Part shown: positions 1 through 64,000 of the stretch, piece after piece
Layout: every line of letters starts with the position of its first letter
How positions within the stretch are numbered: position 1 is the first letter of the stretch
Source of the DNA: Polytrichum commune
Taxonomy: Eukaryota; Streptophyta; Polytrichopsida; Polytrichales; Polytrichaceae
Length of the DNA: 64,000 nucleotides
Direction of reading: 5' to 3'
NCBI GenBank assembly: GCA_950295325.1
Contig: OX485804.1
Coordinates: 34,410,001-34,474,000, forward strand
The notes under the pieces: generated by a model
The model's database searches: none
The model's input: the letters and a program-made list of their open reading frames with translations, nothing else
What the model was told of the DNA's origin: nothing
Program-made: the position numbers and the translations under genes

Positions 1-1029
1 GGTCACATCCACAAATATCACAAGCCCTCTCATGAGTAACCATTAACCGCAACATATGTGAACCTCAAAATGGACCCCTGCCCCTAGTGTTCAAGTTTGA
101 AGTGTGCACATGCATTTCAATGTGAAGGGCTTCAAAATAATCACACTTCACTCAAACTTACAAACTTTTTTTTGCAACACTTCACCAAAAAAAAAACTTG
201 ATATTGGTTGTTTTGTATTGAATATGAAAGTAATATGATGTCTCATGATATTGAGGAAGTACATGCATTAAAATGATGCACTAAAAGTATCTAGATTCCC
301 TACATGATGCACTTAATCATCATCCAACTCCAAAGGCAAAGCCCTCCGGTTGTTGGTCGATTCCCAAGTGTCAAAAATTCTAGCCCAATCCATATTTTTC
401 ATTGGATGACCGCACAATGACACTCGCATGATTTCATCCAATGTTTCAAGTTTCAATCAACTTCTGCGATCACTCTTCACCCAATTTTTTTTGGAAAATC
501 CACATTCACATATAGTTGTGTTTGCCAAGGTGAAATTGCAGTCAGTGCCAAGCTAAAACTGTAGGAGTTATTGGAATTTGAAAGTGTCTGCTAGAGTGCC
601 AAGACTGGAGTCTAGCTATGTTTCTATTTGCAAATTATAGCCATTATATTTTGTGACAAGCAATTTTTGGAGAGGCCTTCACTGTGACTAGTGGAAACTT
701 TCCAGAGCACATTTTGTGAAGTGCCCCAAATAAATATATAAACTTTTTTGACGGCCAAAATGACATTTAACAGGTGTTGAAGACTTCAGTATTGAACACT
801 TACCCCCCCCCCCCCCCCCAACATGAACACTCTCTATAATTACAGAATCAACACTTATGTATGAGATAATTATTAGACTATTATCAATCTTTTACAATCC
901 ACTCAAGAAAGGAGAGTATTGAGTGGGGCTTGACAGAAATGACCCGTTGCCAATCACAAGTCATAATCAGTATCCTAAATGAGAGTATGCATTGATGGGC
1001 TCCAGATAAGAAGACAGAGCCAATGAACA
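1..1029. other. AT-rich stretch without a recognisable gene
   Basis: No coding signature, splice pattern or structural RNA is visible on either strand. The only notable feature is an uninterrupted run of 17 C at about 803-819. Similar G or C homopolymers recur through the window, for example near 3,580, 12,746-12,761, 13,272, 18,663 and 21,005. Confidence 0.6.
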
Positions 1030-1095
1030 GGGACAACTGACCGCTGGTTCCAGATAAACCGGTTGAGTTTGAAGAAATAACCGGTTGAAGTTAAG
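1030..1095 (-). repeat. Inverted fragment of the CCGGTT-motif dispersed repeat
   Basis: Read on the minus strand, this stretch gives an AAGTCCTTAACTTCAACCGG-type core, then a second CCGGTT after a TTATTTCTTCAAACTCAA-like spacer. The same order occurs in the copies at 6.4-7.6, 33.45, 41.8, 46.85 and 59.3-59.6 kb. Only the core of the repeat is left here. Confidence 0.6.
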
Positions 1096-1252
1096 GACTT
1101 CTCCAAAATTACGGATCATTTTAGAATACATTTCAAATTAATAAAGGAAAGCCAGAAGATCACAACGTAACAAATAAATAAATAACCAACGTCGGGCAAT
1201 CCCACATGAATTTGAGCATGTTGGTCCTAAACCTGCTCAAAAATCCTCTTGG

Positions 1253-1284
1253 TGCAAGGTGGGGTTTATAACCTACCTTGCACT
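1253..1284. repeat. Short hairpin (GTGCAAGGT / ACCTTGCAC)
   Basis: Two 9-bp arms, GTGCAAGGT and ACCTTGCAC, enclose a loop of about 14 bp. No transcript context or terminator role is evident. It may be the remnant of a small inverted-repeat element. Confidence 0.4.
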
Positions 1285-1909
1285 GGGTGGGCTCTTGGCT
1301 TCCTACTTACCTAGTTAATTTTTTTTTTCCCCGTCAAGTAGAGAGAAGATTTCACAATGGAAATTGAATTGCCAACCACTCCATTCGGAAATGAGTACCT
1401 CTCCACTATCACCCGGTAGTTTAGGGTCATCTCGGACCTCACAAGATAACATTGTTAAGTAGTGTGCATTCATTCATGTGAACCCTGAGAATATGACCAT
1501 GGGATGTCCTAGCAAGTGCAAATTTAGTCTCGGGACCACATGAACGAAACACATTGCTTAATAATGTTATGAACATTTACCCAGTTGGTTTTGGAAACAC
1601 TAAGATTTTGATTGATTGTGCCCAAAAACCTCTTTGGACATTGAGGTGGGCCTCATGAGCAACCCCTTCAAGAACTCACGCCAATGGATCGTCCGGAGGA
1701 AACATAACTTGAATGATGTAGCCAAGAGGGGTCATAAGGCTAGAGCTCATAAAATGAAATCGATTTCAAAGTCCACAAAGCCAAAAGGTTAATTCTTTAA
1801 TGGTTATTCTTTTTGACTGGCCCCATTTCTTCTAGGATATGAAACACACGATTAGTACAAGATGGTAAGCAAATGCAAACCAAGGTTGTAGCTGAATTTC
1901 GTCATGATT

Positions 1910-2460
1910 TTAGGAGCTATGGTTATTGACTCATGCAAGCATCTAAATTTACATGGGTAGCAAGCTATTCGTGAAGACAACCTAAATGCACATATCAATG
2001 AACCTTGGAAAAGAAAAAAAATGACACACAATCTACCAACTACAGGGATTGGGATAGATGACCACCTATTGGGTTTCAATGGAGAGACAATCTTTGATTT
2101 GAGGTGCTTATGCCTTTGATACTTAAGCTCTAAGCCCGCGGTTATTAATTCATGTAGGCAACTGAATTTACATGGGTAGCAAGCTATTCGCAAAGACAAC
2201 GTAAATGCACATATCAATGAACCTTGGAAGAGCAAAAATGACACACAATCTACCAACTCTAAGGATTGGGATAGTTAGCCACCAATGAGTTTCTGTGCAT
2301 GAGTTTCCATAGGTCTTTGATTTGAGGCGCTTGTGCTTTTGATACATATAAGTTCTTTTGGATGCTTTCTGCAATTGAGATTTTCAATTTGTGCCAAAAA
2401 ACGAAAAGAAAAAAAAGACACATGTAAGTTGTAAGCCTATGGTTATGAACTCCTTGCAGG
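1910..2460. repeat. Direct duplication of about 219 bp with a third partial copy
   Basis: The segment beginning AATTTACATGGGTAGCAAGC occurs at 1,946 and again at 2,165. Both copies continue collinearly through ATGCACATATCAATGAACCT and GACACACAATCTACCAACT to a TTTGATTTGAGG(T/C)GCTT tail. The start of a third copy is visible near 2,425-2,460. A diverged single copy lies at about 44,945-45,010, so the unit belongs to a dispersed family that duplicated in tandem here. Confidence 0.75.
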
Positions 2461-4800
2461 GAGCCCTAGAGTCATACATTGGTTTATTGATGGAGTAAGG
2501 TTTGGCTGCCCGCGTGGCCCCCTTGTCCTGGAAACTTATTGCCTGACATCCCTGCTGACGTGGCAACACTTGTTGTTTTTTTCTTTTTTCTTTTTTCTTT
2601 AAAGTTTCAGCTGGCCGCCAGCCCTCTTCAACAAATGGTAGTATGTTAACGTTTATTATAATGCACATATAAGTTATATACGTCTGTTGATGATCTGAGG
2701 CCCACTGCCGGCGGATGGGCATGTTGGCATTCTGAAGTCAAAAGAGTTCACTGTTCTCCTTCTACCCACATCCCTGGAGACAAAATAATAATAATAACAA
2801 TAATAATAATAATAATAATATTGGTTTCGCAAGGCAATGGCATGGAAGGTAATCAGGTCTTGGAGCTCTGTGCATCCCATGCTCGGATGGAGTCGGAATC
2901 ATTGGGCTCCTTTCGGATGAAAAACCGAATCAATCTGCATGGATGACAACTTGTGCATTTCGACCACAACAACATACTGTATGCGGATGGGAAGAAAATA
3001 CTACGACTACTAATAATAATAATCATCCACAAGAAACGATAAGTTTGAGGGATATACGGTGGATGAGATGAGACTAGAAGTACGGCACACTGGTACTTTG
3101 AGGATGTCATGACGTGTTCAATGGTCTCTTTGCACATTGGATTTTTTTTGATAGCACTATGTTTCATTGGATCTCTAGTGTCACGGAAATGGGTGTTTCC
3201 TAAAGCTCAATTTCTTTCCTCCTATTTGATTCAAGTGTTATCAAAGTGTTGTAGTGTGCCTCTCTTAGTCAAGGGCTTGCTAGTGGTACCATGGACACCC
3301 TCGTAGACCTTGACTTTGGATCGTCGTAAAAAAAAAAATCAAAGAAGTTACTCTTAATGTATAGAAAGCTGCATTATACCAAGACAATAGGTTGTTAAAT
3401 TCTTGAAATCCGTTGTATCATGTTTATCACTAGTGAGGGCTCGCATTGGTCATTCTAAGAATAGATGTGGAAATTAAAAAAATGTGGAGACACATGAAAT
3501 TGTGCGAGTGTATCTTCTTACTAATGACCCTATTTGGTGTAGTTATTTTCGTAAAATTTAGTGCCATGCTCTCCCCCTGCCCCCCCCCCCCCAAAAAGAG
3601 TAGAATAATATAGATCCTACAAATTATTCAAAAATGCCCTTCATTTTGGTGCCCTCATGAAGTTACTCGGTGAAAACCAATGTTTGCTTCCGTTGAGTGT
3701 AGATTGAGTGGAACTTCGAGTACGTACATAGTTTGTATACACAACAATGAACAATATGCTATCTTATGTTACTTCAAGAGCAACCGAAACTTAAAGTTCA
3801 AAGGGTTCATAATTCTTATGTTCACTACTTAACCTCTCATATTGTTTTTCTGCGATATGGGAGGGGTGGGACTTTATTTTTTGCGGCTGAAACCGTCTCC
3901 TGGTTGCAAACAAAACGCACCGCTCCTCCATGTATAGTAGATTTTATATGATCAAACCAAGTTAAAGATAACATCGTGGCATATGGAAAATTATTCAATT
4001 GTGTGGGATTGCTCTCCTTCTAATCATGGAGGACACAAACAACCGTGGTAATGTTGGAGTCTCAAACTCATATTTATGTTGAATATGGGTCTCATGGGGA
4101 ACTTGACCTTGAGCCCACATTGCAGTCCTACATAGTGTAATAAGGTCACCCAAGAGGACTGCCTCCAGATTTTCCCCACAAGCTAGGCCACCCAACAAAT
4201 TTCATTTAGTTATTTCTAGATGATAAACCATGAGATTCCTATCAATGTTGGAGGGTTATCAAGTTTTGAGTTAATCACAATTATGAATTGTGTAGAATTT
4301 AAATTATGGAAAAGTCAACAATTCAAGTTATGAATTATGTTAGACACCCTTAGACACACATTTATTTCATAAATACGGTTGTGAGCATATTTTGAGACCC
4401 AAAAGTTGGTGGTTCCCCATCTCGGTACTACTAGCATGCTCTTGACAAGGCGAGGTGCGTTGTAACAATGTGATTACATTTAATTGATGGTTAGGCTTAA
4501 AAACACTATGGACCACTCAAGTATGGTGATTCACGTTGCTGAAAGGCACCTATTTTGAGGAAGCATATGTGAAGTGGCCCACTTTTTGGGTAATTTACAG
4601 TGTGATAAATTTGCAATTCTTTTAGTTGCACATGACATGTGCTTCTGAGTCCATATGCTAATAATTTTAATAACATTTAGCAACATGTATGTATCCACCA
4701 TCAAGTTTTTCCGACTTCTCTCTCACCCTATTGATCTTCATCCACATAACCATGTGGTGTCCGAAGTGGTGTTCTGTAATTGGGAGAAGGGGATGACCTC
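2461..4800. other. No gene recognised; simple repeats only
   Basis: Short open frames here have no family signature and overlap on both strands. An ATT/ATA microsatellite lies at about 2,787-2,821, a C-rich run near 3,580-3,592 and a TTTTTTCTTT-rich tract near 2,577-2,600. Confidence 0.6.
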
Positions 4801-4841
4801 TAGAGAGGGAGAGGAATGATTTTGTTCAATAAAATTTGTTT

Positions 4842-5095
4842 GGACCTCCCAAGTCTTGGGGATTCACTAACCCTTTCCCAACCAAGGACTTATATAAGGT
4901 CCATGTGAGGTTGCTTTACCTCATGGTAGGTTTCTAGATCAACCCCTAAGGGGGAAGGGGAACGATTTTGTCAGTAATTATGTGTGGACCTCCCAAGTCT
5001 TAAGGATTCATCAATCCTTTCCCAACCAGGGACTTATATAAGGTCCATGTGAGGTTGCTTTACCTCATGGAATGATTCTTAATCAACCCCTAATA
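4842..5095. repeat. Tandem duplication, 144-bp period
   Basis: The block beginning GGACCTCCCAAGTCTT starts at 4,842 and again at 4,986. Both copies continue through CCTTTCCCAACCA, GGACTTATATAAGGTCCATG and AGGTTGCTTTACCTCATGG to AATCAACCCCTAA. A more diverged third copy of the CTCCCAA-CCTTGGGGA part lies at about 5,280-5,330. The matching stretches are long, so the duplication looks fairly recent. Confidence 0.8.
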
Positions 5096-5744
5096 TCAGA
5101 AGGCCCATATAGGAGGGCATCGTAATATAACCATGTCTAGTAACCTTGATTAGGCCTATCGATCCTCATAAGTAACCTAGTTTTTTGCCTTACCTCATGA
5201 TGGGGTTTACATGTCAATCTCCATGATTGGAGGATCCACAAGGTGAAGGCACCCAAATGGTTATGACCAACAACCTTGATTGGGCCTCCCAACCCTTGGG
5301 GAGGATTAACTAGTTTTTCCCTAGCCATGTGTTTTGTGGCAGGTGCTCCGACGAGAATGAAAGATTGTTTGCCTTCTTGTGAGTTGTCACTCTATGGCCA
5401 CAAAACGAAAAAAATTTAACACCCCTAATAACTAAGAACAATAATGTGTAGATTTCCCCAGACTTTGTGTCGTGTAGACACTGAGTGATTTGAGCTCCTT
5501 AAAATCCTTCCCCCACCTTCAAACTAGAACTGTCAAATTTTGTGTTCGTAGATTTTGGAGGGAAAAATGCCAAAAATGATCTTATAACCCCCGTTTGGAC
5601 CAATGTTGACACCACTATAGTAGAGGCGCCCATAACCAATCACTTAAGAGACATTGCATCAGCTCTGGAGAATGCATGGTATCGATAATCAACATCATTA
5701 ATGACATGAAAGAACCTACCTGTAGTTGTCAAAATTTGTACTCA

Positions 5745-6240
5745 TTAAGTGGTTATATAGCCCCCTCCCCCACTCTCAAACATGTCAACGATTGAACCCA
5801 GTACGATTAGCATATTTTGAGTAAGATCAATCTCTTTTAACCACATGACGTCTTTTTGGTGTCCATTCTTAGATCCACACCTAACCACACACAACTCAAA
5901 TATAAGTGTCCATATTGTTGCTATGTTGGATTTAGGCACGTCTAAGGCAGTTGGACCTTGAATGGTTACTCTTTTCAACTAGCCCACTTCTCCTAGGATA
6001 TGAAACAAGCGACTAATATGTGATGATTAGCAAATCAAAATCAAGCTCGTAGCCGCTTTCCTCATACTTTTTGAAACTCGTATATAGAAATAGTTTATTC
6101 ATTATCATAGTGAAGATTCTTGTGCTCATTAAATAGTCAAATAGGTCCCCCAATTATGTTGACTATCAAACCTCGAACAATCATCAAGAACTAGAGCACG
6201 TAGTCCAAACTCTTTAAAACACTTTATTTTCTTGGTATCT
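5745..6240. repeat. Dispersed repeat family B, copy 1
   Basis: This copy carries the ordered landmarks of family B: a CTCCTAGGATATGAAACA-type start, GATGATTAGCAAATC, GTGAAGATTCTTGTGCTCATT, AAATAGGTCCCCC and TTAGATCCACAC. Other copies lie at about 1,830-1,930 (partial), 25,610-25,935 and 47,110-47,460. No coding capacity is conserved among them, which fits a decayed non-coding transposon part. Confidence 0.6.
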
Positions 6241-6749
6241 GTTCTTGGCAGTGTCCTGGGAGATTGTTGAGTGTAATTGGTCAAGATTCTAGTGCTTCCA
6301 AGGCCGACTGGTCACGTGTTGTTATCTTCAGTTTTTTTTAAAAATAAAAAAAATAAAAATTGAGGTATATCCCATAGATCGGTAATTTTCTTGAAGTTGT
6401 GAACTCCAGCTGGTTATTTCTCAAACTCAACTGGTTCATCTCCAACAGGCGTTCGGTTCCCACCGTTCATTGGTTCTTGGATCCACACGAAACCACTTAT
6501 ATACTACTCAAATATAGGTGTCCTAATAAGGAAGTAACTGAATAAGGGTTGTCTCTACTTTCTGTTACATCATGACAGTGGTTGGGGAATTTTTTGGACA
6601 CAAGATCCTAGTGTTTCCAAGTGCAACCGCTTGGTGTTATATGTTGTGTTTGTTTGCATAAAATTCGAGGTATATTCCATAGATGCCTTTTAAAACAATG
6701 GGTAATTTTCTTGGAGTCTTGAACTTCAACCGGTTCATATGTAACTAGT

Positions 6750-7090
6750 GGTCGGTTCTCCCCGTTCATTGGCTCTCGGATCCACACCACACCACTTATA
6801 TACATCTCAAATATAGGTTTTCACCTAAGCAAAAAGTAACCAAATAAGGGTTGTTTGTATCTTGTCATGGCAGCAGCCGGGGAGACTTCTAGACACAAGA
6901 TCCCAGGTATACAACCAATTGATTGCACTTGGAAACATGGGGATCTTGTGTCCAGAAATCTCCCCGGCCATTGCCATGACAAGGTAAAGACAACCCTCAT
7001 TCGGTTACTTTTTTTCTTAGGACACCTATATTTGAGATGTATATAAGAGGTGTGGTGTGGATCCAAGAGCCAATGAGCGGGGAGAACGGC
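6750..7090. repeat. Large hairpin (about 150-bp arms, about 38-bp spacer)
   Basis: The left arm (6,750-6,900) reads from the CGTTCATTGGCTCT landmark through GGATCCACACCACACCACTT to GACACAAGATCCC. The right arm (about 6,939-7,090) is the reverse complement of the same stretch with scattered mismatches. The arms come from two inverted units of the local repeat array. Confidence 0.8.
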
Positions 7091-7093
7091 TGG

Positions 7094-7174
7094 GGCGAAA
7101 CAACCCGTACACTCGTTCCTTGGAAGCAAGGCTACATTCATCCAACAAGGAACAAGCGTATGGATTGGTTCGCC
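7094..7174. mobile_element. Small foldback (MITE-like) insertion of about 81 bp
   Basis: Two inverted arms of about 29 bp begin with GGCGAAAC and end with GTTCGCC and differ at about five positions. The inner parts pair as CGTTCCTTG with CAAGGAAC. The element sits exactly where the repeat unit around it is interrupted. No clear target-site duplication is visible. Confidence 0.55.
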
Positions 7175-7620
7175 CAAACCTTGGTTGTATGTTGTGTCTT
7201 TCCGCATAAATTCGAGGCATGTTCCATAGACTCCTTTAAAACAATGGGTAATTTTCTTGAAGTCTTGAACTTGAACCGGTTCATCTCCAACTAGTGGGTC
7301 GGTTCTCACCATTCATTAGCTCTTGGATCCACACCACACCACTTACATACATCTCAAATATGGGTGTCCTAAGAAGAAAGTAACCAAATAAGGGTCGCCT
7401 CTACCTTATCATGGCAACGGCTGGGGAAACTTGTGGACACAAGATCCTAGTGTTTCCATGTGCAACCGGTTGGTTGTATGGTGTGTCTGTCCGCATAAAC
7501 TTGAGGCATATTCCATAGATTCCTTTAGAACGATGGGTAATTCTCCTGGAGTCTTGAACTTCAGCCGGTTCAATCTCCAACTAGCAGGTCGGTTCTCCAT
7601 GATCCTTGCCTCGTGGCAGG

Positions 7621-9639
7621 TGGGGCAGGGCCTGCAATGCCAGTGAGATACTTTCTTTGTTGTTCCCCCCCTGCCCCTTGCCCTTCCCTTCCTTTCCTTG
7701 TGAGTTGTCGCTACACAGCTGTAAACCCCACATTTCACAGCTGGGTAAGTTAGAAACAACAACAGCAGCAACAATCATAATAATGTGCAGGTGTCACGGG
7801 GCATCGTGCCAGCTCAATTCGCACCCAAAGCCACCTTCAAGGCTCCGGCTCTAGTGATGTTAATTAAGAAGAAGCTCTTGTCGAGGCCGCTACTACTGTA
7901 GTGCTGCTGCTGCCGTGGCGAAGGAGCTCTATATGCAAGAGGAGTGTCGTCTTTAACTTACTTCCGACGTGGCCGGCCTTGTGGCGTTCTTCTTCCTCCT
8001 CCTCATCGCCTACTAATTAATGTACCTCCTCCGATCCCCACGCGCTTGAAGGCTCTGCAAAGGCTCCCTCCCGAGCTGGCTAGGTGGCACCCTTACACAC
8101 ACAAGGCGTACACATGGCCACGTCACGTGTGTGATTTCTTTGTTGGTTCGCATCACTTAAGTATGTCACTGAACCTTGGGTAGGTAGGGTTGTGTGTCTG
8201 CCAAAGAGGCTCATACGCTGTTTAGGTTACCGAGGGGATTTGGGAAACGTGGGCAATTGCAGCCATGGCCATGTCGGAAGGAGGCCGGCGGGACTTCCAA
8301 GCAGGAGGAGGAATATATGTGTACTTACAAACGAGCTCTTTACTTGAAGAATGAAAGCTGAAAATCTCTCGTACCCACTTATTCGTTGGCAAGCGACTCC
8401 GTTGATTGCCTCCCGGCCGGCCCCCACGCAAATTGCATGCTTGCAGGATGCAGATACGAGAGGTATCACATTGAAACCGTTTGGGCCGTTGTTTTTGTCA
8501 AGCATTCATCGGCTGCGTATGTATCGAGGAATAGGAAATTAACTTACGTCTTGGGAATGGTGGGTGTCTACCATACACGCTAAACTCCGTAGTATCACAC
8601 CTGTGGCAACCAGGTTAGCACTTGATCGAAATTAGGGCACCTTATGGATTGCCGATGGGGGTCTTGGTTGGGGATAGGTGGTTCGAACATAGTCATGTGC
8701 ACATGTGCAAAGGCCGAGGAAAGCACATGCCCATACTAGTTCCCTACACTGTAAGAATCATGGTTCCTTACCACTGGTTCTCTTTCACTACATGGTTTTA
8801 TGATCCACTAAAATGGTAGATTTCCTATCCGTATTCACATATTTGAACCCCCTCGAGTGACGAGGATCCGCAATTCATGCACTATTAGAAAATGCTATCA
8901 CTTCAAACAAAACCCACACCAATAGAACAAATCAATGTATTGTTCATCCCTTTTTGGAATGATGAATTAAAAATTTCGCAGCCAAAGTGGTTTGTTTAGT
9001 TTTCAACCACACATAAAGAATTTGAGGCATTATTACCTAGACAAGACTTGATGGTCTCAATAAACTTTAAGTGATGTCGGTTGTTAGGGCAATGCTCACA
9101 ACGGATATGTAGTCGTCCTAGGACTCGTTCTTGCCCACCTAATGGTTCCAATCTATGACGTGGTATTAAAATTTACTATCTTCATAGAATGATAACCATC
9201 TAGTTGCTAAGAACAAGTGGTAATAACACGTGATTCATTTGGTAGTTGCATGTTTCTTTGTCACCCAATATACTTGAAGGTCCACATTCCCCATCAAACA
9301 ATGATAGAGATGGCGACTTTCTTGCTATCACCATCTAAGGGGCAACTCTCTTGCCTCATGTAGCATGCTACAATACTCAAACTTTGCATTCGTTGCATTG
9401 TCTATTGTGTGTTAATAATTAGAAGGGGGTTCTCTATTGTGTGGAGAATCTAATCCACACAATGATCGGTGTCCTTTACGTCGTTGAGTACATTGTGACA
9501 AATCATGGATCAATCACAAATTTGTTGAAAATACGACCCTCCATGTGCAACCGTAGACTTCATATAATCTCATGTGCATCCAATTCCCAATCACATCGAT
9601 GTTACAATACCACATGCTGTGGAACACACTAAGGTCTTA
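7621..9639. other. No gene recognised; relatively GC-rich patch at 7.6-8.6 kb
   Basis: Base composition rises above the surroundings at 7.6-8.6 kb, with C-rich and GCTGCTGCTGCC-like tracts. Open frames there overlap on both strands without splice sites or family motifs. From 8.6 to 9.64 kb the sequence returns to AT-rich DNA with nothing recognisable. The GC-rich part could be an old gene-proximal region. Confidence 0.45.
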
Positions 9640-9950
9640 TGTGATCCCTCTTGTTCATCTGACACCTATATTAGAGTAGTACATATGTGGCAAGGCTTCT
9701 AGCTCAGAACAGACAATTAAAAACATGTGAAATGATGAGATAGGACAATGTGTTCAAATATAGACACTATTATACATCCAATCATGAACTTAATCAAGAA
9801 GATCTATGTGATCAATTACAACAATAACAACGAATCAAAAACAAGTCCAAAACAATTTATTTATTTTTACCTCTTATAACTTTTGCATCTCAACTCCGAA
9901 ATGAAGCATGAAATGACAATCTTTGTGATTCGCAAATTGCTGCAGGTTGA
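9640..9950. repeat. Dispersed repeat family D, copy 1
   Basis: Landmarks in order are GACACCTATATT, GGCAAGGCTT, GATGAGAT, ACTTTTGCATCTCAACTC and AAATGACAATCTTTGTGATTCGCAAAT-like sequence. They recur in the same order at about 49,140-49,420. The two copies are the only ones I noticed. Confidence 0.6.
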
Positions 9951-12900
9951 AACAATCCCCGAACTTATCCAATGAACAGAAATGTTCATGGAGCTGGAAG
10001 TTCCTACAATAGGGCCAGATGCATTATACCGCTTGCATTTTGCAACGTGCCACATTGAGACCCGCAACGAATCTCGCCAGCCTTGTTCCAAGGCCAACAG
10101 TGTGCCACAATGCCACTGTAAGTAGGTTAGCCTACAATTACCCTAACTCGTAGCTCGTGTACTTAGCTCTACGAGCCTGAGCCTTCAGTTATTTCGTGCA
10201 CACATAAAAAGTTGGCTCTCGATCGGATGGCTTTCCCAAGGCAAGGCAAGGCTGGTTTGCTTTGCTTTTGTTTTTCCACACTGGCCACCTGACAAATGAA
10301 ACGTTACCAAAATATGCATTTCCTGTGCCACAAGCCTTAAGCCAAGCTAGCCTACCAACTTACTGTCGTTTGGAGAGCAGAGGCCGTGTCCAAACAAAGG
10401 AAGGCAAGGCAAGGCAAGGCAAGGCAGCGCCAACTGACAACGTGATCTATGATATTACACTCTGCTTCCATATATGGTTGGCTGGGATTGTGCCACACGG
10501 ATGTAGACATTTGCAAAGGCTCCTTGCTTCCACCACCGCCAAAAACCCATCCCAACTTCAGAGCTGTCAGGTCACGACGGGGTCCACACAACACGAGCTC
10601 TCATGCAGGCAGCTGAACAGAGAATTCCTTACCTGATTCACCTCGTTTACATGCTTGTTTATGTATGTGTGTTGCTTCTTCCTGACATGCGTAGGCTAGC
10701 ATACCTAGGCATTGCGGCTACCGAAAATGCACTCTCAACGAGGGCATTATATGTAGATTCTGTTAAGTTTGAACCCTAATGTAATCCGCATGGTTTAGCT
10801 GGTTTGAAAATGGGCAGGTGCAACTAGCATCTTTACCTGCCTCGTTTGCTTCAATTGCTCGGGATGGTGCTAACAAGACCGACCGCAGTCGCACTTGGCA
10901 TTTCACAAGGTCGCTTGCTCTTTGGCCAAGTGTTGGTTTGGATTGAGGTCAATATTTGATGACTGGTTCGAGAATCGGCAATGCCAGATGTCATTGTGTG
11001 TGGCCAAGGTTTTCAATCTCACTTCATAGGATGATGAAATCGATTCAAGGCAAGAGAGAGTGAGGATTTGCGAGATGGTTTCAACCACTTTGCTATCGAG
11101 TATTTGCTTCATCCTAGCCCTATCTAAAAGTTAGTTGATTTGAGCGTTTGCAAGGAGAAATTCAATTTCTCTATGATCATCCTAGGGTCAAAGCCCAAAA
11201 TGAGCCTCTTCCAGCCGTGGCTTGAATTGCTAAGCAATGAATTAATGGCAAGCAATGTAGCTTAAAAGTCGGATGCTAGAAATGGGTTCTTTCACCTCAA
11301 GTTGTGTCAAATGTCAATAACTCCATAATTACCAACAACATGTTCTAGTATAACTTCTAGCTTCTTTTCTTTTTTTTCTTTTTTTTCTTTTTTCTTTCTT
11401 TCCCTTATGTATGGATGGTGTTGTAGTAGTTGGTGGTGGAGTTTCTTGATATGAAGTAGGTGTAGGTGGACCCCTACTTATTAAACATAAGTTTCCTCCC
11501 AAGACATTCACCATTTGCATTACCTCACTCAATAAGAAATATTTTACAAAGCTACGCCTTTTCTTCTATTCAGTGCGCGTATTGAAATAATGTGCGTGGA
11601 TATGTGTCATTCAAGAAATGGAGTTTTAAATTGGTTGTCAAAGAATGATTAGCTTCTAAATATCTAGAAAGAAGATGATAAAAGTTTTGAAATATTAGAG
11701 TTATCCATTGATTCAATTGGAGTCTTGGTTGGGAATTGGTTGCTTTGCATACAAAACTTTTTGTGTTCAGTAAAATTTTGGTGCATGTGTTGGAGTTGGA
11801 GTGGAGGTTTGAATGAAGAACATTCTATGTCGGTTGGATAACGTGTTGTGCGATCTACTTTGCTTAGGGCCACTTTACACCAGATGTTGAAGCCCTTGGT
11901 TCATGAGATACAAATTATGTGATTGGATGAGAAGCCTAAGACTATCCAAGTTCGCTCTACACTAGGTCTTCATCATGACACCAAGTAATAATATTTCATG
12001 GTTTATTGAATATTACATGAATATTATGTTAGGCCATAAAAAAGAGGTGGGTTTAATGCAAACTAGAGGTTGTGGCAAACATTTAAATTGTCACTGGCTC
12101 TTAAAAATATTATGGTGCCATGGTGGGGTCCCAAACCAACTGTTTTGTATTGTGCATAAAATGCATCATGGTCACTTTATATGGTTCACTTTCATTGTAA
12201 AATTGCAAAATTGGATTCCATTTCCTATGATATTGCCTTCAAATGATTTTCAAGGGCCATTAGATTACAATCATGGCTCTTGGTTCGTGTGTAAAGCAAC
12301 CCTTAACTATAAGGGGTTTACCAATTATGCATCAAACCAGCCAAGAGCTTGCTCAACACTATGATGTTTATGTTTCTTGATTTGGTTGCGAACAACCTCC
12401 ATAATCTCCTCAAGTTTGATGACAAATCCTACTACACCAAGTAATACAAAGTTGAGGTGTTCAAAACAAAGCAATATGCTCTTAAATGCTCTGCAACCCC
12501 CTCTTAAACCAACCCCCAAAGAAGAAACAGAAAATGCATGTATTTAAGATATACCCAATCATCCTCACATTAAAGAAAGAAAGAAAGAAGACGCCATTTT
12601 TATGATAACAACATCAATGGGTCCGTTCATCCGTAGTTGGTCATGTGACATGGGACAAAAATGTGGGTGTAATGTGTACTTGTGGTGGGTGGGTTGATGT
12701 AGGTTAGTAGTTTTGTTAATTATGTGGAGATGTAGTGGATGCAAAGGGGGGGGGGGGGGGGAGGTCTTCTGGCTGGGTTTGGGAGTTCTATAGGGGTTCA
12801 CATGAAATAAAGTGTTTCACAAGTGTACGTTTATTTAGGTAGTTGAGGACTTTTATGACAAATTTGCTAAAAAAAACATCAATAACTTGCCAGTGTAGAT

Positions 12901-13334
12901 GGGGAATTGGGTGTGTGGATAGCACCTTGGACGCTCACCAACAACAATTACAAGTAGGTGCATGTGCATGGGTAAAGCCAAGATGGGACAATGTTTTGAT
13001 ATGCGACGTTGTTGTGGATGTCTTTATTTCTAGGGTATAGTACTTAATGATTGGGTTGAAGAGGTGGGGCCATGTATCAATGATGTTTTGGAAGCAGTTT
13101 GGGCATGTTTTGGATGCTCACTACTTACATTAAACCCCTGAGGTAGGAGCACTATAAATTGAGAAGTCAAGGTATTTAGCATACATGTGGGAACCGTATG
13201 AACATGGAAATTTATTCCCATGTAGGAACAAAGATACCAAGTGTGCTACAATTTATTTACTTTAAAAATCACCCCCCCCCCTTCACTTTGAAATAAGTAC
13301 AAAATTTTGAAGTGAAAATTGTGTTGGTACCCAA
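9951..13334. other. No convincing gene; microsatellites and one unassigned open frame
   Basis: An AAGGC pentanucleotide repeat lies at about 10,402-10,426, a CTTTTTT-rich tract at about 11,363-11,402, and a run of 16 G at 12,746-12,761. An open frame of 129 codons on the plus strand (11,975-12,364) has no recognisable domain and no supporting splice or promoter context. I do not call it a gene. Confidence 0.5.
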
Positions 13335-13468
13335 AACTGTTAGGGACCTTGATGTTCACAAAACTATTAGGGACCTTGATGTTCACAAAACTATTAGGGA
13401 CCTTGATGTTTACAAAGCTGTTAGGGACCTTGATGTTTACAAAGTTGTTAGGGACCTTGATGTTCACA
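13335..13468 (+). repeat. 27-bp minisatellite, five units
   Basis: Five head-to-tail 27-bp units carry the core TTAGGGACCTTGATGTT followed by CACAAA or TACAAA. Because 27 is a multiple of three, the array is open in frame and would read as a repeating nine-residue RDLDVHK-containing peptide. No gene context supports translation. Confidence 0.85.
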
Positions 13469-15149
13469 TGATAAAAATTCTCAAAATCAACATGTACTTA
13501 TTATGCAAGATTTCGAGGATGTTGGTTTTGGTGATGTCTTGGTTTAAGGTGCTCTGACCTTAATTCCTTACATAAGTTGGTTTAAGGGGCGAAGCGCATC
13601 ACATAAGCATCCCTAAAACGTGCCATTCCTATGTCATCCTTTTCTTCTTTGAAACATCTGGGCCTTGTGGATTCCTTCCTGACACGATCTGTTGATCGTA
13701 TTTTGGGTACAAGTGAGTGAGGCCATTGCTTAGTTCTCCCGGTGCTCATATGACTAATTCAAAGGTGAGGCTGAAGCTTCAAAACCACACTTGAAAAGCA
13801 CATGTCTATTCCATAAGCTTTGAGAAGAAGCAAATTGTGTAATATGTAGTGAGTCCAATCTGGCCAAGATCCCGCTGACAAGAACCGAGTGGCCTCAATA
13901 AGTTGGCACTTGTTTAATGAGATACACTTCATTTGGATCTTCTACTCCAACCAATGTTTTACATTTCAATATAACTAAGATTTAAGTAGATATGGACAAA
14001 GAAAAAACACGTCCGTAATTAGTGATGCTTATAAGAGTATTTTGGCGTCGTTAAGTCATGCAAAACAAAAAAGAAAACTAGGCAAAGAAACTAGAAAAAA
14101 ACATGATTGAAGCCCTCATTCTGCATATTTGGAGAAAAGACGTGTATTTTTCTCAAATAACACAAGTGTGCATGTCACTAAAGTTTAAAATGTGTCTACA
14201 ACAAGAGATATTGTCTGCCTTTAAGACTAGATTCTATCATTTCTGTCGTGTGGTATGCCGATAGAAATGCACGCAAACAATTTCATCATGTCCAAAATCA
14301 TGCTTATGCCTACATTTACTTGAAACCTAGTCGAAGGACTGTGAATACCTTCATATTGGATGCAGTCTAGCATGTGACTTGAAGTGCAAGGGAATAATAC
14401 ATATTGGATGCAATATGGAGTGGGGAACAACATACATTAAGGACTTAAAACATGCTCCAAAACAAGAACATGCATCAAGCATCCAAACCTTTGAACTTTT
14501 CAAAAGAGGACTATGTCGCATCTGGTTTGTTGCATGTGTTTAGTGCTTGTCCACGAGCTTGAACCTTGAGGAGAAAAACCGTAAGTAGCAAGACTTCAAA
14601 TATGGTAGCCTATATGGTGAAAGCTAGATCAACATACACATCTCATAATATAGATGTATGTTTCTTTGAAAATAGAATTGACATGTTTTTCTCAAAATTA
14701 TTTTAGTGATCTCACATATATTATGTTGAAGTATGACAAATTCATCACTATCCACACACTATGTAGATGTTTGTTTATAATTGATTGCAAAATAACAACT
14801 TGCAGGAATGGAAGGAGTTGAGTTTGTTGTGAAATTCAACCCAACCCACGCCCATAGAATATGGAACTTGGAATTTGGAAAATTATGTCTTCAACACATA
14901 TGATTACTACTCTCCAATGCATTAATGATAATGGGCAAGTCTTTTGTCCATATCTTTGGTTCAATCTTAGTTGGTCTAAAATACTTTGCATGAGTTATGT
15001 ACAAATACATACAAAAGACCATTGAAAATTATGAGCACCCTCTCAGCTTAACATATCCCATAGGCATTAGAGTTAGTGTAAGGTCTCTCAAAGAGGGACA
15101 TAATTGTGAATTTGATCCTTTTTTAAGAGATTTTTCTATTAATATCTCA
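13469..15149. other. No gene recognised
   Basis: AT-rich DNA without conserved coding signatures, repeats of obvious period, or RNA genes. Confidence 0.5.
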
Positions 15150-15430
15150 TAAGCTTGTTGTGTGTCAAAGCCTATTATGAAAGTTGGGTGAAACTCCTTG
15201 GACCTCCTCTTGCCATTATAAAAACTGTGAGAAAATTTGAGGATCTAAAATAAGGCTTGCTCATGGGGGTTGTCATCTTGAACCTTGGATCGACTTATCC
15301 AAGGCTAGCTTGGCCCACCCATCCTAGGATAACAAGCTAGATATCCAATTTTTAATAGCCCAACACCACTCTTTAAACATGTTAATTCAAGCCATAACCC
15401 CCTAATTTATGCCTAAGAAGCCCAAATGTG
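15150..15430. repeat. Dispersed repeat family E, copy 1
   Basis: Landmarks TGAAAGTTGGGTGAAACT, TTGGACCTCCTCTT, ACTGTGAGAAAA, AAGGCTAGCTTGGCC and a GTTAATTCAAGCC tail recur in the same order at about 44,430-44,680. Nothing indicates coding function. Confidence 0.6.
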
Positions 15431-16192
15431 CCAAAGTGCGCATTGTTTTTATGGGTTTTGTCATTGAATTTGATTTTTTAAATATATATTTCAGTATGCT
15501 AGGTGCTACAAGATTTGGGTTGAATTTCTTTTTGAAATTCGACTAGATATGAGACCTTATGTAGTTTTCAAACTTTACTAGTTGGGATTTCTAGTGTATT
15601 TGTTCCCCCGACTGGTTGGTTTAGGGGATTTTAGGGTGTAAACCATTGGGCTCTCTCTCTCTCTCTCATGCACCAAGTGTTTTCAAAATAACTTGTTATG
15701 TTTTCTATGCCACATCTATTGTGGAGATTATAATTTGAGGTCTACAAGTGCCTTCAACAAAAGATTAGGATTTGATCCGACAATGTCTAGTTTCCATAGC
15801 AAGCGTTTTCAAAAATTCAAAGTGCAGCATTTTGGGGACTCATTGTCAAATGCTCGTAGTTGTTATTTGTATCATGAGATAACCTCCCTTGTTTTGACAC
15901 TTCTTCACATAAACCTTCTAATATCCTATCTGCAGATACTTGGACGGCTAAAATATTTTCAAAGTACTTTCTACCTACATGTTGTACACATCTTCACGGT
16001 TGGATTTGACAATGAAATTTTGGATGTGGAGAGAAAAACGATAAATGGATAGCTATTAGTAGAGGAGCCTTCAAAGTCAATTTGGGTAGGCATTTACGGG
16101 TCGAGAAAACTTGAGAAACTTAATGGTCACGCTCTCAAACTCAAGGTTTAGCCAACTCAACTCAACTCAACTCAAGAAAAGAAAAGAAAATA
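15431..16192. other. No gene recognised; CT microsatellite
   Basis: A CT dinucleotide tract lies at about 15,650-15,667, and a CTCAA pentanucleotide run at about 16,155-16,175 abuts the short element described next. The 119-codon open frame at 15,693-16,052 has no recognisable domain. Confidence 0.45.
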
Positions 16193-16280
16193 TAACGCCC
16201 GTATATTTTCATACCGGCGTGAATGTGAGCCTGTTAACCCTGTACTGATCACGGTTCCCATGATGCAGTATAGGGCGTTA
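16193..16280. mobile_element. Short terminal-inverted-repeat element, 88 bp
   Basis: The element starts TAACGCCCGTATA and ends GTATAGGGCGTTA. These ends are inverted repeats apart from a one-base difference in the C/G run. CTCAACTCAA repeats flank both sides, so it may have inserted into the pentanucleotide tract. It is far too short to encode a protein and could be a MITE or a deletion derivative. Confidence 0.6.
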
Positions 16281-17574
16281 CTCAACTCAACTCGAGATTG
16301 CTCCCAAGACTTAACACATAACTCTAATATGAACACTAATCCAAACTACTAATCTCATAATTGAATGTGCAATAATGTTGACTTGCAGTATGAACAACAT
16401 TGAATGATTCTTGGACAGGATTCTGCCCATGAATCAAATGCCAATATTGAAGTTCTTTTTTCTTTTAATAAACACCGAACCTATTTTCCAATATTTTAAT
16501 TAACTCTCAGCCAGGACATACCGAATCAATCAATCTCCCTCCAGCAATCTTCTTGAAAAAAGAGCATCCGTCACAGGCTCGGGGATGGTGGAATTATGAG
16601 CTTCTTTGTCAGTTGAAATGGATGCTAAGTTACTCGCAGTCAATGTACGACTAAGTTGCTTCTTCTCAAAGATTGAAACGTAAAGCGAGTGCTCTTGGGC
16701 TTTCACCAAGGCCATCCAATGTAGGATGACAATGTGCATTCATTCAAAACTGATTTTCCTATTTTTGTATTGCTTTTAAGCTTTGATGGAGTGTTTTTAT
16801 TTGAAGTAAAAGGAGTCACATGTATAAATTGGACATATGATTAGAAGCACTTATTTATGGATCTATTGTCTTTGACCAAAACTAGGTGCAATGGATCTAT
16901 ATATTGAGCCTATTTTTCAATGAAGTGGATATATAATATTTGTTTTCTTTATGTGAAGATAATCTTAAAACCTTGTCATACATGTTAAGTTGCCTCATCA
17001 AATGATGTCTATGAACGTTGAGAGTAAACGACGGGGTATTTTGGTGGTTCAAAACTCCAATTTGGGTGCAATGTCTTTCGACGATGTGAAGTGGACAATG
17101 TCCACCTCAAGGCAATCTATTGTCCTTGTAAAATTCACTCATACCAAATTTTCCTTATCTAAGTTATGGTAACGTGAAGGACGGTATAGATATTTCTAAC
17201 TTCGGTTTCCCTGTCCTCGTCTTTCCTACTTTACACACGATTTGGATCTTCCTTTGCCCTCATATACACTGTGTTCCAATAAGCTTCAATATGTTCCAAG
17301 ATTGATATGAGGTATGTATTTCAAGGAAAAGGACGAGGCATGCAACTTGCAAGAAGCAATGAAGTAATCAAGAAAAAACAAGAGACATACAGTTATTAGC
17401 TAATAGAATAGTTATTACATTGATGGGACATTGACAAGTTCAATTGCTAAATGCATCTTACATTAACCATCATGCTTGTCCAAGAAATGTGGGACATGTA
17501 CTAATAGGGTCTAACCCCAAATTTTCTAGCCTTTTTTTTTTTGTAGTTCCTAACCTTAAGATTGTCCCTGGCTC
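16281..17574. other. No gene recognised
   Basis: AT-rich DNA. Open frames are at most about 70 codons, with no domain signature or splice context. Confidence 0.5.
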
Positions 17575-17900
17575 TCATCTAGGTTGTTTGATATTAAATG
17601 TATGAATATTTATGGGGCTCCCCATACTAATGACCCATAATGGAATAATGCCCACATCGGGCCCACTTAAAAGTTCATGTTGGTCATGACTTTTGCATCT
17701 ATCCCTCTTTAACATGGGATGAAATGAACTCAACCAGTCACATGCCATCTCCTCCATACCCATATTTTAGAAGTGATTGCGATGATTACATACATGAATA
17801 CATACATATATCTAGTATGAAAGAGGAGGCTCTTATGATATATTGACCCTAGTGTTAGACATATATGAGAGAAAATCGATATCATAGCCATGATATTTGT
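17575..17900. repeat. Dispersed repeat family F, copy 1
   Basis: Ordered landmarks: GGCTCCCCATACTAATGACC, a GGCCCAC block, GACTTTTGCATCTAT, TGAACTCAACCAGTCACATG, AGAAGTGATTG and GAGGAGGCTC. The same order appears in the copies clustered at 19.79-21.50 kb. Confidence 0.65.
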
Positions 17901-19789
17901 TCACAATACTTACATACAATGATTTTTTTGCAAGAGTTCATGCATGGGGTGGGCACTTAAGAAAGTTAGGAATAACCTAAATTGAAACATAGGGTCCTTT
18001 TAATTCTTACAAGGAAAATGTTTGAGAACATGTAAGGTTAACATAGTATCCCCAACCAATGTTAGTTTTTCTTAAGATCTAAAACATAAAAGAAGTACTT
18101 TACTTTCTACCATTACATGGGTATTAAGAAAAAAAATGCCAAGAAAGGGGTCACGAATTCTTGTTTTTATGTACAATGAGATTGATTACATGGTGTACTT
18201 GAACTTGGATGTGGATTTGTCAATTCCAATATTAGGTGTAAGATGAAATTTGGATCATGAGTGTACCGTACCATCCATGTGTAAGTAACTCCAAGACTAG
18301 GGTTCAAGACTTTGCAATGCCCAAGTGTCCCCCTGCATCCAGTTGTGGTTGGATTTAAGAGAATATTTTGGTATTACCAATGCATGGAGTCATAAACATT
18401 TTTTTTGTAATTGAAATAGTGTGCTATAAGTTTGAGTCTCCTACAATGTCTAATTAAAAATAAGGTCAATGAAATCAACCAAAAAAATAGGGGTTTTGTT
18501 AACAAATGGGTGAGTTTAAACTAGGGTCCTTTACATGCCCCACATATGAATACACTAAAATATATCACAAAATATACTCATTGCTTGCTCCAAAAGTTTA
18601 TGCCCAATTCTTCTAGCCTTTCTCATAACATTGTTCATCTGCCTTGGGGAGTTGGGTGGGCTGGGGGGGGGGGGGGTCAACGTCATTTTTAAACATTGGG
18701 ATTGCAATGTTAGTTTGACACCGAGTTTGGGCTTAGAAGTGAACTTTGAAGTTGACTAATGTTATGTTCTAGCATCCATACCCATGATTGGCCAATGTTA
18801 TATTGGGCATTCTATTAATTGGCAAGCAGGGTGGACGGAGCCCAAGAAAAGGAAGCACCTTAAAATAACATGTCACACGTGGGCATCGAGAAATAACTTC
18901 ATTTCCAAAAAGAAAACAACAGAGGCAAAAAAAAACCTCATCAACATTGTCTTCTATAAGTATTGTCTCCTCATGGTAACTAAGAGTTCCTCAACACAAC
19001 ATCAACCACTACACTCTTCATGTTGCCTGTCAAAAAACACCATGTTGGAATCTCCTAAAAATGTTCTTGCTTCAATTTTAGTTCCACGCATGGGTTAATT
19101 AAGCTCATTCAGAAGAGATAATCTATACTAACCCAATCTTACCATACATCCTCACTATCTAGCCTTTAATCAAACCCATGACACCAAGATTCCTCCTCAA
19201 TCCTTACAATCTCCATAACTTGGACAAATTACCCCAAAAAACTTGCCACCAACACCACTAACATTGTTTCAAGTCTCTAATGGAGTGGAGGAACTTCAAT
19301 AACAACCTTAAAAATTCCACATACAAGGATTTCTCATACTAAGTGGTGGATGACGATCAACATACTCACACACATAATATCATACACTCAAGTAGTTCTA
19401 GTGGTTAATTGAGGTTGAAAACCCTCGTGAGCAAAATCCAAGAGATATTCTCTAAAATGACTTTTAAAAATATCAAATAATGATGTACCATGTGCAAACT
19501 TGACAACAACATACACATCCGTGATGTCATACAACATGCCCCCCTCGCTTCTATGCTTGGGAGTTGGAGCGTCCCTCACCTCGGTGCCACTGCCTTCCAA
19601 ACTCAAAAACTACCTCCTCTTGACACTTGTACCTTGCCACGGTGGAAGATAACCATACATATACCCCCCCCCTCTTGGCCAATGAGATCTTTGCTTTATC
19701 CAAGAAAGTCACGCTGGCTTTTATTGTCAATCGTCCCCAAAACACATCACTTGGTTATAAGCTTCCATATCCATGATTGCCTCTTGCTC
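17901..19789. other. No gene recognised
   Basis: A G homopolymer lies at about 18,663-18,676. Open frames at 18,784-19,098 and 19,490-19,807 lack any recognisable domain and are overlapped by frames on the other strand. Confidence 0.5.
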
Positions 19790-21500
19790 TCTCATGGGTT
19801 GTTGTAATTCAATTTCTAAGTATTAATGGGCTCCCCACACTAATGGCCCCAGTCCCTAAATGGAATGAGGCCCACATATTGGGTCATTGTAATTGTTAAT
19901 TTGCATCTATTTCGTTCTAATCTATTGTGAAGTGAACTCAACCAATCACATGGCTTCTCCCCCAATCACCTATCTAAGAAATTGTTGTGACAAGCATTTC
20001 GCACATTCATACCTTGTATATATGGTGGATCCTTATGATCGTGATTCATGACTTTGCATTCGGTTCCCTCTAATATGGTGTGAAGTGAATTGGGAGTGAA
20101 GTCAACCAGTCACACAACTTACAAATTATACGAGGACTGTGCACATGAGTTTCTACTCAAATTCTTCTAACCTTCTCCTTAGCTTCCATACCCCTAATTG
20201 TCTCTTGCTCTCATTGTTTACTTCAATTCAATTTCTGAATGTTTCAAAAGCTCCCCCATACTAATGATCCCAATTGGGACGAGCTCCACATGTTGGACTG
20301 TCGTGGTCGTGACTTTGCATCCATTTTGCTTCAACCAAGTATGAAGTGAATTCCAATGCTCACATGTCTTCCCTTGCAATCATATATTGGAGAAGTCATT
20401 GTGACAATCACTTCAACACACATATACAAATAGGGTAGCTCAACAACTCAACACCAATTGCAAATCTATCCGAATGAAGCCCTCTCATTCATTTGGGTGG
20501 TCATAGGTTCGGGGGTTGATGTTGGGTTAAGCTACCGTCATACCTACTGTAAAGAGGAGGCCCTTGTTAATCACGACCCTATCAACTGTTGGATGTCCTA
20601 GAGTGGAAACCCAATATGAAGACCATGACATTTGTGAGATTTCACTCAAGCATATGAAACCTAGGCAACTCTTTTGGCGTCGTTGAATTTTCTTGGAAAT
20701 CTACTACAATGGTAGATTTTTAGGATTTTTCAAGACAATCTCCTCACACATTAACCCCGATTGGGATGGGGCCCACACATTGGATCCATGTGGTTGTGGC
20801 CTTGCATCTATTTCACTCCAACCTCAAGTACATGGACGTTATACAAGAATTTATCTTAACCATGCACCTAGATTTGAGTGGTGTGTGGTTAAGTTAAATC
20901 CAAGAATGGCATCCAACTGAACGTCTTTAAAAGAGATTGGATTACGTGCCCAAAATCCATCAACTATTCTAGATCCAAAGTCAACTTAATTGTGTATGTG
21001 TGTTGGGGGGGGGGGGGAACCCTAGATACTCATCTAAACAATCAACACACATTCACTTTCGATAATCGTATATATCAAGAGAAGTCCAATAGTTGATATG
21101 ACTTCTGTTGTTGAGTTTCGTCATAGATTTGCTACTGCAACACACACGCGTTTTGTTGCGTCATTCTCATCGGTAGGACATGAAAAACGACCGGAACAAT
21201 ACCCACATACCTTATTTTGCTCCACCTAGCTAGTGTGAAGGGAACTCCACAGGGCGCATGGCTTCTCCAATTACATATTCTAGAACTCACTCCTCGCGAC
21301 AATCACCACTCCATCACCATGCATATATATACACACATAAGTGAGCTTTGTGTTTTTTTTTGTATTTGATTTCGTTGTGAAGAGGGTAAGCAACTGTGAG
21401 TCCCAAGTGTGAGCCTGGGAGGCTTATTAATCACACGACCCTACCCATAGTGTTGGGGACATCCGAGAGAGGAAACTGATGTCAGCGCCAGGACATTTTC
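19790..21500. repeat. Cluster of degenerate family F copies
   Basis: At least four partial copies lie head to tail: about 19,790-20,035, 20,040-20,160, 20,215-20,640 and 21,150-21,500. Recurrent landmarks are GCTCCCC(A)CACTAATG, TTGCATCTATTTCGTTC-like, GTGAAGTGAACTCAACCA and GAGGC(C/T)TATTAATCAC(A)CGACCCTA. Several copies keep the block about a disrupted GTTGG(A/G)(T/C)ATCC near their 3' part. The array has decayed by small indels, and no transposase-like reading frame survives. Confidence 0.6.
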
Positions 21501-21539
21501 ATGGGCAGACGTATAAGTACTTACAATACGAGGGACTAG

Positions 21540-22815
21540 GACTAACTACTGCTGCTGCTGCTGCTGCCTCCTCTGCTGCTGTTACTGCTACCTTACTTAC
21601 AGTTGGAGTCCTTGTTGGTAACGAGGAGCTCTTTCGGGCTCCCCCTCCCCAAACATAGCCGAGACCGCGGGTGCCTCCTCATCATCACCCCCCTCCTCTT
21701 CTCTTGAAAATGGGACGGATGAAAAAGTAGATGCGCAATTTCATCCATCCATACACCCAGCCTCAGAGCCGTTCCCAATCCCATGCCCTCATCCATCACA
21801 GCATATATAGCCCACCCATGCCCCCAGTATGGTAAGTAACTCTACAAGACAGCTCACTTTTCACTGGTTTCTCTCTCTCTCTCCTCCCCTCCCCTTCTCT
21901 CTCTGTCTCTCTTTCTCTCTCCCTCTCCCTCCCTCTCCCTCTCTCCGAATTGCATAAAAGAAGCAGCCAACTCCTCACTGTGTTTATGAGCTCTCTCGGT
22001 TAACTGCAGCGGTGACACAACTCCTAAAGACACTCTTCCTCCTCTCCCTCTCCCCATTCCGTCACTGCTTCGACACTGATCGGAAAGATCTCGCTGTTGC
22101 AGCTAAAAGCACCGCCTTTGGCCCCGTGTGGGTGCAGTCGGACAACATTGTGTCTGTTGTTGCAATTCTTTCAGTGTGGGGGGTTAATGTCTTCTGGGTC
22201 ACATTGATCAGGAAGACGCCACATTGTGGTGGTTTGTGAGGGTTGATGGTGCTTGAAGTTCTCCCTCTCTCTCTCTCTCTCGCAGCAAACAATATTGAAG
22301 GTGGTGTCTTTTTTGGCACCGTGGTGCTTACCATATGATCACCTGGCTCCTTTCTAAAAGCATTAGCAATAGCAAAATCCAACATTTCCCACCTCTGCCT
22401 CTTTTCCTTCCAGCCTTCGAAGAGGGTTGTTAGGAACTCTCTCTCTCTCTCTCTCTCTCTCTCGCCTGCTTGCATTTGCTCAGTTTCTTCAACACTAGCG
22501 AATTAGCGTCAACAGCATCAGGGTCACTTAATTTCGAGACTCCATTGCCGGCAGGGAGTTTCTTGATATTTACCTATTCACCGAAAGCCTATTTTTGGTT
22601 TTTGTTGTGAGCAAATTTGAAATTATCCCTCACCCTCTTTAGTGCTCATACAGTATACTTCTGCTGCAGTAACTCTTCCTCTCTCTCACACACTCACTCC
22701 TAATATCCTATCCTATCCTATCCTCAAGAAAGTATGAGATTTTCTGTTTCTTCCTCGTAACCTCAGAGCTCTGACAGGCCTGTTGTGAATTGCTCCTTTG
22801 CATATTGTCCAAAAC

Positions 22816-22864
<49 letters not shown>

Positions 22865-22955
22865 GCCTAACCTACAGCTGCTGCAGTGTTCATGCAAAGA
22901 GTGTGACAAGCCTATTATTACAAAATACTGTTATCTTATCACCAACAGCTGCAGC
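21540..22955 (+). promoter_or_regulatory. CT-rich upstream and leader region of the EXORDIUM-like gene
   Basis: The sequence becomes richer in CT tracts and trinucleotide repeats towards the gene: GCTGCT repeats at about 21,550-21,590 and CT tracts at about 21,870-21,945, 22,263-22,281, 22,437-22,463 and 22,817-22,860. The last tract ends about 95 bp before the chosen start codon. Long pyrimidine tracts in plant promoters and 5' leaders are common, and this is the likely role here. A confident TATA box and transcription start could not be placed. Confidence 0.5.
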
Positions 22956-24011
22956 ATGGCTCCCCAGTTTGTGAAGCTCACCACTCTGTTTTGTGCTGTG
23001 TGTGCCATGGCGGTGGTGATGGTGGACTCTCGTCCATCACCCTTATTTTCCATTATAGGCTCAGATATGGAGACTAGTTCGTCTTCTTCTTTTTCTGCTT
23101 CCCCAATAGAAGACTCGGTCAACACCGGTAGAAAGCTGTTCAAGCTGGTGAACAACCCATTGGTGTTGCCCTACCACAATGGGCCTCTCCTGGCAGGCGC
23201 TGGAGCACTGAACGTGTATGTGATATGGTATGGAGCTTTCACCGCTCCCCAGAAGGCCATCATCTCCGACTTCTTTGCCTCATTCCAGCAACCTGCTGCC
23301 TCGGTGCACCCATCCGTGGCAAGCTGGTGGAAGATGATCCAAGGCTACAAAGACAACAAAAACAGGATCCCCGCCGCAACCGTGAAGCTGGCAGGGCAGA
23401 GTGTGGACAGCTACAGCCTGGGGAAGAGCCTGAAATCTGTGGACATTGAGGCTCTGGTGGTGAAGTCTTTGGGAGTGTTCCCCACCGATCCAGCCGCCAT
23501 TTACTTTGTGCTCACAGCTGATGACGTGGCTGTGGAGGGGTTCTGCATGAACACATGTGGCAGCCACACTTTCACATCGGCAGGGGCGTCCACCAAAAAC
23601 TTCATGTTGCCTTACGCCTGGGTGGGAAACTCAGGGACACAGTGCCCCGGACAGTGTGCATGGCCTTATGCTTTGCCCCAGTATGGGCCTCAGAATGCGC
23701 AAGCTTTGGTGGCTCCCAATGGCGATGTTGGAGTGGACGGTATGGTCATCAACATGGCAAGCATGTTGGCTGGAACTGTCACGAACCCTTTCAACAATGG
23801 CTATTACCAAGGTGACGCCTCTGCTCCTTTGGAAGCTGCCACTGCATGTACGGGGATTTATGGAACTGGGGCTTACCCAGGTTACCCTGGACAACTCATC
23901 CAGGACCCCATCACTCGTGCAAGCTACAATGCTCAAGGAGCCAACAGCATGAGGTATTTGCTACCGGCTCTGTGGGATCCTGCCACACAGACATGCACCC
24001 CTGTGTCTTAG
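22956..24011 (+). CDS. EXORDIUM-like secreted protein (phosphate-induced protein 1 family)
   Basis: Single-exon gene for a 351-residue protein of the EXORDIUM/PHI-1 family (Pfam Phosphate-induced protein 1, PF04674). Members are apoplastic proteins linked in Arabidopsis and tobacco to brassinosteroid-dependent growth and carbon status; their biochemical activity is unknown. Residues 1-25 form a hydrophobic signal peptide, a Ser-rich linker follows at about 40-50, and the family domain runs from about residue 63 to the end. It opens with the typical NPLVLPYHNGPLL and NVYVIWYG segments. Cysteines are at 197, 201, 230, 234, 298 and 347, with CMNTCGSH and CPGQCAWP as landmarks. The frame is open upstream through the CT repeat but without an ATG, so the ATG before MAPQFVKL at 22,956 is chosen. 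It is intact, slightly longer than the roughly 310-residue Arabidopsis members, and intronless as usual for the family. Confidence 0.93.
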   Translation: MAPQFVKLTTLFCAVCAMAVVMVDSRPSPLFSIIGSDMETSSSSSFSASPIEDSVNTGRKLFKLVNNPLVLPYHNGPLLAGAGALNVYVIWYGAFTAPQKAIISDFFASFQQPAASVHPSVASWWKMIQGYKDNKNRIPAATVKLAGQSVDSYSLGKSLKSVDIEALVVKSLGVFPTDPAAIYFVLTADDVAVEGFCMNTCGSHTFTSAGASTKNFMLPYAWVGNSGTQCPGQCAWPYALPQYGPQNAQALVAPNGDVGVDGMVINMASMLAGTVTNPFNNGYYQGDASAPLEAATACTGIYGTGAYPGYPGQLIQDPITRASYNAQGANSMRYLLPALWDPATQTCTPVS

Positions 24012-24430
24012 ATCATTTTCTCAAATTTGAGAATTATGTTGATCAGCTTATGGGATCAACCAATATGACCAGTTGGAGGAAGGATCCTCAAGCTAAGCTC
24101 ATAACCTGTGTCTGGGAGGAAATGACATCTTCTTGTTAGGGTAGGATAGTATGGTATCAGAGCCTTCTTGATGATGACGATGACGATGACGATGACGATG
24201 ATGATGATGATGAATATGTGAGCTTCGTTTATGCACGGCGATCAATTTGGCGTGTGGAGATGGACTTGAAAACGAAGATGAAGAAAGTATGTGGGTGGGT
24301 ATGATTTCTGTTTGGTTGCAAAGTGTGGAAAAAAGTTATGGGAATTTAAGCTCTGTTTTGAGTGGATGTGTTATGACTGAGGTGATAACCTACTGTACAT
24401 AAGAAGAAGAAGAGAGGGTGTCAATTTGGT
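24012..24430 (+). other. Probable 3' untranslated region with a GAT/GAC repeat
   Basis: The DNA after the stop codon has no open frame of note. It carries a GATGAC/GATGAT trinucleotide tract at about 24,170-24,213 and becomes AT-rich afterwards. I could not fix a polyadenylation site. Confidence 0.4.
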
Positions 24431-25609
24431 ATTAGATACCCAAGAAATTAGACCATTGATAGCTGAGAGTTCAATATCATGCCCTACACCAATTTTGGAG
24501 CTCCAGGTTTAGGAGACTCATGTAAGTATACTGCACAGACATCTGTACACTATATAACTCAATTCATGCTGCCAGAGCTTCAGTACCATGATCCATCACA
24601 TCGAGCTTGATCTCTCCACAACTATTTGATTTGTTCTCATGGTCATTGCACCGTCGTCGTTCATGTGATGATATGCTTTTGTTGCTTTCTTTTTGATTGT
24701 CTGCATTTGATCGTGTTGACACCTTCAATGGCAAGCATGTACTTTTATGTCCAGTTCTGATGTTGTTATTATAGGCTTTTTGTGTTCATCAGCACTTGGT
24801 ATTCCTTTGTAACAGGCTGATGCTCCCTCCCCTCCTGGTTCATCGGGAATTTGTCACCAATGACATTTCAATTTCCCCCTGAAATTCATCTCTTGACTAC
24901 AGTTGACTGCAACCAGTTATTGTTGTAAACATATACTGTTCTTTCTCCATGTCACGGTGAACTTTGAACTTGAAGTGGCCATCTGTCTTGTAGAGAGTAA
25001 ACTTGCATTGCATTTTCCCTTAATTACAGAGGCCTATGATCCATAAGCTTATTATATGGCAAGAGGAAGTGAAAAATCCACGGCAGTGGATCATCTTGCT
25101 GTGAGTTGATGACAATATGCTCATGGTGGGTGTAATTGTAATTGTAACACTGATTTGTTTAAATTCATGTGAATGTGATCCTAAAATGGACATTTGTAAA
25201 TAGTTACCAGTGCATGACTGTAGTCCTAGTAGGTTTGCGTATTAAATTGAAGAGTGGACGTGCTACATTTTAGAAGATTCACGCCTCGCACCACTTTCCA
25301 ATCGGTGTCCTTTTTAGATTCACACGCCTCGGTTATTAAAAGTGTGCCTCTAGAGTCTCCATCGATCCAAACCCAGGCCAGCATGGATAGCCTCGGACAT
25401 AAGAGAATTGGCACTTCAGCTTATAAGGTCACATTGCAAGAATCTACTTGCCAAGAGCTGAGAATGATATTTGTGTCAACAATTGTGGCCAACTTTACCC
25501 TGCAAGAGCGCCTGTTTGCATAACACCCTCAAAGCCTAGAAGTATCCTCTCCTGAAAGCGGCTAGTTAAGGTAAGTGGGTTATTTAGACCAGACTGTTTA
25601 AGCTCTGCA
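24431..25609. other. No gene recognised
   Basis: The 89-codon plus-strand frame at 25,254-25,523 has no recognisable domain. The rest is AT-rich intergenic DNA. Confidence 0.5.
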
Positions 25610-25935
25610 TCGACTTCTTGTATGATATTCAACACACAATTAGTACGAGATGATTAGCGGAGTTGATTAGACATTCTAATTTGAGGCAGTAGCCATTTTC
25701 CTAATAATGTTTGGAGCTGATCACATGAGTATCTTATTCGTTATCAAAGTGAAGATTCTTAGTCTTCTTAAGTGATCAGATAGGTCCCCCCAATTATTAG
25801 TTTTTAATATTTGACAAATTTTGATCACATGGCTCAATTTATTCAAACACATGTCTTTTTGGTGTTCGTTCGTCGATCCACACCACACAAACATAGGTGT
25901 CTAATTAAGATAAGTAACCAAATGTAGCCCGCTTA
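25610..25935. repeat. Dispersed repeat family B, copy 2
   Basis: Landmarks match the copy at 5.75-6.2 kb in order: ACACAATTAGTACGAGATGA, GAGCTGATCACATGAGTATC, AAGTGAAGATTCTTAG, AGATAGGTCCCCCCAATTA, GTCTTTTTGGTGTTCG and GATCCACACCACAC. It ends with ATAGGTGTCTAATTAAG followed by AGTAACCAAATG, which is also the tail of the CCGGTT-motif units. The two families may therefore be parts of one longer element. Confidence 0.65.
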
Positions 25936-28900
25936 GTACTTTACTTTGTTGCAGGGTTTAAAAATTATGCCCACCGTGCAAGTTCCATTGCCTTTCTCTG
26001 CTTCCATGGAACTCCGAAGAGCATTGAGCAGGTTGGTGATTTAGGTGAATTCCTTTGCAACACCCATCAACCTCAAGGATGGCCCTTCTATACGAAACAA
26101 TGGTGTTACCTAGAGATGTAAATAAAAGCCAGGAAAATTTCTTCAATATTGATGCATCTTCTGTCAATATGATGCTTGCTGCCAATTCACATGATAAATA
26201 ATTCTCTGAGTCCCAAAGGTCCATTTATATCTCTAGCCATGGGTCACTCAAGATATTTGAACCTTATCATTCTAAGGTATGCGGGTGTTATTTGGTTCAG
26301 TTTTCTCATTCTCTATTTTCTTATATTGATCAGATTTGCGTCTTCAAATTTATATCTCATTATCAAATCTATGATGAAACATACAGAAAGAACAATCGAA
26401 AATCGGATCTCCCTTGATTTAGTTATGGTTATTAGGAGTACTGCATGTTTGATTATATATACATGTCCGCTTAAGAAAAGTGATCGAATGACACCCACAT
26501 GCATTTTATATCTGCTTTTCGGTGGAGATTTCCATCCCATCAATGCAGAAGTGTGCACCCATCAATATTCAAGGCTCACCAACAAGAAGGAAAGGCTCTC
26601 ACCAAGGACAAAACATGCAACGTTTTTGGAAGCCTCCGTATGAATGGGATCGAGTCAAACACCTAAAAGTGGTCCCATGTGAATAGGATCGAGGAACTCT
26701 CTAATTAATCTGGAACGTGGGAGAGCTATAGAATGATATCGAATCCCAGTCCCATTCACATGGAGGCTTGCATGTCGCCAAAATAAAAATCAATTTGTCC
26801 AAGTTTTTGGCTCACCAGTGACCATAAACCCAAGTTCTTGACATGAACAGCTTGTTTCCAAGCTAGAACTCTTGATCAAATATTTAACAACGATGCTTGT
26901 TCGCAAAACTATAGTGAAGACATCCGTCACCAATTCTTTCACACAAGGACAACATGATGTTTCATATTTCACCCAGAGGCTTGGGAATCTTACACATGAA
27001 AAGCACGACTCGTTTTGCAACTTCAGCATGATAGAAGAGGGGGTGGTAACAAAGGCTTCCTTTGTAAACGCAAGTCAGTCGTGCTTCATGTGACGTTTGG
27101 TATGACAAGGGACTAATTCGTACTCTACAAAACGCAAGCTCTGTTATACTCTTCTTGGGCTCTGAATGAGTAGGTATGAGAAATTTATATATCGTGATGG
27201 AGGCTTGGTATGCTATAATTCTGCGACTGATTCTACTAATTAAACCAATTTCGAGCACAATGGGCTGTTGTTCCTCGATTATGGCTGGTGTTGGTCACAA
27301 TTAGCAATCCATGTGACATATTGACATGACACTCCTTGTTCTCCTAAACCTTGAACCCAACTAAAAACCGCAGAATTGGTGGAAGTAATAAAAAACCCAC
27401 TACCAACATATGAGTCCTAGTCAATCGTCCTCTATAGTTGAGGACCCGTTGTTGTTGTTGTTGTTTATTTTTTTTTATTTTTTATTTGTGCAAACAGTGA
27501 GTAAAATGCTAAGAGTCTTTACTCACGACTAAGAGTATTTTGAATAAGTTGGTACAAATGATGCACAAAAAATACTCAAGACATTTTTATGAGATGGATG
27601 TGCACAAGTATTAAAAAGAAAGCCCACAAATGGCATACATTAAACGCTCCTAATGGCAAAACTAAAATAACGACTCCTTTCTGTCAACATTTGTTTCCTT
27701 TTTTGCTCTACAAACTCAACAAGTGAGAGCCTCTACTTGCAACTCTCAGTATTATGGGTAATTTACTACATGGGATGCACTAGTCTCATTGAGGATTCCT
27801 TGTGCATTGGTTCTGCACAATAACCAAAATTAACCTTTCATTGACTAAGAGAGACTCATGATATTGGTTACATTTGAGTTTGTTGCTTTCATCGAGAATC
27901 AAGTGTCTTTCATTGATGCCAACTATGGTTGGCGTCATCTCTCTATTTGTTTCAATGAAAAAGAGGGACACATGATTACAATTCATTTCAATGTAGGTGT
28001 TAATAGATTATTTCACTAGGCTCTCTCCAATCATGTCCATGGAGGGCTTAAGCTTCTCCTTGTCAACAAGAGGGAGTTGTTGCACACCATTGTACCTTTC
28101 CAACATCCATGTTAATAGAATATGCTCCCTCTTGGTTCAAGGTCAATTTATTTCAAATCTGTCCCATTAGACTAATATAGGGTCTTTGAAGTTGGTTCCA
28201 ATGTCAAATTTTCTTTAGGAAGTAATATCCAACCTACATACTATTTCATGTGATTTTTTATTGAATGAATGAGAGCTATGCTAGTTTGCAATGATTCCCT
28301 CTCACCCTCCTTGCTCTCAAGCTTAAATGGGGGAATTTTTGGGATAAGGCATGGAATAAGGAGGAGGGGCTTTATATGGTTGCTATGGAACTGAGCTATT
28401 GTTGTCAACAATGCATATGGGCACGTTGTTGAAGTCAAGATAACTGACCTTATTGTGGGCACTTCCAACTTCATAAACAACTTTGGCCGTTGGATTGCAT
28501 AGGGGGAGTCATTTTTTTTCAAACTTTTCAAAAAAATTTGGGCACAAATTGAAAATTCAATTCCAAAAGAACCCAAAATACAACCAACCCGGGCGAGCTA
28601 GCGCAACTTGAGTGGAATCAAGAAATTGGGGGAGTCTTTTCATTTGGTCAGCAAATGCAAATAACAAAGATCGTCACTTCAAGATTGAAATTGTAATGTA
28701 AAGGTTATAAGATGTCAAATTGAAAACCCTCTTTCTTTTTAAGTAATGACACAAGCCCTCCCAATTATAAGATTATTGAATGTGCAATGATTACCATACA
28801 TTAAGCACATATTATAATCTCATAAGACACGTGTCTTTTTGTGTATGTTTGTCATGACGAGCCAATATATGGGTGTCCAAATAAGAAGAATGATCGCATA

Positions 28901-29599
28901 AGGCCCACATAAGGTCCAAATCGACTAGGTTTGTTTCACTACATTGCTCTAGAGAGAGCAAGATCTCAATATAGGTATACATCAATGTTGGACCGGTATA
29001 TAGGTGAATGCATAGTATCAATAATAAACATTAATAATGGTATTGCAATACCTACATTTGGTATCAGATTTGTAACACTATTTAGATGTTGATATGTAGT
29101 GGATATTTCAAGGTGAGAGAATCTTCATAAGTATACCCGAGTTATTATTTGGGTCAATATCATTCCTAACCATATTGATACTAAGACAATTTTATCTAGC
29201 TTTGATGATTCTTGCATAGTTATAGACTTGAATGGCATCAAAACAAAAAAAATGTCTTCAGATATTCAAACTCTACCAATATCAACAACATGATTTCCTC
29301 TTTATAAATACCCAAATGACATCAAAAAAAGATAATACCAGTCCAATGCACCCTAACCTCTATAATATCACCCATCTTAATGTCACTCCTTCTCTTCTAT
29401 CCCGAAACCCTAGGGAACATATGTCCTCAATTTAAATCTCCCTCTTGGTTGTCACATTTCCCTCCCATAAATCATGGAAGAAGCACCAGTAGAATTACCT
29501 CAAACCATTTACCTTCATTACAAGACACTCTTTTCTCTCATCATTTGACCTTTGTGGTTAAGGTATTGGGTGGGTTACGGTTTAGTGCTTGAAATTTAG
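25936..29599. other. No gene recognised
   Basis: Open frames of up to about 155 codons occur on both strands (for example 26,176-26,643 plus), but none has a recognisable domain, and several do not begin at ATG. A GTT repeat and T-rich tract lie at about 27,450-27,485. Confidence 0.5.
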
Positions 29600-29790
29600 A
29601 AGGCATGTAGGAAGCATAAAGCAAAGACTTTGAGAAGGCTTGAAGAACTCAGATTGCGGAGGCACGCACCAGCAAGCTCACGAATTTTGGAGTTGGGGCA
29701 TGCAAAACTGCTCAATTTGAGAAAGAGCTACTATGGAATCACATTGCAGCAGCGAAGTGGAATTGTCATGAAACTCAACAGAAGCAGGTG
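29600..29790 (+). pseudogene. Possible decayed leucine-rich-repeat coding fragment
   Basis: One plus-strand frame reads LRRLEELRLRRHAP, a short gap, then LELGHAKLLNLRKSYYG. This resembles the spacing of leucines in plant NLR-type leucine-rich repeats. A second leucine-rich stretch is found on the far side of the transposons, at 37,540-37,560 joined to 38,869 onwards (CSELKVEDCRRLIAL). No NB-ARC or kinase motif is present nearby. The assignment rests on composition alone and is weak. Confidence 0.2.
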
Positions 29791-29794
29791 AGAC

Positions 29795-30040
29795 AAGTGG
29801 AGGTCATCTAGTATCTTGACGACGTTCCTAACAATTTTGGTGTTGCCAATCCTGCTTTGCGCTAATAATTTGAGGATTCATGAGGAGTGATTGTCGCACG
29901 CTTAGTACTGTGCAACTTTAATTATCTTTCTATAGGCTTCAATTTGGTGTTGAACATTGGATTGAGCAACTTCTCTATGTTGTTACAGTAGGGAAGTGAA
30001 CAAAGTGCTTGAGGCAAATCTGGTGGTCACCTCGTATCTT
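29795..30040 (+). repeat. Degenerate tandem-array unit, left of the Plavaka-like element
   Basis: Two GTATCTT anchors (29,811 and 30,034) bracket a unit with TGAGGATT(C/G), GTCGCAC and ACTGTGCAACTT landmarks, then a GAACAAAGTG(C/T)T segment. The same order recurs at 37,070-37,260. The unit pattern stops just after 30,040, which is the basis for placing the left border of the transposon there. Confidence 0.6.
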
Positions 30041-30074
30041 CTAATTTCCATCTCAAATTTGCCTTCTATGAGTT

Positions 30075-30420
30075 GTTGTATTGTGACAATCTATTCACAA
30101 TCAACCATTGTAAAGGCATTGTAAATTTAAAAAAACAATGACTAAATATGTAATGTTTCAATAGAGAATATCTCAATGTTGTTGCAATTGAAGTATGTCA
30201 CAATGTTGATCCAAATTGAACACATTCAATGCGAATTTCGTACATGATTGTAATACTATGGTTGGAAATTGGTCTTGAAACAATGTCTTGACAATGGTTT
30301 GTCAGTGGCTGTTGATTCTTTGCCTTTACAATGCTCAATTGTTTCAATGTTGGAAAATTCTTCTGTTATTCAATATAGATACAATATTGTGTGAATACAA
30401 AAGCAAATACTCAGTAAAAA
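30075..30420. repeat. Left subterminal repeat region of the Plavaka-like element
   Basis: Repeated short motifs on both strands: TATTGTGACAATC, CCATTGTAAAGGCATTGTAA, CAATGTTGTTGC, CACAATGTTG, GAAACAATGTCTTGACAATGG, CAATTGTTTCAATGTTGG and ACAATATTGTG. They are likely transposase binding sites by analogy with CACTA elements. Confidence 0.6.
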
Positions 30421-30435
30421 AGTATGAATTTTGTA

Positions 30436-32335
30436 TCAAAATTTGTATTTATTGAGAAAGAAATGTCCTACCTTAGAAAAGTTGGGTACTACATGTATTG
30501 CACGTAATACACTAGCAACTTCAAAAACAACATAGGCTGTAGGCAAAGATTGCCACACAAGCTCAGGACAACCAACTAGTCTAGAAAGGTGATTTGCAGG
30601 CACTTCCCTGTACATTCTAAGAAATACCAATTCTTTGCAAAGTTTTTCCCCATCTTCACTTATCACATTTACCTTAAAGAGAAGCCTTATCTGTCCATAT
30701 GATGTCACTTCATCTTGGCCACTTGCTTCCATTTGAACGGCTACACTACTAAACCAAGGTCTGTGATGAAAGGAATGTACTGCTCTTGCGTACATAGGCC
30801 AATCAGCAAAGCGATTAGAAGACCCTGATGGTATGGCCAAGGATGTAAAAATTCGGATGACCTGCATTAGAATCTGTGCATTGGTTAATAATGTTTCTTG
30901 TAACATAATCACAAGATTGAATTGACACACTACTTTCATTGGTTCTTCTATGAATATTACAGACATACAAACTATTAAAGGTTAAGTAAACAAGCCTATC
31001 ATGATTTTACATTTACCTCATCTGAAACCAGCTTGTTATCCATTTTATATAGGTCAAATGCTCCAATAAATTGTTGACGTAACTCAGGCTGCTCCATCAA
31101 GATCCTTTGTGCACTTTTGGGTACAAAATTTAATTGTGTTGAAGCATAAGAAAATTGAAAATCTTCTTTCATCCAAGATAATTGCACGTTGACCCGATCT
31201 CCAGATAGTATATTGGCTCCTGTTGCAACAGCCTTAGACATAATATGTTAATAAGGTTAGTAGATTGTTTTTCCTCAACACCTTATAAAATCATAAACCC
31301 ATTTTTAAAATTCTAAAATAACCTCTAGATGGAAAGGAAGTTGCAGTATTCAGTTCATCAAGTGTAGGGAAGTTGAAGCATTCACCTCATCAAGTGCAAT
31401 GTATTTTTCAGCCTTGGTCTTTTCCTCATATCCATCCTTGTCCATTGATAGTTTTCGCAAAGCATTTAATCTGTAGTTGTGTTTTAAAATTTGAGATGTT
31501 GCATTCCTTTTGTTACTTGCTCTGTAACCCCTCTTCATTAGTGTAATATGAAGTTGTTCATATTGGTTAGTGCTATACTCCCACGGAAGTCCTGATCTGC
31601 GTATACAATCTGAAAAATGTGACATAGCATGAATTTTGATTGTTTTGAAGCCTGATTTTTGCCACCTTCCCATAGCTTGTTTGAAAGTCATAACAGCCCT
31701 GGAATCAAAACAAACAATATTCATTAGTAAAAACTTATATACCAACACATATTTTCTTGAAATATTACGAGACTTTTACACATATACATTGTTGTTGCAC
31801 TAAACAAGTAATTAATATTACCTGTTCATGGTGTCATCCATGAGCTCCAATGAGTTGCTGGTGTGCTCATGGCTTCGACTTGCCAACTTGTACCATTTCA
31901 AAAACATTACAAAAGCCTTGATGACATTATCCTCAAATAGATTGATAAGACAAAACACAATCACCTGTTCAAAACACATACAATAATATCTTTGTAAGTG
32001 TTATAGAAATAATGCATACTAAAAAAAATAACCAAGTAAGAAACAAAACTAATACATGTAGACCTTACCTGCATTACAGCCCGATGCTCAAAAGCAGCAA
32101 AGTTAGCGTTGGAGTTGAAGTAGCCTCCTTTATCAGTGCCTGGAACTCTGTAATGAGAGTACCTTGATTCTTTTTGTATTGTTGCCAAACGCTTGTCCAA
32201 TTCAAAAATGGCCTTAGAAGTGCAGACTGCCCCTTCACTAGACATATCTCTCAAAATTGAAACCAAGGTTTTAAAAATCCCAATATCTGCTTGGTGGAGT
32301 ACATCAACATTGATAGCTGCATATGGATTGCCAAG
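30436..32335 (-). pseudogene. Plavaka-like transposase, C-terminal part, N-terminus missing
   Basis: Five minus-strand exons join in phase with GT-AG introns: about 32,335-32,069, 31,964-31,822, 31,698-31,386, 31,232-31,017 and 30,861-30,436 (stop). The first exon opens with NPYAAINVDVLHQADIGIF, close to the DxLHQxDxGxF signature of Plavaka-type transposases (Pfam Plavaka, PF18759), which belong to the CACTA-like group described mostly from fungi. The third exon has KIHAMSHFSDCIRRSG, YSTNQYEQLHITLMKRGYR and SNKRN, the conserved His-rich block of the family. The last exon ends with VASVLRAIHVVPNF and FFLNKYKF, the usual C-terminal fold end. The missing part would hold the zinc finger and most catalytic residues. 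The exon stops where captured host DNA begins, with a small PYAATKLPYTTKL duplication at the junction. Surviving exons lack internal stops. Confidence 0.75.
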
Positions 32336-32367
32336 TTTAGTAGTATATGGAAGTTTAGTAGCTGCAT

Positions 32368-32424
32368 ATGGAAGCCATCGCAGAAACGATTGTAGCTCAG
32401 CTGCTTACTTACCCGCTTCAAGCG
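32368..32424 (+). pseudogene. Captured first-exon fragment of a peroxisomal NAD carrier-type gene
   Basis: The frame from the ATG reads a short leader and then IVAQLLTYPLQAV, followed at once by a good donor (GTAAGA at 32,425). The AQLLTYPLQTV segment is a hallmark of the N-terminal transmembrane helix of the plant peroxisomal NAD carrier PXN, a mitochondrial-carrier-family protein. No other carrier repeat (PxDxxKxR) follows. It lies between the two divergent genes of the transposon, so it is best read as host DNA captured by the element. The ATG itself may come from the junction. Confidence 0.55.
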
Positions 32425-33056
32425 GTAAGATTTCGTAGTCTCGAATGTTTTGAATTTCCTAAATTCTGCTGCTATTCTTACATGAACAGATTCCCTCGGC
32501 GCAGGTTCTGCTCTGACATTTGTGGTAAGGCTTTAGGGTTTCGGCTATGGTGTCTGTCGTCCTAAACTTTCTGTCGTTTTAAACCTTATGTGAACTCATA
32601 GGGTTATATATGCAAACTCATCACATCATCATTAGTGACTCGGAGCTAATTCTTCTCCCAGACTATACTGCTGAGAACAATTAGTTCATGTTGATGAACC
32701 TCTTTTTCTGGAATTATATTGACGCAAGTTGAACCATGTTTCTAAACTGTTTTTCGTGGCTCAATCTTCAGGTACAGCTTCACATCATTCTTAGTGGGAA
32801 TCACTTTCAGAACGAACTTGGAATGTGGATGAGGTAGGTGTATCATTGATAGTTGTAGCTTCTGTATTGAATTCCAAGTAGTTGTTCCTGTATATTTTCT
32901 GATTGCCTTATCTTATGTATCAAGTGTCTTTATGTTTCCTTCACAGTTAGCAACTAATGTTGAATTCAGCGCTCCCTCGTATCCCTGAAACCTCAGAGGT
33001 TCTAAGACTTCAGTTTCTTATTTAGTGTTTCATCAAAAATCCAATTACTACCGCTC
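32425..33056. other. Central non-coding spacer between divergent genes of the element
   Basis: Possible splice sites occur, for example CTTCAG before 32,772 and a GTAGGTG donor near 32,838, but no exon can be assigned to a family. The region could hold a bidirectional promoter for the minus-strand transposase remnant and the plus-strand gene, together with intron DNA of the captured carrier gene. Confidence 0.35.
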
Positions 33057-33716
33057 ATGGAGCAATTCGAACTACAGGTGTGTCCATCTGTGCATCTGAA
33101 ATTGCAAGAACGAGCAAAGTTGGGCTCATTGCAAAGTTGGACTTAAGATCGAACTGCGTGCAAGTTATCAAGCAACCCTGTTTACTGCAGTAGCTTAAGC
33201 CTGCATCGAGACAGGTCCTTCCGGTACATCCGAATGCCATTGATACAGCTGCCTACAGGTGAGTCAATTAGGAAAAAAAGGCGACTTCAAATGAACTACA
33301 ATGCTGAACTTGGGAGCTTGGGCTTGTGTAAAGTGTGAGCTTGGGGTGGGATCGGTCCAGTGCTGTATGCATGTTCTGGATTTGTTGAATCTGCTATTGC
33401 GTTCATGTACACTTGACCGACCACGTTGTTGTTCTAGACTCTCATGATACAGTTTTCCTGAACTCTTGAAATTCAACCAGTTATTGCTCAATCTCAACCG
33501 GTTCATCTGTAACTAGCGGTTGGTTGGTTCTCCCTGTTCATTGTGTGTATGTGCCTTTCAGTGTGAAATTGAAGCTGACCTGACATGATGTCTTTGTTGA
33601 TATTGGATGTATAATTGCAGGAGCATGCCAAAGGGCCAGCAGCTCAGGCTCGAGAACTGGAAGAGTTGACGCAAATTTATGTTGCCAGGGGCCTCAACTA
33701 CACGCTCGCTAAGCAG
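33057..33716 (+). pseudogene. Captured exon(s) resembling a CCC1/VIT-family transporter
   Basis: A clean 96-bp exon (33,621-33,716), with TTGCAG before it and GTAATT after it, reads AAQARELEELTQIYVARGL and then NYTLAKQ. This is the pattern of the cytosolic loop in bacterial-type CCC1/VIT iron or manganese transporters (ELxxIYVxRGLxxxLAxQV). A short upstream exon, ATG to CAG at 33,057-33,077, has a GTGTGT donor and would splice to it in phase 0. No membrane segments are present, so it cannot be a working transporter. Its exon end is also in phase 0 with the acceptor at 34,180, so a fusion to the downstream gene is possible. Confidence 0.4.
33447..33545 (+). repeat. CCGGTT-motif repeat fragment inside the transposon
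   Basis: CTTGAAATTCAACCAGTTATT, CTCAATCTCAACCGGTTCATC, TGTAACTAGCGGT and GGTTCTCCCTGTTCATTG reproduce the landmark order of the array at 6.2-7.6 kb. It lies in a putative intron between captured exons. Confidence 0.65.
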
Positions 33717-34198
33717 GTAATTTGATACTTCCTTGCATATAAACTCCTTGTGTTAACCTCAAAGTTCACATTCATTGTGAAAGTCTGGAATTGATCAATC
33801 TGCAAGTGTCAGCAATTCTTTTGGTGGCCCTATAAGGCCACAAACATGTAAATGCTACCCTCAATCTTCAAGTGGAATGGAAAAACACGGGAGACAAATT
33901 CCTTCATGACATTCATCCCAGTAGCCAATTTCTGTAAAGGAAATTACCAAATTATGATGATGGTGGTGGCAAAATTGTCTATTATCACATGTGTACTGAT
34001 GCCACACTAGATACAAGGGGAAAAGAGAAAAGGCGGACAAAAATCTACAAAATGTATATATCGAAGTGTATAATTTTAATGCTAGATGTAGGGAGAAGAT
34101 AAAAACTGTTTCTAATAGCAAAGGTGAACTTAACAGTCTTGCTAAGTTCACTAAAAGGTCACTAAAAGGTTGCTTGGCAGGTTAGTTTCAGTGGAACC

Positions 34199-36197
34199 AT
34201 GACAGGCGCAAGGAACAGTTCACAACTTTGTTACACAAATGCATTCAAAAGGCTTGCAGGCCGGAATAGAAGGGTTGTTCTAAGCCAGAATGTTAGGAGG
34301 TTGAGCCAGTCTTCAAATGGAGGTTGTGATGAGATCAATGCCCATGGCAACCAGCCAGATACGATACTGGGAACTCCTCTGGACAGGCAAGCATAAATTG
34401 AACGGCTTTCTATTTCTATTAGAAGCTACTCTTTCATTTACACATTCCTCTTGAATCTTAAGTTACCTTGTTCTTTGTGCACATAATTTTAATCAATGTT
34501 TTGATCATAACATTGGTACTTTCAGGCTATATTTGAGTAGTTTGCAAGGAGAACAAGCTTTGGCTGGCAATAGAGGTCATCCTGGTCCAAGTACAAGAAG
34601 GATGAATCATCCTGGACATAGGTATCACTTGTATATATTATATTAGTATAAGATGGTTGATTTAATGTTAATTTCACATGATTTTAATGCAAAGTAGTTG
34701 TCTCTAATTTGTTGTAATTGCAACCATGATTGTTGTAGTCTGGGAGCAAAAGAGCATGTTGCTGGCGGTGGATGCCAAGATCAAATGATGAGAGATGCAG
34801 AAGCAAGGCGAAACCCTCTTTCTGAACACAGGTTTGTTATGTGAAACTCATATTAATTCAATGCCCAGTGCTGCATCTTGGTATATAACTCATGTATATG
34901 TTTAATGTGGTTTACAAGACATTGATTTACATTTGTCTGTATCAGCCATGATGTACCGGTATTGGAAGACCATTTAGAGGGAAGACAAGATGGAGTTGCA
35001 GGCCATGTGGCTGAAAGACAAAATGGAGTTGAAGCTTCCGGTGATCACATTACATTGGAGAGAAGTGCATTACAACGGCTTAGAGATGATCCGTGGAGGA
35101 AAAAAGCCAGAGAACTCACAAAAGAAAACCTTGTTCTCGTAGAATCCCTGAAAAGGTTCCAGGAGACTACCGCTTCAAAACCGAAATGTTGCCAATTAAA
35201 GCATGTAAAGGTATGTCAATATATTTTAAATTAAAAATATGGCCATTTCTTTGTTAATGAATGTTTTTTTTTGGGGGTATTACAACTGAGAATAACTTTT
35301 TATTTATTGCAGAAAGTTATGACCGATGTTGCAACAAAGATTCTTCTTGGAAATTTTGTCTTTTCAACTATGTATCCAACAGAGGACACTTTGGTTGAAT
35401 GCATCTTGGCTGCCTTTAACATACCCCCTGATGACCACACAATACGTGAAAAGTTTCTAAAAGAATGGGGAACTCTTGGAGATGAAGAATCCAGCTTACA
35501 TTCGTTTGCCACACGCAACATTCGTGAGAGAAGAGGTTCTATAACAAGAGATTTGAGAAATGAGTTGTATAAGGTTCTTGGGGTAACAAAACCAGAAGTA
35601 GATGCTACACCTCAAGATTTGCAAACATATGCAACACAGTTACGAACACTGTGTGAAGGTATGTGGATTTGTTAATTTAGTTCATATGAATTTTCATGCA
35701 TAACGTTGAAGTACTTAAAATGTAGATGAGTATTGATAAAAAAAACTTTTATTAAATCACTTATGACATGTACTGAATTGTGTGTATAGGAGATCGTTGG
35801 AGGTTTGGAAGTGGCTCAAATGGAGTGCCAGATCCTTATGGATCACAAGCTTTTTATGGTGCAATTGCTAAGGTTGTATTGGGTAGGAGGTATGATCGAA
35901 AGGGCACTGTTTGTGTGACTTTGGAGCAATGTGGTTTCTTTTACCACGTGGTGAGTCAAATTATTCTTAACCTGGCATCCTCTAAATTTTTAATATTAAA
36001 TGATGTAATTACCTCCAATTAATATAAATTGGCTATAATTCTTATTGCAGATGAATTTGGCCATGCATGGAAAAAATTTGACAGAAGGCCATGCATCCAT
36101 GCACATCCGTGCTATGAAGTGTGCTGAAGATGAGATCAAGAAAAATCTTTGGCGGATGTCGCGGGTTATCATAGTTGAAGCTGACGTTGATCGGTGA
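34199..36197 (+). CDS. Seven-exon gene of unknown function inside the Plavaka-like element
   Basis: Seven exons join in frame: 34,199-34,386, 34,526-34,621, 34,739-34,831, 34,946-35,210, 35,313-35,658, 35,790-35,950 and 36,051-36,197 (TGA). Introns are GT-AG except the first, which has a GC donor (ACAG|GCAAGC). The product has 431 residues. The N-terminal half is polar and Gly/Asn/Arg-rich. Residues about 190-205 have a charged helix (WRKKARELTKEN). The C-terminal half looks like a folded domain, with KVMTDVATKILLGNFVFSTMYPT, a basic NIRERRGSITRDLRNELYK helix, and FGSGSNGVPDPYGSQ-FYGAIAK near the end. I do not recognise the family. It is divergent from the transposase remnant and appears intact, so it may be the accessory (TNP1- or TNPA-like) DNA-binding protein of the element, or a captured host gene. 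Upstream exons could extend it by phase-0 splicing at 34,180. Confidence 0.7.
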
Positions 36198-36539
36198 AAA
36201 TAGGCTATCTGTAGGAGATTGTAATAGAAATTCAAGTGTTTGTGCCATTGATTTGATAGAACTTACTTAGTGTGTACAGTTTGAAATTTTGTATGTAGTG
36301 TACAATGCAGATGATTGAACATAACCTTTAATCAAACATTTGTTGTGTTTTGTTGAAATTGCAAATTGCAGAAAATACTTTGTGTTTGTATGAAGAGTTA
36401 CATTACGGTTTGCATCTTCATTTGGGTGAAGCTCTTAGTTTGTAGGTCATTGTTTCAATTTATAATTTGTTACTCCTATTTACTCCATGAACTACTTCAA
36501 AATAATTACCTGGAAGGTCAAGGGACGTGCCATTTGTAA

Positions 36540-36900
36540 GATGACAATCCTGCATTTGATAATGTAATCAACATCACTTCAATTTAATATCAACATAGAA
36601 ACCGTGATTTAAAAATGCAAAGTTGTTTTTATATTATTGCAATGTAAAACGTAACAGTGATGTTTCAATAAGCAATTGACATAAAAAATCATCATGCTTA
36701 CAATATTGTGTTTACTTTGTGACAATGAATGTTGTTTAGGCATTGTGAATGCATTGTTTCACAAAGCTTTGTTTCTCCATTGTTTCTACATTGGTACATT
36801 TTCTATTGTCTCCATATTGTTGACTTGATGTTATTATATTGTTCCCCAAAATAAATGGAACAATATTGTTTTGACAAAAAAATCTCAATGAAACAAGCAT
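36540..36900. repeat. Right subterminal repeat region of the Plavaka-like element
   Basis: Motifs of the left end recur: ATTGCAATGT, ACAATATTGTGTTTAC, GTGACAATGAATGTTG, GGCATTGTGAATGCATTGTT, TTCTATTGTCTCCATATTG and AACAATATTGTTTTGAC. The palindrome ACAATATTGT is present at both ends. Confidence 0.6.
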
Positions 36901-36902
36901 TT

Positions 36903-37560
36903 GCCGTCTTTGAGATGTCGGTCTCGTGAGTAGCAACACTTCTTCTCCACTTGTTGTGTCCTAAAATTAGAGGATTCTAGGAACGTGTGCATTTTCTACC
37001 AACAACAGTGTTCTCAAATGACTTAGAGGTTCGACTACAACTGTGTAATCCATACTTCAAATTTTATACTATTTGAGGAGTATTGAGGATTGAATGTCGC
37101 ACTCTTATTGCTGTGCAACTTGAAACCTTTCAACAGACTTGATTTCGTATTGGATTTAGGAGGTTTAATTTCTTCATGTAAGTCGAGTAGCTTCCCTTTC
37201 TCCTTGCAGGAAGAAACTGAACAAAGTGTTGGAGACAAGAGCGGAGGCATCTTGTATCTTACCGCCGTTTCTTATGATTTCGGTCTTGTGAGTACAAGCG
37301 ATTCTTCTTGACTTTGCTGTGTGGTAACATTTGAGGATTGTAGAGGAATGTGTGCATTTCCAATTTTAGTTCTATCGACAACAGTGTTCTCAACAACGTC
37401 TTAGAGGTTTGAAGTACACTACAACTGTGCAATGCGTGCTTTGATATTCTTCAAGTGAATGGAGATCTCGAAGTGTGCAATCTGAGAAGTGTTTCAATCT
37501 GGTACTCGAAACTCAAAGGAAACCGTTCATAGCAGCACTATTATCGACTTGCTCTGAGCT
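36903..37560 (+). repeat. Degenerate tandem-array units between the two transposons
   Basis: Two units with a period near 370 bp share ordered landmarks: GTCGGTCTCGTGAGTA at about 36,919 and TTCGGTCTTGTGAGTA at about 37,279, then AGGAATGTGTGCATTT-like, CAACAGTGTTCTCAA at about 37,005 and 37,379, and CTTAGAGGTT(C/T)GA. The second unit is cut by the hAT element at 37,561 and continues at 38,869. Confidence 0.7.
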
Positions 37561-38860
37561 CCCGGGGTGGCAACTCAAACAAATAATTACAGGGGGCTCG
37601 TCCAAAAATTTCACAATTTCACAAAGCATAGATTATGTAAACATAATCGTACATATACTCTAGATTATGTTTCAAATAATCTGGATTCATTATTTCCATT
37701 AAAGTACAAAAATTGTATAATTCTCTTGGCAATCCGACCACTTCTGGACGAAATCTTGTCGCTTCAGTACTGCAGAAGACGATTATACAGAGAAATGTGA
37801 ATGTGAGTTGCGATCAAGCATGAACCATGTGTGGATCGATCCGAAAAAGGGGTGTGCAATTTAGCCTGGCTAAACACCTACGCAAGGAGAAGCAGACAGA
37901 GACAGAAAGCAAACGCTATATACTCTGATCCTGCGCTGTGCTTAATTTCACCGAGAATTCGCGATGAGAAATCAACCAGCCTTTCTACACCTAACCGTGC
38001 AATCAGCATGCAAGCCTTCCAAACCGATTCAAGTTTTTTGCATCATAATATTCAGCCTGGCGAAAATATCTACACAAGATTGGAGAACGGGAGGACAGCA
38101 AGCAGCACAATATAGGAACTCTCTTCCTGCGCTATGCATAATTCCTGCGAAGCCCGGGATCAGAAACCGACTGGCCCTCTCGCACCTAATTAATTTTTAA
38201 CCTTGCGAGAGAGCATGGAAGGCGATACAACACTATTATGCACTCTTATAAGCACTGACAATCGGAATAATCATGGCACTTGGATGATCAATAATCTCTC
38301 TCGATCGTTTGAGGTCTACTCTTCAAGGTTTCCGCATCAGAATATGCAGCCTGGCTAAAAAACTCTACACGAGATTGGAGAAGAGGAGGACGACAAGCAA
38401 CCCTAAACCCCTAAACCCTAAACAAAAAGGTGAGGCTTGTAATGATGTGTGCACAAATGGGTGCTCTACAAACGGGTTGAAGAGTTTCAGAATAGAATCG
38501 GCAGAGAAGCCGCTGAGAGAAGTTAGGAAGGGAATTAGGGTTAGGGCTTACAAGTCAAAATAATCTATATTATCTTCAAAATTTTGTAGATTATACAAAT
38601 TATAATTAGGTCTGATGAAGACCAGATTATGGACAAGCTCCCCTGTCCAAGAGATAGTCCACATTATGTTCAAATTATTGATGTATTATTACACACATAC
38701 ATGTTCAAATCAAAAAATTATTACGTATTTTGAACAGTCTCAATGTGCACTACATCACTCCATTCTAAGTTTTGTACAATTGTTCTTTGGTATGAACGTA
38801 CCAAGATAATATGGATGGATTATCTGTTACATATTATTTTGCAATAGTTGCCACCCCGGG
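37561..38860. mobile_element. Non-autonomous hAT-type element, 1300 bp
   Basis: The ends are perfect 15-bp inverted repeats, CCCGGGGTGGCAACT and its complement, with partial similarity inwards (AAATAAT). An 8-bp target-site duplication TCTGAGCT flanks the element at 37,553-37,560 and 38,861-38,868, as expected for the hAT superfamily. The interior encodes no transposase. It holds a three-times repeated block beginning AGCCTGGC near 37,863, 38,055 and 38,348, and a telomere-like CCCTAAA stretch at about 38,400-38,422. AGATTATG-type motifs lie inside both ends. The perfect duplication and repeats suggest a recent insertion. Confidence 0.88.
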
Positions 38861-38868
38861 TCTGAGCT

Positions 38869-39025
38869 AAAAGTTGAGGATTGCAGAAGATTAATTGCTC
38901 TCGCGTTTCTTTTCTTTTTCCCTCTTGTTCTTCAATGCTGTAAGCATTCTCAACAATGTCTAGAGGTTCTGAATGGAGTAAAAATTGTGCTGCCAAATCT
39001 TTACTATTTTGTGTCGCATTCTCGT
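38869..39025 (+). repeat. Tandem-array unit right of the hAT element
   Basis: GTTGAGGATTGCAGAAG, AGCATTCTCAACAATG, TCTAGAGGTTCTGAA and AATTGTGCTGCCAAATC continue the unit interrupted at 37,560. Without the hAT element and one duplication copy, the reading LLSTCSELKVEDCRRLIAL becomes continuous. Confidence 0.6.
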
Positions 39026-41640
39026 CAATTAAGTGGAGTTGGATGCATTAAGTCCAAGTCGCCAGCTACGTCCTCACCAAGATGAATGCTTTTTCTATTG
39101 TAAATGTGACATCATCTTTTTTATTTTGTTCTCGTGATCAAGGAGAGAAACGTTTTATCCCAGCCTTGGTTCGTTGTTGACAAACTTTGATGAGATTTGA
39201 GGAAAGTCACTTCAACAAATATAGGAAATCTTTTGCTTGAGAGAACTCTTTGGTAGACATTTGTGCTCAGGTGGGATGTGATGTAGAGGATCTTTAAGAG
39301 TTCAGAGTATGAATTGAGAAATGGAGTGAGTCATGAGAATCTAGTTTACCATACCTTTTGCAGAGAATGTTTAGAATGCTTGTCAAGAGACTTGAAGGCA
39401 AGGTGATTTTCTTAGTTTATTTCTTAAATATGTATATTAGTTTTCTGCTCGATGTCTTTTCCTAACAATGTGCTAAACTATAACCAGGACAAGTTCCGTA
39501 AACAGAAGGTTGAATCGTTGCACAAAGAGATGGAAAAATCAGCATCACATCAATATATGATCCATTTGTGACTCTGTGAGCAACATTCACAGGAACTCTT
39601 GAATATCTTTCGGTGTCTGAGCTAGAATAATTTTTTGGAGGTAAAAAACTGCTACTAAGAAGTATGATATTAAGAGTTTTATGTTGCATGGTTGGTAGTG
39701 ACCATTTACATGTTATGTATGTAAAAGTATTTTTTTGTACTGTACTTATTCTTGTCATTTTGTACATATTATTATGAAATTATGAACAAACATATCCTAG
39801 AAAGTTTGAGTTTGCTCATGTGTGCAACTTTGGGAGATTATCCATGTCCCATGTATGAATTCATCAACTTGAGCATTGCAATGTTGCACTTTGTGTTATT
39901 TCATAATGTCATAATATGCTACACTAAATTCTCTATTATCATGCATCCATGTTAAAACTACAGACCTCCTTAATATCACTGCCTTTGGTTGCCACATGCA
40001 TGATATTAGGGAAATTAGAGTGTACTAGTATATGAGATGTATGGTGCATGCTCTACATAAGTTTGGAGAACAATTGGAAGTAAATATCGTACTCCCAGGA
40101 AGGTTTAGACAAATCGTTGTCAAATAATCTTTTTCCCTTTCAAGATGAATATTCTGCTAGATTCTCACTTTCCTATTACAAAATATGGGAGAGAGGGATT
40201 TGTCGCATACAAATATACCTCTCATTCATCCAATATAAAAGCCATGAAATAGTATGCAACCCAAAGATTACTAATTATAATCAATCTGATATTGGAAGTT
40301 GTTTTAGAGTCTCTTAATTAGTACAATCCAAGTTATTGGAGATGAATTTGACCATAAACCTATAAGGGGTCAAGTTCTCTCTCTCTCCACAAGTTTTTTC
40401 AAGTTTTTTTTGCAAATCTCCAAATAATATGATTAATGCCAAAACCGCCGTGATACTATAGTACACCGTTTATGGTACTTTGTGTCACTAACTTGTGGTC
40501 ACTAACTTATTTATGTGACTAATGGAAATGTTTTGTTTGGGCCCTGCATTCTAACTTAGTGAAATTTGTTTTACCAACTTTGAGAATAATTCCCTAATTA
40601 AGCTGGGTCTGAGCAAAATTTTGATTGGGTTTTCAGCCTTTTATGATCTAAAATGATGCATCCAACATAATCCGACTGTATGATATTTTAGAAGACTATC
40701 TATTTTTATTATAAAAGAAATGAAGGTATTATGTGTTCATCGTGTTGCTTGTTTTTAACATCCAAACTATCATGTTATTTTGGCATTTCTAGTTATGCTC
40801 GATCAGAGGTGGAGTTATTATGAGGTCCAAAACTATACACATAATCACACAACAAGATGTGAATGCCCCTTGTTTCTAAATGTTTCTACATGGTGAGGAG
40901 GGCAAAGTTGCTTCACCCAAAGTGAAAACATGGTTAATTAATTATAGCATGTACTATCTATTTTGGAGACAATCTAACCATGAAGTTTAGGGAGTTTAGG
41001 AATTGAACATCGGGGAGTTTTTGCCATAGCAATGTCTTCAAGCATCTTGCTGGCCAAGCACTTCCATGTGAAGTAGGGGGGCTAATATATGGGAGAGTTC
41101 ATTTGCTTTGTTATCCAACATGCAAGTTGGAATGTGCTGGCTCGCACTTACCCATTTTGGATGTTGCATGAGTGGATTAATGAATTTTGTATCATGAGAC
41201 TATGGAAAAATGAAAATAATAAAAATGAGAATGAAAACTGCAGGCAAGGTTTGAGTAATAAGATTTTGCCACCATGAGAAAATTTAGTGTAAAAATACAA
41301 TGGAATATCTTGGGTCCATACCAATAGGTTTATGAAAATCAGGTTTTGTTGTTCAAATGAAAGTCAATTTCCAGGTTTGAAAATAAAGAGGTGATCAGGT
41401 CACCCTCCTCAAACTTTAACCTCCCCAACAATTGTACTGACCACTAATCATTTTCCCCATAATTTTAGTACACACTTCCATGTGGAGGGGGGTCCAACTT
41501 TTTGTCATCTATTGGTCTTCGTCAACTTTGCCAAAACACGGAAGTGTGCCATTAGCCTCCACCTTAGCCTTGTAGCCCTCTCAAGTTGTGTTCAAATTGC
41601 ATAATAATCAGGTCGCCCCTTATTAATGACAGTGCCCAAC
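39026..41640. other. No gene recognised
   Basis: AT-rich DNA with short open frames only. A stretch around 39,330 reads LRNGVSHENLVYHT, which is kinase-like by chance or relic, but no other kinase motif accompanies it. A CT-rich patch lies at about 40,377-40,388. Confidence 0.45.
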
Positions 41641-41850
41641 ACGATTTTTGGGCATAATCGACTAATATCCTAGTGTTTCCAAGTCCAATCGGTTACATGC
41701 TATCTTTCAGTTTTTCTTCATTGAATTGGGGTATATTCTATCAATTCCTCTAAAATGGTTGGTAATCTTTTGAAGTCTCAAACTTCAACTGGTTCATTTG
41801 TAACAAACAATTGGTTCTCCCCGTTCATTGATTCTTGAAGGCTTTCCATT
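41641..41850 (+). repeat. CCGGTT-motif repeat, diverged copy
   Basis: TTTTTGGGCATAATCGACTA, CCTAGTGTTTCCAAGTCCAA, GGGGTATATTCTATCAATTC, CTCAAACTTCAACTGGTTCA and TTGGTTCTCCCCGTTCATTG keep the family order. Confidence 0.65.
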
Positions 41851-41880
41851 ATAGATAAAGAAAGGACACCCCATTCAACA

Positions 41881-43215
41881 CGGTGGATGCTAACCCCTAC
41901 GAACTTTCAAGGGGAGGTGGATAAGGGCCGGGGCCCGTGATCTAGCATCTATGGGCAACCCCCACCAAACAAATCTAATGTTTTCAGATCCTGATAAAAA
42001 ATTATTGCTCGCTCCGCCCAACTTTGAAAAATAAAAATGCCCTTGCATTTTTAAAGGCCGTTTGTCCATATAACCCATATTGAATGCACTTCATCTTCAA
42101 GGTCCAAAATCCAATTTATGTGTTCACTTCCTTTGAGTAAATAAGCAAGTGATTGGGATCTCATTTTCAAAGTGAAAGGTCAATAAAGCATGTAATTAAC
42201 TTGGAAGTGAAAAATATTACAAAGCCCTCATTGGCATTGAGGTTACGATTTTTGTGATTTACTATTGAAAGGGTCTTTGTCATTCTAAAATGGAACTAAA
42301 ATTAGTGTTTTATTTTGAGTATGTTTATTCTATAATATTTTAGTTAATGCCTTCTATTTCCACAAGTATTTATACACATGCAAACTATTAAAGTGTGATT
42401 AATGTAATTAATCCTAATTAAGCACAATTAAATCAGAAAGTATGCTTACCAGATAAATTAAGCCTTATTAATTATAAAATGCACTTACCAGAATTAATCA
42501 TGATTTCATTCAGATATGAGGAATGATGTGCTTAATTACACTTGTTTAGGCTCCCTTACGCTTAATTAGGCTAAATGCACTTACTTGCACTTAATCAGGC
42601 TTAATTAGTTTGAATGTGTATGAATACTTGTAGAAACCTATGCCTTGCGCTCAATTACCTTCTAATATGGTTATTTAGACTTAATTGCATCCGATCACAC
42701 TTTATTAGTTTGAATGTGTATAAATACTTGTGGAAATAGAATGCATTAACTAAAATATTATAAAATAAACATACTAAAAATGCCACACTAATTTTAGTGC
42801 CATTTTAGCATGACAAAGACCCTTTCAATAGTAAGTCACAAAAATTATAACGTCAGTGCCAACGAGGGTTTTGTAATATTTTCGACTTCCAAGTTAAGTA
42901 CATGCTTTATTGACGGTTTCACTTCGAAAAGAAAATCCCAATCACTTGCTTATTTACTCAAAGGAAGTGAACGTATATATTGGATTTTGGACCTTGAAGA
43001 TGAAGTGTGCCAATATGGGTTATATGAACAAGCAACCTTCAAGAATGCAAGGGCAATTTTATTTTTTGAAGTCGGGTGGAGTGAGCAACAATTTTCGGTC
43101 GGGATCTGAAAATTTTAGATTTCGTTGGTGGGGGTTGCTTGGAGGTGCCGGATCATGGGCCCCGGCCCCTATCCACGTCCCCTTGAAAGTTCATAGGGGG
43201 AGGGCTAGCACCTGC
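41881..43215. mobile_element. Foldback element with arms of about 515 bp
   Basis: The left arm (about 41,881-42,400) and right arm (about 42,700-43,215) are inverted copies over their whole length. Matched landmarks include GAACTTTCAAGGGGA at the outer end, CTTCAAGGTCCAAAATCCAA, AAGCAAGTGATTGGGAT, TATTGAAAGGGTCTTTGTCA and TTCCACAAGTATTTATACAC at the inner end. The loop of about 300 bp is rich in CTTAATTAGG and TGCACTTAC repeats. CAACAC occurs just outside both ends (41,875-41,880 and about 43,220) and may be a target-site duplication. Long arms and a short loop fit a foldback or Mutator-like terminal-inverted-repeat element. No transposase is encoded. Confidence 0.75.
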
Positions 43216-44429
43216 CATACAACACTAAGTTATGTGGCCCTAAAGTGGCACTTCCCAATGCATTCTGGCCAATGGATGGGATGGGAAATTATCTCATCCC
43301 AACAATTATGAATTATGCACATGTTCATTTCAAGTAGTAGAATCGGAGTTGGGTTGCAAAAATTATAGGAGGTCATTTAGTGAAGTTTTTCTTTCTCTTC
43401 AAAGGGTTTGCGTGAGCCATCCCAATTGTGTTAGCACGTAGGTAGTCCAATCTTAGCATGTCACATGTATTTTCGTTGTCCATTATTGCTCCAAGCCTTG
43501 TAATTTACCACTCCAATACATGCATCCAACAAGAAGGGTGATCATCTAATGTCCACATATCTTAGAAGATATTCATTGGCAAGTGCATCAAGAGTAACTT
43601 ATATGTAAAGTTCCTAAAAGAGGAATCAAACTAAGAGTTTTGGGAGTTTGGTCTTTCTTTATAGGACTTTTCTATCTAGGGAGTGGACTCATCATTGGAA
43701 ACCTAAATGACATGTGTGGGTCACTATGAAATAAAACCCCCTATATACGAAAAGTTTATATAGAAGCACAAATGTAGATGTACGAATGGCATCCTAGAAT
43801 ATGAACTCGTGTATTTATACTAAACTTTTCATTTTCATGTGACAAATGCCTCCACTACATATATAAAATAAAAACCATGAATTAAATAAACCTTTATAAT
43901 TATAAAAACCACTTTCACTTTCCAATAACAAAGTCATTGAAGGTTTTCCATCCATAACATGTAACTCAATGTATGCAACAAAACAAACAAACAAAGATGA
44001 GAGCACAATAACGTAGCTACAATCCAAAGAGAAAACCTCAAGGGAGCCCATGAGCACTTCAAGAGTGCAAACTAAAATAAAAATGCAACTGAAAACCCTA
44101 ACAAGATGGACAAGGTAGTCATTGAGGACTATTACCATATGACAACAATGAATGAAAACATGAATTGGATGAAACTAACACAATTTTTGTCAACTTGTTC
44201 TCTAAACCTTAGGGGCTCCCTTTTGTAAGTAATTTTACCTCAAAATTCTTAGTAGCCTTTCTAAATGTACACACGAAAGCAAAATAATACATCCCTCATA
44301 TAGATTCTATGTATGTCAATGCCTCAAATAAAACCCCTTCTTACACTCATGTTAGTTAATACGTTGTATGAATAATCCACTCCCTAGGTTTTCAATTAAG
44401 AGCTCATTAGAATTTATTCCATGTCGGAG
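43216..44429. other. No gene recognised
   Basis: AT-rich DNA. The 107-codon minus-strand frame at 43,815-44,138 is hydrophobic but without any known motif. Confidence 0.45.
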
Positions 44430-44680
44430 CCTAATGTTGAAAGTTGGGTGAAACTCTTGGACCTCCTCTTTCAGAAACTTTGAGAAAACTATTAGATCTA
44501 ACATAGGGTGTGAGCAATGACCCCCCGGCCCCCTTAAATCTCCACTTGACCTAGGCTAGGCTAGCCTAGCCCAACAATTGTAGTATCACAAAACTAGAAA
44601 GTCAATATTTTCATAGCATGACCCCACTATTTTATTGTGTTAATTTAAGTCTTAAGAAAACTTGAGTGACTTTATGCATA
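44430..44680. repeat. Dispersed repeat family E, copy 2
   Basis: TGAAAGTTGGGTGAAACTC, TTGGACCTCCTCTTTC, ACTTTGAGAAAACT, CTAGGCTAGGCTAGCCTAGC and GTGTTAATTTAAGTC match the order of the copy at 15.15-15.43 kb. Confidence 0.6.
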
Positions 44681-44944
44681 AGCTCTTAGACTCACCTACT
44701 AGGTAACCAACTTATTTGGAGTTTGATCAAGATACTTTACAGATAAGTTTGTTGTGTGAAAAAATCACAAAATTTAGCTATTCTAATCTGTGCAATTAGG
44801 TTGCCCCATACTAATTTACTGATATTCCACACTAATGTAAGATTTTCTTACCATAGTTTTCAATAATTTATTTCTTATTGTGGTTGCTATATGGATATAA
44901 ATAACAAAATGTTTACCTTTTGTGATCTAATTTTATTGTAAGGT

Positions 44945-45010
44945 AATTTGCATGGATAAAGAGTCAACCTATTCGTGAAGGCAACCTAATTGCACATATC
45001 AGTTTACATC
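44945..45010 (+). repeat. Single diverged copy of the 219-bp repeat unit of 1.9-2.4 kb
   Basis: AATTTGCATGGATAAAGAG, CTATTCGTGAAGGCAACCTA and TTGCACATATCAGT parallel the start of the duplicated unit at 1,946 and 2,165. Confidence 0.5.
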
Positions 45011-45204
45011 TTTGAGTCTTGACTCAATGCAAAGAAACTATAATAATTGGAGATTAGGAATTGAACTTCTAACATCTAGTGGATGCCGAATGGGTGGGAT
45101 GTTGAACTAGTTGCATCAGAAGCAAAACTTACACCACGCAGTCATTTGAGAAAGAAACTTATGCAATTCTTTTTATTTCCATTGACCACCTAAAGTTGGA
45201 GATG

Positions 45205-45535
45205 GCTTAAGCACTTTGTGATGAACTCCAAAGTGCTCAATCATTAAAGTTTCAACCACCATTTTTGGGCATGTTCTATACACATATGCTTCTAATTTTA
45301 GATTTTGATATTAGGATTGAAGTGAACATGTTCTTCATATTTGTGGTAGTTGTGGCAGAATAGATGGATGTTTGGGGTTAGAAAGAGGTGAGAGAAAGTG
45401 AGGAGGAGATAAAATGCTTGTCTGCACATGTGCCTCATGCCCTTTGTGATGAACTCCGAAGTGCTCAACCATCAAAGTGTCAACTACCATTTTAGGCATG
45501 TTCTATACACGCGAATTTCCAATTTTAGAATTGTT
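45205..45535. repeat. Direct duplication, period about 225-235 bp
   Basis: CTTTGTGATGAACTCCAAAG, TGCTCAATCATTAAAGTTTC, CACCATTTTTGGGCATGTTC and TATACACA recur as CTTTGTGATGAACTCCGAAG, TGCTCAACCATCAAAGTGTC, ACCATTTTAGGCATGTTC and TATACACG. Confidence 0.7.
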
Positions 45536-45957
45536 CAATTATATTTTATACATATTTGATTTGACTTGGAACCCCAACGCTTTTTTACATGGTCATTTTA
45601 CCCCTAAATTTGTTCATTTGAGTTCATATAGGGTAATATCATGAAACATGATGATTTTTTATCATCATGAAAATGGTTTTCCAAAATGAACATGTAGGGG
45701 ATCATTTTCAATGGTCCCCTCCCCCTCCCCTCCTCCAACCTATAATACAAGTCAATGTTCAAATAAACAACTTATAAACGGTCTTAATATCCAGATTTGA
45801 ACTCATGCAAACCATGCACTCTACATAAATATACCAATAATAGTTGGGTTTTGTTTTCCGCTACCTAAAGAATCCATCGTCATCTATGGTTGGGTAGAGC
45901 ATCAAGGAGCCTACGATGTAGCGGCCATACTTTGTGTTTTTTGGTTTTGGGATTTTA

Positions 45958-46197
45958 TTCTACTGTAGTGACAACACTAAATGTGATATTTAGTGCCACT
46001 TACTAATTGGAGTTACACAATGCTACATCTTTTTAATACTGATGTAATCTTTTACCAAATAAAGTTGTTAATGTTCTATTAGTGTCCAACGATCAATTTG
46101 ACATTTGTTGGTAAATTTTGAGATATACAGTAAATACATATAGCATCGTCTATTTCCAAATGGAAAGTGACACTATATACAATATTTAGTGTAGTAG
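45958..46197. mobile_element. MITE family M, copy 1 (about 240 bp)
   Basis: The ends are long imperfect inverted repeats: ACAACACTAAATGTGATATT and TTAGTGCCACTTACTAATTG on the left match, in reverse complement, ACACTAAATATTGTATATAG and TGTCACTTTCCATTTGG on the right. A second copy lies at 58,934-59,150 and a possible third near 61,440. There is no coding potential. Confidence 0.7.
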
Positions 46198-46689
46198 TAT
46201 CTGCACACATAATAATAATATTATTATACATAGAAAGCACATTGCATGGATCACAAGGTGTTTGAAGTTCAGGACTTCAAAGACATGTTTTCCTCAAGGA
46301 CTATTGATGTGTATGTGGCAGCCACTGCATGGTGCCTTGGCATGGCATGTGAGATAGTATGGAGTCACCTAGTAAAGCTGTCATCATGAATCACCTCAAT
46401 AAATAGATGCATCCTCCCTACATAACAATATTCAGCTGATGAGGCATGTCCATGGGCCCGGCACTAGATAGGATTATAAAGAATGAACACTCTGGATGCT
46501 AGAATCCCAATGCTTCAGATTGAACCCCAACACAACTCATCAATTGAGTAATGTCATGTGAATTGAATGCCTCAACAATCAAAGTTATGATGTGGTAGGG
46601 TCCAGGACATGCAATGGTTTGGAGACTGAATCTATCTCTACCGGCTTGCAGCTCACACTTGACATCCATATTTTCCATTCGTGCTCCAC

Positions 46690-47040
46690 GACAATGTCTG
46701 GGGAGATTTTTGGGCATAATTGGTCGAGATCCTAATGTCTCCCAAGTCGAATTGGTTACAATGTTGTCATCTTTCAATTTTCTTTATTAATTTGAGGTAT
46801 ATTCTCTAAATTCCTCTAAAATGATCTATAATTTTCAGGCTGAAGTCTTGAACTTCGACCGGTTATTTCTCAAATTCAACTGGTTACATGTTGTCATCTC
46901 TCGGTTTTCTTCATTGATTCGAGGCACATTCGCTAAATTCCTCTAAAATGATCAGTAACTTTTAGGCTGAAGTCTTGAACTTCGACTGGTTATTTCTTAC
47001 TTAATTTCAACCGGTTCTCCCCATTCACTGCTCCAAGGAG
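46690..47040 (+). repeat. CCGGTT-motif repeat with internal duplication
   Basis: The unit starts CTGGGGAGATTTTTGGGCAT and includes AGTCTTGAACTTCGACCGG at about 46,842. The block GAGGTATATTC(T/G)CTAAATTCC to AGTCTTGAACTTCGAC is present twice (about 46,793-46,880 and 46,921-47,000). It ends with CCGGTTCTCCCCATTCACTG. Confidence 0.7.
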
Positions 47041-47109
47041 CTGGCACTTGCAACATTAATCAACTTAGTGTGTAAGGTAGAAGTGTATTATTTGGATACA
47101 TTTTCTGTC

Positions 47110-47460
47110 TGCACCCACTGCTCGTAGGATATGAAACATGCGATTAGTGCAAGATGATTAGAAAATCCAAATCGTGTCTATAGCCATTTGTCTCATATAT
47201 TCTGGAGCTCATATGAATATCTTATACATTATCAAATTATAGATTCTTGTGCTCATTAAGTGATCATATAGGTCCCTCCCAATCATGTTGACTATTGAGC
47301 CTAAAATGTGTAACATAGTTTGAGCACATGATCCAATCTCTTTTTATAACATGTCTTTGTATGCCAATTCTTAGATCCACAACTAACTACAAACCACTCG
47401 AATATGAGGTGTCCAGATTATTGTTGTGTTCAATTTAGGCACGTCCGCCTTGTTGTTCAA
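47110..47460 (+). repeat. Dispersed repeat family B, copy 3
   Basis: GTAGGATATGAAACATGCGA, TTAGTGCAAGATGATTAG, TTCTTGTGCTCATTAAGTGA, ATAGGTCCCTCCCAATCATG, TTAGATCCACAACTAAC and TTTAGGCACGTCC follow the order of the 5.75-6.2 kb copy. It directly follows a CCGGTT-motif unit, the reverse of the order at 5.7-6.3 kb. Confidence 0.65.
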
Positions 47461-48265
47461 GACTAACCATGAAACTGTTACAATCATTCCTCCTGATGAA
47501 TGCCTCGTACTAAATTTTGTGAGAAATCTTTCGCTATTGTGTACGTATGATGCAATATAAGCTTAGTGAATTTGAAGGGGCTGATTTTTTAACCACCATG
47601 CTGTGTTTCTCACATTGATTGGACACGAAATTAGTAAGCGTCGCACTCACCAGTTGAAGATATAAATACAATAAGACAATGGCCTTCTACATATGCTTTG
47701 GCAAGGATCCCATCCTGAAGGCATTGTTGGGTGACAAAAACCTTTCACAGTTAGACAAGTGTTATTTGGTTACTTTTTTTTTATTGGACACCTATATTTC
47801 AATGGAAATATGGTTTGAATTAGCTCCAAGAAAGGATCCCAAAAAGCTATGTGTTTAAGAGAGATTAAATTGTGTGCTCAGAGTATGATATTCATGCTAA
47901 GTTCAGTATTCAACATGATTGGGGAACATGTATGGCGATTTAACAAGCATGAAAACCTTTTCTTTGATAATGAATAAGATGCTCATACGAGCTCCCAAAA
48001 TTAAAAGGGAAGTGGTTACAACCTCGATGTGGATTTGTTAGCCATCTTGTACTTATCACATATATTATACCCTAGCAAGAAAAGTGATCAGTTAACTCCC
48101 ATCTACCTTATAAACAAGATCCTTTTATCGGCATTGTGCATTATGCCTACTGCAAAGACATTGTGATCTCAAAATTGATTGCATACCACTTCATATCAAG
48201 GTACTCAAAAACTTGTGTTACACCCCACACTTGTGGTAAAGTGACAGAACCTCATTTTCACACAA
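47461..48265. other. No gene recognised
   Basis: AT-rich DNA. A GTTATTTGGTTACTTTTTTT fragment and ACACCTATATTTC near 47,760-47,800 recall the tail of the CCGGTT-motif units on the other strand. Confidence 0.4.
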
Positions 48266-48269
48266 ATGT

Positions 48270-48700
48270 CTACACTAAAAATATCCTACATCTATCAATT
48301 AGTCCTCTGTCAATGATAATTTCTGCTCCTCGTGACTCATCAAATCCCTCAAACACAAACACCTCAAAAACACGATGTTGTAGAAGGTGTTCACTGGCTT
48401 TTTCCGACTCCCAGCAACCCAATGTCCTTCTGAGGTCACCTACTTGTACCCATCTATCCAGCTTCGCATATCCCACTTCCCGTAAGAAAACAGAAGCCCC
48501 AGAAACGGGCAAAATAATTTCCAATTCTCTAAACATCTCACTACTTTACACAGCCCCCTGTACCAAAAACACTAATTTGTAACAGCTCAATCTCTGTCCA
48601 CCATTTCCAAATTCTTCTTTAGGAATGCAATGATATCAAATTTTGGCTGAAACAAAGCATAGTCCTCCACAGTAGCCCTCCATGACTTGTGATGTTGGCC
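48270..48700 (-). pseudogene. Possible decayed coding segment, unassigned
   Basis: Minus-strand frames of uncommonly balanced composition lie side by side: one reads HHKSWRATVEDYALFQPKFD and IIAFLKKNLEMV (about 48,600-48,690), then after a frame change MFRELEIILPVSGASVFLRE through VFVFEGFDESRGAEIIIDRG (48,270-48,536). They look like protein sequence with frameshifts and stops. I recognise no family, and the opposite strand is also open (48,136-48,582), so chance cannot be excluded. Confidence 0.25.
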
Positions 48701-49139
48701 ACATTTCATAGTTACATTTCATACCTTGATGTTATCGTACTTTGAGCCTACACATTGCTCACAAAAAAATCATCCTTTTGGTGATACTGGATTTTTAACT
48801 TCTAAAAAGTTGTATTTCATCTTGAATCTTTTGTCTCCAAAAAGAATTCAGATGAGTAGATGCAGATTCTTCAGTGTTGTACATGTTCAAGAGCAGCCTG
48901 TACAGCGTCAATAATGCTGGCAGATGAATGTATTTTCAACCGTGCTCCTGCGTGTAGAGGCTGCAGAAACGCAATTAAACAATGTTGTTAGAAACAGGTA
49001 TTGGGCATGCAACATCCTTGAATCATCAAAAACCATGCAATTCTTTGAGAATCAACCATGAGGTGATCTGATCACCGATAATCTGAGAAAATCTGAAAAT
49101 CTTAATTTGTAAGGTTTGTAGGCCTTATGTGGTTTCTCT

Positions 49140-49420
49140 TCTTGGATCGGACTCCTATATTTGAGTGGTATATTGTCAAGGCTTGTAGTTAGGGAGGAAC
49201 ACCAAAAATGACAATGGTGTTCTGATGAGATCGGACATTGTGGTCAACATATGTTCACCACTTTATGTTCAAAACTGAACACAATTGAGGATGCCTATAT
49301 GTGATCTTCACTTTGACTGCTTCTAACTTTTGCAACTCAACTCGGATTCTTAAACTTGAAATTACAATCTTCATGACACGCAAATGCTAATCAAATGAGG
49401 CAATTTTCAATATCATCAAA
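49140..49420. repeat. Dispersed repeat family D, copy 2
   Basis: ACTCCTATATTTGAGTGGTA, CAAGGCTTGTAG, TGATGAGATCGGACA, TAACTTTTGCAACTCAACTC and GAAATTACAATCTTCATGAC follow the order of the copy at 9.64-9.95 kb. Confidence 0.6.
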
Positions 49421-49838
49421 CAGCCAAAAGAACTTTGACTGTGGAATTGGAAATGCCCACAGAAGGCCAGACTGTAACCCTATTTTTAACATGATGGAAA
49501 GATTGAAAGTTTTTATCTCCCTGTTCCATTTTCACAAACTCAGTAATCTTCTTTTGCATCCCTGAAATCACTGTAACATTGTATTCAGTTAAGGTATCGA
49601 GAGACGTGTGCTTCCGATAACTATAACTAAATCAGGGTTGGTCCAATGTTCAATTCCATTTTAGATTTGCTAATGCAACACATGTTTCGTAACATTGTAT
49701 TCAATGTTTCAATGTAATTTTTGTTCCTTGGTCATCACCTAACAACACCAACAAAATCTAGAGGTCCTCTGATTAAGAAAAGTAACTGAATAATACCCAC
49801 ATACCTTAAATTCCTAAAGCCAAAACCACTGCAAGAAT

Positions 49839-52323
49839 CTATTGTGGAATCAAGGATATAAGTTGACAGACCCCAACCACCCACTGCAATCCAAAATGGA
49901 ATTATTTACTAATTTTCTTAAAAAAATTGATAACATATATACCTTGGCAGTGACGGTGCATTGGACGAAGCGCTCAGGCTGCAATCTGGAGAAACTGCAA
50001 TACTGAATTTCCAAGCTCAAAAGCTCCATACTTTGAATGAGGAGGCTCTGGAAATCAGGTCGAGGCTGGCTACACACCACCTCGATTTGAATCTCCTCGT
50101 CATCCAACAGGGATCCATGCACTTGGAGCTTCCGGATATAACTGCCTGCAGGGTTGGTGATCTTGGAAGTGCTCAAAGTGAGATTTGTGCCATTAATTGC
50201 CGTCTGATGCATACAGGTCACTAGATCTTCTGAGGAAGATGCAGACAAAGGGGACCCTGTTTCACACACCTTTGGGGTTTGTTGTCCAGATGCTACCCTT
50301 ACCCTAGTGCCAGTGCCTTTATTTTGGTTTGCAATTTTTACTTTGCATTTGCCATCATCTCGTTGTTGTTGTTGTTGTTGTGGTGGTGGTGGTGGTGATG
50401 ATCGTGCAATATCATCAGCACGGATTCTCATCTGGGAGCGGCGCTTTAGTAGCTCTTCCTTCCTATGTTGCAAATCCTTCACGAACATCATGGCGTCTTC
50501 CACGATCACAGCTCTCTCTCGCTGCACAAGACCACATTCATTCTAACACAAGTCACAACTTGCAATCATCCAGAATTAGATCATTTCAGAATTCAAGGCA
50601 TCAAAAGGGGTCATTGAGTTAGACACTAATTAAGTGATACCCCCTCTCTATTGCCAATTCGAAGGATTTTAGAAAAAGGAGGGAAAAGAAACAAGGGATC
50701 CACGTCTGACATGAATGACCAAAGCGAAGTATTATTCCCCCACCATGTGTCTCAAGTGCATGACAAATGCAAAGGAGAAGGTTGCTCTAGACTACTTATA
50801 CTTGTGCACACGATTCCGACCCCAACGCCTCAATAGTGGATAACAATGTAGGTTGAGGTTGAAGTCATTCCCACCCCACCTCAATAGGAGGAATAGGATT
50901 GAGGTCAACTTGAATAGCCCCCTCCAGCTTCCTCTAGCTTGAATATAAGTCTTCGTAGTGAGGTGGACTATTGAAGCTGACTTCAATCATGTTCATCTTA
51001 CTGAGGTTGAGGATGGAATGGGAATGTCTCCAGCCTCAACCTGTATTGTCATTCAATATTGAGATATTGAAATCAAGGTTGAGGTTGGGGTGGGAATTTG
51101 ACCCCTCCCTAACTCATTTTGTCCTCCAAATATTATTGGAGAATGTGGGTTGGGGTTGAGGTCGGGTGGCCTCGATGTACTATGTGTTGTGGGGACTACA
51201 CTACTTGTGTGCCATTTTAGCAACTTGCTACAGACACCTATCCCATATTGGTTCAATGCCCCTGCAAACGGCGCTTTCTCCAATCGTTCGCATGGGACGA
51301 CCAATATGAGATTGTTTTCTTCTCCACTTCTAGTACCCCCATCTTTTGAAAAGAAACCATCTCGTATTGGGACCCCCTATCGACTCTCACCCAGGATAAA
51401 CCAAACTTATGAATCTCAAACACACTTGTCTGTGCAAACTTGGCACTGCAGTTCATTTGTGATGTATTATCAGGTTGAGTATAAGAATGCTTAACACCGT
51501 AACTCACTCACTTACCCACCAACAATCCATACTAACTTGCTGTGGTCTCTAAACTTACGAAAAACTGAATTTGTAGGTCATGAAATAGAAGAGTTCATAC
51601 TTTTGCAGCAGATGGAAGCAGCGACTCCAGAATGTTGTACTTCACGGCCATGTCGTCCCTGCGCTGTCGTTCGCGAACAATATGCTCTGCTTTAGTGGGA
51701 GCCCGAAACTGCTTGGATTTCTCGACTCCTGAATCTGTGGTGTCAACAACAACCTTAGCCTTCTTCGAATTCGCCTTCCTCACCCCAACCATTTCCTTTT
51801 CCTCTCCTGTGCAGAATTTCCTGGCTCTCCTCCCTTTAAAGCAGGCTTCTGCGGGCGGCTGCAAGCTGCTGTGGGTTTGCATGACAGCCTGAGTGGAAAC
51901 TGATGGTGAGAAATTAGGGTCGCATGAAGTTGGTGGCTCAGAACTGAAGCTGTTTTGTGGAGCTGGAACGGATTGAAGCAAGTTCATGAAGGAGCGGTGG
52001 TACGAGGCAGGAGTGGTGGTATTGGAAATTGCAGCATTCTCAATCTCATCGTTAGTGTTGTTGGTGTTGTAGGTGTTGTAGGAATTGTTGTAGGTGGAAG
52101 CTGGAGAAGAGAAGGAAGACAATTCGGTTACAGAGAAGCTAGTATTTGTGACAGGCTCAAAAATTGGGCTAATGTCATCTCGAAGCTCAGGGAGATCATC
52201 CAGCATGTGCAGGCCAATACTGTTCATGTGATCAGGAATAGTGCCGATGTCGGAGAGCTCAGGCAATTGGGTCTGCCACTGAAACATTATGTCCTCGAAT
52301 TGGTAGCCCATCGTTTGATGCAT
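49839..52323 (-). CDS. bHLH transcription factor with C-terminal ACT-like region
   Basis: Three minus-strand exons join in phase 0: 52,323-51,601, 50,521-49,943 and 49,883-49,839 (TAG), giving 448 residues. The bHLH domain spans about 210-275 and is split by intron 1 after the loop (ESLLPSAAK | RERAVIVEDAMMFVKDLQ). The basic region HIVRERQRRDD keeps the H-E-R pattern of G-box/E-box binders. A Pro5-Gln6 tract lies at 284-294. Residues about 368-434 (YIRKLQVHGSLLDDEEIQIE and following) look like the ACT-like dimerisation region of many plant bHLHs. The N-terminal part is acidic and Ser/Asn/Thr-rich, as in activation regions. It should act in the nucleus; target genes are unknown. The open frame extends to 52,347 only through a TTG, so the ATG at 52,323 is used. 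A TTTCTTGCAG just upstream could instead be the acceptor of a further 5' exon. I could not place it in a bHLH subfamily. Confidence 0.85.
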
Positions 52324-53560
52324 CTGTGAGGTGCCTGCAAGAAACAAGCAAAAACCAAATTAGAGATGAGTCAGGTTCCATTCAACTATCACTATTTCAT
52401 TCTTCCTCAAGTTTTTCGCAGCGATAATGCTGTCAAACGTCTGTTTGCAACTTACAATCTAATAAAGTGAATTGATATTCTGTGGCAACAATAATTTTTG
52501 CGGTGAATGTGAATTTTTTACCCTCTGAAAATCGGCCCGTATAATCCATTCTCACTGCTGCTGATGTCATTTAAGGTCAGTTGCATCAGTTTCTCGGTAC
52601 ACACCGTGGACGAAGATTTGAGTCACTTACCACTGGATATATACATGATCTATTTCCAGACTACAAGCTATCAACCGCACCCCATTTTCAATTGCAGCTC
52701 ATTTCTTAAGTTGTTCACAACTGGCAACTAATAGTATTGAGTTTTCAATCGTCAGAAGATACTAATAAGCCTTGGATCGAAGCAAAGGCTCAAAGCGAAA
52801 TGAATGCTCCGGTTGAAGTGACAACTTCAGAAGCATTGCAAGAGTCGAGTAAGGACGGAAGATGATGAGTTTGCAGCAGCAGAACAAATCGAACCTCGTG
52901 TCCACGTAGGAATAATCTTCGAATCCCCTGGCAGCTGATGCGTGGCGTTCGTGCAATTCACACAAACTAACTACAATGTCGACACCTACTAACACCGTCA
53001 CTCTGAGTGAGCCTTTGGCATTTAGCAGTCTAACCCAAAAGTGGAAACGAACTCGTCTCGACCCAAAACTCCAAGACTAGTAAGCTTTAGGTGTCATCAA
53101 AGCACCTAATATTGACTTCTCTTTTCTAAAGACGACCGAAAGCCAGCCCAACTCTCAACACACGGCGTGCTACAATGCAGAGGACCACCAAAACACCACC
53201 ACCGATACACAACTTCGGATTAGAGCTTCATCAAATCTCCCCCGGCTTAACCCAGACTTATACACACACTCCAAGCTTATAATTCTCGTGTTCTAACACG
53301 GTGGTGGATATTAAACCCTGCACTAGCTAGGGAGGATCTACTAGAGAAGCTACAGAAATGAACCAAACCTTCGAAAAATGATTCAGCTGTGTAAGCTAAG
53401 CTTAGAATGATCTTCTCCAAATCCCCCTCCCACTCCCTCGCTTCCCAGCTTTGCACATGCAGCCTGTTATAGGGAACACCGAAACATCATTCATCACCTA
53501 TATATGTTGCTGCTTCGGACGAGAGCTGCTTGTCAAAGTGGCCGGCACAACTTCCCTAAA
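52324..53560 (-). promoter_or_regulatory. Probable 5' leader and promoter region of the bHLH gene
   Basis: No repeat of the families seen elsewhere invades this stretch, in contrast to its surroundings. The minus-strand frame at 52,762-53,001 (79 codons) could be an upstream exon or short upstream frame, but no ATG-to-donor structure is convincing. Core promoter elements were not identified with confidence. Confidence 0.35.
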
Positions 53561-56003
53561 GCTACCTCACACTCACTCCTACATATAGAATGCAACATAG
53601 TGCTCTGTAGATAAATTCCTATATCTGGTAGGCAGCGGTGATGAGCCTGGGGGGATCGACCCTCCTTCCGGATACCTGCAGGGATTGAAAATTCAAGAGA
53701 TCAACCGGTCGACTGAGGGGATGACGATTCAGTCAATGCTTTCTTCTGATGTTGGTTTAGTTTATAAACTTATAACCTTCGAAGATCCGGGCAAGTACGT
53801 CTCCCAGGACACCACGTCTCCCAGGACACCAGGAGCTTATTATACTCTGAGAGATAGATATACGCACATGGTCAGTAGCTGTTTGAATTAGCCTGCACGT
53901 TTTCCTACAGCCTAGCTACCAATCTCTCAATAATCTGGAACCAGGAATCCCGGGGGCACAACCCAGCTTCGCGTTCACATTGCACCCAGCCAGGAGCTTG
54001 GAGCTCCAGCCTGCAGGAAACCTGGAGATATATATAAATATATACATATATAAAAGTTAGCGCGTGACAGGCGAGTTGCTGCCAGTTTTTGATGGATGTG
54101 CTCACAGGAGATGATCATTGAATGAAATTCTTATAATCAACTTTACAACCTCAGAATAAAACACGGCACTGAATCATCCATCATCATGGGTTGGTGTTGT
54201 TTGTGTAGCTCATCATGTGATGAGCAATTGCTGGTGAGGAGGACTGGACTGATGAGAAGGATGAGGATGATCAGGAGTGGTCTACGAGTCTGTGATCTTC
54301 CTGTTGGATGAGGAATCCTCCTATTCCACCACATGCTTCTACTAACCCAAGTCCTAATTGTCCGAAAGTTGCAACCTTTGAGCTGGGCTGGGGCTGGGAG
54401 ACCACTTTTCTCCACCTTTTCCTGCCCTGCTGCATCCACCGATCACCTGTGATCTACCAAGTTTCCAATCGGCGATGAATTCTGCAGGTGAAACTCATCA
54501 TGGCTGTCACAGACTCACATCATGATGCTTTGCTGCCTGTAACTTTTGCTTTGGAAGGTGCAATCCAGTTGGCGAGGGACATCTCTCTGCCTGCTACACC
54601 AAAACAGGGTCATCAGTGTGACTCACATTACTTTCTCCAATGTTTTCAAAATGTCCATAAATACTGCAGTTTTATTAAGATGATTACTGCATTATTGGAC
54701 CATAATTAGTGGAGGAAGCAACTTTTTGTAGTTGCTAAGTAACACAACTTCACATGTTTCCACGTGTCAAAAAGTGAAACTGATTTTATCTCATTTATAG
54801 GGAACTACAAGTTAATGCAAGGTGTCACACTCTATTCAAGCGGTCACACTAATTAACCATGATTGATGCACACCTTTTTTTACACCTAGTATTGCGGTTT
54901 ACCATTTGGAGTGGAGGTGCACGTTGCTGAAGTTAGTTTTTGGTAAGTCTAGTATCGGTTTCGTCAAGTAAGTTACAATGTTATGTTCATTGATGTGTAT
55001 ACTATTAATTTATATTATATCTACACTAGAATATGAAATTATCAATAATAACATGTTGTACGTGATTAAATGTAACACCAAGAAGATTGTGTCTCGTACA
55101 AGTTACACATAACACCAAGAAGATTTATATCAGAAAATTAGAACATAAATGCGTATGTTGATATTGTCGGGCAGCGGTGACTGCCCGGACAAAAAATCCG
55201 CCTCGGCCTTTAAGATTTTATTGTAGTAACTAAATGTCACAATAAAGGAAACCAAAAATACATTGTACTGCTCCATCCACCGATCTACCAAGTCCATAGA
55301 TCTATGAATTCTAGAATCCACTTAGATACAAAAACTTGTTGTAGATAGGCTATGCTGCATGCTCCAAAGGCTAGCCTACTACATAGCCGGTAGTCTACAC
55401 GTTAAGGCGGTCACCCTAAAAAAAGTTATAAAGCCTCCTAGGGCTCATTGGGCCTATGTGATTGCTCCCACTACCCGATTATAGAGATCCTTTTTGGCCT
55501 CTGTATTTATTAGGTACTACGTGGTATATGCTAACCAAAATTAGTAAAGCAGACCAAAATTCGGTGGTGTAATTCATGATAGATAGATAGATAGAAACTC
55601 CAGTCCCTTTTTAGCAAGGGGCTGGCGTGAATAAAGTGTCCGTTCGTAATGCCAATGACCCGATGCCCACTGGACAAGGGGGAAAGTAATTCATGATAAA
55701 ATATAAAGAAGCACAGAGAAGAGATGAATTCCCATCACGTGCTGGGGAGTAAGGGACTCGGAACGACAAGTAAGTTAGGGTCATTCACACAGTCACAACT
55801 CGGCAACATGTAGACCGATTTGCCCTATTTAGCACAAATTGAAGAATCATCTGCAAGAAAGGAACCAAAAGAAAATCACCTTGGGAGAACCAGTACAAGC
55901 TGAGGGGAAATCGAGATTTAATATCCATCTAGGGCCGGACCTATAACTTAACTTTTTATCAGTAACAACATGGTTTACTTGTAAACATGAACGATTGCAC
56001 TAA
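53561..56003. other. No gene recognised
   Basis: Short perfect duplications occur (GTCTCCCAGGACACCA twice at about 53,800-53,832) and a GATA microsatellite at about 55,579-55,595. Open frames under 100 codons show no domain. Confidence 0.5.
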
Positions 56004-56639
56004 GGGCCGGTTCACATGGGATCCCAAGTCCTAACATGGAGGCAAAGTCCCAACTTTTGAACCTCAACAAATCATTCAAATGTGCTAATTATAATTAAGT
56101 CGGACCTTTATTATTTTATGCAAAAATATCATAGGACTTGGGTTGCGAGTTGGGTCTAACTTTTTGCTTGACCCAACTTTCAACACAAGTCTCAAGCCTC
56201 ACCTCCAAAGAGTCATGTATGCTTCCATATCATACGTGGGACTTGGGACCCCGCATGAAGTGATACTACAGTTAAGACTCTATAAGCGTCACCCCTATAA
56301 CCGTTATAATTTCATATATGTTAAGAAAAGTTTACTCCCTTACCAAAACACAATTGGTAAGACTACTGAGTGTTATGTGTTAAGTGTTATAACATGCTCT
56401 ACTCCCTTCTTTGTTAATTGCACCTTTATAAGTGTTAATTTTGAGAAATCAAGGTAATAATATATGAGAGCATACATTTTAAACATATAATCACATTTAT
56501 CCCATATTCTTTGCGAACAAGTCAAGTATTCTCTCTTATTTAAATAGCCTTCCTCTTGTGCACTTTCAAGCAATTTGGGAGAGGAGATGGCAAACATAGA
56601 AGGTTTGGGGTTGGGGTGCTAGTTTGCAGAGCCCTACAT

Positions 56640-56985
56640 TGGGTGCCCATACCCATGCCCATGGGTTTTGGGTGGGCATGGGTGCAATATTATTGTTCAT
56701 GGGTGGGCATGGGTGCAATATTATAATGGGTGGGCATGGGTGGGCATGGGTGGGGCACAATTACACAATTACACAATCATACAAGACACATTACACATTA
56801 CACAATACACATTACACAATTTTTGAATACATGGGCGCAATTTGAATAGCATGGGTGGGCATGGGTGGGCACATGTCATGCTATGTGTGGGCATGGGTGG
56901 GCATGGGTGCGCACATGTCATGCTATGGGTGGGCATAGGTCACTGCTGATGGGCATGGTCTGGGTATGGGTGCAATTAAAAAGGA
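56640..56985 (+). repeat. GGGCATGGGT minisatellite with interposed ATTACACA repeat
   Basis: The motif GGGTGGGCATGGGTG is repeated many times at 56,660-56,755 and 56,845-56,985. Between them is an A/C-rich tract of CATTACACA and AATACACATT units. The strand bias (G-rich on plus) is strong. Confidence 0.8.
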
Positions 56986-57104
56986 AAATGTTGGGCTCTG
57001 CTAGTTTGCTAGTTGGGGCTTAATACTTGATATAGCATCTTCCAAGTGCAATAATCAGGGTCAACAATTAGGCATGTGCATGTATTGTATGGAATTTTCT
57101 TTTT

Positions 57105-57365
57105 TCTTTTTTCTTTTCAGAAAATTGCAAGCAGAGTGTTAGTCAACAGGTTTATGGATCAATCAAGGGTATGGAGATTAAATTTTATTTGATTTTCCTG
57201 TTTTCCCCAAAAAATTGCAATTTTGTAATTGTAAGTAAATTTATTTGTTGTTCAACCACGCATAAGCAATCAAGCTAAGGTATGGGGTTTGATTTTTATT
57301 TTATTTTAAAGAAAATTGCAATTTTCATGATTGCAGATAAGGTATGGAACACAATTTTTTTTCCT
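57105..57365 (+). repeat. Degenerate tandem repeat, period about 100-115 bp
   Basis: Each unit carries AAAATTGCAA(T/G), a T-rich stretch and AAGG(G)TATGG(A/G)G. Three units are recognisable. Confidence 0.5.
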
Positions 57366-57734
57366 TTTTAGGTTAGTTTAGTTGGAAGAATCTCATCAAG
57401 TTACTACTATATATAGATTATTTCTTTCAATTAGTTTAGTTGAATTATGTATTATTATTTGTACTTTCATTTTTTATTTTTATAAAACTTTATGTTCTTC
57501 ATTTTCAGAAATTTTAAGTGTTATTTCTATCAATGTTATTAATCACCAGTATGAATTCTATAAGTGTTACTTGTTATAATTCCATATATGTTATTTTTTT
57601 GCTACTCCCGACCCGTAACATTTATAGAGTCTTGATTGTAAGTCCCAACTTTCATGCTCTCAACGGTTGAGATTCCACGAATTGACCTCAAGTGACTTGG
57701 AGCTTAGGACTTGGGACCTTTGCGAACCAACCCC

Positions 57735-58230
57735 AGATGTGATGTTAAAATCGACACGTCATGTTGGTAAAGTGGTTTTGAAATTTATCATGGAACACAC
57801 TCTCTAGTTCCCACCTAACGACTATAATACAATTAGTGTGGGTTGACAATGAATAGTTTGGATGCACTGAATGACATGTTTAGCGTAATGTGCACATCAA
57901 AAGAGTATGAAACCAACTTGCTTTGTAATAAAGAATGGTATTCATGATAACCAGCTATAGGAACACCCTGTAATAGGATGTTGAAAAGTAGCGATAAAGT
58001 ATAATATTGTCATTAAGCATTTATAGGGCAGATCTGTGTAGTGTAGTCCAAGTCCATATTGAGTACTCTTATTATTCACCTCCAATAAGACAAATTGGTA
58101 TAGTGTTCAAGTGGCCATGGTCGTGGAGCTCGGGCTTACCTTCGACCCATGACCTAAGTTAATAGCCTCCCCACACCTGCTGCTGGTGAGGCTAGTCGAC
58201 GACTCCCACCAACAGGGTTGAGCTCTTTTA
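57735..58230. other. No gene recognised
   Basis: AT-rich DNA without repeats or coding signatures that I can name. Confidence 0.5.
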
Positions 58231-58235
58231 TAAGA

Positions 58236-58330
58236 GCAAGCCCAGTCATTGCCTGCATCTGCATCCACATCCGGAAACAGAAAATGGCCTCCGTCCCGGA
58301 TGCAGCTGCAGATGCAGGTAACTTTGCCAC
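58236..58330. mobile_element. Palindromic MITE-like element P, copy 1
   Basis: CCTGCATCTGCATCCACATC and CGG form an arm whose complement, CCGGATGCAGCTGCAGATGC and AGG, follows after a loop of about 31 bp, with about three mismatches in 23. A similar palindrome lies 300 bp to the right. Confidence 0.6.
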
Positions 58331-58549
58331 TCGTGCCGGTAACACTGTCACACAATCAGTAGCAAGCGGAGAATATCTACCCCGTACCTATGGAAGGCCC
58401 GCAAAATTCATTCAGATACCTTGTCTTATCTAGCAAGGTGCCATAATGATGTTTAACTTATACTGATAGCAATCTCCCTGCATAAGTTGATGTTATGCAG
58501 GGAGGGCGTCCCACCCTACAGAGTTTTTCAGCCACAAATTAAGTTATGC

Positions 58550-58650
58550 GGGACCACTGGGGCCTGGGCCTGCATCTGCATCCGCATAACGGATGAAAAA
58601 ACGCATATGCAAATGCATGTGCAAGGCCATTGGGTTTGCCCTAACAACTT
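58550..58650. mobile_element. Palindromic MITE-like element P, copy 2
   Basis: GGGCCTGCATCTGCATCCGC pairs with GCATATGCAAATGCATGTGC and AAGGCC around a short loop. The GCCTGCATCTGCATCC arm is shared with copy 1, and CAAGCCCA / GGGTTTGCCCT-type outer sequence is present in both. Confidence 0.55.
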
Positions 58651-58740
58651 TATAACAGTGGCAGCGACTGGTCACATCAATCCTGTCATTCGCTCATTCG
58701 TTGTTGCGGTTAGTAATTTCACACGCCTTTATAATTTTGT

Positions 58741-58872
58741 ATTATTAGAAAATCTTGAGCGAGATAATTTCGCATTATTGGATAATTTTGAGTGAGATAA
58801 TTCCGCACTACTACATAATATCGAGCGAGATAATTTCTCACTTCTGGGTAATTTCAAGCGAGATAAATCACT
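58741..58872 (+). repeat. 33-34-bp tandem repeat, four units
   Basis: Units carry GAGCGAGATAATTTCGC, or variants with TGAGTGAG or CAAGCGAG, followed by an ATTATTGGATAATTT-like spacer. Four head-to-tail units are recognisable. Confidence 0.75.
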
Positions 58873-58933
58873 ATGTTTTCACCTTCGCAATGAGTGAGCC
58901 TACATAAAGGCCATGAATTCATATCTCTCTATA

Positions 58934-59150
58934 ACTACACTGAATGTGATATTTTGGCAAAGCTTGCTATGTGGAATTACACAATGCTATATCTATTTAT
59001 TGTACATCTCGTATTTTACCAACAAATGTTAAATTGATAGTTTGGACATTATAAAACATTGACAACTTTACTTGGTAAAAATTTTATTTCATTAGTAAAA
59101 GGATATAGCACCTTGTAAATCCAAATAGTAAGTCACACTAAATATCAAAT
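58934..59150. mobile_element. MITE family M, copy 2 (about 217 bp)
   Basis: It begins ACTACACTGAATGTGATATT and ends with the complement of ATATTTAGTGTGACTTACTA. Internal landmarks GGAATTACACAATGCTATAT and TTTTACCAACAAATGTTAA match the copy at 45.96-46.20 kb. Confidence 0.7.
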
Positions 59151-59204
59151 TTGACCAATTGTCCATGAAGAGTAAGTTGGCATGATCGGTTATAATTCTA
59201 TTCT

Positions 59205-59600
59205 TTCCAAGTCCTATTGGTTACATGTTGCGTGAACTTTTGGTTTTTTCTTTATTAATTTGAGGTATATTCTCTATATTCCTCTAGAACACTTGATAAT
59301 TTTTGTGAGGTCTTGTTCAACTGGGTTATTTCTCAAATTCACCGGTTCATCTTTGTAACTTAAAGTACAAAATTATCGCGAAGTCTCGAACTTCAACTGG
59401 GTTATTTCTCAAACTCACCGGTTCATCTTTGTAACTTAAGGTACCAAGTTATCGTGAAGTCTCGAACTTCAACTGGATTATTTCTCAAAATCAACCCATG
59501 CATCTTTGTAACTTTAGGTACCAAATTCTCTTGAAGTCTTGAACTGCAACCGCGTAATTTCTCAAAACCAACCAGTTCATCTAGACTAATCGCCAGTTCT
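59205..59600 (+). repeat. CCGGTT-motif repeat with core expanded in tandem (about 76-bp period, four units)
   Basis: The start of the family unit (TCCAAGTCCTATTGGTTACA, GAGGTATATTCTCTATATTC) is followed by four tandem copies of a block: TTGAACTTCAACTGGGTTAT, TTCTCAAACTCACCGGTTCA and TCTTTGTAACTTAAGGTACC, at about 59,310-59,590. Elsewhere the core is present once or twice. It ends with the CAGTTCTCCCCAGTTTT landmark. Confidence 0.75.
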
Positions 59601-59610
59601 CCCCAGTTTT

Positions 59611-59680
59611 CGCCCACACTTATTGGTGGTAGTGAATGGAGTTCACCCGTTCACTGCTGCCCACCACCAGTATGTGTGGA
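59611..59680. repeat. Hairpin of about 70 bp
   Basis: CCCACACTTATTGGTGGTAG and TGAA pair with TTCACTGCTGCCCACCACCA and GTATGTGTGG across a short centre (TGGAGTTCACCCG). It sits at the end of the preceding repeat unit. Confidence 0.55.
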
Positions 59681-59697
59681 CGGCCTATAAGATGGTT

Positions 59698-59860
59698 TTA
59701 CCCTTGCACGTGAGGCATAGGTGAACTTGTCGAGTGGGTTTGACCTCAATTATCGACCCTTTCGACGTTGTTTATGTTTTTGCCCTTGCACACGAGGCAT
59801 AGGTGAACTTGAAAAGTGAGTTTGACCTCAATTATTGACCCTTTCGACGTTGGTGGTGGT
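59698..59860 (+). repeat. 81-bp tandem duplication
   Basis: CCCTTGCACGTGAGGCATAG at 59,701 recurs as CCCTTGCACACGAGGCATAG at about 59,782. Both continue with GTGAACTTG, TTTGACCTCAATTAT and GACCCTTTCGACGTTG. Confidence 0.8.
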
Positions 59861-61439
59861 GCAATGCGTGGAATGGAGACATATCTAGTACCCATGGGTT
59901 GTGGTGTCAAGTTTGACCAAATACGGTTGCCTCTTAATTCTTTTTTGGCCTTGAAATTTTGTCTCAGTACCACATGGTAATTACAAACACAACAGAACTA
60001 AAGAAAGTAAATTACAACCATCACAATCAACATCCTCAACTTTGCCTTGTATCATAGTTGATGAAGTAGGAGTGGTGGTTGTTGTTGTTGCCACCAATGC
60101 TCTTGAGCCCTTCCCTATTGTCTTTCAAAATTACTAGAGCCAAAGAAAGTAAAGTACATTGATCAACCATTGTGGTTGCAGTTGGGTGAGAGGGTAATAC
60201 AATTGCACACCATCCATGTTAAAAACCTACCAACCCATTTGCATTTCGCTAATAATGTGGTTCTTTGAAGCTAATTTAGTGTCAACCAAGTGATTTGTTT
60301 GAACCTCCGGGCTACACACTGTTCATGAAGTTTTTGTTGAATGATAGAGAAGTCATACACTCATCTGCAAAAAAATAATCTCATCTCAAGTGGTTGTGTA
60401 CAATTAACTGCTCTTGAGTGCAGTGATGGAGACTCGAGGCTTAGGATTTATGGTAGTCATGTTAAGGAGTCTAATGAAAACCTACCACTTTTTAAGTTTA
60501 AAGGCTATATCATGCCAACATAATTCCACCAACCTAAAATGCCAATATGTCTTATGTTATTTTTTCTTTAAAAGAAACTCCAAGCTATATGGGTTTCCAT
60601 TGTTTTCACCTTCGACTTGCACGACTGCCATGCATCCTTGGTCAAACACCCAGGGACCAAATACTTGGCAAAAAGGAACCAATGCACACAAGTGTACTTT
60701 CATGCATCCAATCAAAACCCCCCGACATAGTATCTAGGTTGGAAGTCAATTCCTAAAGATAGCTTGACGCGGGAATCACCTAGCTTCAAAAACCTCAAGG
60801 TAATCTCGCACAAAACAATTAAACAACGAACCCACGAGGGATAGTTTAGTTCCCATCACGCATGAATGAGAGGCACACTCTTTTGCAATAACTTCCTCTT
60901 TGCCAAGGAGACGCGGCGTCTTCATAAACCCGTCCATCAAAAAGGTAACAACTTAATTAGCAAACCATCCTATAATTTGGAAATGGATACTTTTACACTT
61001 TAAAACTCCAAAAGTATCACCAAAAACCCAAATTAGTCTAGGGGTCCCACTCGACACCAATCAATTCTCAACCTCATAGCTAGGGGCTTTGTTTCTACTC
61101 TAACCCCACACTAAATAAGCCCATGACGAATGCGTTTACGCTTCCAAAGCTCAACTTAAATTATCCATCACGTGCATCCGTGGTCAACCCTCTGCCAACA
61201 ATGCGGCCTTAATTATAATGTAAATTATAAGAGTGGACCACAGATTGGCCATGGAACTTTACAAAGTCGCATAGATCTTGATGTTGGCACTTGAACCTTG
61301 CCTTTTAAAGTGGCCTCCGGAATAGTTGCTTGTTGCCCCTTCAACAATTGGGAGGCTACATGTTCCATGCTTACAGTAGCAGTTTGGCAGTTTGGAATAG
61401 TTGGAGGTCATTGTTGGACCACGGTTTTTTGTATATTTT
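59861..61439. other. No gene recognised
   Basis: A GTTGTTGTTGTTG tract lies near 60,078. The 107-codon plus-strand frame at 60,414-60,737 has no recognisable domain. Confidence 0.5.
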
Positions 61440-61670
61440 TTTTTGTGGTAATTACACTGCTTATCCCGATGAGTGCATGTTACTTTTGGTAGTTACGCAA
61501 TGCTATAACTATTCAATGAGAATGTGATGTTTTACGAAGCAAGGTCGTGTATATTCTACACTGTCCAAATAACCTCTTGAACTTTCGTTAGTAGAAATTG
61601 AACTCCTGAGTAAGTTGTTGTCGTGTTGCGTAACTCCGAATAGTAATACACACCGACTGAGACAGTCGAC
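61440..61670. mobile_element. Possible MITE family M relative
   Basis: TGTTACTTTTGGTAGTTACG and CAATGCTATAAC on the left pair with the complement of GTTGCGTAACTCCGAATAG and TAATACACACCG on the right. The GTTAC(G/A)CAATGCTAT(A) core is shared with copies M1 and M2. The ends are less clear. Confidence 0.4.
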
Positions 61671-62182
61671 GTAGCCACTCCTGAAGGATCGTGGACTCGG
61701 GGGATGTTTACACCATGGATCACAAGGTCGTCCCAAGGCCCTGTGAAATTCGTGATTGGTTGTTGAACTCGTCCTGGGACCACTTCGGTTTACACCAAGG
61801 AAAAAAATGTTAGAGTGATTATGGAGTTCGAGGTCCCTGAAAGACATATTTTAAGGCCTACATTGTCCACTTATATGGTCCAACGGGTTTTGCGGTGGAA
61901 AAGGCAGAAGAGGTGTGTTGGTAGAAAAAGGCAAGGACCCATGGTAGAGAAATATTGTTATAATGATATTTTAATGAAAGTGTTTTTGGGGTAGAGAGAA
62001 GACAAGAGAAGACAAAAGAATGCTCAAACTTGGATTTTTTTTTCAAAACGGCCCTTTTTGGACATACATTGACAAAAATCAACACATTCACTTCGTGGTG
62101 CATGGTCATTCCTCTTGGTCCACATTCGGTTAACACCTAGTGAGGGGCCCAAAGGCTTTGTAAATTGTTTTTTTAAGAAATC

Positions 62183-62272
62183 AGACCATGAAAGTTGGAC
62201 CATGAAGTCGAAGCATGGCTAAAGGCCATCTTCCATGGTCCAACTTCATGGTCCATAGTGTGAACCGGCCCT
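62183..62272. repeat. Hairpin ending in a GGGCCGGTTCACA-type terminus
   Basis: GACCATGAAAGTTGGACCAT pairs with ATGGTCCAACTTCATGGTCC (62,183-62,255). Immediately right, TGTGAACCGGCCC is the complement of the left end of the element at 56,004. It is probably the right end of a related element whose left end I could not find. Confidence 0.5.
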
Positions 62273-63120
62273 CATTGGGACACCTTTGAGGCCCAAGAGG
62301 GTTGAGAGGGGTTATTGTACATTATTATTTTGGTGTCCTCTCCTTTGGACCCTACGATCATGGGGATCAATGGTCTAGATTGTGGGCATGGAAAGGAGAG
62401 GGTTATGATCTGTGGGAGAGTCCTCTTCTCAATCCTAGAACTCCACCTCATGTGCCAAATGGTTATGTGCATTGTAAAGAAAATACGGTCCGATTTTCCT
62501 TATTCTTAACTTACGATTAAAGGAGATGAAAGAAAACAAGGCGCGAGACGATCACATGAAAAAATCGAGACTTTTAGTGATAATTTAGATAATGTGGGAA
62601 TAAGATGGGGTTTAACACGATGGGCCCCACACACTTAAAATGTAAGAGTACATGCAATCTATGCACCTATCAAAACAATGGGGTTGTGAAGTGGGTGTGA
62701 AGCTCTTTGGGTCATAAATATTTTTAGAGTTATCCTTACAAGGTGAGGGCATGTGGCGAAGTGTGCTCAATACCGTGTGATTGGTCATGAGTTGAGTTCT
62801 TGGCCAATACGACACATGAGTCGTAGATAATTGGAAGAGAACCTCAATTGGAGCAAATCTCAATTGGCCACATGTGATTTGGCATAGCTTGCACAAAGAA
62901 GAAGAACTCTGGTCTCCGGAGGAGGCCTGAGTGAATAGAGTGTCTGTTCGTAGAACATCCTAGGCCACGCCCTAGGGCGATGGGGTTAGATGTAAAACTA
63001 CTTCACCCTTTGCAAGGAGTAGACACTATATTTAATAACTAATGATCATTACTGGTAACCAGTGACATGTAATCGTCTTTAGCCAGAAGATGTCCAGTAG
63101 TCATGGCATTGTTTTAGGGG
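62273..63120. other. No gene recognised
   Basis: The stretch CTGAGTGAATAGAGTGTCTG and TTCGTAGAAC near 62,930 resembles CTGGCGTGAATAAAGTGTCC and GTTCGTAAT near 55,620, so a further weak repeat may be present. No coding signature. Confidence 0.45.
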
Positions 63121-63154
63121 TAAGGGAGGGTGGGTTGTAATTTTATTTGTTTGT

Positions 63155-63677
63155 TTATGTTAAGTCTTGGAGGTCTATGGTGGGTTGTTGGTTCTCTAGT
63201 CTACGTTTATGGACTAGTATTGAGTGTGCATATTGTGTGGCAATTATGTTAATTTGTTTAAATGTACTTTTAATTTTCATGACTGGAAGTTTAAGTATTT
63301 TTTCTAGTTTATTCATTGATGGGGTGTGTGTTGTGGCCCTTGCACCTGTGACTAATACCATGAGTGGGGCTACATTTCACCCTCTTGTTATGATGTTGTT
63401 GATGAGCGGTTGATATTTTGTGGTTTTCCTTTCAAGGATTTTTGTGGCAAATATATCATTACAATATGTAATTTCTATAAATTAAATGGTGATTTATGAT
63501 GCATGGGTTTCTGGTGGGGGTGATTGTACCGGTGGCCAATGACGCATAGTATGTCAGGTGTAATAGGTTGGGCATTGGACCAGGGTTGGTTTTAATATCT
63601 TCACATTTTAATAATAAAAGGTGGTTGGAGAAGATGTATGCTTTGAATATTTTATATTGTGGGCTTTGAGTGTTCAT
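63155..63677 (-). pseudogene. Decayed non-LTR retrotransposon fragment with a 2A-like motif
   Basis: The minus-strand frame from 63,677 reads a basic leader, then a leucine run and CEDIKTNPGP (motif residues 27-34, about 63,599-63,576). A short leucine-rich stretch followed by GDIExNPGP close to the start of the protein is characteristic of the N-terminus of several non-LTR retrotransposon ORFs, where the 2A-like sequence may cause ribosome skipping or act as a signal. Here Lys replaces the conserved Glu. The frame stops at 63,459, and a second minus frame (63,361-63,155), with FKQINIIATQYAHSILVHKR, may be the continuation after frameshifts. The A/C-rich minus strand upstream (to about 63,940) fits a leader. 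No endonuclease or reverse transcriptase domain lies within the window. Confidence 0.5.
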
Positions 63678-64000
63678 TTTTGGGTTTGGTTTGAGAGGAA
63701 ATTTGGTGTTGATGGGGTGTGTTGTATGAGGAAATATGTTTTGTTATAATATTGTATAGTTGGTTTGTTATTTTTGGCTCCTTGGTATATTGGTTTGGTT
63801 GTTTTTGTATTTATAATATGTTTTTCCTTGAGGTTGGTAGAGGTGAGTGTTTCTATTGGGATGGTGGTATTTATGAATACAATTTTATTTTATTTATGAG
63901 TTTTTAGGGGGTTTATATATTTGTTTTTGTTTTTGGAAGTGCCACGGTGTAGATCGAGCTTAGTTTAACGCCATTAAGTCATCTTTATCGCTAGATGAAT

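Follow-up and report, generated by a model that had tools for sequence, protein, structure and literature searches.

A probable cargo-carrying, non-autonomous Plavaka element with a divergently oriented second gene in Polytrichum commune

Plavaka DNA transposons have been described mainly from fungi, and their lineage is generally placed within the CACTA/Mirage/Chapaev/Transib clade. Among the listed papers that mention Plavaka, no title concerns a land plant and one study is on a green alga with EnSpm-Plavaka elements; elements so named are mentioned for the green alga Auxenochlorella (PMC12636532). Plavaka and PlavakaB, the latter with duplications of 2 or 3 bp, are treated by Kojima 2025 (PMC12730594), in whose main text the terms "accessory" and "second protein" do not occur and "third protein" occurs twice, with reference to Harbinger. 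Here we analyze a 64,000-nt stretch of the Polytrichum commune genome (contig OX485804.1, positions 34,410,001 to 34,474,000; hereafter the window, in which positions are counted from its first letter). We consider it very probable that this window holds a non-autonomous, cargo-carrying cut-and-paste DNA transposon of the Plavaka lineage, residing in a plant genome.

Alignment to copies elsewhere in the genome delimits the element as a complete insertion at 30049-36917, reading 5'-CATCTCAAA...TTTGAGATG-3', with terminal inverted repeats at 30049-30057 (plus strand, CATCTCAAA) and 36909-36917 (minus strand, TTTGAGATG). The left end is the start of the alignment to the C2 copy and the right end is set by the C4 copy, which matches the window from 34167 to 36917; a right end near 36902, suggested by BLAST alone, was dropped after this sibling alignment. 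An earlier note, made from the letters of the window, had looked to such an alignment to settle the ends and the duplication, and its own borders (30041-36900) proved to lie at most 17 bp from the true ones. The element is flanked by TC on either side (30047-30048 and 36918-36919), a 2-bp target-site duplication revealed by comparison of the flanks. Moreover, an empty paralogous site adjoins the element in the neighbouring unit of the flanking repeat (37071-37441): once the element and one TC are removed, the flanks align to this unit free of gaps at the junction, with a 12-column gap about 16 bases to the left of it. All ten elements for which both ends were seen have 2-bp duplications, a single substitution being present in the right terminal hexamer of one of them, and the family termini read 5'-CATCTC[A/G]A.. 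(CATCTC..GAGATG). The left end region (30049-30450) has nine matches in the genome, two of which are partial (339 and 128 bp), and the right end region (36318-36917) has six, at 98-100% identity. A stray TTTGAGATG in the copy at C3:43.43 Mb was rejected as the end of that copy: the flanks differ, and the right-end search gave no match there.

Short motifs shared by both subterminal regions had also been reported in the earlier note. The two 402-bp ends contain 11 occurrences of the hexamer ACAATG/CATTGT, chosen for the test as their commonest one, against 89 across the 64 kb, and 300 shuffles of the ends yielded a mean of 2.0 and a maximum of 6. Of what the earlier note observed, these motifs are the least secure: the enrichment beyond chance is suggestive rather than proven, and is weakened because in the shuffled ends whichever hexamer was commonest had 7.9 copies on average and up to 15, which slightly lowers our confidence in the overall reading.

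Derivatives with common cargo, located at three sites, are 98.5-99.95% identical to one another. Since copies with related cargo reach 99.95% identity, movement appears to have been recent, and on the evidence of its copies the element is one of a small family that has lately been mobile here. Gene order, ends and cargo are common to copies on several chromosomes, which refutes a chance juxtaposition or an assembly artefact, a reading that no observation favours and to which we attach practically no credence.

On the minus strand, five exons carrying the family signatures quoted in the earlier note join in frame into 477 aa, namely exon 1 as preserved (32069-32344, with the GNPYAAINVDVLHQ block, recognized by homology to sibling copies), exon 2 (31822-31964), exon 3 (31386-31698, with HAMSH as the H3H motif and YEQLH, containing the presumed last acidic residue), exon 4 (31017-31232) and exon 5 (30436-30861, including the stop); exons 2, 4 and 5 also have genome homologues. 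In exon 1, homology to siblings stops at 32344, and the open frame continues to 32404. The 76 exon matches of this half in the genome comprise three near copies at 89-96% (one with an overlapping C4 piece at 75%), members of other families at about 40-70%, and three derivatives retaining a C-terminal piece at 79%; every copy of the window family that was seen in this genome lacks a complete transposase. Neither the joined half nor the window exons gave a significant match in Pfam, because the diagnostic half, comprising nearly the whole PF18759 region, has been deleted. Likewise, the half had no match among PDB sequences at E up to 1, and a 236-aa piece of it had no confirmed relatives among viral contigs.

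The affiliation of the gene is revealed by its siblings. In the 408-Mb genome the PF18759 profile finds 10 exons, distributed over 9 loci (best 1.4e-12), and each of these loci also holds exons homologous to the window gene. The joined transposase of one sibling family matches PF18759 at 3.3e-41 (model positions 28-322 of 325) and that of a second at 2.8e-36 (positions 41-318); these matches reach the block where the window protein starts, beyond which the sibling C-terminal half is homologous to the window gene exon by exon. The profile test proposed in the earlier note is thus negative for the window protein by itself but positive for its siblings. Because the same gene in the sibling families matches PF18759, assignment to Plavaka rather than CACTA is supported, as is the reading of the minus-strand gene as the C-terminal half of a Plavaka transposase; as its sequence stands, the window copy cannot encode a complete one. 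The motifs C(2)C and H(3-4)H between the second D and the last E are present in the families (DHPEG, PCSMC/PCSIC, HAMSH and YEQLH/YEQMH/YEHLH, with a presumed catalytic D among them), and of these clade motifs the window copy retains HAMSH and the E only.

The alternative of a plant CACTA/EnSpm element, with an ordinary CACTA transposase and a TNPA-type second gene, would account for the C(2)C and H(3-4)H motifs, which are common to both groups of this wider clade, and for a two-protein layout like that of TNPD and TNPA. It is nonetheless very unlikely, given that the termini are CATCTC and not CACTA, that the duplications are of 2 and not 3 bp, and that the two joined sibling proteins match no Pfam family, CACTA transposases included, besides PF18759 at E up to 1. 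Of the CACTA/Plavaka lineage named in the earlier note, it is therefore the Plavaka part that holds and the CACTA part that does not. The CA..TG ends and 2-bp duplications (10/10) agree with the Plavaka rule of such ends and 2-3 bp duplications. The PlavakaB sublineage was rejected, as its exact termini CATCA..TGATG have CATC alone in common with CATCTC..GAGATG, and so was the KDZ group (Kyakuja, Dileera, Zisupton), the 2-bp duplication differing from the 8-bp one of Zisupton.

A foreign insert at 32345-34166 stands in place of the N-terminal half of the transposase, and the genome matches support its reading as a patchwork from at least four other genomic places. Two of its stretches, 32369-32591 (about 99%) and 32600-32734 (97-98%), are common to the same three 5.7-kb derivative copies. 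Positions 32389-32499 also match C1:75.23 Mb (95%), 32500-32579 match C3:7.09 Mb (98%) and C3:6.99 Mb (95%), 32606-33453 correspond in four colinear pieces to C3:23.412-23.414 Mb (85-92%), and 33455-34140 are a VIT-family gene fragment with its source at C1:17.82 Mb (89%). VIT proteins are vacuolar iron transporters; the captured VIT1 exon (33621-33716, plus strand) has 32 codons and takes a place in PF01988 between the positions covered by the other two exons of the source gene. Of the cargo sources, this is the only one demonstrated to be a gene. By the left edge of the VIT fragment, positions 33453-33544 are a dispersed repeat. Capture at the RNA level is not favoured, since splice signals are not evident at the breaks of the C3:23.412-23.414 Mb fragments and the VIT fragment includes intron sequence. 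The replacement of the N-terminal half by captured host sequence, as described in the earlier note, is hence traced to source loci, and fragments of several loci lie between intact ends and were then multiplied, as in Pack-type elements.

Divergent from the transposase half, seven plus-strand exons (34199-34386, 34526-34621, 34739-34831, 34946-35210, 35313-35658, 35790-35950 with the DPYGS block, and 36051-36197 ending in the stop codon), identified through in-frame joining and genome matches, yield a protein of 431 aa; one of the six introns has a GC donor, at 34387, following exon 1. Neither Pfam nor PDB gave this protein a significant match (two non-significant hits to PDB sequences, 0.49 and 0.91), so that the earlier description of a gene of no recognized family stands, whereas the word "intact" fits this gene and not the rest of the element, with its deleted transposase half. 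Exon 5 has no confirmed relatives among viral or bacterial and archaeal contigs. Its fold prediction from 12 sequences is poor (pLDDT 69.1), and of the 18 PDB matches that the model gave at E up to 10, the best had a value of 5.6 and none was meaningful. DUF6532, suggested by a motif, was not supported, PF20149 being absent among the protein matches; a genome search with PF20149 also gave none, the control being silent in the same search.

The accessory gene has 54 exon matches in the genome. Both genes are present at 14 of the 26 loci with either one, in divergent orientation in every case (14/14), and further copies share the two genes together with the ends, so that the second refutation test of the earlier note did not refute its reading; the other 12 loci hold a single gene (7 transposase, 5 accessory). 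One might suppose that the second gene was a host gene captured by the ancestral element and devoid of transposon function, as these elements do hold other pieces of genomic DNA and the protein matches no transposon family. This is improbable, however: the gene occurs in three diverged transposase families, between which exon 5 is 28-45% identical, and is always divergent from the transposase. Furthermore, no match resembles an independent host gene, because, of the five accessory loci without a transposase match, four show 95-98% identity to the third family and the fifth is a diverged exon containing a stop. Between recent copies, dN/dS is 0.37-0.92, only mildly below 1 and based on few changes.

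The second protein is most likely a partner of the transposase, and perhaps binds the element ends, as TNPA does in En/Spm. More tentatively, and with less than even confidence, plant Plavaka would be a two-protein system of its own, in which the transposase is joined by an obligate partner that founds a new protein family and has a role like that of TNPA or RAG2; non-autonomous copies would keep this partner as needed in cis or as holding the ends of large cargo together. A doubtful alternative is an action on the host instead of on the transposon ends: the protein might, for example, suppress silencing in the manner of VANC in VANDAL elements. It is not a transposase, non-autonomous copies keep it, and plant DNA methylation silences transposons, but sequence and fold searches point neither way.

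In the reading that we propose, fuller relatives carry a Plavaka DDE transposase and, divergent from it, this previously unnamed second protein, and insertion creates 2-bp duplications around 5'-CATCTC[A/G]A.. ends. Because the window copy retains its ends and second gene but has other genomic fragments in place of the deleted N-terminal transposase half, it would need a transposase made elsewhere and be mobilized in trans. A plant Plavaka lineage with exact ends, recent copies, genomic cargo and a conserved second protein widens the known hosts, and the pair of proteins offers a two-component system open to testing. As the clade includes RAG1, a new partner protein is relevant to the way in which transposases of this kind acquire cofactors.

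Compared with Plavaka and PlavakaB (PMC12730594), the element has the same transposase family (PF18759 in Pfam), the C(2)C motif together with H(3-4)H, 2-bp duplications and CA..TG ends starting with CATC, but differs in its plant host, its CATCTC[A/G]A rather than CATCA ends, its unnamed divergent second gene and its cargo from elsewhere in the genome. With the EnSpm-Plavaka elements named for Auxenochlorella (PMC12636532) it shares a green-lineage host. Plant CACTA (En/Spm, with TNPD and TNPA) is alike in wider clade and in having two proteins, and differs in ends, duplication length and transposase family. Transib and RAG1-RAG2 share the catalytic clade and a second partner protein, and in RAG1 the D-to-C and H-to-E spacings are likewise near 20 residues; the duplications are of 5 bp there and 2 bp here. 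Finally, Pack-MULEs and Pack-CACTAs display the same patchwork of genomic fragments, multiplied between intact ends, whereas the carrier here is Plavaka rather than MULE or CACTA.

The borders of the element in the window (C2:34410001-34474000) were fixed in an assembly of 64 contigs and 408 Mb (406.1 of 407.8 Mb on seven contigs) by alignment with sibling copies. One on contig C2 aligns over 30049-32344, and one on C4 aligns over 30049-32344 and again over 34167-36917, placing the element at 30049-36917 (6,869 bp; CATCTCAAA...TTTGAGATG), with TC on both flanks. These flanks belong to a diverged repeat, an adjoining unit of which (37071-37441) lacks the element; joined minus one TC, they align to that unit without a gap at the junction and with gaps elsewhere. 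Units of the repeat (29770-39000) lie near 29770, 29868/36920, 37071 and perhaps 38863, and further short repeats were seen at 37859-38399. Duplications of 2 bp accompany all ten elements with both ends seen: the window family shows TC, AA, TA, TA, AA and GT, and a second family, with elements of 8-10 kb, shows TG, TG, TA and AT. By eye, the GT-flanked element carries one substitution in its right terminal hexamer. The genome holds nine matches to the left end (two partial) and six to the right. The hexamer ACAATG/CATTGT has 11 copies in the two 402-bp ends, out of 89 in the 64-kb window, and is enriched relative to shuffled ends (mean 2.0, maximum 6, 300 shuffles); its choice after the fact matters, since the commonest hexamer in shuffled ends averages 7.9 copies and reaches 15.

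The element contains two divergent genes: the C-terminal half of a transposase (minus strand, 32404 to 30436; five exons joined in frame, 477 residues) and a second gene (plus strand, 34199 to 36197; seven exons joined in frame, 431 residues). Splice sites of both are GT-AG, with the single exception of a GC donor at 34387. Neither joined product matched anything significantly in a Pfam scan (best E 0.086 and 0.029, respectively) or any solved structure. The window transposase protein has at least 76 exon matches across the genome, exon-match counts being lower bounds because the best candidates were scored. Identity is 89-96% in the near copies at C2:36.76, C3:43.43 and C4:0.93 Mb (75% in one overlapping C4 piece), 79% in a C-terminal piece common to three shorter derivatives, and about 40-70% in other families; homology begins at residue 21-22 (window 32344).

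The family assignment comes from the half that the window copy lacks. The Plavaka model PF18759 detected 10 exons at 9 loci in this genome (best E 1.4e-12) and nothing in 14 control genomes of unspecified taxa, and at all nine loci exons homologous to the window gene follow downstream in the same orientation. For two families, the joined N-terminal parts gave PF18759 E-values of 3.3e-41 (model positions 28-322 of 325) and 2.8e-36 (41-318). The window protein starts at the VDMLHQ block, about where the model ends, which is why that protein alone gives no match. Motifs in these families include YIDQT, DHPEG, PCSMC/PCSIC (C2C), HAMSH (H3H) and the E of YEQLH/YEQMH/YEHLH; of the 15 loci where the VDVLHQ block was found, 13 also showed the HAMSH block, and DHPEG and SPCSVC are retained in the C4 sibling. 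Beyond its last part, no N-terminal half was seen in the window, C3:43.43 and C4:0.93 Mb copies, and the C2:36.76 Mb copy, of which about 11 of 22.8 kb was inspected, gave nothing in the genome-wide PF18759 search. As everything before GNPYAAINVDVLHQ is gone from the window copy, we infer that its transposase cannot be catalytically complete. Most likely, the element would move by cut-and-paste transposition with a Plavaka transposase supplied in trans.

The second gene has at least 54 exon matches. When these and the 76 transposase matches were grouped by place (gap under 25 kb), the matches listed formed 26 loci: 14 with both genes, 7 with the transposase only and 5 with the accessory gene only. 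Orientation is divergent in all 14. Identity to window exon 5 falls from 98% within the family to 43-45% in the second and 28-30% in the third family; four of the lone accessory loci match the third family at 95-98% identity, and the fifth holds a diverged exon containing a stop. An accessory match accompanies seven of the nine PF18759 loci, the genome search finding none at C4:54.5 and C5:20.95 Mb. The latter (C5:20948961-20950273) is a further distinct Plavaka locus with two PF18759 exons. No relatives of the second gene were confirmed in viral contigs, nor in bacterial and archaeal ones. Exon 5 alone is predicted, with low confidence (pLDDT 69.1), to be all helical, and a structure search with this model gave no meaningful match. 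Judging from the genes beside which it is found, the second protein is most likely the transposase's partner, and may bind DNA.

The missing N-terminal half is replaced by foreign DNA (cargo, 32345-34166), which the three near copies lack and the three derivatives share in part. A DNA search of the genome split it into fragments: 32389-32499 (C1:75.23 Mb, 95%), 32500-32579 (C3:7.09 Mb, 98%), 32606-33453 (four colinear pieces, C3:23.41 Mb, 85-92%), 33453-33544 (a dispersed repeat with more than 20 genome places listed, several in the window) and 33455-34140 (C1:17.82 Mb, 89%). Gene identity was seen for the last source alone, a VIT-family gene with two exons matching PF01988 positions 1-72 and 103-212 (9.7e-25 and 3.9e-24); the captured exon falls between them (positions 78-101, a weak hit, E 0.097). 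Since intron sequence is included, this fragment was evidently captured as DNA, and copying presumably ran from the source loci into the element. The derivatives, of about 5.7 kb (C2:2.19, C5:19.98 and C5:25.74 Mb), share 98.5-99.95% mutual identity. In the derivative tested, three of the four sources, all but the VIT one, are represented by longer stretches; 1.4 kb of that derivative's cargo also occurs in the C4 copy (98.3%). Such overlapping, unequal cargo indicates that it was gained, multiplied and trimmed to differing extents.

The family has spread recently. Comparisons of recent copies gave dN/dS values of 0.37 and 0.66 (second gene) and 0.57, 0.65 and 0.92 (transposase half), from few changes; for each gene, one of the copies compared has a stop. 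At C2:36.76 Mb, the copy spans 22.8 kb between TA/TA flanks, and probably contains a nested retrotransposon, given an internal 821-aa ORF (C2:36.762 Mb; positions 7536-9998 of the stretch analysed) that is gag-like with zinc knuckles by eye. One Plavaka family appears nested in another on C4, where an 8-10-kb member begins where a 339-bp window-family left-end piece stops (C4:54503196-54503535; 6396-6735 of the stretch analysed there). A 128-bp piece identical to the window element's left end (C2:46235222-46235349) may represent either a solo end or a miniature derivative.

Two ordinary plant genes share the window: a Phi_1/EXORDIUM-like gene (PF04674, 4.3e-113) at 22761-24011 (plus strand) and a bHLH gene (1.1e-4, above the cut-off) at 49850-52359 (minus strand). 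Dynein heavy-chain exons gave 13 matches in the genome, 12 over the cut-off; to our knowledge, flowering plants lack dynein heavy chains, which makes a seed-free host likely. Speculatively, the seven large contigs could be those of a moss with n = 7.

Among the papers mentioning Plavaka that a search of freely available literature listed, none was by its title about land plants; plant Plavaka families may already be catalogued in repeat databases or subscription journals under EnSpm or other names. Mentions occur in text on the green alga Auxenochlorella (EnSpm-Plavaka transposons; PMC12636532) and in a paper on the protist Amoebidium (Plavaka giant repeats). Kojima 2025 (PMC12730594) describes the wider clade as having CA..TG ends with duplications of 2-5 bp, and PlavakaB as having CATCA..TGATG ends with duplications of 2-3 bp.
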